The translations under genes and the position numbers were made by a program. Positions 1 to 40,677 of a stretch of DNA of 40,677 nt are shown here, piece by piece (within the stretch, counting starts at the first letter, position 1; each line of letters starts with the position of its first letter). The stretch spans positions 1 to 40,677 of the forward strand of contig NZ_SSCL01000023.1 of NCBI RefSeq assembly GCF_005876955.1. The letters are read 5' to 3'. The notes below the pieces were generated by a model. It made no database searches, had not been told where the DNA came from, and was given only the letters and a program-made list of their open reading frames with translations. Source of the stretch: Sinomonas gamaensis (lineage in GTDB: Bacteria > Actinomycetota > Actinomycetes > Actinomycetales > Micrococcaceae).

Positions 1-41
1 TGCGGCTTCCGCACCGTCGCCCTCCCGGAAGCCAGCAGCCG

Positions 42-404
42 GTGAAGCTCAAGGAACCCCAGTGGCGCCGCGAGGGCCAGATGCCGGACTACCGCTTCTC
101 CCTGGCCAACGAGCGCACCTTCCTGGCATGGATCCGCACCGCCATGGCGATCCTGGCCGGCGCAATCGCCGTCGACCAGCTCACCCCGCAGATCGCCCCG
201 ACCCCGGTGCGGATCGTGCTCTGCCTCGTCCTGGCCGTGATCGGGGCCCTGCTGGCCGTTGAGGCGTACCGGCGCTGGTCGCTCCAGGAACGCGCCATGC
301 GCAACAAGCAAGAGCTCCCGCACGCCTGGCTGCTCGTGGCGATGACCGTCGTCGTCGCCGCCGCCGGCGCCGTCGTCGCCGTCCTCATCCTCCTCGTGCG
401 GTGA
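42..404 (+). CDS. DUF202 (YidH-type) small membrane protein
   Basis: This 120-residue protein has the DUF202 signature near the N-terminus (RFSLANERTFLAWIRTA, about residues 18-34), followed by three hydrophobic segments at about 32-50, 56-74 and 94-119. It is an inner-membrane protein of unknown biochemical role; DUF202 proteins are often found in pairs, as here. I keep the GTG start at 42 because relatives carry a similar WxREG-PDYRF segment before the signature, although an ATG at 81 has the better ribosome site. The stop overlaps the start of the next DUF202 gene in a GTGA, so the two are translationally coupled. Any upstream gene lies outside the window. Confidence 0.85.
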   Translation: MKLKEPQWRREGQMPDYRFSLANERTFLAWIRTAMAILAGAIAVDQLTPQIAPTPVRIVLCLVLAVIGALLAVEAYRRWSLQERAMRNKQELPHAWLLVAMTVVVAAAGAVVAVLILLVR

Positions 405-757
405 ACCCACCTCCCGAGGACGCCGCGCCCCGCGACCCAGGCCTGCAGCCCGAGCGCACCTCCCTCGCCTGGCGGCGGACCTTCCTGGCGCTCATCGTCT
501 CCGACTTCCTCATCTGGCGCGCCTGGACCAGCTCGCTCGCGCACCACGCCGGCGAGATCGGAGGCTCCTCCCTCGGGCTCGGAATCGCGGCGGCAGTCGC
601 CGCCGCCGCGACGGTCGTCCTCGGCGCGTGCATCCTCTACCGCGGCGCGGCCCTGCGCACCGCCGCCGCCCCGCCGACGTTCCTCCTGCGCATCACGACG
701 ACCGCCATCGTCGCCATGGGCGCCGCCACCATCGCCGCAATCCTGCTGGGCGAGTAG
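401..757 (+). CDS. DUF202 family membrane protein, second copy
   Basis: This 118-residue protein starts with a GTG that overlaps the stop of the preceding DUF202 gene. It keeps the family core LQPERTSLAWRRTFLAL at about residues 15-31 and has three predicted membrane segments. It is more divergent and more alanine-rich than its neighbour. The pair probably forms a hetero-oligomeric membrane complex; this is inferred only from the overlap and shared fold. No catalytic residues can be named. The next gene is 136 bases away behind its own operators, so this two-gene unit ends here. Confidence 0.85.
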   Translation: MNPPPEDAAPRDPGLQPERTSLAWRRTFLALIVSDFLIWRAWTSSLAHHAGEIGGSSLGLGIAAAVAAAATVVLGACILYRGAALRTAAAPPTFLLRITTTAIVAMGAATIAAILLGE

Positions 758-806
758 AGCCCGCAAATCACCCTTGCGACATCGCCGCCTACCGGCGTAG
801 TCTCGA

Positions 807-866
807 TTTCAATCGATTGAAACCCTCCCTTGATGAGTACGTGTGCTGGATTTCAATCGATTGAAG
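807..866 (+). promoter_or_regulatory. twin palindromic operators upstream of the sulfatase operon
   Basis: A perfect 16-base palindrome TTTCAATCGATTGAAA lies at 807-822. A second copy at 851-866 matches it in 15 of 16 bases, with a perfect 14-base core at 852-865. The centres are 44 bases apart, about four helical turns. The central CG and A/T-rich arms are typical of LacI-family operators. The pair lies just before the transporter gene at 894, so the LacI regulator at 3657-4682 is the likely ligand, possibly through looping. Confidence 0.8.
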
Positions 867-893
867 AGGACAGTCCATCAAAGGGGATGAAAA

Positions 894-2150
894 GTGACTG
901 CGATCAATCGCACGTACATCGACTGGAAGCGCGTGATCCTCGCGTGCATGGCTGATTATCTCGACGCCGGTGGCATCGTTGCCGCGTCGGCTGGCCTGGC
1001 GCTCTGGACGTCGGCGTTCAAGATGAGCAGCGGCCTTGTCGGCCTGCTCGCAGCGCTCGGCGTGAACGCAGGCGCCTATGCCGCCGGCGCGCTCATCGGA
1101 GGCTATCTCGGCGACCGCCTCGGCCGGAAGCGCGTCTACCAATACGACCTGATCGCCTACATGATCGGCGCACTGCTGATTGTCTTCGCGAGCGGAAGCG
1201 CCTTCCTGTTCGTCGGCATGATCATCATGGGCCTGGCCATCGGTGCCGACGTTCCCACCTCGTGGGCACTCATCGGCGAAATCGCGCCGGACAAGCACCG
1301 CGGAAAGCTCGTGGGCATGACCTCCGTCTTCTGGAGCCTCGGCCCCGTGGTCGTGCTGCTTCTCGCCTTCGGGCTGTCCGGCCTCGGCCTTCTCGGCATC
1401 CAGATCGTGTTCGCCCACCTCGCCTTGGTCGCACTGGTGACGTGGATCCTGCGCCGCAGGATGGCGGAATCCGAGATGTGGACGGCGGCACGGCAGAAGA
1501 ACAGCTTCGACTCCGCGATGCTCCGCACGCTCTTCAGCCGGTATCGGGGCCGCCTCTCCTTCGTCTTCATCGTCCACAGCCTGGGCGCGATCGCGCTCGG
1601 CACCTTCGGCTTCTTCCTTCCGTACATCCTAAAGACGGTCGGGTCTCAAACCCAGGCAGCGAGCGTCGGGTTCAACGCCCTCAACTTCGGGCTGACCGGG
1701 GTCGGCGTGGCCGTCCTGTTCATGCCGTTGGTGGACCGGATCAACCGGCGAGTGCTGTACGGCGTCTCGGGTCTTTTTACGGCCCTGTCGCTCCTCGCCG
1801 TGATCTTCCTGCCGCTTTCGAACCCCTGGGTCGTCTTTGGATTCGTGGTCGTCTTCTCGATCTCGACGTCGTGCGGCCAAGAGCAGCTCTATCGTGTGTG
1901 GTGCCAGGAGCTGTTCCCGACGATGGTCCGCTCGACGGCCCAAGGCGTGGTGATCTTCGCCCAGAAGGTTGTCCTCGCCGTCTGGAGCCTGTTCGTCCCG
2001 ATTATCGTGGGTGCGAGCTTCAGCGCCTTCACGTGGATCCTGTTCGGCGCCGTCGTGCTCAGCGTGCTCATCGGGGTCGCGTGGATGCCCAAGCGCCCGC
2101 AGACGCTTGAGGAAGTTGGCGCCGAAGAACTGTGGGGAGTCCACGCGTGA
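894..2150 (+). CDS. MFS transporter of the sulfatase operon
   Basis: This 418-residue major facilitator has about 12 hydrophobic segments. The conserved loop between helices 2 and 3 (GYLGDRLGRKRVYQ, near residue 65) and a GEIAPDKHRGKLVGM loop near residue 130 are typical of the sugar porter and metabolite symporter groups. The GTG start at 894 follows AAGGGG. Its stop overlaps the GTG start of the sulfatase. The substrate is probably a sulfate ester or the alcohol or sugar released by the sulfatase, inferred from position only. The twin palindromes at 807-866 suggest induction by release of a LacI repressor. Confidence 0.85.
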   Translation: MTAINRTYIDWKRVILACMADYLDAGGIVAASAGLALWTSAFKMSSGLVGLLAALGVNAGAYAAGALIGGYLGDRLGRKRVYQYDLIAYMIGALLIVFASGSAFLFVGMIIMGLAIGADVPTSWALIGEIAPDKHRGKLVGMTSVFWSLGPVVVLLLAFGLSGLGLLGIQIVFAHLALVALVTWILRRRMAESEMWTAARQKNSFDSAMLRTLFSRYRGRLSFVFIVHSLGAIALGTFGFFLPYILKTVGSQTQAASVGFNALNFGLTGVGVAVLFMPLVDRINRRVLYGVSGLFTALSLLAVIFLPLSNPWVVFGFVVVFSISTSCGQEQLYRVWCQELFPTMVRSTAQGVVIFAQKVVLAVWSLFVPIIVGASFSAFTWILFGAVVLSVLIGVAWMPKRPQTLEEVGAEELWGVHA

Positions 2151-3652
2151 ATCTGCTGATCATCTTCAGCGACCAGCTCCGCGCAGATGCCCTCGGCTGC
2201 TACGGAAACCGCACCGTTAGCACCCCGGCGCTCGACAGCCTCGCGGCGACGGGCACGGTCTACGACTCGGCCTTTACGCCGTGCCCGGTGTGCGTGCCCG
2301 CGCGCTCCAGCCTCATCACGGGGTTGGAGCCGCAGCACGGCGAATGCTTCGAGAACCAGATGCCGATGTCCTCGGAGTCGACCTTCATGGACGCACTGAC
2401 GGAGGCGGGATACCGCACACATGGTGTGGGGAAGATGCATTTCACCCCGGATGCCCACGCCCTGCGCGGCTTTCAGACCCGGGACACCGGCGAAGAGTTC
2501 GGAACCGCGGACGACGACGACTACCTCGCCTTTGTTGCGGAGCAGGGCTTCGACTTCGTGGAGCACCCGCACGGGCTGCGGGACGAGATGTACTACATCC
2601 CCCAGCTCTCCCCCGTTCCCGAGCCGCTCCACCATTCGCACTGGGTCGCGGATCGGTCCATCGACTTCCTTCGGGAGCAGTCGTCCGATCGGCCCTTCCT
2701 GCTGTGGTCGAGCTTCATCGCCCCGCACCCGCCGTTCGCGCCCCCGTCGCCCTGGCACCGCCGCTATGAGCCATCGACGATGACGGACCCCTTCGTGCCG
2801 CCGTCGTCGTCGGACCTGCTCACGGTCTACAACCATCTGCAGAACCGGTACAAGTACCGCGATGGAGGACGCGACCGCCGACTGAACCAGCTGCTCAAGG
2901 CGTACTATTTCGCCTCGGTCTCCTACCTCGACTCGCAGGTCGGCAGGATCCTGCGGGCGCTCGACGAGTCCGGGCTGAGGGACGAGACAACGATCATCGT
3001 CACGGCCGATCACGGCGAGCTGCTCGGCGACTATGGCTCCTTCGGGAAGAGGTCATTCCTGGATGCCTCCGCAAGGATTCCGTTCATCGTCAGCGGCCCG
3101 GGCTTCAAGGCGGAAAGAAAACGGGAGGTCGTGAGCCTTCTGGACGTTTACCCGACGGTGCTGGAGCTCGCGGGCATCGAGCACCCTGAACGGGACGGTT
3201 CCGATCTTCAGGATCTCCCTCCCGAGCGGGCGTTCTTCGGCCAATACCAGGAGGGCGAGCTGGGTCTGTACGCGGTCATCACCGACCGGTGGAAGTACAT
3301 ATGGTCCGCGTTCGACAAGCGGGAGTACCTGCTGGACCGCGTGCGCGATCCCGACGAGACGATGAATCTCGCCTACAACGTGCGACGGCGGGCCGACCTT
3401 CTCTCGATGCGCGCCTTGGCGCTCGAGCATTTCGAGGACCTGCGGGACGCCGATCTTGACTCTCTGGCCTCCAATTCGAGCCTGCGGCTCGGGGAGCGTC
3501 CGTCTCCCGAGGCCGTCCGCGCGATGCAAGCGCTGGGACTCGATCGGGATGCGGCGACGCTCGTGGTGCGCGGGGGCGCGTGGACTCCCCCGTCCGAGGC
3601 GTGGCGGGACGAGCGATTGGAGACAGGACAGCGTTTGAAGACAGGACAATGA
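2147..3652 (+). CDS. type I (formylglycine) sulfatase
   Basis: This 501-residue arylsulfatase-family hydrolase would cleave a sulfate ester. The metal-binding N-terminus (FSDQ, D9-Q10) and the CVPAR motif at residues 49-53, whose Cys49 must become formylglycine, are intact. The later metal pair is D288-H289 in TADHGE. I chose GTG 2147 over GTG 2132 because it gives the usual short lead-in to the first strand, has GGGGAG seven bases upstream, and overlaps the transporter stop. No signal peptide is visible, so a cytoplasmic enzyme is likely, acting after import. The formylglycine-generating enzyme is not in this window. The family also contains phosphonate monoester hydrolases, so the exact ester is uncertain. 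Confidence 0.88.
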   Translation: MNLLIIFSDQLRADALGCYGNRTVSTPALDSLAATGTVYDSAFTPCPVCVPARSSLITGLEPQHGECFENQMPMSSESTFMDALTEAGYRTHGVGKMHFTPDAHALRGFQTRDTGEEFGTADDDDYLAFVAEQGFDFVEHPHGLRDEMYYIPQLSPVPEPLHHSHWVADRSIDFLREQSSDRPFLLWSSFIAPHPPFAPPSPWHRRYEPSTMTDPFVPPSSSDLLTVYNHLQNRYKYRDGGRDRRLNQLLKAYYFASVSYLDSQVGRILRALDESGLRDETTIIVTADHGELLGDYGSFGKRSFLDASARIPFIVSGPGFKAERKREVVSLLDVYPTVLELAGIEHPERDGSDLQDLPPERAFFGQYQEGELGLYAVITDRWKYIWSAFDKREYLLDRVRDPDETMNLAYNVRRRADLLSMRALALEHFEDLRDADLDSLASNSSLRLGERPSPEAVRAMQALGLDRDAATLVVRGGAWTPPSEAWRDERLETGQRLKTGQ

Positions 3653-3656
3653 GACG

Positions 3657-4682
3657 GTGACGAGCGAAGAGGACCGCCCCTCCCAAGGCGTGACGATGCG
3701 CCAGGTGGCGGACGAGCTGGGGATTTCCCTGTCTACGGTCTCGCTGGCCCTGCGGGGCAAAACCGTCATCGCCAGTGAGACTCGGGAACGTGTACTGCGC
3801 GAAGCCAAGCGTCTCGGGTACGTGTACAACCGGAGCGCAGCCAACCTCCGTCAGCGGCGGCGCACTCTCGTCGGTCTGGTGGTCCCCGACATCACGAACC
3901 CCTTCGTTGGTGAGGCGGCGCTCGGCCTGCAGAGCGCCTTGGCGGAGCAGGGCCAGTTCGCCGTCCTCGCCAACACCCGCGACGAGGTCAGCGTTCAGGG
4001 CGATGTCATCGCTTCCCTGATCGAGGAGCGTGCCGCTGGGATTGTGCTCATTCCCGCCATGGGGACTGAGAGTGAGGATCTCGCGCTGATCCACGAGTCG
4101 AACACGCCCGCGGTCCTCATGAACCGCGACGTTCCCGGGAGCGGCCTCCCTCTCGTCGGAACGGAGGACGCCGAAATCGTCCGGGTCGCGATGGACCACC
4201 TCTCGGAGGTCCACGGGATCAAGGAGGCCGCCTATTTTGGGGGAATCGGAGAGGCAGGACCGCATGTGGTCCGGAAGGAAGCCTTCGACGGGGAGCTGGC
4301 CCGGCGGCAGATCAAGGACGTCGAAGCCTGGGACACGTTCACGGGCCCGAATCCTGCGGCGGCGTGCGAGGCGGCGTCCTCTCTGCTGAAGACCGAGGGA
4401 CTCCCCGAGGCGATTCTCTGCCACAGCGATTCCATCGCGATTGGCCTCATCCGCGCGCTCGACGAAGCTCGGATCCCGGCCGATCGCTGCGCGATTGTCG
4501 CGATCGACGGCATCGCTGCCTCGGCGATGACCACGCCTCCGCTGACGACGGTTGCCGTAGACCCCGCCCACATGGGGCGGGACTGCGGTCGGCTCCTCCG
4601 GCCCTCTGGGCCCGCGGAAAGGTTCAGCCTCCCCCCGCGCCTCATCGTGCGCCGTTCCTGCGGGTGCGGCGGTCGGGCCTGA
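3657..4682 (+). CDS. LacI-family regulator of the sulfatase operon
   Basis: This 341-residue protein has an N-terminal helix-turn-helix and hinge (MRQVADELGISLSTVSLALR at residues 14-33, then RLGYVYNRSAANLR) and a periplasmic-binding-type effector domain. The GTG start lies four bases after the sulfatase stop, so it is the last gene of the operon. It probably binds the palindromes at 807-866 and controls its own expression; that link is inferred from position and operator symmetry. The C-terminal tail is unusually Cys/Arg rich (RRSCGCGGRA). Confidence 0.88.
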   Translation: MTSEEDRPSQGVTMRQVADELGISLSTVSLALRGKTVIASETRERVLREAKRLGYVYNRSAANLRQRRRTLVGLVVPDITNPFVGEAALGLQSALAEQGQFAVLANTRDEVSVQGDVIASLIEERAAGIVLIPAMGTESEDLALIHESNTPAVLMNRDVPGSGLPLVGTEDAEIVRVAMDHLSEVHGIKEAAYFGGIGEAGPHVVRKEAFDGELARRQIKDVEAWDTFTGPNPAAACEAASSLLKTEGLPEAILCHSDSIAIGLIRALDEARIPADRCAIVAIDGIAASAMTTPPLTTVAVDPAHMGRDCGRLLRPSGPAERFSLPPRLIVRRSCGCGGRA

Positions 4683-4688
4683 ACGCCC

Positions 4689-5438
4689 TCAGGCCGCCAT
4701 GCGACGACGGAGCCGGTCCAGCAAGCGCCGCAGGAGCCGGGACACCTGCATCTGGCTCACGCCGAGTTCGTCGGCAATCTGCTGCTGGGACATCTCCTTG
4801 ACGAAGCGAAGATACAGAAGGCGCTTGTCGTCCCCGGAGACGCCTTCGAGGGCCGAGGAGAGCGCGATGTTCGCTTCGACGGTCTCGTAGCCCGTTTCGT
4901 GGAAGGCCATGACGGCCCCCAGCGGGTACACATCGCGATCCTCGGTCGAGTCAGTCGGCTCGATCTGCTGGTAGCCGAGGCTGGCCTCGGCTGCTTGGGC
5001 GTCAACAACGTCTTCGACGCTCACGCCGAGTTCGTCGCTGATCTCCTGCGCGGTGGGCTCATGCCCCAGACGCTGCGTCAGGTCCGGAACCGCGCCCCTG
5101 ACTCTCAGGCGGAGTTCTTGGATGCTCCGAGGCGGGCGCACGGTCCAAGCTTGGTCCCTCAGGTACCGCTTGAGTTCGCCGGTGATGGTCGGCACGGCGT
5201 AGGCCACGAAGCCGTTGCCTTCGCCGCTGCGGTACCGGCGGGCGGCCTTGATGAGCCCCATCCTCGCCACTTGCCGAAGGTCCTCTGCGTCGTGGCCTGG
5301 GCAACGGTACCTCTTCGCCAACGCATCGGCGACGCTCAAATACTCGACCGCAAGTTCTCCTGCGGCTCGTGCTCGCTCCGCCGTCTCCGGCGAAGCCTGG
5401 TCCAAGATTTCAGGTGAAGCATGGTCCACGATCGTCAT
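4689..5438 (-). CDS. SigB/SigF-type RNA polymerase sigma factor
   Basis: This 249-residue group 3 sigma-70 factor shows region 2 (DAEDLRQVARMGLIKAARRY, then FVAYAVPTITGELKRYLRD), region 3 (LTQRLGHEPTAQEISDELGV) and a region 4 helix-turn-helix (MSQQQIADELGVSQMQVSRL). Its length and motifs fit the actinobacterial SigB/SigF stress and development group. I start at ATG 5438, preceded by TAGGAGC; the upstream in-frame sequence does not resemble the family. These factors are normally held by an anti-sigma factor and an anti-anti-sigma partner, but neither is seen nearby. It is convergent with the LacI gene, six bases away. Confidence 0.88.
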   Translation of the reverse strand: MTIVDHASPEILDQASPETAERARAAGELAVEYLSVADALAKRYRCPGHDAEDLRQVARMGLIKAARRYRSGEGNGFVAYAVPTITGELKRYLRDQAWTVRPPRSIQELRLRVRGAVPDLTQRLGHEPTAQEISDELGVSVEDVVDAQAAEASLGYQQIEPTDSTEDRDVYPLGAVMAFHETGYETVEANIALSSALEGVSGDDKRLLYLRFVKEMSQQQIADELGVSQMQVSRLLRRLLDRLRRRMAA

Positions 5439-5542
5439 GACGAGTCTGCTCCTAGCTGGGGTAGGGACGTCTACGTTCAGGTCTGTGAGTCGGATGCAGT
5501 GAGTCCTAATGCCGCTCCGATGACTGGAGGCCGGCACGAGGG

Positions 5543-5746
5543 CTAGGCCGCAATCTCGACGCCTTCCCAAGGGCGCTCCGGCCCGGGGAAGGTGATCTCC
5601 TCAAGCGAGACGACGGCCGTCCGGCGCCGCCCGGCGGCCGTGGCCCACAACACTTTCGCGGTCTTCTCGTCGGCTGAGACGAGATAGCCGTGCAACTCGG
5701 CCCTGCTGCGCAAGGCGATCACCTTGCGCTCTTCAGTCACCGCCAT
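5543..5746 (-). CDS. small conserved-looking protein of unknown function
   Basis: This is a 67-residue acidic protein without membrane segments. Its central stretch (ELHGYLVSADEKTAKVLWAT) looks like a small beta-rich domain. The ATG at 5746 follows AGAGGAGG, a strong ribosome site; an in-frame upstream ATG at 5770 is less well placed. It lies upstream of the sigma factor gene in the same direction, about 100 bases before its start, so the two may be cotranscribed. It is divergent from the TetR gene and could share control by the palindromes at 5843-5898. I do not recognise the family. Confidence 0.6.
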   Translation of the reverse strand: MAVTEERKVIALRSRAELHGYLVSADEKTAKVLWATAAGRRRTAVVSLEEITFPGPERPWEGVEIAA

Positions 5747-5842
5747 AGCAGCCTCCTCTTCGCACGCCAAGCAGCGCGGTTCATGGTGCCTTCAGGCTTT
5801 GAGGGCCAGCTGCGCGGCCGGCTGCATGACCGCGACCCTCAA

Positions 5843-5898
5843 AGACAGAACGTTCTGTCTCCTGTTGAGAACTTTCTACACGGTACAGAACGTTCTGT
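5843..5898. promoter_or_regulatory. twin palindromic operators in the TetR intergenic region
   Basis: A perfect 18-base palindrome, AGACAGAACGTTCTGTCT, lies at 5843-5860. The core ACAGAACGTTCTGT is repeated exactly at 5885-5898, with centres 40 bases apart. The sequence lies between the TetR gene and the divergent small gene. TetR-family dimers usually bind such palindromes and repress their own promoter, so the regulator at 5926 is the likely ligand. A TTGAGA at 5865-5870, between the two sites, could serve as a -35 element, but no convincing -10 accompanies it. Confidence 0.8.
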
Positions 5899-5925
5899 CT
5901 ACTTTCTTCTTTCAAATCCTCTAGA

Positions 5926-6576
5926 ATGGAACCCATGGACGCTAAGGAAACCCCCCAAGCGGCCGCGGCTGGACGACTCAGTGCACGCGAGAGGATTCTG
6001 GACACCGCCTACGGGCTCTTCGCCCGAAGGGGGATTCGTGCGGTCGGCGTGGACGAGATCCTCGCGCGCTCAGGCGTTGCGAAGGCAACCTTCTACCGGC
6101 ACTTCAAGTCGAAGGATGACCTTGTCCTCGCCTATATGGACCGCTGGTACAACGCGCGCAGCAGTGCGATAGAAGCCGCTATCCGCAGCATCGAGAACCG
6201 CGAGGAGGCCGTGCTTGCGGTCTTCGGCGTGCTCGATGACTGGTTCCAACACGACGCAGTCGAGGTGAGCACGTTCCTCCACGTCATGATCGAGATGGGC
6301 CCCGAACACCCCCTCGGGCGCGCCAGCATCGGCTATTTGGAACGAACGCGAGAGCAGTTGGCGGCGCTTGCCCGAGCCGCTGACCTGGCCGACCCCGAGG
6401 GCTTCGCCTGGTCCTGCCACATCCTCATCAAGGGGGCTATGGTCGCGGACATGGAGGGCGACAGGCTCGCCGCAGAAAGAGCGCGCACCATGGCCACCCT
6501 CCTGCTCGAGCACCACAAGCAGACAGGGCTCCGCCCGCGAAAGTTTCAGACCCTCGAAGAGGCCACGCGCAACTGA
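5926..6576 (+). CDS. TetR/AcrR-family transcriptional regulator
   Basis: This is a 216-residue protein with a typical TetR DNA-binding domain at about residues 18-66: ARERILDTAYGLFARRGIRA, then VDEILARSGVAKATFYRHFK. The C-terminal ligand domain is alpha-helical. Two ATGs (5926 and 5935) are possible and neither has a good ribosome site, so translation may be weak or leaderless. It probably autoregulates through the palindromes at 5843-5898. Its downstream neighbour is convergent, so the real target is either the divergent small gene or lies elsewhere. The ligand is unknown. Confidence 0.88.
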   Translation: MEPMDAKETPQAAAAGRLSARERILDTAYGLFARRGIRAVGVDEILARSGVAKATFYRHFKSKDDLVLAYMDRWYNARSSAIEAAIRSIENREEAVLAVFGVLDDWFQHDAVEVSTFLHVMIEMGPEHPLGRASIGYLERTREQLAALARAADLADPEGFAWSCHILIKGAMVADMEGDRLAAERARTMATLLLEHHKQTGLRPRKFQTLEEATRN

Positions 6577-6594
6577 CGTTTGAGGGGCTGCGCG

Positions 6595-8454
6595 TCAGGC
6601 GCGTTGCCGCAGTGAGTGCTGGGCGGCGTGCTGCACCGCGTGCCTGATGGGCGCGTTCGGGGCGCCGAACCCGTCGTACCCGTCGATCCGCTGTACCACC
6701 TCGAAGAAGACGCTCCCCACGGTCGCCGTGTAGAAGTGCAGGAATGCGCCCCGCTCGTCCCGGTCGTAGAGCAGGTCGAGCTCGCGGAGGGTCGCGAGGA
6801 ACTGGGGATCAAGGTCGTACCGCGCGTCGAGGTCTTCGTAGTAGTTCTCCGGGATCGCGAGGAAGGGCAGCCTCCGCGCCCGGCACTCGCGGGCCGTTGC
6901 GACCAGATCGGGCACCGCGATGGCGATGTGCTCCTGGAAGGTGTCCCGCACCGTCCCCCGCACGCGGTCGGCTTGGACCCACGGCGCGAGGTTGAGCGCC
7001 AACCGCACCCGCCTGTCGTCTCCCTGCATGACCTGCGAGCGCACCAGGCCGGCGGGGCTTGAGACGTCCTGCGAGGGCTGAGGGCGCAGCGCCAGCACGG
7101 ACGAGTAGAACAGCACCGCCTCGTCGTAGTGCTGCCAGGGCTGGGCGAGATTGATGTGGTCGATGCGAGCAGCGGCCGACGACGGCGCGTCCCCGCCTGC
7201 GCCGCCCTCGCCGAATTCTTCGGTCCATGCCGCGTCCTGGCACAGGAACACCTCGGTGCCGTCCGGCGCGGTCACCGCGAGCAGCACTTCCTCGTTCGCC
7301 TGCGAGGGGCGCGGCACCGGGGTCGCCTTCAGCTGCACGGCGCGCGCGACGGCGGTCACAGCGTTCTCGACGTCGAACCCGAGCGCTGAAATCGCCGGGT
7401 CGACGCCGCGAGCCTGCTGGCGGTTGAGGATGATCCGCGCCTCGCCCAGCGTCCAGAGGCCGACGGGCTTGGTGCGGTGCTCGCCGCGCGACTCGAAGCC
7501 GAGCTGGGTGAGGAGCAGCTCCAGCTGAGAGGTGTCCTCGGCCTTGATTTCGGCAAAGTTGACGCCCGACGGCGGCGCGACCTGCGGGAGCGTCGCGAGG
7601 GGCATCCGGAAGAGGCGGCGGTCGCCGTCGGACTCGGCCACAAGCTTGGCCGTCCGCTCCTCGAGCCAGATGAGGGAACGCATCGCGTCGACGGCGGTTC
7701 GCTCGACGTCGGCCTGCCGGAAGGTGTCGTTGAAAACCTCGAGCGAGACGGGACCGTTGTAGCCCGTGCGTGCCACGTGGCCGAGGAACTTGGGAAGGTC
7801 GAACTGGCCCTCCCCCGGGAAGACGCGGTAGTGGCGGCTCCAGCTGAGCACATCCATGGACAGCTTCGGCGCGTCCGCGACTTGGACGAAGAAGATCTTG
7901 TCCCCCGGAATCCCCTCGATCGGCTGGGTGTCCCAGCCGCGGGAGAGGATGTGGAACGTGTCGAGGCAGGTGCCCAGGTTGGGGTGGTTCACGTCGGCCA
8001 CGATGCGCCACGCGTGCTCATAGTCGTTGACGTGCGCACCCCAAGCGAGGGCCTCGTACGCGACGTTCACCCCGTGCCCGGCGGCGAGCTCGGCGAGGCC
8101 GTGGAGCTGTTCAGCGCGGAGTCCGTCGTCGTCGATGCTCGCAGTGGCGACGTTGCTGCACACCAGAATCGTCCCGATCCCGAGCCGGCCCATCAGCCTG
8201 AACTTCGCCTCGGCGCGGCGCAGGTTGGCCCGGTACAGCTCGTCAGGGACGGAGTCGAAGTCCCGGAACGGCTGGTAGAGGTCGAGGCTCAGGCCAAGGT
8301 CGTCGGCGAGCTTGCGCACCTCTTCCGGGCTGAGCGAGGACGTGACCAAGTCTGTCTCGAAGATCTCAACCCCGTCGAAGCCGGCCTTCGCCGAGGCCCG
8401 CAGCTTCTCCTCCAGAGTCCCGGAAAGGCACACCGTCGCGATCCCGGTGCGCAT
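6595..8454 (-). CDS. quiC: bifunctional 3-dehydroshikimate dehydratase with HPPD-like C-terminal domain
   Basis: This 619-residue protein converts 3-dehydroshikimate to protocatechuate. The N-terminal half is a sugar-phosphate isomerase-type barrel with metal residues E134, D165, Q191 and E239, the set expected for QuiC1-type dehydratases. The C-terminal half is a 4-hydroxyphenylpyruvate dioxygenase-like VOC domain that keeps an iron triad H433, H509 and E585. In known fusion enzymes this half is thought to tune the dehydratase rather than give a proven dioxygenase. The ATG at 8454 overlaps the stop of the dehydrogenase gene, so the two are coupled. It faces the TetR gene tail to tail. Confidence 0.9.
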   Translation of the reverse strand: MRTGIATVCLSGTLEEKLRASAKAGFDGVEIFETDLVTSSLSPEEVRKLADDLGLSLDLYQPFRDFDSVPDELYRANLRRAEAKFRLMGRLGIGTILVCSNVATASIDDDGLRAEQLHGLAELAAGHGVNVAYEALAWGAHVNDYEHAWRIVADVNHPNLGTCLDTFHILSRGWDTQPIEGIPGDKIFFVQVADAPKLSMDVLSWSRHYRVFPGEGQFDLPKFLGHVARTGYNGPVSLEVFNDTFRQADVERTAVDAMRSLIWLEERTAKLVAESDGDRRLFRMPLATLPQVAPPSGVNFAEIKAEDTSQLELLLTQLGFESRGEHRTKPVGLWTLGEARIILNRQQARGVDPAISALGFDVENAVTAVARAVQLKATPVPRPSQANEEVLLAVTAPDGTEVFLCQDAAWTEEFGEGGAGGDAPSSAAARIDHINLAQPWQHYDEAVLFYSSVLALRPQPSQDVSSPAGLVRSQVMQGDDRRVRLALNLAPWVQADRVRGTVRDTFQEHIAIAVPDLVATARECRARRLPFLAIPENYYEDLDARYDLDPQFLATLRELDLLYDRDERGAFLHFYTATVGSVFFEVVQRIDGYDGFGAPNAPIRHAVQHAAQHSLRQRA

Positions 8455-9356
8455 CAGCGGGCCCCTGCCGAGGCTGCTTGGGCGGCCTCCCGCTCGATGA
8501 GCTCGAGGAAGTGTGCGCGCATCCGCTCCGCGTCGGGCTCGAGGCCCGTGAAGATTCGGAAGGCGTCCACGGCCTGGCCGACGGCCATGCGACCGCCGTC
8601 GAGCACCCGACAGCCGGCCGCGCGCGCCTCGCGCACGAGCTCGGTCTCGATCGGCCGGTACACGATGTCCGCGACCCACTGCCGTGGATCGAGCAGCGAC
8701 GTGTCGAAGGGGGTCCCCGGATGCGCGGCCATTCCCGTCGGAGTGCAATGCACCACGCCGTCCGCCGCCTTGAGCAGCGAGGCGAGCTCCGCCGTCGTCC
8801 GCCCCTCGACCGACGCGCGCGGGAACATTGCGGCGAGTTCGGCGGCGCGGGTGGTGGCGCGAGCGGGGTCGACGTCGACAATGCTGAGCCGCTCGACGCC
8901 CGCCGCCAGCAGCGCGTAGGCGACGGCGGACCCGGCGCCGCCCGCCCCGAGTTGGACGACGTGGCCGAGCGCCGCCCCGGGAAGCCCTGCGCGGAAGGCG
9001 CTGAGGAACCCGGACCAGTCGGTGTTGTGGCCCACGGTGCGGCCGTCCTCGCGGATCACCACGGTGTTGACCGCGCCGAGGCGGGCGGCGTCGGCATCGA
9101 CCTCGTCGAGGTGCTCGATCACGAGCTGCTTGCAGGGGTGCGTGATGTTGAGGCCATTGAAGCCCAGATTCCGCGCGGCCCTGACGAGCTCGCCGACGTT
9201 CTCCGCCGCGAGGCCGAGGGCCGAGAGATCGATGGGACGGTAGAGGTACAGCAGGCCATGGGCCGTACCCTCGCGCTCGTGCATCGGTGGGGTGAGGGAT
9301 GGGGTGACGCCGTCGCCGATCAGGCCGATCAAGTACGACTCCGTTGTCAGGCTCAT
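8454..9356 (-). CDS. NAD-dependent quinate/shikimate dehydrogenase
   Basis: This 300-residue AroE-like protein oxidises shikimate (and probably quinate) to the 3-dehydro acid. The substrate motif is SLTPPMH at residues 20-26, the form typical of catabolic quinate/shikimate dehydrogenases, rather than the SxS of biosynthetic AroE. Catalytic Lys76 lies in NITHPCK and Asp113 in NTDWSGF. The Rossmann loop LGAGGAG (about 136-142) is followed by VDVDPAR, whose acidic residue points to NAD rather than NADP. The ATG at 9356 follows AGGAG. It is the first gene of the minus-strand pair with the dehydratase and is divergent from the LacI gene. Confidence 0.88.
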   Translation of the reverse strand: MSLTTESYLIGLIGDGVTPSLTPPMHEREGTAHGLLYLYRPIDLSALGLAAENVGELVRAARNLGFNGLNITHPCKQLVIEHLDEVDADAARLGAVNTVVIREDGRTVGHNTDWSGFLSAFRAGLPGAALGHVVQLGAGGAGSAVAYALLAAGVERLSIVDVDPARATTRAAELAAMFPRASVEGRTTAELASLLKAADGVVHCTPTGMAAHPGTPFDTSLLDPRQWVADIVYRPIETELVREARAAGCRVLDGGRMAVGQAVDAFRIFTGLEPDAERMRAHFLELIEREAAQAASAGAR

Positions 9357-9406
9357 GGGGGCTCCTGTGGCTCTCGAAGCGGGACCTGTGATCCACACTA
9401 CAGCAT

Positions 9407-9458
9407 TGTTGCTGCAACACGTTGACTCGTTGCAGAAACGATGTCACTATCAGATAGT
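9407..9458. promoter_or_regulatory. candidate LacI operators in the shikimate divergent promoter
   Basis: The gap between the dehydrogenase and the LacI gene holds a perfect dyad TGTTGCTGCAACA at 9407-9419. A second imperfect site, TCGTTGCAGAAACGA, lies at 9427-9441; both contain the half-site GTTGCAG or its complement. A third dyad, ACTATCAGATAGT, lies at 9446-9458 and may be part of a promoter or bind another protein. The location suits repression of both divergent transcripts by the LacI protein starting at 9516. Confidence 0.55.
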
Positions 9459-9515
9459 CGCTGTGATGACTGCCACAGCTTCAGCAGCACCGGACGCGCG
9501 AACGAGGAGGTTCCG

Positions 9516-10493
9516 ATGGCGACGATCGCCGAGATCGCCCAAGCGGCGGGGGTATCCAAGTCCACCGTCTCCCGTTCCTTCACGCGCCCCGAGTCGGTCA
9601 ACGCCGCCACCCGCGAGCACATCCTCACGGTGGCCGCCCAGCTCGGCTACACGCCCACCCCCGCGAAGGCCGAGGCCACCGGAACGATCGCACTGTTCGT
9701 CCCAGACATCGCAAACCCCTACTACCCGCCGCTCGTCAAGGCCCTCCAGGCCGCCTGCCGCCGCCAGTCGCTCTCGCTGCTCGTCGTTGACGGCGAGGAC
9801 GATCCGGAGGCGGACGCCGAAGAGCTGGAGCGCATCATCGGACGCGTCGACGGCGCCATCGTCTTTGCTCCTCGCATGGACGCCGAGCGCCTCAAGGCCC
9901 TCGACGCCGTCTCGCCCGTGGTGCTCATCAACCATGTCGCCGAGGACCTTCCCGCGGTCATCCTGTCCGCACCGGAAGGTGCCCGCCAGGCCGTCGAGCA
10001 CCTCGCCGCGCTTGGCCACCGGTCCATCGCGTACCTCGCGAGCTGGGAGGACAACTACTCGAGCCGCGTGCGTCTCGCGGCCGCCGAGGAGGCCGCGGAC
10101 TACCACGGAGTCACGCTTGTGGTCCTCACCCACGCGGAGCCGACGTACGCGGCGGGCGTCCGCGCGGCGGACCTCGTCCTCGCCGAACCCGTCACTGCCG
10201 TCATCGCGCACAACGACCTGATGGCCTTCGGCTGCCTCAACCGCCTCGAAGATCGGGGAGTCAAGGGCGGCGTCGAGGTGAGCGTCATCGGCTTCGACGA
10301 CATCTGGCTCGCGTCCACCACTCGCCCCTCGCTCACCACCGTCAACACGCCCTACGAACGGGGGGCCGCCGTCGCTCTCCGCCTGCTCACCGAGCGGATC
10401 GCAGACCCAGCACGTCCGGCGAGCACGGTCCACCTCTCCGGCGACCTCATCGTCCGGAACAGCACTGCGCCCGCCCCCTCCCTCGTGAAGTAA
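9516..10493 (+). CDS. LacI-family regulator of shikimate/quinate catabolism
   Basis: This 325-residue regulator begins directly with the LacI headpiece (ATIAEIAQAAGVSKSTVSRS) and continues into a binding-protein-type effector domain ending with FDDIWLASTTRPSLTTV, the usual LacI C-terminal signature. ATG 9516 follows GAGGAGG; the longer in-frame start at 9441 lies within the operator region and adds unrelated sequence. It is divergent from the dehydrogenase/dehydratase pair and 52 bases upstream of the permease. The inducer is probably shikimate, quinate or a dehydro derivative, inferred from neighbours. Confidence 0.88.
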   Translation: MATIAEIAQAAGVSKSTVSRSFTRPESVNAATREHILTVAAQLGYTPTPAKAEATGTIALFVPDIANPYYPPLVKALQAACRRQSLSLLVVDGEDDPEADAEELERIIGRVDGAIVFAPRMDAERLKALDAVSPVVLINHVAEDLPAVILSAPEGARQAVEHLAALGHRSIAYLASWEDNYSSRVRLAAAEEAADYHGVTLVVLTHAEPTYAAGVRAADLVLAEPVTAVIAHNDLMAFGCLNRLEDRGVKGGVEVSVIGFDDIWLASTTRPSLTTVNTPYERGAAVALRLLTERIADPARPASTVHLSGDLIVRNSTAPAPSLVK

Positions 10494-10545
10494 CCCCTCA
10501 ACCCCTTTCACCCACTCCACCCATTCGCACGAAAGGCGAGAGCTC

Positions 10546-11898
10546 ATGGCCGAGTTCAGCGGCATTGTCGATCCCGACGTCAAAACGCCCGAGGAGCAGG
10601 CGCGGCGCCTGCGCCGCGCCAAGAAGGCCGCGCTCGCTGCCTTCCTCGGCGGCGCGCTCGAGTACTACGACTTCTTCGTCTACGCGACAGCGGCGTCGCT
10701 CGTGTTCTCGAAGATCTTCTTCCCCTCGGGCAACCCCACGATTGCCCTCATCTCCTCGTTCGCGACATTCGGTGTCGCATACGTGGCGCGGCCGTTCGGC
10801 GCGCTGTTCTTCGGCCACCTCGGGGACAGGATCGGTCGCAAGAACACGCTCGTGCTCACCCTCGTGCTGATGGGCGCCTCAACATTCCTCATCGGTGTGC
10901 TGCCGGACTTCCACGCCGCCGGCTACATCGCTCCGATCCTGCTCGTAGTGCTGCGCCTCATGCAGGGGCTCTCCGCGGGTGCGGAGACGGCGGGCGCCTC
11001 GGCGCTGACCATGGAGGAGTCCCCGGTGGGGCGGCGGGCGTTCTTCCCCTCGTTCTCGATGAGCGGCATTTCGACGGGCATCGTGCTCGCGTCCCTCGTG
11101 TTCCTTCCCGTCGCCTCGATGAGCGAGGCGGACCGCCTCCTCTGGGGCTGGCGCATCCCGTTCTGGAGCTCGATCGTGGTGCTCGTCGTCGCGTATCTCG
11201 TGCGCCGTTCACTTGAGGAGCCGGAGATCTTCGAGGAGAAGGCTGAGCACAACGACCTCGTCAAGCTGCCGGTCGCCGAGATGTTCCGCACGCACACGCC
11301 GCAGTTCCTCCAGGTCGCCCTGATGTCCTTCGAGACCGTGACGAACACGTTCATGCAGTCCTTCGGCCTCGCCTACGCCGTCTCGGTGGGCGTCCCAGCA
11401 TCGACCATGCTGTGGGTGAGCGTCGTGGGCAACGTCGTCGCGATCGGGACCCAGCCGCTCGCCGCGTACCTCGCCGACAAGTTCGGCCGCAAGCCCCTCT
11501 TCATCAGTGGCGTACTCGGTTCGGGCGCTCTGATCTTCGTCTACTTCTCGTCGATTTCCACGCAGAACATCCCGCTCATCTTCCTCACGAGCACGCTCAT
11601 CACGGCTGGCACGTACGCCATGTCCAATGCGATCTACCCGGCCTGGTTCGCTGAGCTGTTCAACGTCCGCGTCCGCTACTCGGGCATGGCGATCGGCCTG
11701 CAGATCGGCATCCTCTGCGCCGGCTTCACGCCGCTCCTCGGCACGGCCCTCGTGGGCGGCATTCCGGCCAACTGGGGTCCGGCGGCCTGGATCGTTGCCG
11801 GGTCCTCCGTCCTGGCCCTCATCGGCGCCCTGTGGGGACGCGAGACGTTCCGGACCCCGATCCACGAGCTCGGCAACAAGGTGCGCGGCTCGAAGTAG
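10546..11898 (+). CDS. MHS-type MFS permease, probable shikimate/quinate importer
   Basis: This 450-residue proton symporter of the metabolite:H+ symporter branch has about 12 membrane segments. It has the opening GGALEYYDFFVYATAASLVF, the loop FGHLGDRIGRKNTL and the stretch GAETAGASALTMEESPVGRR. These are features of ShiA/ProP/KgtP-like carriers. The ATG follows GAAAGGCGAGAG. Its place next to a shikimate regulator, dehydrogenase and dehydratase makes shikimate or quinate the likely substrate, but sequence alone does not fix this. Transcription probably ends at the hairpin at 11915-11946. Confidence 0.85.
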   Translation: MAEFSGIVDPDVKTPEEQARRLRRAKKAALAAFLGGALEYYDFFVYATAASLVFSKIFFPSGNPTIALISSFATFGVAYVARPFGALFFGHLGDRIGRKNTLVLTLVLMGASTFLIGVLPDFHAAGYIAPILLVVLRLMQGLSAGAETAGASALTMEESPVGRRAFFPSFSMSGISTGIVLASLVFLPVASMSEADRLLWGWRIPFWSSIVVLVVAYLVRRSLEEPEIFEEKAEHNDLVKLPVAEMFRTHTPQFLQVALMSFETVTNTFMQSFGLAYAVSVGVPASTMLWVSVVGNVVAIGTQPLAAYLADKFGRKPLFISGVLGSGALIFVYFSSISTQNIPLIFLTSTLITAGTYAMSNAIYPAWFAELFNVRVRYSGMAIGLQIGILCAGFTPLLGTALVGGIPANWGPAAWIVAGSSVLALIGALWGRETFRTPIHELGNKVRGSK

Positions 11899-11914
11899 GG
11901 ACTCTGGCGCGTGA

Positions 11915-11946
11915 GGACCCCTCAACCGGCACCGGTTGAGGGGTCC
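11915..11946. terminator. strong hairpin between convergent genes
   Basis: Two perfectly complementary 15-base arms (GGACCCCTCAACCGG at 11915-11929 and its complement at 11932-11946) flank a two-base gap. The hairpin lies between the permease stop at 11898 and the convergent DUF779 stop at 11956, so it can serve both strands. There is no U-tract, as is common in high-GC actinobacteria. Confidence 0.85.
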
Positions 11947-11955
11947 CTGCCGTCT

Positions 11956-12345
11956 CTAGGGGATGTCCAGGATCTCGCTCCGGATGAGGAACCGCTTGCC
12001 CTCCGGCGCCTCGAGGGAGAAGCCGCTCCCCCGGCCGTCCACCACATCGACCGTCAGGTGAGTGTGGGACCAGTACGCAAACTGCTCCCTCGACATCCAG
12101 AAGCCCAGCTCACCCCGCCCAGGGAGGTCGAAGACGCCCAGGAGGACGTCGGCGTCGCCGGTCAGGAACTCCCCGGTGGGGTAGCACATGGGCGCCGAGC
12201 CGTCGCAGCACCCGCCGGACTGGTGGAACATGAGGGGGCCGTGCCGCTCCCAGAGCGTGTCGAGGAGCGTCACGGCCGGGCCCGTCAGCGCGACCCGCGA
12301 GAACTCCTCCCCGGGCCGCACCGATCGGGCTGCCAGAGCTTCCAT
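11956..12345 (-). CDS. DUF779 domain protein
   Basis: This is a 129-residue protein with the DUF779 core, including the Cys-rich HQSGGCCDGSAPMCYPTGEF at about residues 41-60. DUF779 proteins are commonly encoded beside aldehyde and alcohol dehydrogenases, as here, but have no established biochemical role. The conserved Cys cluster suggests metal binding or redox function (inference). The ATG at 12345 overlaps the alcohol dehydrogenase stop as ATGA, so it is the last gene of the ALDH-ADH-DUF779 unit. Confidence 0.85.
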   Translation of the reverse strand: MEALAARSVRPGEEFSRVALTGPAVTLLDTLWERHGPLMFHQSGGCCDGSAPMCYPTGEFLTGDADVLLGVFDLPGRGELGFWMSREQFAYWSHTHLTVDVVDGRGSGFSLEAPEGKRFLIRSEILDIP

Positions 12346-13379
12346 CAGTACTTGATGACCACGCGGCCGTCGATCTTGGCGTGGTGCATCTCGTCGAACA
12401 CCTGATTGATCTCCGCAAGGCCGCGCGTGTGGAACGTCGGATGGATGAGGCCGCGGGCGTAGAAGTCCAGGGCCTCCACCATGTCCTGGCGGGTGCCGAC
12501 GATGGAGCCGCGGATCGTGAGGCCCTTGAGCACGATGTCGAAGATGGGCGCCGGGAAGTCGCCCGGCGGGAGGCCATTGAAGACGATCGTTCCGCCGCGG
12601 CGGGTCATCCCGATGGCTTGGCCGAACGCGGCGGGGTGGACGGCGGTGACGAGGACGCCGTGCACCCCTCCCGTCGCTGCTTGGATGGCCGACGCCGGAT
12701 CCTCGGCAAACGCATTGACCGTCACCTCTGCGCCGTGCTTGCGGGCGAGGGCGAGCTTTTCGTCGGCAACGTCGACCGCGGCGACCCGCATGCCCATCGC
12801 GACGGCGTACTGCACCGCAATGTGCCCGAGCCCGCCGATGCCGGAGATGACGACCCACTCCCCCGGCCGGACCTCCGTCTGCTTGAGCCCCTTGTACACG
12901 GTGACGCCCGCGCACAGGACCGGCGCGATCTCGTACGGGTCCGCGCCGTCCGGGATGCGGGCGGCGAACTTCGCGTCAACGAGCATGAACTGCCCGAACG
13001 AGCCGTCCACGCTGTACCCGCCGTTCTGCTGCGACTCGCACAGGGTCTCCCAGCCAGTCCGGCAGAACTCGCACGTCCCGCACGCGCTCCAGAGCCAGGC
13101 GTTGCCGATGAGATCGCCGACTGACAGGTCCGTCACTCCCTCGCCGACCTCGACGACGGTACCGACGCCCTCGTGACCGGGAACAAGCGGGAGCTTCGGC
13201 TTGACGGGCCAGTCTCCTTGCGCCGCATGAAGGTCGGTGTGGCAGACGCCGCTCGCGATGAGCTTCACGAGGACTTGGCCGGGCCCGGGCCTCGGGATCT
13301 CGAGCTCGTCGACGGTGAGTTCGTCGCCGAAGGTGTGGACAACGGCGGCCTTGAAGGTCTCGGGAAGAGTGCTGCTCAT
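12345..13379 (-). CDS. adhP: zinc-dependent alcohol dehydrogenase
   Basis: This 344-residue medium-chain dehydrogenase oxidises primary alcohols to aldehydes with NAD. Catalytic zinc residues are C46 (GVCHTD), H69-E70 (PGHEGVG) and C156; structural zinc residues are C100, C103, C106 and C114. The Rossmann loop GIGGLGHIAVQYA follows. I choose ATG 13379 because AAAGGAG is correctly spaced from it; ATG 13385 would be too close. It resembles AdhP-type ethanol dehydrogenases. It lies after the aldehyde dehydrogenase in one direction, separated by a hairpin, so ethanol or another short alcohol could be carried to the acid. Confidence 0.9.
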   Translation of the reverse strand: MSSTLPETFKAAVVHTFGDELTVDELEIPRPGPGQVLVKLIASGVCHTDLHAAQGDWPVKPKLPLVPGHEGVGTVVEVGEGVTDLSVGDLIGNAWLWSACGTCEFCRTGWETLCESQQNGGYSVDGSFGQFMLVDAKFAARIPDGADPYEIAPVLCAGVTVYKGLKQTEVRPGEWVVISGIGGLGHIAVQYAVAMGMRVAAVDVADEKLALARKHGAEVTVNAFAEDPASAIQAATGGVHGVLVTAVHPAAFGQAIGMTRRGGTIVFNGLPPGDFPAPIFDIVLKGLTIRGSIVGTRQDMVEALDFYARGLIHPTFHTRGLAEINQVFDEMHHAKIDGRVVIKY

Positions 13380-13424
13380 GGTCATGCTCCTTTGCATTGA
13401 TTCCGGTGAGGCAAGAGAAGGCGA

Positions 13425-13460
13425 GACGGGCGACGGCGGCGAGCACCGCCGTCGCCCGTC
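13425..13460 (-). terminator. intercistronic hairpin between ALDH and ADH genes
   Basis: The arms GACGGGCGACGGCGG (13425-13439) and its exact complement (13446-13460) enclose a six-base loop. It lies in the 111-base gap after the aldehyde dehydrogenase stop and before the ADH start. It could partly terminate or stabilise the upstream mRNA, giving more ALDH than ADH. Confidence 0.7.
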
Positions 13461-13490
13461 CCCGCCCGGGTGTGGGGCTGGCTGGCGGGC

Positions 13491-15014
13491 CTAGAAGAAG
13501 CCGAGCTTGTTCTCGCTGTAGCTGACCAGAAGGTTCTTGGTCTGCTGGTAGTGCTCGAGCATCATGAGGTGAGTCTCGCGGCCGATGCCGGAGGACTTGT
13601 AGCCGCCGAATGCGGCGTGCGCGGGGTAGGCGTGGTAGTTGTTCACCCACACGCGTCCGGCCTGGATCTCCCGGCCCGCGCGGTAGGCGGTGTTGCCGTC
13701 GCGGCTCCAGACGCCGGCGCCGAGGCCGTAGAGGGTGTCGTTGGCGATCTCGAGCGCCTCGTCATAGTCGGCGAACTTCGCCACCGAGACCACGGGGCCG
13801 AAGATCTCCTCCTGGAAGATGCGCATGGTGTTGTTGCCCTCGAAGATGGTGGGCTCGACGTAGAAGCCGCCCGCGAGGTCGCCGGGGAGCTCGGCGCGCT
13901 TGCCGCCGGTGAGGACCCTCGCGCCCTCTGCCTTGCCGATCTCGATGTAGGAGAGGATCTTCTCGAGCTGGTCGTTGGAGGCCTGCGCACCAATCATGGT
14001 CTCGGTGTCCAGCGGGTTGCCCTGCTTGATCTTCTGGGTGCGCTCTACGACGTCGCCGAGGAACTTCTCGTAGATGTCCTCCTGGATCAGGGCGCGCGAG
14101 GGGCAGGTGCAGACCTCGCCCTGATTCAGCGCGAAGAGAGTGAAGCCCTCCTGGGCCTTGTCGTAGAAGGCGTCCTCGGCCGCGGCGATGTCATTGAAGA
14201 AGATGTTCGGGCTCTTCCCGCCGAGCTCGAGCGTGACCGGGATGAGGTTCTGCGAGGCGTACTGCATGATGAGGCGGCCGGTGGTCGTCTCGCCCGTGAA
14301 CGCGATCTTGCGGATGCGCGGGCTCGACGCGAGGGGCTTGCCCGCCTCTACACCGAAGCCGTTGACGATGTTCAGCACGCCGCCCGGGAGGAGGTCTTGG
14401 ATCAGCTCGGCGAGGACGAGCACACTGGCCGGGGTCTGCTCGGCAGGCTTGAGGACGACGGCATTGCCCGCCGCGAGCGCGGGGGCCAGCTTCCACGTGG
14501 CCATCAGGAGGGGGAAGTTCCACGGGATGATCTGCCCGACGACGCCGAGCGGCTCGTGGAAGTGGTACGCGGTCGTGGTCTCGTCGATCTGGGAGAGCGA
14601 GCCCTCCTGGGCGCGGATCGCCCCCGCGTAGTAGCGGAAGTGGTCGACGGCTAGCGGCAGGTCGGCGGCGAGGGTCTCGCGTACGGGCTTGCCGTTGTCC
14701 CACGTCTCGGCGACCGCGAGCAGTTCGAGATTCTCCTCGATCCGGTCCGCGATCCGGTGCAGGACCAGCGCCCGCTCCGCGACACTCGTCTTGCCCCAGC
14801 CCGGAGCGGCCTTGTGCGCGGCATCGAGGGCGAGCTCGATGTCCGCGGCCTGGGAGCGCGGGATCTCGCAGAACACCTTCCCCGTGACGGGGGTGATGTT
14901 CTCGAAGTACTGGCCCCCGACCGGGGCGACCCACTCGCCGCCGATGAAGTTCTCGTACCGGTCCTTGAAGGCGACCTTGCTGCCCTCGGTACCCGGCTGT
15001 GCGTAGACGGTCAT
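13491..15014 (-). CDS. NAD-dependent aldehyde dehydrogenase (acetaldehyde/short-chain type)
   Basis: This 507-residue member of the ALDH superfamily has N166 in IIPWNF, catalytic base E263 in [10 protein letters not shown] and nucleophile C302 in [11 protein letters not shown]. The second cysteine at 304 is typical of ExaC/AldA-like acetaldehyde dehydrogenases. ATG 15014 follows AAAGGAG by eight bases; the long in-frame upstream extension to 15245 crosses the promoter and is not coding. It is the first gene of the minus-strand unit with adhP and the DUF779 gene. The paired direct repeats at 15140-15182 sit just upstream and are candidate control sites. Confidence 0.9.
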
Positions 15015-15139
15015 GGCGAAACTCCTTTGTCTCTGGTTCCCCTGTGCGGGGGCCGGTGGTGCCGGCGTTGCGATGAGCGTAGGAGTGCGTGGGTTGCGGC
15101 TTGGTTGCAGGAGCCCCGCTTCGGGCGAGCACCGCCGTC

Positions 15140-15182
15140 GTACCTGAAATGCCTCCAGACGGACGTATCTGTACCCGAGACG
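15140..15182. promoter_or_regulatory. paired direct repeats upstream of the ALDH operon
   Basis: GTACCTGAAATGCC at 15140-15153 and GTACCCGAGACG at 15171-15182 are related direct repeats 31 bases apart, close to three helical turns. The same arrangement with 32-base spacing appears at 20663-20711. The position suggests binding of a regulator of the alcohol/aldehyde genes. No regulator gene for this operon lies next to it. Confidence 0.5.
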
Positions 15183-15214
15183 AATGGAGGGGGACGTGAC
15201 GCTGGATGAATTCT

Positions 15215-15232
15215 TGACGCAACGCTGCGTCA
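15215..15232. promoter_or_regulatory. 18-base dyad upstream of the sulfonate-type operon
   Basis: TGACGCA at 15215-15221 and TGCGTCA at 15226-15232 form a perfect inverted repeat with a four-base centre, followed at once by the AT-rich run ATATATTT. The TTGACG that overlaps the left arm could be a -35 box, but nothing suitable lies 16-18 bases after it. I read it as a probable operator for the genes at 15368-20348. Confidence 0.45.
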
Positions 15233-15367
15233 TATATTTCCCCACGTTCAGCTGTTTCCCTTTTTGACCTCTGCCCTTCTGCCCTCGTCTCCATGCCGCT
15301 TAGATAGACGAACCGGCGGATACCGAATAAGTCCCCGGCGAAAAGGAAAAGGTCCAAGGAGACAGCC

Positions 15368-16381
15368 ATGAAAGTCATTTCGTCGATTGCGAGTGCGGCC
15401 GCAGCCGTCTTCATCGCCGTGGCGGCCTCCGGTTGTGCGGGGACGGCCGGCGCGGCCTCTCAGCCGGCGAATCAGGTCACGGAACTGCGCTACCAAGGCT
15501 CCGCGAACAACGTGACGCTGCCCGAACTCGCCGAGGACCTCGGCTACCTCGGGAACGTCAAGCTGAAATGGGTCGGCAATACAACGAGCGGACCGCAGGA
15601 TATCCAATCCGCGGCCACGGGGCAGACGGATTTCGGCGGCGCGTTCGCGGGCGCGGTGGTCAAACTCGTCGAGGCCGGGGCGCCCGTCAAGGCGGTCGTG
15701 AATTACTACGGCGAGGACGAGAAGACGTTCAGCGGCTTCTATGTCAAGAACGACAGCCCCATCCGCGGGCCTCGAGACTTTATCGGCAAGAAGGTCGCCG
15801 TCAACACCCTTGGTGCCCATTCCGAGGCCGTCATCGACACGTGGCTCGAGAAGAACAGCCTTACCCCGGACGAGATCAAGCAGGTACAGCTCGTCGTCCT
15901 CCCGCCGAACGACACGGAAGAGGCGATCCGCCGCGGCCAAGTCGACGTCGGATCGCTGAGCGGCGTCCTCCAGGACAATGCGATCGCAGCCGGCGGCCTC
16001 CGCTCGCTGTTCAGCGATTACGGGCTCTTCGGGGCCTTCGCCGGCGGACAATATGTGTTCCGCACCGATTTCCTCGCCCAGAATCCGGATACCGTCAAGA
16101 CCTTCACCACGGGGGTGGCCAAGGCCATCGAATGGGAGCGGACCACGCCCCGCGACCAGGTGATCCAGCGATTCACCCAGATCATCGAGAAGCGCAACCG
16201 GGGCGAAAGCACAAAGAACCTCCAGTACTGGAAGAGCGTGGGAGTGCCCAACGCCGGAATCATTTCCGACACCGATTTCTCCCGCTGGCAGAAATGGCTC
16301 AACGAAACGGGAATTGTGAACGGGCAGCTCACCCCGTCCAAGTACTACACGAACGAATTCAACGCCCTCGCGAAAGGATGA
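15368..16381 (+). CDS. sulfonate/nitrate-type ABC transporter substrate-binding lipoprotein
   Basis: This 337-residue exported protein has a hydrophobic signal and a lipobox VAASGC with the lipidated Cys at 23. The mature part follows the SsuA/TauA/NrtA fold: a ligand-site stretch TSGPQDIQSAATGQTDFGG, then FIGKKVAVNTLGAHSEAVI. The ATG is preceded by AAGGAGACAGCC. With the ATPase and permease that follow it makes a complete importer. Downstream dioxygenase and monooxygenase genes favour an organosulfur compound as substrate; the family also includes nitrate and pyrimidine-precursor binders. Confidence 0.87.
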   Translation: MKVISSIASAAAAVFIAVAASGCAGTAGAASQPANQVTELRYQGSANNVTLPELAEDLGYLGNVKLKWVGNTTSGPQDIQSAATGQTDFGGAFAGAVVKLVEAGAPVKAVVNYYGEDEKTFSGFYVKNDSPIRGPRDFIGKKVAVNTLGAHSEAVIDTWLEKNSLTPDEIKQVQLVVLPPNDTEEAIRRGQVDVGSLSGVLQDNAIAAGGLRSLFSDYGLFGAFAGGQYVFRTDFLAQNPDTVKTFTTGVAKAIEWERTTPRDQVIQRFTQIIEKRNRGESTKNLQYWKSVGVPNAGIISDTDFSRWQKWLNETGIVNGQLTPSKYYTNEFNALAKG

Positions 16382-16384
16382 CGC

Positions 16385-17179
16385 ATGACGCCGAAAATCA
16401 GCCTCCGCGACGTCGGCCAGAAATTCACGGTCCGGGGCGGCGGGACGTTGACCGCGCTCGACGGCCTCACTCTGGATGTCCGTGACGGCGAATTCCTCAC
16501 CCTCGTCGGCCCGAGCGGTTCCGGCAAGACCACGCTCCTCGATTTGCTCGCAGGCCTCACCAAACCGACATTCGGCGAGGTTCTCGTCAACGGAAAGCCG
16601 GTCACGGGCCCGGGACCGGACAGGGCGGTCGTCTTCCAGCAGTACGCCCTTTTCCCGTGGCGCACGGCATCGCAGAATGTCTCGATCGGGCTCGAAGGAA
16701 CTGGGCTCAGCAAGCGCGAACGCGCCGAGAAGGCCAGCCATTATCTGGGCCTCGTGGGCCTTTCGGGTTTCGAGGACCGCTACCCGCACGAGCTCTCGGG
16801 CGGCATGAAGCAGCGCGTCGCGATCGCCCGGAGCCTCGCCTACGAGCCAGACGTCCTCCTGATGGACGAGCCGTTCGCTGCCCTCGATGCCCAGACCCGC
16901 GAGCAGCTTCAGGGCGAACTGCTGCGCATCTGGCGGGCTACAGGCAAGACGATCGTCTTCATCACCCATGGCATTGAGGAGGCGGTTTACCTCGGACAGC
17001 GGGTCGCCGTCCTGAGCTCCCGCCCAGGGCGGCTCAAGGCCGTGGTGGACATCCACCTTCCGGAGTACGACGACGAAGCGGACATCCGCTCGCACCCCGC
17101 CTTCGTCGACTACCGCCACCGCGTCTGGAACCTCCTGCACGACGAGGTTCGCCGCACGGCAGAAAGGATCCCCGCCTGA
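16385..17179 (+). CDS. sulfonate/nitrate-type ABC transporter ATPase
   Basis: This is a 264-residue nucleotide-binding subunit with Walker A GPSGSGKT (residues 42-49), signature LSGGMKQR (137-144), Walker B VLLMDEP with D161-E162, and the switch histidine in FITHG. It resembles SsuB/TauB. It starts three bases after the binding protein stop and its final base overlaps the permease start, so the three transporter genes form one transcription unit. Confidence 0.9.
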   Translation: MTPKISLRDVGQKFTVRGGGTLTALDGLTLDVRDGEFLTLVGPSGSGKTTLLDLLAGLTKPTFGEVLVNGKPVTGPGPDRAVVFQQYALFPWRTASQNVSIGLEGTGLSKRERAEKASHYLGLVGLSGFEDRYPHELSGGMKQRVAIARSLAYEPDVLLMDEPFAALDAQTREQLQGELLRIWRATGKTIVFITHGIEEAVYLGQRVAVLSSRPGRLKAVVDIHLPEYDDEADIRSHPAFVDYRHRVWNLLHDEVRRTAERIPA

Positions 17180-18048
17180 TGAGCACCCTTACCGCTCCGT
17201 CCATCCGGGCCGAGGCACCGGCGGAAGCTCCCGCGGCGCGCCGAAGCGAGGGCGCCGGCCGCGCGCTGCGGCGAGTGGCCGCCGTCGTCCGTTCGAGCCT
17301 CTGGAAGTCCGCGGCGATCGTCGCGTTCCTGCTCCTGTGGGAGGTCGGGCCGCTATGGTTTGCGGCGCCGTCGACCCGCGTCTTCCTGCCCCCGCTGCAC
17401 GATGTGCTCGCGGCAACCTGGAAGCTGCTCGCCACCGGCGCACTCGAAAACCACCTCGCCGCGAGCCTGACGCGGTCGATCGCGGGGTTCGGCGTCGCCG
17501 TCGTCCTCGGAGTCGCAGCCGGCCTGCTGATCGCGTGGTACCGCCCACTCAACTCGTTCATCACGCCGCTGCTCGAGGTGTTCCGCAACACCGCCGCTCT
17601 CGCGCTCCTGCCGGTGTTCACGCTCCTGCTGGGGATCGGCGAGGAATCGAAGATCACGATCGTCGCGTACGCGGCGTTCTTCCCGGTGCTGCTCAACACG
17701 ATCGCCGGGGTGCGCACCGTGGACCCGCTGCTCGTACGGGCGGCGCGCTCCCTGGGGCTCTCGAGCCTCGCGCTGTTCCGCAAGGTCGTCCTGCCCTCGG
17801 CGGTGCCCACAATCTTCACGGGCATCCGCATGGCTGGTACGGCGTCGATCCTCGTGCTCATCGCCGCCGAGATGGTCGGGGCGAAGGCCGGGCTCGGCTA
17901 TCTGATCGTCAACGCGCAGTCGAGCTTCCTCATCCCGGACATGTACGCCGGCATCCTCACGGTCTCGCTCCTGGGCCTCGCCGTGAACTCGCTCCTCGTT
18001 GCCCTCGAACGCCACTTCTCGAAGTGGCGCGTCGAGGCCCGCTCCTAG
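17179..18048 (+). CDS. sulfonate/nitrate-type ABC transporter permease
   Basis: This 289-residue integral membrane subunit has about six hydrophobic segments. The cytoplasmic EAA-type loop VRAARSLGLSSLALFRKVVL (near residues 179-198) docks with the ATPase. An Arg/Ala-rich cytoplasmic N-terminus of about 40 residues precedes the first helix. It overlaps the ATPase gene by one base and lies 27 bases before the dioxygenase gene. It resembles SsuC/TauC. Confidence 0.88.
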   Translation: MSTLTAPSIRAEAPAEAPAARRSEGAGRALRRVAAVVRSSLWKSAAIVAFLLLWEVGPLWFAAPSTRVFLPPLHDVLAATWKLLATGALENHLAASLTRSIAGFGVAVVLGVAAGLLIAWYRPLNSFITPLLEVFRNTAALALLPVFTLLLGIGEESKITIVAYAAFFPVLLNTIAGVRTVDPLLVRAARSLGLSSLALFRKVVLPSAVPTIFTGIRMAGTASILVLIAAEMVGAKAGLGYLIVNAQSSFLIPDMYAGILTVSLLGLAVNSLLVALERHFSKWRVEARS

Positions 18049-18075
18049 TTCACTCTGACGAAAGGCATCCCGAAA

Positions 18076-19014
18076 ATGACCACCGCCCTTGAAACCCAGC
18101 TCGAATTCTCCAAGCTCGGCTCGCGCATCGGCGCTGAAATCCGCGGCCTCGACCTCAGCCAAGACCTCTCGGACGACGTCGTCGCCCAGATCCGCGCAGC
18201 CCTCAACCGGCACAAGGCCCTCGTGTTCCGCGAAGCCAATGTCCGCACCGACGAGGAGCAGGTCCGTTTCGCCTCGCGCTTCGGCCCGCTCACGAAGGCG
18301 CACCCGACCGTCGCCTCCGTAGACGGCGCCGAGAACGTGCTCCCGGTGGACAGCGAGGACGGCTCGGCCAATACGTGGCATACGGATGTCACGTTTGTCG
18401 TCAACCCGCCGCAGGCCACCACCCTCCGCAGCGTCACGGTGCCGGCGTACGGCGGCGAGACCCTCATTGCCTCATCGGCCGGGGCGTATCAGGACCTTCC
18501 CGCCGAACTGCGCAACTTCGCCGATTCGCTCTGGGCCATCCACACGAACGACTACGACTACGCCGTGCCGAAGAACCTCGAGCACGTGGGTGCCGAGGAA
18601 CGCCGCAAGGTGTTCACGCGGATCAAGTACCAGACTGCTCACCCCGTGGTGCGCGTGCACCCGCTGACCGGCGAGCGCGGCCTGTTCATCGGCGGCTTCG
18701 CCCAGCGGCTGCGGATCGTGGGGCTCTCGAACACGGAGTCGAGGGATATCCTCCGCCTCCTGCAGGCCTACATCACCCGGCCCGAGAACGTGGTGCGCGT
18801 CAACTGGGAGCCGAACCAGCTGGTCCTCTTCGACAACCGCATCACCCAGCACTACGCACCGTCCAACTACGATGACCAGCCCCGCAAGCTCAACCGCGTG
18901 ACCATCGCCGGCGACATTCCGGTCGGCGTCGACGGCACGCGGAGCCAGGCGATCGAGGGCGACTCGTCGCACTACTCCGAGGTTGTCTCTGTTTCTGTTG
19001 GGACGGGGGCCTGA
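18076..19014 (+). CDS. TauD/TfdA-family Fe(II)/2-oxoglutarate dioxygenase
   Basis: This is a 312-residue enzyme with the facial triad H102, D104 (WHTDVTF) and H259 (ITQHYA), and R274 (NRVTIAG) placed to bind 2-oxoglutarate. TauD-type enzymes hydroxylate the carbon next to a sulfonate or sulfate ester, which then releases sulfite or sulfate. Its position in an ABC operon of sulfonate type supports taurine, an alkylsulfonate or an alkyl sulfate as substrate, but TfdA-like members act on other acids. It ends two bases before the monooxygenase gene. Confidence 0.87.
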   Translation: MTTALETQLEFSKLGSRIGAEIRGLDLSQDLSDDVVAQIRAALNRHKALVFREANVRTDEEQVRFASRFGPLTKAHPTVASVDGAENVLPVDSEDGSANTWHTDVTFVVNPPQATTLRSVTVPAYGGETLIASSAGAYQDLPAELRNFADSLWAIHTNDYDYAVPKNLEHVGAEERRKVFTRIKYQTAHPVVRVHPLTGERGLFIGGFAQRLRIVGLSNTESRDILRLLQAYITRPENVVRVNWEPNQLVLFDNRITQHYAPSNYDDQPRKLNRVTIAGDIPVGVDGTRSQAIEGDSSHYSEVVSVSVGTGA

Positions 19015-19016
19015 CC

Positions 19017-20348
19017 GTGGGCAAGAAACTGCACCTCAACGCGTTCCTCATGAGCACTGGCCACCACGAGGCGTCGTGGCGGCTCCCCGAAAGCGACCCG
19101 CATGCCGGGACGAGTCTCGCCCACTTCACGCGGCTCGCCCAGACCGCTGAGCGTGGGAAGTTCGACTCGGTGTTCTTCGCCGACTCGCCCGTGCTGTGGG
19201 GGTCCGTGGGACGGCGGCCGGTGAGCGCGGTTGAGCCGACGGTGCTGCTCGCCGCGCTGGCCGCGGCTACGGAGCGGATCGGGCTCATCGCGACTGCATC
19301 GACGAGCTACAACTCCCCGTACAACCTCGCGCGGCGCTTTGCGTCGATCGACCACCTTTCCGGCGGCCGAGCCGGGTGGAACGTGGTGACGACGGCGGGG
19401 GCGGACGCCGCCCGGAACTTCGGCTTGGATGATCAGCCCCTTCACCGCTACCGGTATGAGCGCGCGGCGGAGTTCCTCGACGTCGCCTTCAAGCTGTGGG
19501 ACTCCTGGGACGACGACGCTATCGTCGCCGACAAGGAAGCCGGGGTCTGGGCGGACTCGGATCTGGTGCGGGCCATCAAGCATTCGGGGCTGCACTTCTC
19601 GGTGCGCGGACCGCTCGACATCCCGCGCTCCCCGCAGGGGCACCCGGTCATCGTCCAGGCCGGTTCATCGGAGGACGGGAAGGGCCTCGCTGCCCGCTAT
19701 GCCGAAGCAGTGTTCACGGCGCAGCAGACCCTCGAGGAGGCACAGGCCTTCTACAACGACCTCAAGGTCCGGACCGCCGTCACCGGACGGAACCCCGAGG
19801 GGATCAAGATCCTCCCGGGAATCGTGCCCGTGCTCGGCGGAACCGAAGCTGAGGCACTGAGGCGCGAACGCGAGCTCGACGACCTCATCAGGCCCGAGTA
19901 CGCTCGCATCGAGCTCGCGAAGACGCTGCGCGTTACGCCCGACGACCTGCCTCTCGACCGGGAGCTTCCCGCCGACCTGCCGGACGAGGACGAGATCGAG
20001 GGCGCCAAGAGCCGGTACACGCTCATCGTGGAACTCGCTCGGCGCGAGCGGCTCACTGTGCGCGAGCTCATCGGGCGCCTGGGTGGAGGCCGAGGGCACA
20101 GGACGTTCGCGGGCACGCCTGAGCAGGTGGCGGACGCGCTCGAATCCTGGTTCCTGGCCGGGGCGGCCGATGGGTTCAACATCATGCCCGCCGCCTTGCC
20201 CTCTGGGCTTGAGGAATTCGTTGACCACGTGGTGCCGCTGCTCCAGGCCCGAGGTCTGTTCCGCGAGGAGTACACCGGATCCACGCTGCGCGAGCACTAT
20301 GGATTGGCCCGGCCGGCCAACCAGTACGCACGCCTCGCCTCGGTGTAG
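19017..20348 (+). CDS. NtaA/SnaA/DszA-type FMN-dependent monooxygenase
   Basis: This is a 443-residue flavin-dependent monooxygenase of the bacterial luciferase superfamily. The family start LNAFLMSTGHHEASWRLP, the FFADS segment near residue 55 and SGGRAGWNVVTT near residue 119 match the NtaA/DmoA/DszA branch. These enzymes need reduced FMN from a separate reductase, and none is encoded in this operon. Members attack C-S or C-N bonds (dimethyl sulfide, sulfones, nitrilotriacetate). With the transporter and TauD-like neighbour, organosulfur breakdown is the best guess. The GTG start is two bases after the dioxygenase stop. Confidence 0.87.
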   Translation: MGKKLHLNAFLMSTGHHEASWRLPESDPHAGTSLAHFTRLAQTAERGKFDSVFFADSPVLWGSVGRRPVSAVEPTVLLAALAAATERIGLIATASTSYNSPYNLARRFASIDHLSGGRAGWNVVTTAGADAARNFGLDDQPLHRYRYERAAEFLDVAFKLWDSWDDDAIVADKEAGVWADSDLVRAIKHSGLHFSVRGPLDIPRSPQGHPVIVQAGSSEDGKGLAARYAEAVFTAQQTLEEAQAFYNDLKVRTAVTGRNPEGIKILPGIVPVLGGTEAEALRRERELDDLIRPEYARIELAKTLRVTPDDLPLDRELPADLPDEDEIEGAKSRYTLIVELARRERLTVRELIGRLGGGRGHRTFAGTPEQVADALESWFLAGAADGFNIMPAALPSGLEEFVDHVVPLLQARGLFREEYTGSTLREHYGLARPANQYARLASV

Positions 20349-20355
20349 GTTCGCT

Positions 20356-20403
20356 GCCGCGCTCCTGACCGGTTGCGACTTCCCAATCGGTCAGGGGCGC
20401 GGC
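20356..20403 (+). terminator. terminator of the sulfonate-type operon
   Basis: GCCGCGCTCCTGACCG (20356-20371) pairs with CGGTCAGGGGCGCGGC (20388-20403) over 16 bases with one wobble pair, leaving a 16-base loop. It starts eight bases after the stop of the FMN monooxygenase gene. It lacks a U-tract. Confidence 0.75.
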
Positions 20404-20581
20404 ATTCCCCCGTGGCGGGAAGGGCCCATGCGGTTGCGCCGTCAGATCCGCAGGGTCCTGATCCGGTCGTGCCGGATTCCGACCAGCTTTTGGCGCTCGA
20501 TCTGGTTTCCCGACGGCGTGTCGGACAAGGACGCGCCGACGGCCGCGGCGAAAGTCGGTCGGAATCCGCCAGCCGTCGCCG

Positions 20582-20608
20582 GTCATACCCTTGCACCCGT
20601 CATACCCT
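20582..20608 (+). repeat. short direct repeat
   Basis: GTCATACCCT occurs at 20582-20591 and again at 20599-20608, 17 bases apart, and each copy is followed by a related TGCA-containing sequence. It has no clear role; it could be a binding site or a slippage product. Confidence 0.4.
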
Positions 20609-20662
20609 GCAAAAGTGTCGGCACAACGGGAAGGTCCTCCTGGAGCCCTCCCTGCGACACCG

Positions 20663-20711
20663 TCTGCACCCGAAAGGCCCAAAACAGGGCAGTTTCTGTA
20701 CCCGAAACGCC
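20663..20711. promoter_or_regulatory. paired direct repeats matching those before the ALDH genes
   Basis: TCTGCACCCGAAAGGCC at 20663-20679 and TCTGTACCCGAAACGCC at 20695-20711 agree at 15 of 17 positions and are spaced 32 bases. They share the core GTACCCGAAACG with the repeats at 15140 and 15171, which are 31 bases apart. Here they lie downstream of both convergent operons, where no gene needs a promoter, so they may be a relic or a remote site. Confidence 0.5.
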
Positions 20712-20715
20712 GGGG

Positions 20716-22089
20716 CTAGAGGGCCTTCAACGCTGTCAGGACCTTGGTGAGGGATTCCTTCGCGTCGCCGAACAGGAGGGTGGTCTGCGGCTCGTACAGG
20801 AGATCGTTCTCGATACCCGCGAACCCCGGCCGCATGGACCGCTTGAGGAACACGACCTGCCGGGCCTCGCCGGCCTCGAGGATCGGCATCCCGTAGATCG
20901 GCGAGCCGGGCGTTGTCTTGGCTGCGGGGTTGACCACGTCATTCGCGCCGACGACCAGCGCGACGTCGGCCTGCTTGAACTCGCCGTTGACCTCGCCCAT
21001 CTCCTTGAGGGACTCGTACGGGACATTCGCCTCCGCCAGCAGCACATTCATGTGACCGGGCATCCGGCCGGCTACCGGGTGGATCGCGAACTCGACGTCT
21101 GTGCCCCGCGCCTCGAGGGCCTGCGCGAGCTCGGCCGCCGTGTGCTGACCCTGGGCGACCGCGAGCCCATAGCCCGGCACGATGATGACCCGCTGCGCGT
21201 ACCCGAGAAGAATCGCGACGTCCTCGGCGCTCGAGGATCGCACTGGCCGCTCGCTCGCCACGGTTGAACCGGCGGTCGAACCGCCGCGGAACGCACCGAA
21301 CATGATCCCCGAGACCCTGCGCCCCATGGCGGCGGCCATGAGCCGCGTGAGGATCGTACCCGAGGCCCCCACCAGCGTGCCGGCCACGACGAGCAGCACG
21401 TTCCCGAGCACGAGCCCGGACGCCGCGACGGCCAGGCCGGTGAACGCGTTGAGCAGCGAGATCACGATCGGCACATCCGCGCCGCCCACTGGCAGCACGA
21501 GCAGCACCCCCGCGACCAGGCCCACCACCAGGAGTGAAACCGCGAGCCCGAGGGAGCCCGTCGCGATGACAAATCCCGCGGTCCCCACTGCCCCGAGCAG
21601 CACCACGCCCATGAGCACGGGCAGGCCCGCGAACACGACCGGACGGGTCGTCATGAGCTCCTGCAGCTTCCCGAACGTCACTGCGGATCCCGCGAAGGAC
21701 ACAGCCCCGACGAGCAGTGTGAACACGATCGCGAGGCGCAGCCACCCGTCGTCGGCATGCGGCAGCTCGAGCAGCGCCACGAGCGCGGCCGCGCCGCCGC
21801 CCACCCCGTTGAACATCGCGACGAGCTGCGGCATCTGCGTCATCTTGACCCGTCGTGCCACGGGCGCGGCCACGGCTGAGCCCACCACCATCGCCGCGAG
21901 AATCCACGGGATGTTCTCGAGCCGGCTCGAGAGGAACACCGTCACGAGCGCAACGAGCGCCCCGAACGCCCCCACGAGATTCCCGCGCCGGGCGTGTTTC
22001 GGGGAGCTGAGCCCCTTGAGGGCGAGGATGAAGCAGACGGCCGCGACCAGGTACAGCAACGCGGTCCAGGTCGGATCGAGGAGTGTCAC
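20716..22089 (-). CDS. pntB: NAD(P) transhydrogenase beta subunit
   Basis: This 457-residue subunit has an N-terminal membrane domain of about nine helices. The C-terminal NADP-binding domain III starts near residue 280 and carries the loop VPGYGLAVAQGQHTAAEL and the later stretch VVGANDVVNPAA. With the two alpha subunits it couples hydride transfer from NADH to NADP with proton movement across the inner membrane, supplying NADPH. The ATG at 22089 overlaps the stop of pntAB by four bases. Confidence 0.93.
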   Translation of the reverse strand: MTLLDPTWTALLYLVAAVCFILALKGLSSPKHARRGNLVGAFGALVALVTVFLSSRLENIPWILAAMVVGSAVAAPVARRVKMTQMPQLVAMFNGVGGGAAALVALLELPHADDGWLRLAIVFTLLVGAVSFAGSAVTFGKLQELMTTRPVVFAGLPVLMGVVLLGAVGTAGFVIATGSLGLAVSLLVVGLVAGVLLVLPVGGADVPIVISLLNAFTGLAVAASGLVLGNVLLVVAGTLVGASGTILTRLMAAAMGRRVSGIMFGAFRGGSTAGSTVASERPVRSSSAEDVAILLGYAQRVIIVPGYGLAVAQGQHTAAELAQALEARGTDVEFAIHPVAGRMPGHMNVLLAEANVPYESLKEMGEVNGEFKQADVALVVGANDVVNPAAKTTPGSPIYGMPILEAGEARQVVFLKRSMRPGFAGIENDLLYEPQTTLLFGDAKESLTKVLTALKAL

Positions 22090-22391
22090 TTCGCCTCCCC
22101 GTCCCGCGCGGCTGCCCGGCGTCCGCGGAACATCTCGAGCATCCGGTCCGTCACCACGAACCCGCCCACCAGATTGGCGGTCGCGAGGACGACGGCGAGC
22201 AGCGCCACCACGAGCACCCAGCCGTCCGTCGCCTGCCCCGCGACGGTGATCGCGCCGACGAGAATGATGCCGTGAATGGCATTCGCCCCGGACATGAGCG
22301 GGGTATGCAGGATGCTCGAGACCTTGGAGACCACTTCAAAGCCCACGAACACGGCCAGCACCGTGATCGTCAGGAGCTCTATTCCGCCCAT
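22086..22391 (-). CDS. pntAB: NAD(P) transhydrogenase alpha subunit, membrane part
   Basis: This is a 101-residue protein with three predicted membrane helices. It matches the C-terminal membrane part of alpha subunits, including FVGFEVVSKVSSILHTPLMS and GANAIHGI. The ATG at 22391 overlaps the pntAA stop, and its own stop overlaps the pntB start. A longer in-frame start at 22514 only reads the Arg-rich shadow of pntAA. The split of alpha into two proteins is common in actinobacteria and alphaproteobacteria. Confidence 0.92.
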   Translation of the reverse strand: MGGIELLTITVLAVFVGFEVVSKVSSILHTPLMSGANAIHGIILVGAITVAGQATDGWVLVVALLAVVLATANLVGGFVVTDRMLEMFRGRRAAARDGEAK

Positions 22392-23602
22392 CAGCCAGCC
22401 CCTCCCTCGACTTCCCCGACATCTTCGGCATCGGCCCCGGGCGTTGCCGTGGCGAGCGCAGCGAGAGCCTGCGCCGTGGGCTCGTGCCGCACGTCGCCGT
22501 CGTACGTGAGGCACGCGCCGGCGAGGACCTCGTCGGCGAAGTCGGGCACCGCCTCGCCCTCCGAGGTCATGAGGGCAATGAAGTTGGCGACGTTCTTCGC
22601 ATACAGCCGGGAAGCGTCCGCGGCCATCGCCGAGGCTGCGTCCTTGAGGCCGACGACGGCCACCGCACCTTTGCCGTCCAACGTCGCCACCGCCACGTCC
22701 TCGCCGGGAATGGAGCCCTCGACGTTGCCGCCCGACTCCGCGGCCATGTCCACGACCACCGATCCCGGGCGCATGGCCGCCACCATGTCGCGGGTGACGA
22801 GGAGCGGGGCGCGCCGGCCGGGGACGGCCGCCGTCGTGATGAGGACGTCCGCCTCGGCGACGTGCGGCGCGAGCAGCTGCCGTTGGTGTGCCCCACGATC
22901 CGCGGTGAGCTCGCGCGCGTAGCCGCCAGCTCCGGCCGTGGCCTCGGGCGAGTCGAGGTCGAGCTTGATGAAGGTGCCGCCCATCGACGCAACCTCGTCC
23001 GCTGAGGCGGGGCGAATGTCGTTGGCGGAGACGCGCGCGCCGAGGCGCTTCGCGGTGCCGATCGCCTGCAGCCCCGCGACGCCGGCCCCGAGCACGAGGA
23101 CGCGGGCGGGCGGAATCGTCCCGGCTGCCGTCATGTACAGCGGGAAGAAGCGGGGGAACCGGATGGCCGCCTCGATCACACAGCGATAGCCCGTCACGAG
23201 CGCTTGTGACGTGAGCGCGTCCATCGACTGGGCGCGCGAGATGCGGGGCACGAGCTCGAGCGCGAAGGCGGTGACCCGGGCGTCGGCGAGCGCACGCACG
23301 GTGAGAAGCTCGGTCGACGGCGAGGCGAGCCCGACCGTGATGGCGCCCGGCTTGAGGTGCGAGGCACGAAGGGGCTCCAGCGGGCGGACGTGCGCGAGGA
23401 GGTCGACGGCAGCCAGGTCAAGCTCACTGACGATGCGGGCTCCCGCTGCCTCATAGTCGGAGTCCGCGAATCCGGCGCCCGCACCGGCCCCGGCCTCGAC
23501 GACCGCACCGAGCCCAAGTCCCACGAGCTGGCGCACCGATTCCGGCGTCGCGGCGACACGCTTCTCCCCCTCGATGCGCTCCCTTGCGATGCCGACGTCC
23601 AC
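22391..23602 (-). CDS. pntAA: NAD(P) transhydrogenase alpha subunit, NAD-binding part
   Basis: This 403-residue soluble domain I binds NAD(H). It opens with VGIARERIEGEKRVAATPES as in alanine dehydrogenase relatives, and has the nucleotide loop LGAGVAGLQAIGTAKRLGA near residue 170. I select the GTG at 23602, preceded by GAGGGAGG, because homologues begin at this point; the ATG at 23692 would add 30 unrelated residues. It is the first gene of pntAA-pntAB-pntB, with ATGA overlaps throughout, and is divergent from the VOC gene. Confidence 0.9.
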   Translation of the reverse strand: MDVGIARERIEGEKRVAATPESVRQLVGLGLGAVVEAGAGAGAGFADSDYEAAGARIVSELDLAAVDLLAHVRPLEPLRASHLKPGAITVGLASPSTELLTVRALADARVTAFALELVPRISRAQSMDALTSQALVTGYRCVIEAAIRFPRFFPLYMTAAGTIPPARVLVLGAGVAGLQAIGTAKRLGARVSANDIRPASADEVASMGGTFIKLDLDSPEATAGAGGYARELTADRGAHQRQLLAPHVAEADVLITTAAVPGRRAPLLVTRDMVAAMRPGSVVVDMAAESGGNVEGSIPGEDVAVATLDGKGAVAVVGLKDAASAMAADASRLYAKNVANFIALMTSEGEAVPDFADEVLAGACLTYDGDVRHEPTAQALAALATATPGADAEDVGEVEGGAG

Positions 23603-23629
23603 GGGGCCTCCCTCGACGCTGAGTCCTAG

Positions 23630-23698
23630 GGGCAGTGTATTGCCCACGCGGCGAAAACTGGGCAGGAATCGAGAAGCGTCGCGCAGGTCCACAGACCT
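23630..23698. promoter_or_regulatory. weak dyads in the pnt/VOC divergent promoter
   Basis: The 107-base gap holds GGGCA-N6-TGCCC (23630-23645) and AGGTC-N4-GACCT (23685-23698). Each could bind a dimeric regulator or be chance. The second lies directly before the VOC start codon. No regulator is encoded nearby. Confidence 0.25.
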
Positions 23699-23709
23699 AC
23701 GGTGAAGTC

Positions 23710-24330
23710 ATGGCACTCATCGAATCAGCAACCCTCGAAGTGGCGGATCCCACGGCCGCCCAGCAGTTCTACACCGCAGCGTTCGGGGCGGACCTCCCCG
23801 TGCGCGTGCGCGCCTCGGAGGCCCCGACAGACGGTTTCCGCGGCTTCACCCTCTCGCTCATCGTCTCCCAGCCGGCCAACGCGGACCTCCTCCTCGACGC
23901 AGCGCTCCAGGCGGGCGCGACGGCGATCAAGCCGGCCGCGAAGTCCTTCTGGGGGTACGGCGGTGTGGTCCAGGCCCCGGACGGCACCATCTGGAAGGTT
24001 GCGACGTCGTCGAAGAAGGACAGTGTTCCGGCCAGCAAGGAAATCGACCAGATCGCCCTGCTCCTCGGAGTCGGGGACGTGGCGGCCAGCAAGCGGTTCT
24101 ATGTAGAGCACGGCCTGACTGTGGCGAAGAGCTTCGGCCGCATGTACGTCGAATTCGCGGAGGCCGGCCCCATCAAGCTCGCCCTGTACGGGCGCCGTGC
24201 CCTGGCCAAGGACGCCGGTGTCCCGGTGGACGGCTCCGGCTCGCATCGCCTCGCGATCTCCGGCGCGGGCCCCTTCACTGATCCGGATGGCTTCGCGTGG
24301 GAGGCGTCGAAGATGGCCGCCGCCTCCTGA
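23710..24330 (+). CDS. two-domain VOC (glyoxalase-like) protein
   Basis: This 206-residue protein has two vicinal-oxygen-chelate repeats: residues 1-100 (SATLEVADPTAAQQFYTAAF) and about 115-206 (LLGVGDVAASKRFYVEHGLT). Glyoxalase, dioxygenase and resistance proteins share this fold. I see no complete metal triad, so the activity is open. The ATG at 23710 is preceded by the weak GGTGAAG; an ATG 75 bases upstream reads through the promoter. It is divergent from pnt and 56 bases before the flavoprotein gene. Confidence 0.8.
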   Translation: MALIESATLEVADPTAAQQFYTAAFGADLPVRVRASEAPTDGFRGFTLSLIVSQPANADLLLDAALQAGATAIKPAAKSFWGYGGVVQAPDGTIWKVATSSKKDSVPASKEIDQIALLLGVGDVAASKRFYVEHGLTVAKSFGRMYVEFAEAGPIKLALYGRRALAKDAGVPVDGSGSHRLAISGAGPFTDPDGFAWEASKMAAAS

Positions 24331-24386
24331 CCGATCAGGCGACGTGAGCCCTTTCCCGCCCGGCACCACAGACTTACCATCCCCCC

Positions 24387-25598
24387 ATGCCCGTTGTGGT
24401 GATCGGTGCCGGGCAGGCCGGGCTCGCAGTCAGCCGGGAGCTCTCGGCTCTCGGCGCCGACCACATTGTCCTCGAGCGGCACGAAGTGGCCCATGCGTGG
24501 CGATCGCGCTGGGACAGCTTCACGCTCGTCACTCCCAATTGGTCGCTTGATCTGCCCGGGAGCCCCTACACCGGTCCCGATCCGGAGGGCCACGCAGGAC
24601 GGGACGAGATCGTCGCGTATCTCGAGGGCTACGCGAGCGAGCACAAGGTGCCGGTTCGGCGGGGCGTCGAGGTGCGGCGCCTGCGGGCCGCCGACGGCGG
24701 CTTCCGGATCGAGACCTCGGAGGGCGACTGGTCCGCCGACGCTGTGGTGGTCTGCACCGGGTCCTTCCAGCGGCAGTTCCTCCCGCCGTCGCTCGCCGGG
24801 GTGCCGCGCGATCTCATTCTTGCCTCCGGCGAGTACCGGCATCCGGGCCAGCTGCCGCCGGGGGTGATTGTCGTCGTCGGCAGCGGACAGACTGGCTGCC
24901 AGCTCGCCGAGGAAGCGCGGCTTGCCGGGCGCGACGTGGTGCTCGCGTGCGGCCGTGCGCCGTGGATCCCTCGCCGGCTGGACGGGATCGACACGGTGAC
25001 CTGGCTCGCGCGGAGCTCGTTCTTCGACCTGCCGCTCTCCGCGCTCCCCGCACCGGGCGCGCGGCTCCTCGCGAATCCGCAGGCCACCGGCGCGGGCGGC
25101 GGCCACGACCTGCACTTCCGCACGCTTCAGGCACTCGGAGTGCGGCTCGCGGGCCGGGTGCTGGGCTCAGACGAGTCCGGGATCACCTTCGCGGACGATC
25201 TCGAGGAGTCCGTAGCCTTCGGTGATGCGCGGTGGGCCGACCTCCGCGCCCTCCTCGCCGCGGACCTCCCGCGCGCTGGTTTTCCCGTGCCCGAGCTGCC
25301 AGTGCCCGCGCCGTTCCGCGCCGACGCCGTCCGACACGTGGGTCTCCACGAGGTCGGCGCCGTGGTCCTCGCCTGCGGGTTCCGGCCCGACTACTCCTGG
25401 ATCGACGCGCCCGTGTGCGATGCGCTCGGCTTCCCGATCACGGACGACGGCGAAAGCACTGTCGTGCCGGGCCTTTACTTCTGCGGGGTGCACTTCATGC
25501 GGACACGTCGATCCGCCCTGCTGTTCGGCGTGGGCGGCGACGCGAAGGTTGTCGCCGCGCGCGCGGCCACCCAAGTACCGAGCGTTGAGAGGCCCTGA
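24387..25598 (+). CDS. FAD-dependent monooxygenase-like oxidoreductase
   Basis: This is a 403-residue protein with two dinucleotide-binding loops: GAGQAG at residues 7-12 for FAD and VVVGSGQTGCQLAEE near residue 160 for NAD(P)H. The stretch HAWRSRWDSFTLVTPNWSLD resembles flavin-containing monooxygenase and Baeyer-Villiger relatives (CzcO/TrkA-like annotations are common). The substrate is unknown. The ATG is used without a clear ribosome site, 56 bases after the VOC gene. A small hairpin at 25655-25670 may end the transcript. Confidence 0.82.
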   Translation: MPVVVIGAGQAGLAVSRELSALGADHIVLERHEVAHAWRSRWDSFTLVTPNWSLDLPGSPYTGPDPEGHAGRDEIVAYLEGYASEHKVPVRRGVEVRRLRAADGGFRIETSEGDWSADAVVVCTGSFQRQFLPPSLAGVPRDLILASGEYRHPGQLPPGVIVVVGSGQTGCQLAEEARLAGRDVVLACGRAPWIPRRLDGIDTVTWLARSSFFDLPLSALPAPGARLLANPQATGAGGGHDLHFRTLQALGVRLAGRVLGSDESGITFADDLEESVAFGDARWADLRALLAADLPRAGFPVPELPVPAPFRADAVRHVGLHEVGAVVLACGFRPDYSWIDAPVCDALGFPITDDGESTVVPGLYFCGVHFMRTRRSALLFGVGGDAKVVAARAATQVPSVERP

Positions 25599-25654
25599 AA
25601 GTCGAGTACTCGGTACGCGTGATCTTCCGTCTCTGCCGGCGCGAGAGTGGTCAT

Positions 25655-25670
25655 GGACGCGTAGGCGTCC
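25655..25670 (+). terminator. small hairpin after the flavoprotein gene
   Basis: GGACGC-GTAG-GCGTCC forms a six-base-pair stem 57 bases after the stop of the flavoprotein gene. It is short and lacks a U-tract, so it may equally be an operator for the small gene at 25725. Confidence 0.3.
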
Positions 25671-25724
25671 GGTGTCCGGCAGAGGGCAGTGTCCAGAGGA
25701 GGGCACTGGCGGAAGGAGCGAGCG

Positions 25725-25901
25725 ATGGACCATGAGGGGGTTTCACGGATCGATCTCGAGCGGTTCGAACAGCTGGCTCAGCGACTGGAACAGGCTGCAG
25801 AGGCCATCGCGTCCAGCGAGGAGAAGCTGACCCGAACGCTTGCAGCGATGCGTGACAGGGACAGGGCCGCGGCTTTCGACGCGTGGCGGCGCAATCAGTA
25901 G
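25725..25901 (+). CDS. 58-residue predicted coiled-coil protein
   Basis: This is a short, charged, helix-forming protein (RIDLERFEQLAQRLEQAAEA then SSEEKLTRTLAAMRDRDRAA) with heptad-like spacing of hydrophobic residues. There is no membrane segment. The ATG follows GGAGCGAGCG, a good ribosome site, which supports a real gene. It ends ten bases from the stop of the convergent sigma factor gene. I do not recognise the family; a protein-protein interaction role is an inference. Confidence 0.6.
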   Translation: MDHEGVSRIDLERFEQLAQRLEQAAEAIASSEEKLTRTLAAMRDRDRAAAFDAWRRNQ

Positions 25902-25911
25902 CTGCTGCGCT

Positions 25912-26712
25912 CTATGACGCCGCCGACGAGGCGAGCGGGCCTGCCTTCGTGATGCCGTGGATCGCCTCCGCGAGCGTCTCGAGATACGCCGCCCGCCGGG
26001 GTGCCATGGCCCGGGATTCGACGGCGGGCGCCAGCCCGTCGCCGTAATGCAGGCTGAGGCCCTCCCGGAGGAGGCGGATTCCCTCGCTGCGCTGCTGGGA
26101 CACTGCCGACGACGTGATCCCCAGCTCCGCGGCGACCTCCTTCACCGAGCGCCCGTCGAGATAGATCGCGGCGACCACGTGACGGAGCCGGTCGGGAAGC
26201 GACTGGACTGCAGCGCGAAGGTACCGGGTGCGCTCTCCGGCGAGCGTCGCCTCTTCGGGGGCGACGACGTCGGCCACCAGGGTGTCTGCGACCGCCTCGT
26301 CGAGGGGGCTGACCGTGCGGGCCGCGTCGGCTGCTGCCTCGGCCACGGCTTCGCGGCTCACCCCGAGCGCGGCGGCGATTTCGTCGTCGGTGGGCTTGCG
26401 GCCGAGCGCACTCGTCAGACTTTCCGTCACCGCGCCCACCGCCTTCATGCGCTTGCGGGCGCCCCGGCCCGCCCAGTCGAGGGACCGCATCTCGTCGATG
26501 AGCGCACCGGTGATGCGGCGGCGCGCGAAGGCACCGAACGGAACGCCCGTTGTCGGATCGAAGGCCTCGGCGGCCAGGACGAGTCCGACGGCGCCGGCGG
26601 ACGCCATGTCTTCACGCGAGAGATGGGTTGCGCGGGAGCAGACGTCAGCGACGAGATAGCCCACGAGGGGGAGGTTATCCACCACGAGGCGGTTGCGTTC
26701 TTCGATGTTCAC
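25912..26712 (-). CDS. FliA/WhiG-like sigma-70 family factor
   Basis: This 266-residue sigma factor has region 2 (NLPLVGYLVADVCSRATHLS, DMASAGAVGLVLAAEAFDP, then FGAFARRRITGALIDEMRS), region 3 (LGRKPTDDEIAAALGVSREA) and region 4 (VKEVAAELGITSSAVSQQRS). The layout fits the sigma-28/WhiG group. The GTG at 26712 follows CAGGAGTGCAT. No flagellar genes and no anti-sigma gene are seen in the window, so its regulon is unknown. The region 4 recognition helix and the Ala-rich C-terminal tail of about 30 residues are intact. Confidence 0.85.
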   Translation of the reverse strand: MNIEERNRLVVDNLPLVGYLVADVCSRATHLSREDMASAGAVGLVLAAEAFDPTTGVPFGAFARRRITGALIDEMRSLDWAGRGARKRMKAVGAVTESLTSALGRKPTDDEIAAALGVSREAVAEAAADAARTVSPLDEAVADTLVADVVAPEEATLAGERTRYLRAAVQSLPDRLRHVVAAIYLDGRSVKEVAAELGITSSAVSQQRSEGIRLLREGLSLHYGDGLAPAVESRAMAPRRAAYLETLAEAIHGITKAGPLASSAAS

Positions 26713-26784
26713 ATGCACTCCTGGACCCAGCTTCCATGGAGCCCAAGGGCGAGACCCGCTCCCCCGCGCGTCAGTACATCCCGT

Positions 26785-26830
26785 TGGACATGTCCATTCT
26801 GTCAGGAGGGTTGAGCGTTGTACATGTCCA
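26785..26830. promoter_or_regulatory. paired dyads between sigma factor and enolase-superfamily genes
   Basis: TGGACATGTCCA at 26785-26796 is a perfect 12-base palindrome. TGTACATGTCCA at 26819-26830 differs at one position and lies 34 bases away. The AT centre is unlike LacI sites and closer to GntR- or MarR-type operators. They could control the sigma gene, the enolase-superfamily gene, or both. The cognate regulator is not obvious. Confidence 0.5.
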
Positions 26831-26899
26831 TTTGTTGCGGCGTGTCGCAGGTGTGACAAAGGCAGTCATGGTCAGGGCGATTGTGGTCCGTCCACGCCT

Positions 26900-26927
26900 G
26901 TGAAAGACTCCTCTCGCATCGTGAAAG
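26900..26927 (+). promoter_or_regulatory. direct repeat upstream of the enolase-superfamily gene
   Basis: GTGAAAG occurs at 26900-26906 and 26921-26927, exactly 21 bases (two helical turns) apart and just before the ribosome site. It may be a binding site for an activator or may be chance. Confidence 0.3.
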
Positions 26928-26951
26928 TTGACCTCAATCATGGAGGAATGA

Positions 26952-28040
26952 ATGAAGATCACGAGAATCGAAAGCCTTCGGCGCGGGGAAATCGTGGCCG
27001 TCCGGGTCTACACGGACGAAGGCCTCGTCGGCCTGGGACAGACTGCTCCTTACGGGGCGAAGGTGACCGCCCGGGTCCTTCACGACTTTGTGGCGCCGCA
27101 TTTCATCGGCCTCGACCCGTGGGACCTCGAGGCCGCAGTCGACAGCTTCCTGCGCGAGCAGTACAAGTTTCCGAGCTCGTTCGTGCTGCGCGCCCTCGGC
27201 GGCATCGACACGGCCGTCTGGGACCTTCTCGCGAAGTCCGTCGGGCTGCCCGTCTACAAGGTCATCGGCGGCGCCGCGAGGGATAGCGTTCCCGTCTACG
27301 CCTCGAGCATGGTCCGCAACATCTCCCCCGAGGCGGAGGCCGACCGCATCGCGGAACTGGCCTCGACGCACGGGTACCGGGCCGCGAAAATCCGGGTCGG
27401 CGACGCCATGGGGCAGGATCGCGACGCCGAGCCGGGCAGGACGGAACGGATCATCCCCCGCATGCGCGAGGTCCTCGGCCCGGATTTTCTGCTGAGCGCC
27501 GACGCCAACGGCGGTTTCACCGTCTCGCGCGCCATCCGAGTGGGGCGAATGCTCGAGGAGAACGACTACTTCCACTACGAGGAGCCGTGCCCCTTCCCCG
27601 AAATCGAGAACACCGCCCAAGTCGCCGCGGCTCTCGACATCCCCGTCTCGGGCGGGGAACAGGACACGTCGCTGCCGCAGTTCTACCGGATGCTCGGGAT
27701 GCATGCCGTGGATATCGTCCAGCCCGACATCGGCTACATCGGAGGGGTGTCGCGGGCTCGCAAAGTGGCGGTGCTGGCGGAATTCGCCGGGATTCCGTGC
27801 ACTCCGCACTGCGCGAACGACTCCATGCTCCAGGTCTTCACGCTCCACCTGGCCTTGGCCATGCCCGCGTGCATCCACCATCAGGAATGGAGCATCGAGC
27901 GGACACCGTGGACCGAGGGCGTCTATGAACCGATGCTCGAGGTGGTAGGCGGAGCGGTCGCGGCGCCCAGCACTCCCGGCTGGGGAGTCGAGCTGATTCC
28001 GTCCTTCGTGGCATCCTCGGAGTCAGAGGTCACCAGCTGA
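26952..28040 (+). CDS. mandelate racemase/enolase-superfamily enzyme, probable sugar-acid dehydratase
   Basis: This is a 362-residue enzyme with a capping domain (1-115) and barrel. Metal ligands are D184 (DANGGF), E210 (HYEEPCP) and E236 (GGEQD). The bases are K146 in a KIR motif and the D259-H286 dyad, whose spacing of 27 matches mandelate racemase. This pattern suits dehydration of a sugar acid to a 2-keto-3-deoxy acid, or epimerisation. The exact substrate is not readable. The ATG at 26952 follows TGGAGGAATGA. It leads the catabolic cluster and is followed 49 bases later by a LacI gene. Confidence 0.85.
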   Translation: MKITRIESLRRGEIVAVRVYTDEGLVGLGQTAPYGAKVTARVLHDFVAPHFIGLDPWDLEAAVDSFLREQYKFPSSFVLRALGGIDTAVWDLLAKSVGLPVYKVIGGAARDSVPVYASSMVRNISPEAEADRIAELASTHGYRAAKIRVGDAMGQDRDAEPGRTERIIPRMREVLGPDFLLSADANGGFTVSRAIRVGRMLEENDYFHYEEPCPFPEIENTAQVAAALDIPVSGGEQDTSLPQFYRMLGMHAVDIVQPDIGYIGGVSRARKVAVLAEFAGIPCTPHCANDSMLQVFTLHLALAMPACIHHQEWSIERTPWTEGVYEPMLEVVGGAVAAPSTPGWGVELIPSFVASSESEVTS

Positions 28041-28057
28041 CCCCTACACTGGGGTAA

Positions 28058-28072
28058 CCGAAAGTTTCGAAA
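28058..28072. promoter_or_regulatory. candidate LacI operator before the second cluster regulator
   Basis: CGAAAGTTTCG (28059-28069) and the overlapping TTTCGAAA (28065-28072) give a compact symmetric site 18 bases before the LacI start codon. The CCGAAA half-site recurs upstream of the hydrolase gene at 29184 and 29218, which suggests one regulator controls both transcripts. Confidence 0.5.
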
Positions 28073-28089
28073 GAGCAGGACCTTTTCGC

Positions 28090-29124
28090 ATGTCGCTCGC
28101 TTCTCAGGGGCAGAAGCCCAATCTCGCCGAGATTGCCCGGGCCGTGGGGGTTTCCACCCCCACGGTCTCGAAGGTGCTGAACGAGCGCAAAGACGTGGCC
28201 GAGAAGACGCGGGCCAAGGTATTGGCGGCCCTCGAGGAGGCCGGCTACCGCTCGCCTGCCCAGCGCCGCGCGGCCACGGGGCCAGAGGTCGTCGAGGTTG
28301 CCTTCGACTCGGTCAACACGACCTACGCTTCCACCCTGCTCAGCGGCATCCTCGCGTACGCCGCGACCGTCAATGTCGAGATCATCCTGAGCACAACCGG
28401 AGGCCTTCCCGCTGGAGGGCTTGACCTCAGCCGGAAGGCGCAGCGGATGATCGACGAGCGGCGCGCCGGACTGATCGTGGTCACCTCTGCCCTGAGCACC
28501 GCCAATATGGTGGCATTCCGACGGCGGCGCATCCCCGTCGTCGTCCTCGATCCGCTCAATCTGCCGCCAGCCGACCTCGTGAGCGTGGGAGCCACCAACT
28601 TCGCCGGCGGGAGAGCCGCCGCCGAACACCTCCTCGACCTCGGCCACACACGGATCGCCTACCTCGGCGGCCCGGAATCCGCCGAGTACAACCAGGCGCG
28701 GCTCCACGGCTACATGTCCGCCCTCATGGCCCGCGGCATCAACGTGGACCCCGCGCTCGTCATCAACGGCCGGTTCCATGCGGACCATGGCGCAGAGGGA
28801 CTCCGCGCGCTGGCAGCACTCGAGAATCCCCCGACCGCGATCTTCGCCGGAAACGACGTGATAGCAGTCGGCGTCCTGCGCGAAGCCCGACGCCGTGGAC
28901 TGCGCGTCCCCGAGGACCTCAGCCTCGTCGGCTTCGACGGCACCGCCCTCGCCGAGGACTCGGTGCCCTCCCTGACGTCGGTGGCCCAGCCGCTCCAGGA
29001 GATGGGCAGGGCGGCGCTGCGCAGCATCCTGCTTCAGGCGAAGGGCGAACAGCTGGACTCGCACCGGGTCGAGCTCGCTACCCAGCTCGTGATCCGCGAG
29101 TCCACAGCCCCGCCGCGAGCCTAG
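28090..29124 (+). CDS. LacI-family regulator of the glycoside/C2 cluster
   Basis: This 344-residue regulator has the headpiece LAEIARAVGVSTPTVSKVLN at residues 12-31, followed by a hinge and a sugar-binding-type effector domain (TAIFAGNDVIAVGVLREARR, then LVGFDGT). The ATG follows AAAGAGCAGG. It lies between the enolase-superfamily gene and the hydrolase gene. CCGAAA-containing dyads before its own gene and before the hydrolase are its likely operators, so it probably responds to a sugar or sugar acid released from the imported substrate. Confidence 0.9.
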   Translation: MSLASQGQKPNLAEIARAVGVSTPTVSKVLNERKDVAEKTRAKVLAALEEAGYRSPAQRRAATGPEVVEVAFDSVNTTYASTLLSGILAYAATVNVEIILSTTGGLPAGGLDLSRKAQRMIDERRAGLIVVTSALSTANMVAFRRRRIPVVVLDPLNLPPADLVSVGATNFAGGRAAAEHLLDLGHTRIAYLGGPESAEYNQARLHGYMSALMARGINVDPALVINGRFHADHGAEGLRALAALENPPTAIFAGNDVIAVGVLREARRRGLRVPEDLSLVGFDGTALAEDSVPSLTSVAQPLQEMGRAALRSILLQAKGEQLDSHRVELATQLVIRESTAPPRA

Positions 29125-29183
29125 AAGCCCACCCATCCGCGCCCTCTCGGCGGCCCTTTCTGTGTTCAGGCGCACCAAAAGGC

Positions 29184-29224
29184 CCGAAAGTCGATAGAAT
29201 AAATTTCGGAGTTTTCCCGAAAAC
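29184..29224. promoter_or_regulatory. two candidate LacI operators upstream of the hydrolase
   Basis: CCGAAA at 29184-29189 and TTTCGG at 29204-29209 form an inverted pair with a 14-base spacer. GTTTT-CCCG-AAAAC at 29211-29224 is a second dyad. Both share the CCGAAA half-site with the site at 28058-28072. The second lies directly upstream of the -35 box at 29228. Confidence 0.5.
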
Positions 29225-29227
29225 CCA

Positions 29228-29257
29228 TTGACCCCCTCAGCGTGATCTGTCTAACAT
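29228..29257 (+). promoter_or_regulatory. predicted promoter of the hydrolase-transporter operon
   Basis: TTGACC (29228-29233) and TAACAT (29252-29257) are separated by 18 bases and fit a housekeeping sigma promoter. Transcription would begin near 29264, giving a leader of about 80 bases before the hydrolase ATG. Confidence 0.55.
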
Positions 29258-29276
29258 TGAGCAAATGGAAGGCGAG

Positions 29277-29291
29277 TTCCACAAAGTGGAA
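29277..29291 (+). repeat. leader dyad before the hydrolase
   Basis: TTCCAC-AAA-GTGGAA is a perfect six-base-pair inverted repeat within the predicted leader. It could be an mRNA hairpin or an operator just downstream of the transcription start. Confidence 0.45.
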
Positions 29292-29344
29292 TCTCTTCGC
29301 CCCACGCTTGACCAACGACTGATTCCAATCGCCGAGGAGAGTCT

Positions 29345-31906
29345 GTGTCGCAGACCGAGACCACCGTTCGACTCGAGATTCCCGCCGAGTTCTCGCACTC
29401 CGCGCCCGTGCCGTGGGCCGTCGCCCAACTGGAGGCAGCGCTTGCCGGCCGAGGGCTCCACATCACCGAAGGCTCCGATAGCCTGCCGATCCGACTGCGA
29501 AAAGACGACGCCCTCGAGGTCGAGAGTTTCGGCCTGACGGCAGCCGAAGACGGGATCGTCGTGACGGCTGCAGAGCCCCGCGGGTTCGCCTACGGCCTGA
29601 CCGAGCTCGCAGACATCCTGCGGACCGCCGAGGAACCGCTGGCGGCCTTGACGACAGCCGAAGCTGCTCCGAAGACGCCGGCGGCGCCGGTCCGCGGAGT
29701 GCTGCGCTCGTTCTCCAGCGATGTTCTCGACCTCGGCTGGTTCCGCGACCCCGAGTTCTGGACCGGGTACCTCGATGAACTCGCCGCGCAGCGGATCAAC
29801 CGGGTCCATCTGGCGCTCGGCATGCAGTACAACTACTCGCACGATCCGGATGTGCGCGACAACTACCTCTGCTTCGCCTACCCCTTCCTGGTCGAGGTGC
29901 CCGGGTGGGAGCAAGTGCGCGTGGAAGGCCTGGGCGAGGACGACCGCCGTCGAAATCTCGAAGCGCTCCGTTTCGCGAGTGACGAAGCCGCACGGCGCGG
30001 CATCCATTTCCAGCTGGGCCTCTGGAACCACGCGGTGCGCCCGGAGCTCGACGAGAGCCCCGAGCTGCGCTATCCGATCGCGGGCCTGCCCGACGAGCAG
30101 ATTCCCGCATACTCGGCGGACGCCCTCCGCCTTCTGCTGGCCGAATGCCCCGCCATCGCCGGAGTGACCTTCCGGGTGCACTACGAGGGCGGCGTGCCTG
30201 AGAAGGACCACGGCGCTTTCTGGCGGACCGTGATGTCCGGGCTGCGCGACGCCGGGCGACAGCTCGACGTCGACATGCACGCCAAGGGCGTGGATGCGGA
30301 GCTGATCCAGGTGGCCCGAGAAGTGGGGGCCCACGCAGCGATCTCGCCCAAGTATTGGGCTGAGCATCAGGGGCTTGCGTACCATCAGGCATCCGTCCGG
30401 CCCCTCGAGAAGGCGCGCCCGGCGAACGGGGACGGCCTGCGCGGGGTGACCCAGAACGAACGTCGTTTCACGCGCTACGGCTACGGCGACTTCCTGGGCG
30501 AGGAGCGCGACTACGACGTGATCTTCCGTGTCTGGCCGGGCAGCCAGCGGTTCCTCATCTGGGCCGACCCGGAGCTGTTCGCGGGATACGGACGGTTCAG
30601 CACACTGGGCGGAGCGCTGGGCGCTGAGCTCTGCGAGCCTCTCACCTTCCGGGGCCGCAAGGACACCGGCCGGGACGGGATCCCCCGCGACCTCTACGTG
30701 GATGAGTCGCTCTCACTCGGGCGTGACGACTGGAAGAAGTACGCGTACGAATACCGGCTGTGGGGCCGGCTCATGTACGACCCCTCGGCTTCGGAAGAGA
30801 CCTGGCTGCGCAGCCTGCGGCAAGAGTTCGGCGCCGCAGCTGAACCGCTGGCCTCGGCTCTCTCCTCCGCCGGCAAGGTCATGCCGCTCGTGACGGTGAC
30901 CCAGTCCTTGAGCGCCTCGAACAACTTCTTCTGGCCGGAGGTGTTCACGGACATGCCGATCGCTCGCCACGCGCGGTCGCTCGACACCTACGACTTCGAC
31001 CTCGAGGACCCCGGAACCTGGGGCACCGCAAGCCCCTTCGACCCTCAGATCTTCGAGACCGCGGACGCCTACGCCGCGGGGCTCATGAGCGGGAAGCCGA
31101 GCGGGCGGATCACGCCCGACCAGGTCGCGTCCCGGCTGCTCCTGATGGCAGAGTCCGCGGAGGCGGCGCTCGAAGACGCTCGAAAGTCTGCACCCGAGCC
31201 CGAGTCCCCGAGCTTCCGACGCCTAGCCATCGACGTGGCCCTTGAGGCCCTCTTGGCGCGGTTCTTCGCTGGCAAGATCCAGGCCGGCGTCGCGTACTCG
31301 CTCTTCAGTGCGACGGGCGACACCCAGATTCTGCGGAGCGGGCTGGCCGACTACCAGGAAGGGCGAGATGCCCTCGCCCGCCTCATCAAGACTGCGAGCG
31401 GCATCTACGGTGCCAACCTCGCGTTCGGCGACCGCCCCTCGGAGCAGGGCCACTGGAGCGATCGGCTCGCCCAAGTGGACGCCGACATCGCGGAACTGGC
31501 CCGCGAGCTCGAGGAGGTCGCGCGCGGCACGAACGGCTCTGACGCATCGGCTGTCGCTTCCCGGCGTTCGACGCAATGGCGACAGGGCGGTCTCGACCAC
31601 ACTCCCGCGGGGGACTTCGTGCACGGGCGTCCGTTCGTCGTGCAGGCCCAGGCTGAGCCGGGAATCACCGTCGAGCTTCGGGCACGCCACCTCAACCAGG
31701 GCGAGGACTGGCTTGCGGTTCCGATGAATCGCGAGGGCGGCGAACTCTCCGCGACGATCCCCGCCGACTACACGGAGGCGCGGTTCCCGCTCGAGTACTT
31801 CTTCGTCCTTCGGGACGAGGACAGCCACGACGCGTGGCTCGTGCCCGGGCTCGAGGAAAGCCTCGCAAATCAGCCCTATCACGTCGTGACTGGCCACCTC
31901 GCCTAG
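29345..31906 (+). CDS. putative glycoside hydrolase of unassigned family (853 aa)
   Basis: This large cytoplasmic-looking protein has no signal peptide. The first 110 residues resemble the small alpha/beta domain found before GH20, GH67 and related catalytic barrels (ending RGFAYGLTELADILRT). Residues about 115-450 look like a barrel: RGVLRSFSSDVLDLGWFRD, INRVHLALGMQYNY, FQLGLWNHA and VTFRVHYEGG with E281 as a possible acid/base. A helical part of about 250 residues and a C-terminal beta domain (about 740-853) follow. I cannot place it in a named family, so its activity, perhaps on an oligosaccharide or uronoside, is inferred from the ABC sugar importer next door. It starts with ATG behind the promoter and operators at 29184-29257. 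Confidence 0.6.
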   Translation: MSQTETTVRLEIPAEFSHSAPVPWAVAQLEAALAGRGLHITEGSDSLPIRLRKDDALEVESFGLTAAEDGIVVTAAEPRGFAYGLTELADILRTAEEPLAALTTAEAAPKTPAAPVRGVLRSFSSDVLDLGWFRDPEFWTGYLDELAAQRINRVHLALGMQYNYSHDPDVRDNYLCFAYPFLVEVPGWEQVRVEGLGEDDRRRNLEALRFASDEAARRGIHFQLGLWNHAVRPELDESPELRYPIAGLPDEQIPAYSADALRLLLAECPAIAGVTFRVHYEGGVPEKDHGAFWRTVMSGLRDAGRQLDVDMHAKGVDAELIQVAREVGAHAAISPKYWAEHQGLAYHQASVRPLEKARPANGDGLRGVTQNERRFTRYGYGDFLGEERDYDVIFRVWPGSQRFLIWADPELFAGYGRFSTLGGALGAELCEPLTFRGRKDTGRDGIPRDLYVDESLSLGRDDWKKYAYEYRLWGRLMYDPSASEETWLRSLRQEFGAAAEPLASALSSAGKVMPLVTVTQSLSASNNFFWPEVFTDMPIARHARSLDTYDFDLEDPGTWGTASPFDPQIFETADAYAAGLMSGKPSGRITPDQVASRLLLMAESAEAALEDARKSAPEPESPSFRRLAIDVALEALLARFFAGKIQAGVAYSLFSATGDTQILRSGLADYQEGRDALARLIKTASGIYGANLAFGDRPSEQGHWSDRLAQVDADIAELARELEEVARGTNGSDASAVASRRSTQWRQGGLDHTPAGDFVHGRPFVVQAQAEPGITVELRARHLNQGEDWLAVPMNREGGELSATIPADYTEARFPLEYFFVLRDEDSHDAWLVPGLEESLANQPYHVVTGHLA

Positions 31907-31964
31907 ATCACGTCGCACAGATCAATTCGGAATTTCCCACACCAACACGGAGGACAGGACAAAG

Positions 31965-33266
31965 ATGTTCACATCAAACTGGCGAGGACGCGCTGCCATG
32001 GTCGGCGCCGTCGTGCTCACCGCCGCGACAGCGCTCACGGCCTGCGGGTCCGGAAGCGGCAGCAGCAGCGCTTCGAAGGACGCCATCACCGGAACGATCC
32101 GCGTGAGCGCCCAGACCGACCAGCCGTACCTGCAGGACGCAGCAAATCAGTTCGAGAAGCTGCACCCGGGCACCAAGGTCCAGCTCGTCGAGTCGCCGTC
32201 GAACACGTACCAGACCACGATCCGCGCCCAGCTCGACGCGAAGCACGCACCGGACGTCATGTTCGTGTGGGGCGGCGCCGGAAACGCCATGGCCACCCAG
32301 CAGCTCGCCAAGGCCGGCATGCTCGCGGACCTCTCGGATCGACCGTGGGTCAAGAACATGGGTGACACGGCGAATGGCCTCGTCTCCTACGACAACAAGG
32401 TGTACGCCCTCAACACCTATGCCAACCCGACGGGCGTCTTCTACAACACGGACATGCTCAGCAAGCTCGGAGTGTCGATTCCGAAGACGTTCACCGAACT
32501 CCTCTCCTTCTGCAAGGACGTGTCCTCGAAGGGCATCGTCCCGATCGCCATGGGCAACCAGACCGGCTACCTCAACACCGAGGTACCGCTCGAGCTCGTC
32601 AACACCCTCATCTACTCGAAGAACAAGAACTTCGCCGCGGACATGGCCTCGGGCAAGGAGAAGTGGACGACCTCGGATCTGTGGAAGTCGTCGCTCACGA
32701 AGGCGCACGAGCTGTACCTCCAGATGAACGACGCGAAGTGCTTCCAGGCGAACTCGACCGGCTACTCCGATCAGCAGGCCCGGCAGCTCGTGGCGCAGGA
32801 GAAGGCGCTCGGCGTCAACATCATCTCCGCGGCCGCCCAGGGCGTGCAGCAGGCGAACCCGAAGATCAAGTACGACATGTTCGAGATCCCGGCCACGGAC
32901 AATCCGGATGACACGATCCTGACCATGAACACGGGCGCCTCCTACGCAGTGAACAAGGACAGCACGAACCTCAAGACTGCCATCGCGTTCATCGACTTCA
33001 TGGGCGAGGACAAGCAGCTCACCGCGGCCTCGAATGCGGCCTTCGGTGTTCCCTACAAGGCGGGTCCCAACACGACCGTGATGGACGGGCTCAAGGGCAT
33101 CGAGCCGCTCTACAAGGCCGATAAGACGGCCCTGTGGGCCACCAACTTCTGGCCCAATGCCGAAGTCAAGCAGGTCATGATCGCTCAGGATCAGAACCTC
33201 ATCCTCGGCAAGACCAACGTCACCGATGCGGTCAACGCGATCCAGAAGGCCTTCGCCGGATCCTGA
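31965..33266 (+). CDS. carbohydrate ABC transporter substrate-binding lipoprotein
   Basis: This 433-residue family 1 extracellular binding protein has a signal peptide with lipobox LTAC and lipidated Cys27, followed by a Ser/Gly linker. The mature part has typical features: ITGTIRVSAQTDQPYLQDAA, DVMFVWGGAGNAM and YALNTYANPTGVFYNTDMLS. It binds the sugar or oligosaccharide outside the membrane and hands it to the two permeases that follow. Upstream GGAGG is seven or more bases from the ATG. A strong hairpin follows, probably raising the level of this protein over the permeases. Confidence 0.9.
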   Translation: MFTSNWRGRAAMVGAVVLTAATALTACGSGSGSSSASKDAITGTIRVSAQTDQPYLQDAANQFEKLHPGTKVQLVESPSNTYQTTIRAQLDAKHAPDVMFVWGGAGNAMATQQLAKAGMLADLSDRPWVKNMGDTANGLVSYDNKVYALNTYANPTGVFYNTDMLSKLGVSIPKTFTELLSFCKDVSSKGIVPIAMGNQTGYLNTEVPLELVNTLIYSKNKNFAADMASGKEKWTTSDLWKSSLTKAHELYLQMNDAKCFQANSTGYSDQQARQLVAQEKALGVNIISAAAQGVQQANPKIKYDMFEIPATDNPDDTILTMNTGASYAVNKDSTNLKTAIAFIDFMGEDKQLTAASNAAFGVPYKAGPNTTVMDGLKGIEPLYKADKTALWATNFWPNAEVKQVMIAQDQNLILGKTNVTDAVNAIQKAFAGS

Positions 33267-33272
33267 TCTCGA

Positions 33273-33304
33273 CGAGGGTGGGGCGCCAAGGCGTCCCACC
33301 CTCG
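33273..33304 (+). terminator. intercistronic hairpin after the sugar-binding protein gene
   Basis: CGAGGGTGGGGCGCC (33273-33287) pairs with GGCGTCCCACCCTCG (33290-33304) over 15 bases with one wobble pair and a two-base gap. It lies seven bases after the binding-protein stop and before the first permease. Such hairpins give partial termination or protect the upstream mRNA. Confidence 0.75.
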
Positions 33305-33358
33305 CCCGTCCAGCGGTACCACCCCTCAGCGTGCCGCCCCACTTGAGGAGCCATCAAA

Positions 33359-34285
33359 TTGGTTATCACTACAGAAACTCCCCCGCGCTCCGATACGCGC
33401 CCCCGGAAGGCAGTGCGAGGCGGCGCAGCAGGTGCACGCATTCCGTTCTGGTTCGCGGTCCCCTGCCTTCTGATCTTCGCGGGCGTGGTCGCCTACCCCA
33501 CGCTGCAGGGCATGTACTACGCGTTCACCGACTGGACCGGTCTGGGCAGCGACATCCACTTCAACGGCATCGACAACTTCGTCAAGCTGTTCTCCTCCCC
33601 CGAGGCCCCTGAGGCGCTGGGCCACACGCTGCTCATCGCGGCTTCTGTCACCATCATCCAGAACCTGCTCGGCCTGCTCCTGGCCATCGGACTGCACTCG
33701 AAGATCAAGAGCCGGAACGTGCTCCGCACGCTCCTCTTCGCCCCCGTGGTCATGACGCCCGTGATCGTGGGCTACGTGTGGCAGTTCATCTTCGTCCCCG
33801 GCGGACCGTTCGCGTCCCTCACCGAGTCGCTCGGCGCCCCTGTTGGCGGCCTGAATGTCCTGGGCGACCCGGCATTCGCCATCTGGGGCATCATCACCAT
33901 CGTGATCTGGCAGCACGCGGGTTACTCCATGGTCATCTTCCTCGCGGGCATGCAGAACGTCCCGGACGAGCTCCTCGAGGCCTCGGCCCTCGACGGCGCC
34001 AACGCCGTGCAGAGGTTCTTCTGGATCACGTGGCCGCTCCTGCGGACCCCCACTCTCATCAACGTCACGCTCTCGCTCATCTCCTCGATGAAGCTCTTCG
34101 ACCAAGTCATGGCCACGACGCAAGGCGGGCCCGGAAACGCAACGCAGACGCTCTCCACCCTGCTGTTCAGCGAGGCCTTCCTCTACAACAACTACGGCTA
34201 CGGGATCTCGCTCGGCCTCATCGTGTTCATCCTCATCGCGGTGATCTCGTTCGGCCAGATGCGGCTCTTCCGGGAACGGGACTGA
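33359..34285 (+). CDS. carbohydrate ABC transporter permease, MalF type
   Basis: This 308-residue membrane subunit has about six helices. The EAA loop is ELLEASALDGANAVQRFFWI near residue 205. The start is a TTG at 33359, supported by GAGGAG about nine bases upstream; no ATG or GTG with a ribosome site lies near the family N-terminus. It lies after the hairpin at 33273-33304 and five bases before the second permease. Confidence 0.88.
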   Translation: MVITTETPPRSDTRPRKAVRGGAAGARIPFWFAVPCLLIFAGVVAYPTLQGMYYAFTDWTGLGSDIHFNGIDNFVKLFSSPEAPEALGHTLLIAASVTIIQNLLGLLLAIGLHSKIKSRNVLRTLLFAPVVMTPVIVGYVWQFIFVPGGPFASLTESLGAPVGGLNVLGDPAFAIWGIITIVIWQHAGYSMVIFLAGMQNVPDELLEASALDGANAVQRFFWITWPLLRTPTLINVTLSLISSMKLFDQVMATTQGGPGNATQTLSTLLFSEAFLYNNYGYGISLGLIVFILIAVISFGQMRLFRERD

Positions 34286-34290
34286 AGGAC

Positions 34291-35115
34291 ATGAAGAAAT
34301 ACACGTGGCGAACCGGCGTCCTCGAGGCAGTGATGATCCTCGTGACCGCGGCCTTCGTCTTCCCCCTCTGGCTCCTGGTCTCGGTCGGCTTCCGGCCCTC
34401 CGCGGAGGTCTCACTCAATCCGGTTGCGCCGCCGTCGTCGCTCTATCTGGAGAATTTCTCTACCGCGTGGGAAGAAGGCGGCCTTGGCCCGGCCTTCATC
34501 AACAGCATCTACATCACCGCGATTTCGGTGGCGATCCTCGTGGTCGTCGGCGCCTGCGCGAGCTACTACTTCTCGCGGTCGCGCGGCAAGGCCGGCCTCC
34601 GCTGGTTCGCGATCGTGGCAGCCGGCATGATGGTGCCCTTCCAGATCGGGGTGCTGCCGCTCTACCGCGTCATCACCGACCTCGGGCTCGCGGGGAACCC
34701 CGTTTCGCTCATCATCTTCAACGCGGGAATCCACCTCCCGCTCACGGTCATCCTGTATACCGGTTTCATGCGGCAACTGCCCGCCGAGTACGAAGAGGCC
34801 GCTCGGGTCGACGGCGCCAGCTCGTTCCAGACCTTCTGGCGCATCGTCGTGCCGCTCCTCCTGCCCGTCACCGGAACCGTGATCGTCCTCGATGGCGTCT
34901 CCATCTGGAATGAGTTCTTCACGCCCCTGCTCTACCTCGGCGGCACCCCGAACGTCACGGTCCCCGTCCAGATCTACAGCTTCGTGGGCGAGTTCAACAC
35001 CCATTGGGGTCAGGTATTCGCCGGCCTGCTGATGGCAAGCCTGCCGATCCTCCTCCTGTTCTTCGCCTTCCAGCGCTACATGATCCGCAGCTTCGGCAGC
35101 GGCCTGAAGGGATGA
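34291..35115 (+). CDS. carbohydrate ABC transporter permease, MalG type
   Basis: This 274-residue membrane subunit has six helices and the EAA loop PAEYEEAARVDGASSFQTFW near residue 160. ATG 34291 follows TGAAGGAC; a longer in-frame reading from 33778 is only the shadow of the first permease. Its stop overlaps the start of the FAD oxidase gene in ATGA. No ATPase gene is present, so the importer probably uses a shared MsiK-type ATPase encoded elsewhere, as in many actinobacteria. Confidence 0.9.
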   Translation: MKKYTWRTGVLEAVMILVTAAFVFPLWLLVSVGFRPSAEVSLNPVAPPSSLYLENFSTAWEEGGLGPAFINSIYITAISVAILVVVGACASYYFSRSRGKAGLRWFAIVAAGMMVPFQIGVLPLYRVITDLGLAGNPVSLIIFNAGIHLPLTVILYTGFMRQLPAEYEEAARVDGASSFQTFWRIVVPLLLPVTGTVIVLDGVSIWNEFFTPLLYLGGTPNVTVPVQIYSFVGEFNTHWGQVFAGLLMASLPILLLFFAFQRYMIRSFGSGLKG

Positions 35116-36497
35116 GAACCGTCATGCACCTGGCTCCGATCGACGCGCGGGTTGAGGATCTCATCGCCGCGCTCCCCGAAGGCAGCGTGCTCACGGAACC
35201 CACCGCCGTCGAACCCTACCGGCGTGACCGCGCAGGTGACCCGGACGCCGGCGTCCCGCTCGCCGTCGTCCGCGCAGCGTCGACAGCGGAAGTGCAGACA
35301 GCGGTGCGCTGGGCGGCGCGGCATGGCGTGCCGGTAGTGCCGCGGGGAGCTGGCACCGGCCTCTCGGGCGGGGCGAGCGCTGTGTCCGGCGGCATCGTCG
35401 TCTCGACCGAGCTGATGCGCGAGGTGAAGGTCGATGCTCGTACCCGCACGGCCGTGGTCCAGCCCGGACTCCTCAATGCGGAGTTCAAGGCGGTAGTAGC
35501 GGAGCACGGTCTCTGGTACCCGCCGGATCCGGCCTCGTTCGAGATCTGCTCCATCGGCGGCAACCTTGCGACCAACGCGGGCGGCCTCTGCTGCGTGAAG
35601 TACGGCGTGACCGCCGATTACGTGCTCGGCCTCGAGGTCGTGCTCGCCGACGGCCGGGCGGTACGGCTGGGCGGCTCCTTGATCAAGGACGTCGCGGGCC
35701 TCAACCTCGTCAAGCTCTTCGTCGGCAGCGAGGGGACCCTCGGGATCATCACCGAGGCCACCCTCCGCCTCCTTCCTGCCCCACCCGCGCACCGGACCAT
35801 CGCGGCCTGGTTCCGCACCACCGAGGACGCGGCCGAGGCAATCGCCGAGATCGCCAGCACCATCCGGCCCAGCATGCTCGAGTACATGGACCGGAACTCG
35901 GTCAACGCCGTCGAGGACCTCCTCGGGATCGGGCTCGACCGCGAGGCCGCCGCCTTCGTCCTGGCAGGAAGCGATGATCTCGACCCCGCGGGGCGCGAGA
36001 TCACCGTGATGCTCGAGGCCTTCGCGCGGCACGATCCGATCCTGGTCCAGGAGACCTCCCCCGAGGACGGCGCAACGCTCGAGTACGCCCGCCGCATCGC
36101 CATCCCCGCCGTCGAGGCCACCGGCCGCCTGCTGCTCGAGGACGTCGGGGTGGCCATCCCCCGGCTCGCCGACCTCATCCACGGCGTCGAGGAGATCGCG
36201 GCTCGGGAGCGCGTGCGCATCGCGTTCATCGCCCACGCCGGCGACGGCAACACCCACCCGCTCGTCGTGTTCAACCCCGACGATCCTGCCGAGGAAGCCC
36301 GCGCACATCAGGCCTACGGCGACGTGATGACTCTGGCCATCCGCCTCGGTGGAACCATCACCGGCGAGCACGGAGTGGGCCGGCTCAAGCGCCCCTGGCT
36401 GGAGGACCAGATCGGCCCGGATGCCCTCGACATCGCCCAGCGGGTCAAGGACGCGTTGGACCCCGAGCACCTCTTCAACCCCGGAACGATTTTTTAG
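35112..36497 (+). CDS. glcD: GlcD-type FAD-linked oxidase (glycolate/2-hydroxyacid dehydrogenase)
   Basis: This is a 461-residue FAD enzyme with a PCMH-type N-terminal domain ([20 protein letters not shown] near residue 80, then [13 protein letters not shown]) and a C-terminal domain with [12 protein letters not shown] and [17 protein letters not shown]. It oxidises a 2-hydroxy acid; glycolate is favoured by the malate synthase G gene directly downstream, with D-lactate as the alternative. GlcE and GlcF partners are absent, so it may work alone. ATG 35112 overlaps the permease stop; ATG 35124 is also possible. Confidence 0.82.
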
Positions 36498-36508
36498 GAG
36501 ACCGACGA

Positions 36509-38716
36509 ATGACCGGAACTGAGCGCGCCCGCGTGGGCGGGCTGCAGATCGCTGCCGCGCTGCACGAGTTCATCGAACAAGAGGCGCTTGCTTCCAGCGG
36601 GCTAGGGTCCGAGGAATTCTGGCAGGGCGTCGAGGAGATCATCACCGACCTCATGCCCGCCAACCGCCGCCTCCTCGCAGAGCGCGACCGTCTCCAGTCC
36701 GAAGTGGACGATTGGAACCGCGCATACCGCGGGAAAGCCTGGGACGCCGCCGAGTATCGCGCCCGGCTCGAGCAGATCGGGTACCTCGTGCCTGAACCCG
36801 AGCAGGTCACAGTGACCACGCAGAACGTCGACACCGAGATCGCCGAGCTCGCGGGCCCGCAGCTCGTGGTGCCCGTGAGCAACGCTCGGTACTCGCTCAA
36901 CGCCGCGAACGCGCGGTGGGGTTCGCTGTACGACGCCTTCTATGGCACCGACGCCCTGCCCGGTTCGCCTCAGGGCAGGGGATACGACCGTGACCGCGGC
37001 CTTCAGGTCATCGCGGAAGTGCGGCGACTGCTCGACGAGTTCTTCCCGCTGGAGCACGGCAGCCACACTGACGCGACGCAGTACGCCGTGGAGGACGGGA
37101 CCCTCGTCGTCACGCTCCCCTCCGGGCCCAGCCGCCTGAAGGACAGCGCTGCCTTCCGCGGCTTCACCGCGGATCCCGGGCGCCCCGAGGCGATCGTGCT
37201 CTGCCGCCACGGCCTCCATTGGGAACTGCGCTTCGACCCCAACTCTCCCGTGGCGGCCGACGACCGTGCCGGCATGAGCGACGTTGTCGCCGAGGCCGCC
37301 CTCACCACGATCATCGACTTCGAGGATTCAGTGGCTGCCGTCGACGCGGCCGACAAGGTGGCCGCGTACCGCAACTGGCTCGGCCTGAATCGCGGCGACC
37401 TGGTGGAGAGCTTCGAGAAGAACGGCAGAACCATCACCCGCCGCCTCGCCGAGGATCGTCGGTACATCGCTCCGGATGGCTCGGAGCTCGTCCTGCCGGG
37501 TCGCTCGCTTCTTTTCGTCCGCAACGTCGGCCACCACATGATGACTGACGCTGTGCTCGACGCCGCGGGGGACGAGGTCGGTGAGGGCATCATCGACGCG
37601 ATCGTCACTGTCCTGTGCGCCCTGCCCGGCATCGATCCGGGCAACCCGAAGCGCAACGGCTCCGCCGGGTCCATCTACATCGTGAAGCCGAAGATGCACG
37701 GACCCGAGGAAGTGGCTTTCGCCGTGCGCCTCTTCGGTCGGGTAGAGCGACTCCTCGGGCTCGCGCCGGAGACCATCAAGCTCGGGCTCATGGACGAGGA
37801 GCGCCGCACGAGCGCGAACCTCAAGGCGGCTATCGCCGAGGCGACGAGCCGGCTCGTGTTCATCAACACGGGCTTCCTCGACCGGTCTGGCGACGAAATC
37901 CACACCTCCATGGAGGCCGGTCCCATCGTTCGGAAGGCCGAGCTGCGCACGCAGCCCTGGATGCTCTCCTACGAGGACCGGAACGTGGACATCGGCCTCG
38001 AGGTGGGCCTGCCCGGCCACGCACAGATCGGCAAGGGCATGTGGGCGGCTCCCGACCGGATGGCCGCGATGCTGGAAGAGAAGATCGGCCATCCCCTCTC
38101 CGGGGCGACGACAGCCTGGGTGCCCTCGCCGACCGCGGCGACCCTGCACTCCCTGCACTATCTGCGAGTCGACGTGCGCGGCCGACAGGCCGAGCTCGCC
38201 GGGGCGCGCCGCGCAGGCCTCGAGCAGCTGCTGACGGTCCCCGTCGGCGACCCCGAGCAGTGGGACGAGGCGGCCCGTCGCGCGGAGGTCGACAACAACG
38301 TCCAGTCGCTCCTCGGCTACGTGGTCCGCTGGGTCGATCAGGGGATCGGCTGCTCCAAGGTGCCCGACATCCACGATGTGGGCCTCATGGAGGACCGCGC
38401 CACCCTGCGCATCTCCAGCCAGCTGCTCGCCAACTGGCTGCGCCACGACGTGGTCTCCGCGGCGGAGGTACGGGCATCGCTCGAGCGAATGGCCGCCGTC
38501 GTCGACTCTCAGAATGCCGGCGACCCGGCCTACCGGCCCATGGCGGATGACTTCGATGGAAGCTTCGCCTACCAAGCGGCCTGCGAGCTCGTCTTTGAAG
38601 GGGCCGCGCAGCCGAACGGCTACACGGAGCACATCCTGCATCGCTGGCGCCGGAAGGCGAAGGAGCAGGCGGCGGAGTGGAATCAGACGGAACAGGAACA
38701 GAGGGCAGGCGTATGA
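36509..38716 (+). CDS. glcB: malate synthase G
   Basis: This 735-residue monomeric enzyme joins glyoxylate and acetyl-CoA to malate. Family landmarks are present: [56 protein letters not shown] and [20 protein letters not shown], which carries a conserved acidic residue near the catalytic base. Length equals that of the usual G isoform. The ATG follows TTAGGAG. It lies between the GlcD-type oxidase and the GlcG-type gene, so glyoxylate is probably made from glycolate in the same operon. Confidence 0.95.
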
Positions 38717-39144
38717 AGCAGTACATCGAAACCGCGTCGATCAGCCATGAGCTGGCGCTCCACATTGTGGACGTGGCCATCGAACAGGGCGCCCAGCTCG
38801 GAGTGCCAGTGGCCGTCACGGTCGTGGACCCGGCGATGGCGTTGGTTGCCTACGCTCGGGCCGACGGGATGACCCCGCACAGCTCCGAGACGAGCCGCCG
38901 CAAGGCCCAGACCGCGGCATCGACCCGGCGGCCGAGCGGGTGGATGCAGGGCGATTTCGCACTCATGCTCCCCCTTGGCTCCGGGAACCGACTCACCAAC
39001 ATCAACGGCGGTGTCCCGCTCCGCTTCGATGGCCGGCTCATCGGCGGCCTGGGGATCGCCGGCGGCACTCCTGATCAGGACGCCGAGATCGCCTTGGCCA
39101 CACTTCAGGCGGTCGGGGCCGACACCCTGACGCCTGTCCCGTAG
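38713..39144 (+). CDS. GlcG/HbpS-family protein
   Basis: This is a 143-residue protein of the GlcG/HbpS (DUF336) fold: [20 protein letters not shown] at residues 11-30 and [17 protein letters not shown] following. Members bind haem or act with glycolate oxidase in unknown fashion, and GlcG is encoded in glycolate loci of other bacteria. ATG 38713 overlaps the malate synthase stop and is preceded by AGAGGGCAGG. The usual GlcG Cys or His pattern is not obvious, so a redox role cannot be claimed. Confidence 0.82.
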
Positions 39145-39162
39145 ACGACCCGGAGGATTTCC

Positions 39163-40326
39163 TTGGCTTTCCATATTGCTCTGCCGCGCCTGATGAAGGT
39201 CGGCGGAGGCGCCATCAAAGAGCTGGGCGATGTCGTCGCCGAGTTGGGGGCGCGGCGCCCCCTCGTGGTCACCGATCCGTTCATGCAGAAGTCCGGGACG
39301 GTTGACGCAGCCCTCGATGCCCTGCGGGCGGCCGGCTTCGACGCCGCGGTCTTCTCCGAGACCGTGCCGGACCCCACCACAGACTCGCTCATTGCGGGGC
39401 TCGAGGCGGTCCGCGAGCACGACGCGGACGTCCTGATCGGCTTCGGCGGCGGGAGCTCGATCGACACCGCCAAGGCGCTCGGGCTCCTGTCGAAGCAGGG
39501 CGGACCGATGCGTCAGTACAAGGCGCCCAGACGGAACACTGGCCCCTCGCTGCCGGTCGTCGCGGTTCCCACGACGGCCGGCAGCGGGTCCGAGGCGACG
39601 CAGTTCTCCATCATCAGCGACTCTGAGACGAACGAGAAGATGCTCTGCGCGGGGCCTGCGTTCCTGCCGGTTGCCGCGGTGGTGGACTACGAACTGACGC
39701 TCTCTATGCCGGCCAGGCTGAGCGCGGACACGGGGGTCGACGCGCTCACCCACGCCATCGAGGCGTACGTGAGCCGCAAGGCCAACCCCTTCTCCGACGG
39801 GTTCGCGCTGGCGGCGATCACCGCGATCGGCCAGAACCTCCGTGAGGTCTACAAGGACGGGGCCAACCGTGAGGCCCGGGAGGCGATGATGCTCGCCGCG
39901 ACCCAGGCGGGCATCGCCTTCTCGAATTCGAGCGTGGCCCTCGTGCACGGGATGAGCCGTCCTCTGGGGGCCCACTTCCACATCGCTCACGGGCTCGCCA
40001 ACGCCATGCTCTTCCCGGCCGTCACCGAATTCTCCGTCGCCGGAGCAGAGGCGCGCTACGCGGATTGCGCGCGGGCGCTGGGCGCCGCGCGCCCGGATGA
40101 CGACGACGGCGCAGCCTCGCGCGCGCTCGTCGCCGAGCTCCATGCGCTCAACCGGGATCTGAACGTTCCCACGCCTGAGTCCTACGGGGTCAGCTCGGAC
40201 GACTGGAGCCGACTGATCCCCCTCATGGCCGAGCAGGCTCTCGCCTCCGGATCCCCGGCCAACAACCCCATCGTTCCGGACGCAACCGAGATCGCAGCCA
40301 TCTACACCAGGATCTACTCCTCATGA
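39163..40326 (+). CDS. iron-containing (group III) alcohol dehydrogenase
   Basis: This is a 387-residue enzyme with the nucleotide loop GFGGGSSIDTAKA (93-105) and metal residues D193, H197, H263 and H277. Group III members reduce or oxidise lactaldehyde, glycolaldehyde, 1,3-propanediol or semialdehydes. Here it could interconvert a C3 hydroxy compound or glycolaldehyde (inference). The start is TTG 39163, seven bases after GGAGG; no ATG is nearby. It ends in an ATGA overlap with the semialdehyde dehydrogenase gene. Confidence 0.87.
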   Translation: MAFHIALPRLMKVGGGAIKELGDVVAELGARRPLVVTDPFMQKSGTVDAALDALRAAGFDAAVFSETVPDPTTDSLIAGLEAVREHDADVLIGFGGGSSIDTAKALGLLSKQGGPMRQYKAPRRNTGPSLPVVAVPTTAGSGSEATQFSIISDSETNEKMLCAGPAFLPVAAVVDYELTLSMPARLSADTGVDALTHAIEAYVSRKANPFSDGFALAAITAIGQNLREVYKDGANREAREAMMLAATQAGIAFSNSSVALVHGMSRPLGAHFHIAHGLANAMLFPAVTEFSVAGAEARYADCARALGAARPDDDDGAASRALVAELHALNRDLNVPTPESYGVSSDDWSRLIPLMAEQALASGSPANNPIVPDATEIAAIYTRIYSS

Positions 40327-40677
40327 CAACCATCAAGACGATTCCGCATTACCTCAACGGCGAAGAGAGCAACGGGGTCGGGGAGCGCACCCAGCCGGTG
40401 TTCAATCCGGCCACCGGCGAGCAGACGGGCGAGCTGTGGCTCGCCGATAGGCAGGACCTGGAGGCGGCGGTGGCGAACGCGCGCAAGGCCGCCGATTCCT
40501 GGGGGGAGGTCTCCCTGGCCAGGCGCACCGCGGTGCTGTTCAGGTTCCGAGAGCTGGTCGCGGGCCACATCGATGAGCTCGCGGCGCTGGTCACCGCCGA
40601 GCACGGGAAGGTCCTCTCGGACGCGAAGGGCGAGATCGGGCGGGGCCTTGAGGTGGTCGAGTTCGCCTGCGGGATCC
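40323..40677 (+). CDS. mmsA: methylmalonate/malonate-semialdehyde dehydrogenase, N-terminal part
   Basis: Only the first 118 residues are inside the window. They match the MmsA/IolA branch of CoA-acylating aldehyde dehydrogenases: HYLNGEESNG, PVFNPATGEQTGELWLADRQ, and EHGKVLSDAKGEIGRGLEVVEFACG. MmsA converts methylmalonate or malonate semialdehyde to propionyl- or acetyl-CoA. The catalytic Cys is beyond the edge, so completeness cannot be judged. It overlaps the iron dehydrogenase stop and would give acetyl-CoA for the malate synthase two genes upstream (inference). Confidence 0.87.
   Translation, partial: MTTIKTIPHYLNGEESNGVGERTQPVFNPATGEQTGELWLADRQDLEAAVANARKAADSWGEVSLARRTAVLFRFRELVAGHIDELAALVTAEHGKVLSDAKGEIGRGLEVVEFACGI

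Follow-up and report, generated by a model that had tools for sequence, protein, structure and literature searches.

A Sinomonas operon that seems to join glycoside uptake to glyoxylate assimilation through its own malate synthase

Why should a glycosidase and a sugar importer be encoded in one run with a malate synthase? The question is raised by the window analysed here, the entire 40,677-nucleotide contig NZ_SSCL01000023.1 (contig C16, positions 1 to 40,677) of Sinomonas gamaensis, whose right-hand part carries the following genes.

26952..28040, + strand: MR-subgroup enolase-superfamily enzyme, probable acid-sugar dehydratase or epimerase (PF13378, 182 bits; PF02746)
28090..29124, + strand: LacI-family regulator (PF00356/PF13377)
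29345..31906, + strand: unassigned glycoside hydrolase-like (GH-like) protein with a predicted GH138-like fold (profile, Foldseek)
31965..33266, + strand: sugar ABC solute-binding protein, SBP (PF01547, 119 bits)
33359..34285, + strand: sugar ABC permease 1 (PF00528, 65 bits)
34291..35115, + strand: sugar ABC permease 2 (PF00528, 63 bits)
35112..36497, + strand: GlcD-type FAD 2-hydroxyacid (glycolate) oxidase subunit (TIGR00387, 398 bits, cut-off 567.9)
36509..38716, + strand: malate synthase G, MSG (TIGR01345, 1072 bits, cut-off 989; NF002825, 1149 bits, cut-off 565)
38713..39144, + strand: GlcG/HbpS-like protein (PF03928, 102 bits)
39163..40326, + strand: iron-containing alcohol dehydrogenase, Fe-ADH, of the FucO/DhaT/methanol dehydrogenase type (PF00465, PF25137)
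40323..40677, + strand: 5' part of an mmsA/iolA-type aldehyde dehydrogenase gene (PF00171, 73 bits over 118 aa)

All of the genes that the initial annotation had listed (hydrolase, ABC importer, enolase-type enzyme, GlcD, MSG, GlcG, Fe-ADH and dehydrogenase) are present, with LacI as an addition, and its view of one apparent locus with overlaps and short gaps agrees with the junctions. Because ATGA overlaps couple permease 2 to GlcD (35112), MSG to GlcG (38713) and Fe-ADH to mmsA (40323), the hydrolase/ABC block and the C2 block form a single run, with overlaps across the module borders; the gaps between GlcD and MSG and between GlcG and Fe-ADH measure 11 and 18 nt. By Pfam and NCBIfam profiles the run holds no GlcE, GlcF or glycolate permease, its remaining genes being assigned otherwise; there is no ABC ATPase among its scanned proteins, and no C-C cleaving enzyme lies within it. 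Ten proteins elsewhere in the window (two MFS transporters, a sulfatase, two LacI regulators, an aldehyde dehydrogenase, NMT1, TauD, a luciferase-type protein and PntB) give no sign of belonging to the operon.

Our best explanation, to which we give a probability of about 0.6, is a glycoside-catabolism operon, uncommon in its family and probably acquired by transfer, in which glycosidase, MR enzyme, GlcD, MSG and the Fe-ADH/MmsA pair assimilate a C2 acid via glyoxylate; in short, a sugar compound seems to be imported and cut, and a two-carbon piece of it burnt by way of the operon's own malate synthase. The sugar class, all reaction steps and the derivation of the glyoxylate from a C2 unit are inferred as follows. 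The importer, its ATPase being encoded elsewhere, would take up an oligosaccharide, probably uronic or otherwise acidic, acetylated and of plant type, which the GH138-like glycosidase would hydrolyse inside the cell under LacI control. The MR-subgroup enzyme would act on the freed sugar acid by dehydration or epimerisation, and a C-C cleavage encoded elsewhere would yield a two-carbon acid. GlcD would then convert glycolate to glyoxylate, which MSG would join with acetyl-CoA to give malate. Fe-ADH and MmsA may oxidise a small alcohol or semialdehyde, with decarboxylation, to an acyl-CoA; the most probable case is malonate semialdehyde giving acetyl-CoA, which would feed MSG.

The glycosidase is unassigned, as had been claimed, in that no Pfam family matches it over cut-off (best PF02838, 25.7 bits versus 26.1). 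Its best profile match in the PDB is GH138 entry 6hzf (E 5.5e-16), and a Foldseek search with the predicted model (pLDDT 90.5) also places 6hzf first (E 1.6e-31, TM 0.64/0.63), with GH84, GH20, GH67 and GH115 structures behind it, so that the modelled fold is GH138-like. Despite this likeness to BPa0997 (6hzf), the GH138 alpha-D-galacturonidase of rhamnogalacturonan II, the protein differs from it, with these TM values and only 14% identity, and its 35 bits to NF049878 (alpha-galacturonidase, cut-off 1300) place it below the curated GH138 family model. One scan confirmed 164 relatives, and E281, D310, E340, D566 and D630 are invariant in 63/63 sequences. The GH138 catalytic residue E361, taken from the PDB molecule name of 6hzf, falls in a region outside the alignment; E294, which we assume to be the other member of the catalytic Glu pair, lies within one column of E281 in a low-confidence alignment.

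No NCBIfam equivalog recognises the MR enzyme over cut-off (best NF040790, 152 of 750 bits), and its nearest PDB entry is the putative racemase 3tcs (338 bits). The K-x-R, D, E, E, D and H positions are conserved in the eight sequences aligned; presumably they are the metal ligands and the Lys and His-Asp acid-base residues. For the nearest MR structures (four PDB ids) none of the open-licence papers listed (10 of 12) was relevant by title, a weak kind of absence. The SBP is nearest to xylo-oligosaccharide-binding 3zkk, at only 79.5 bits.

The end of the contig cuts mmsA after 118 codons. Over 116 aa the product is 97% identical to a copy encoded after iolC on another contig (C9) of the same genome, and the contig breaks here because mmsA is this near-identical second copy of an inositol-operon gene. 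It is also 87% identical over 116 aa to the MmsA of another locus (L124), which scores 704 bits with TIGR01722 (cut-off 448.5). The MmsA-type dehydrogenase named earlier is therefore present as an aldehyde dehydrogenase (PF00171) and owes the name MmsA solely to the second copy, by which its 118 aa are predicted to be of the MmsA/IolA type. The usual product of the inositol-operon enzyme is acetyl-CoA, and the near-identity argues for its usual substrate. mmsA was apparently copied between the inositol operon and a new catabolic operon. An aldolase, which had been thought possibly to lie right of 40677, was not found on the contig presumed to follow (C8). There the first complete gene encodes an AXE1-type esterase, and the three genes called after it (L183) are on the opposite strand; by elimination, the gene after mmsA is probably this esterase gene.

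One alternative is a Dahms-type variant, in which the MR enzyme forms a 2-keto-3-deoxy pentonate, this is split into pyruvate and glycolaldehyde by an aldolase encoded elsewhere, and Fe-ADH, the aldehyde dehydrogenase, GlcD and MSG take the C2 aldehyde, the aldehyde used by MmsA being other than malonate semialdehyde. The nearest PDB entries of Fe-ADH are methanol, 1,3-propanediol and lactaldehyde oxidoreductases, small-alcohol and diol enzymes that would suit this scheme, as would the Fe-ADH genes beside glycolate genes in two same-genus genomes and the hint at xylan oligosaccharides from the SBP and AXE1 neighbours. However, the operon is without an aldolase and its mmsA hardly differs from the inositol-operon copy, which favours the usual substrate, and we regard the variant as quite unlikely.

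Another alternative, unlikely in our view, is that two unrelated operons were fused and share transcription only, one for glycoside uptake (MR, LacI, GH, ABC) and one for C2 scavenging (GlcD-MSG-GlcG, FeADH-MmsA). The distribution of the genes speaks for such a fusion. GlcD-MSG-GlcG stands by itself in Pseudolysinimonas and in one further genome (G182); in Pseudolysinimonas it lies 1.4 Mb from an MR-GH-ABC block whose adjacent MR and GH are 76% and 52% identical to the window's (the kinship of Pseudolysinimonas to the window is not established). Three same-genus MSG loci scanned, two with Fe-ADH, adjoin lactate/glycolate-permease genes in genomes without the GH-like gene, which is absent from 13/13 other genomes of the family with a full-length MSG match. 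The majority of GH-like loci examined are likewise without the glc unit. The flanks of 80 fetched GH-like relatives contain MSG in one case, GlcD in one and another malate synthase in two (4/80 in total), and the searches made found no malate synthase match in 22 of 61 genomes bearing the GH-like gene. The closest GH-like gene (62%), accompanied by ABC genes, belongs to Saccharopolyspora soli, which gave no MSG match; its sole MS_C match, on contig C41, is unplaced relative to the GH-like locus. Set against the fusion are the ATGA overlap at the block border and the joins in Paenibacillus, Devosia, another actinobacterial family (f27) and Bacteroidota, the latter two of which use other kinds of malate synthase. 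The separation of the blocks that the initial annotation had named as counter-evidence to its reading is thus what is found within the window's family and in most flanks of the 80 fetched relatives, and not what is found in Paenibacillus, Devosia and the other lineages.

The preferred reading, a glycoside operon with C2 assimilation, draws on these joins and also on the single run with its ATGA overlaps, on the adjacent MR and GH genes of Pseudolysinimonas, on the near-identity of mmsA to the inositol-operon gene and on MSG being a third malate synthase in the window's genome. Against it stand the separate blocks in the family, the counts for the relatives' flanks and genomes, Saccharopolyspora soli, the lack of a cleaving enzyme in the run or of an obvious substitute among the FAA hydrolases, and a GlcD below its cut-off and without GlcE/GlcF. 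Three Paenibacillus species and Devosia have MSG in the neighbourhood of this glycosidase family, and Fe-ADH and MmsA are adjacent in three Paenibacillus clusters. P. aestuarii has, in one direction, IclR-FAAH-MSG-glycerate kinase-malic enzyme-GH67N-like-GHL6-FeADH-MmsA-SBP-AraC-GH-like-permeases-GarR-GH-LarA, its MmsA scoring 631 bits with TIGR01722; in P. silvestris the run is almost the same and includes in addition an MR enzyme that shares 49% identity with that of the window. The order in P. filicis is IclR-FAAH-MSG-SBP-AraC-GH42-MR (49-51%)-permeases...GH-like, and in P. chondroitinus MmsA-FeADH-GHL6-GH-MaeB-MSG-FAAH-IclR-...-MR (49%), with the GH-like gene on a separate contig. In Devosia nitrariae two GH-like genes have MSG at a distance of about 1.5 kb. 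In another family, two actinobacteria of a single genus carry malate synthase A (MS_C, 141 bits), GlcD, GlcE-like and GlcF-like genes at some 4 kb from the GH-like gene, followed by a beta-glucuronidase (838 bits in one genome; that of the other is 94% alike). Finally, Spirosoma fluviale encodes, all on the + strand, two GH-like, a GH697-like, a PD40-like, a GlcF-like and two Lut-like proteins, followed by a malate synthase (MS_TIM, 163 bits), and almost the same gene set occurs in a Chitinophagales MAG. The malate synthases of three genomes, G318 (L063), G725 (L050) and G730 (L058), lie off the contigs of their GH-like loci and were left out of the tally. As controls, PanC, LysS and ClpC matched their own source locus only, and IolC and IolG matched 0/86 loci.

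Hydrolase, ABC and MR genes are thus joined to a malate synthase in one run here, as first proposed, and in unrelated lineages, too, members of the same glycosidase family have a malate synthase (G, A or a third kind) close by. This recurrence in unrelated bacteria points to an undescribed sugar-breakdown route; that the malate synthases and oxidases found at this position differ from case to case favours a true functional connection with glyoxylate assimilation and, since they are non-orthologous, independent assembly. We tentatively suggest that an undescribed pathway was assembled independently several times round the GH138-like family, turning a sugar acid into a two-carbon acid for a dedicated oxidase (GlcD/GlcDEF or Lut-like) and malate synthase (G, A or the third kind), with Fe-ADH and inositol-type MmsA in some clusters supplying acetyl-CoA from the remaining fragment. 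If so, a large glycosidase family without a Pfam assignment would be tied to glyoxylate assimilation, which would narrow the substrate search, and different malate synthases and oxidases would have been put to convergent use in the same setting.

The exact pathway first proposed, in which a C5 unit gives glycolate/glyoxylate and a C3 semialdehyde, MmsA makes acetyl-CoA and MSG joins the halves, fits the gene set and the recurrence of FeADH, MmsA and MSG, but we consider it improbable: no cleaving enzyme was found, the Bacteroidota-type stretches viewed hold no MmsA match, and a described C5 route, the non-phosphorylative pentose Route III of Herbaspirillum huttiense, yields glycolate and pyruvate, not a semialdehyde (PMC6336799). 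Route III resembles the window in its acid-sugar dehydratase, sugar ABC genes and glycolate product, and differs by its FAA hydrolase, of which the window's run has none, and in that 'malate synthase' has 0 occurrences in the paper's text. Acylpyruvase cleavage of this type by the Paenibacillus FAA hydrolases was considered and rejected after an adverse check of the His/Glu motif: the motif His is kept in 1/7 of the Paenibacillus/Bacilli proteins, which, mostly without it, supply no obvious glycolate-releasing step.

In the open-licence literature no paper was found that joins all the features sought, an absence that is weak evidence, and parts of the operon recall known systems. The E. coli glycolate operon is glcDEFGBA; the window likewise holds GlcD, GlcG and MSG as one block, but without GlcE/GlcF and glycolate permease, and joined to a sugar ABC importer, a glycosidase and an MR enzyme. 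DddB-DddC is the Fe-ADH and MmsA pair of 3-hydroxypropionate/DMSP catabolism; the window has the same two types of dehydrogenase side by side, yet in a glycoside operon. The Paenibacillus aldouronate uptake clusters combine GH67 with an LplA/LplB-type ABC system; the Paenibacillus relatives differ from them by MSG, FAA hydrolase, malic enzyme, Fe-ADH and MmsA, and share with them a GH67N-like protein, an SBP/permease pair and a large AraC-Cache regulator.

The operon under study runs on the forward strand to the end of the window, which spans contig C16 entirely, one of 35 contigs of a 4.32-Mb genome.

Gene order of the operon (all forward strand)
26952..28040: mandelate-racemase-subgroup enzyme of the enolase superfamily (MR)
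next: LacI regulator
29345..31906: glycosidase-like protein of 853 aa (GH-like)
next: sugar solute-binding protein (SBP) and two permeases
next: GlcD-like oxidase
36509..38716: malate synthase G (MSG)
next: GlcG/HbpS-like protein
next: iron alcohol dehydrogenase (Fe-ADH)
to the contig end: first 118 codons of an aldehyde dehydrogenase, probably of MmsA/IolA type (MmsA)

The initial annotation had described glycoside-uptake genes joined to C2 and C3 assimilation through MSG at this place, and the gene content and junctions confirm the gene set. Uptake genes and C2 genes (GlcD, MSG, GlcG) form a single run, as the initial annotation had it, because ATGA overlaps join permease 2 to glcD, MSG to glcG and feADH to mmsA, and glcD and MSG are 11 nt apart, as read from the sequence. 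The genome has two further malate synthases, at C35:95848 and C30:188605, which resemble type A and are 59% identical to each other; the C16 copy (C16:38279) is of type G. Elsewhere in the window, positions 894-4682 hold a row of MFS transporter, sulfatase and LacI regulator, and an NMT1-type binding protein, further ORFs, a TauD dioxygenase and a luciferase-like monooxygenase (15368-20348) look like a sulfonate-utilisation cluster.

A full-length MmsA was used as query against the whole genome. Besides other aldehyde dehydrogenases, it matched N-terminal pieces at the ends of C16 and C9, and C-terminal pieces where C8 begins and where C34 ends. The last 127 nt of the N-terminal ends are identical, with few differences back to about the third codon; the C-terminal ends show one difference, and their agreement reaches about 30 nt beyond the stop. 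We read the end of C16 as a likely assembly break within two near-identical mmsA copies. Because iolC precedes the C9 copy (TIGR04382, 361 bits; cut-off 300) and an IolG-like gene follows the C34 copy (310 bits, below the cut-off of 540), C9-C34 is probably an inositol operon. From this pairing we therefore infer by elimination, rather than from sequence, that C16 runs on into C8, which presupposes just two mmsA copies. The first gene after mmsA on C8 encodes an AXE1-family esterase (PF05448, 338 bits). The start of the window's mmsA shares 97% identity with the C9 copy; with the MmsA of a same-genus genome, which there follows a 78%-identical Fe-ADH, it shares 87%. Since the repeat shared by the two operons extends hardly beyond the ORF and some 30 nt next to it, recent copying or conversion of mmsA between them is suggested. 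In the same-genus genome G175 (L155/L124), Fe-ADH (78%) and MmsA lie between a glycan cluster (GH26/GH130/GH2-type with ABC genes) and glycolate/MSG genes.

The GH-like protein has no Pfam match above cut-off. One scan found 164 relatives, of which the best 80 loci were taken further. Homologues of 62% down to about 36% identity are present in Saccharopolyspora, Pseudolysinimonas, Paenibacillus, Rhizobium, Devosia and Spirosoma, in MAGs named Acidobacteria, Verrucomicrobia, Planctomycetota and others, and on plasmids (28-39%) of Rhizobium, Marinovum and Haladaptatus. A structure model (pLDDT 90.5), built from an alignment of 63 sequences, best matched the solved GH138 enzyme 6hzf (E 1.6e-31, TM 0.64/0.63, 14% identity), with GH84, GH20, GH115 and GH67 structures ranking behind; E281, D310, E340, D566 and D630 are invariant in all 63 sequences. 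By the libraries used, we read the protein as a putative member of an unassigned family within the GH138/GH67/GH115 neighbourhood.

The closest solved relatives of the MR enzyme are uncharacterised entries ('putative racemase', 'mandelate racemase/muconate lactonizing enzyme family'; 3tcs, 338 bits). Across 295 genomes of the window's family, Micrococcaceae, the second-ranking match, behind the window's MR itself, has 32% identity (149 bits), and none above 39% stands among the matches listed. The Pseudolysinimonas MR is 76% identical and lies directly upstream of its GH-like gene; relatives of 48-50% occur in four Bacillota loci among the best 80 of the 164 GH-like loci, of 49-51% inside the clusters of P. 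filicis and P. silvestris, and of 49% on the Haladaptatus plasmid. Taken together, the MR, GH-like and ABC genes have the appearance of a rare unit that has been transferred. The Haladaptatus plasmid (L009), whose host is a halophilic archaeon, encodes MR enzymes beside three GH-like paralogues, as well as MFS transporters and a BNR/sialidase-like protein.

Within the window's family, the GH-like and MSG blocks do not belong together. The 295 genomes yielded the window's own GH-like gene plus one weak partial match (28%) elsewhere, and MSG matches in 17: besides that of the window there are 13 of full length, two weak ones and a broken one. None of the 13 others with full-length MSG has a GH-like gene. 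Three same-genus MSG loci were scanned; all adjoin lactate/glycolate-permease genes, two with Fe-ADH also present. The GlcD-MSG-GlcG genes of Pseudolysinimonas (75/75/70%) sit 1.4 Mb from its GH-like cluster.

We also surveyed genomes beyond the family. Flanks of up to 10 kb, many shorter, around the best 80 of the 164 GH-like loci held MSG once, GlcD once, Fe-ADH twice, MmsA once and another malate synthase twice. When 61 GH-like-bearing genomes were searched with the MSG protein, MS_C or MS_TIM-barrel (not all queries on every genome), 39 had a malate synthase. In six of these 39 it shares a contig, confirmed by shared sequence, with a GH-like gene within 25 kb, a tally to which pairs split between contigs may add: at about 1.5 kb in Devosia nitrariae, 6 kb in both Spirosoma fluviale and a Chitinophagales MAG, 14 kb in Paenibacillus aestuarii, 18 kb in P. 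filicis and 20 kb in P. silvestris. A rough chance expectation is about 0.3 genomes (39 x 50 kb / 7 Mb), a value that ignores GH-like paralogues and shared descent; the six genomes represent about three lineages. In a small control of 86 loci, PanC, LysS and ClpC matched their source locus L012 only, and IolC and IolG matched none. The interpretation in the initial annotation is partly supported: the link between the GH-like family and glyoxylate assimilation recurs above the rough chance expectation and through differing enzymes, the blocks being apart in the window's own family and together in several lineages outside it, and the split into C2 and C3 fragments would be a hypothesis.

Gene content of Paenibacillus clusters
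P. aestuarii, one direction throughout: IclR, FAA hydrolase, MSG, glycerate kinase, malic enzyme, GH67N-like, GHL6, Fe-ADH, MmsA (TIGR01722, 631 bits), SBP, AraC, GH-like, two permeases, GarR-like, second GH-like, LarA
P. silvestris: nearly the P. aestuarii run, MR added
P. filicis: FAA hydrolase, MSG, MR, permeases, GH-like
P. chondroitinus: MSG, malic enzyme, FAA hydrolase, Fe-ADH, MmsA, MR; GH-like on a separate contig
P. periandrae: GlcD, GlcF-like, GlcE-like (all below cut-offs), FAA hydrolase, MSG, malic enzyme, same kind of ABC genes; GH-like absent from this GlcD/MSG stretch

An FAA hydrolase (at least 46% identity) was found in seven of the 11 Bacillota MSG stretches viewed, and neither it nor a GH-like gene in any of seven alphaproteobacterial ones (six rhizobial and the other Devosia copy). 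A Bacilli MAG contig (L013) opens with the end of GlcF, then GlcD, followed by GH-like, MR and ABC genes; another (L153) carries MSG, malic enzyme, FAA hydrolase and GlcE-like genes, then the start of GlcF at its end, and the two look adjacent in that genome. Contig C14 of P. filicis (G305) carries partial malate synthase pieces besides the complete copy elsewhere.

A class-wide sample of 394 genomes gave GH-like matches in 16: the window's, three full-length and 12 weak N-terminal. Two of the three belong to one genus of another family, and in both, frames for malate synthase A (MS_C 141 bits; 61-62% identical to the window genome's own), GlcD, GlcE-like and GlcF-like proteins lie about 4 kb from the GH-like gene. 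Beyond it stands a GH2 that among solved structures comes closest to glucuronidases (838 bits; second genome 94% alike), and one of the two also has malic enzyme. In the third, malate synthase is 2.9 Mb away. One strand of Spirosoma carries two GH-like, GH697-like, PD40-like and GlcF-like genes, two genes that we take by size and order to be LutB/LutC-like (the first without a PDB match), then a malate synthase of 663 aa (163 bits with MS_TIM; the closest PDB entries are malate synthases). PD40-like, Lut-like and malate synthase genes 48-82% identical to these adjoin two GH-like genes in the Chitinophagales MAG; in a Segetibacter MAG, a malate synthase of this kind lies near PD40-like, Fe-ADH (41%) and glycerate-kinase-like genes, with the GH-like locus on another contig. 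That malate synthases and oxidases differ between lineages speaks for independent assembly of the clusters. A record titled Williamsia sp. MAG (L063/L225) may be misnamed, since it shares 61-82% identity with Spirosoma in the malate-synthase and Lut-like genes.

The overall scheme is probably as follows. An acidic plant-type oligosaccharide would be imported and then hydrolysed intracellularly, the MR enzyme would act on the sugar acid set free, and a cleavage step would be encoded outside this operon. GlcD would convert glycolate to glyoxylate, which MSG would condense with acetyl-CoA to malate; Fe-ADH and MmsA would yield an acyl-CoA. The likeliest case is conversion of malonate semialdehyde to acetyl-CoA, the reaction of the inositol-pathway enzyme (MmsA/IolA). 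Glucuronidase, GH67N-like, GH138-like and AXE1 neighbours lead us to guess at uronic, acetylated glycans as substrate. The scheme is weakest in two respects: the operon has no gene for the cleaving step, and many GH-like relatives are not accompanied by glyoxylate genes. The operon would represent a variation on a known sort of catabolic operon, around a glycosidase family lacking assigned activity in the libraries used. A route from pentonate to pyruvate and glycolate, described in PMC6336799 as relying on an FAA hydrolase with a His/Glu pair, was set aside because that His is kept in just one of the seven Paenibacillus/Bacilli copies.

Several other neighbours recur. In P. aestuarii, P. filicis and Devosia, the clusters with malate synthase and GH-like genes have LarA-family (nickel-pincer racemase) relatives close by (L015 17733, L145 6681, L144 11819). 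Six GH-like loci (L013, L014, L019, L021, L025, L041) encode an Amidohydro_2 protein; behind it, in all six, comes a small protein belonging to a single cluster, which in L041 is a Rieske ferredoxin. PD40/WD40-like proteins (L013 9571, L144 13145, L224 4480, L090 15178, L227 1382) recur across clusters of Bacillota, Devosia and Bacteroidota-type genomes.
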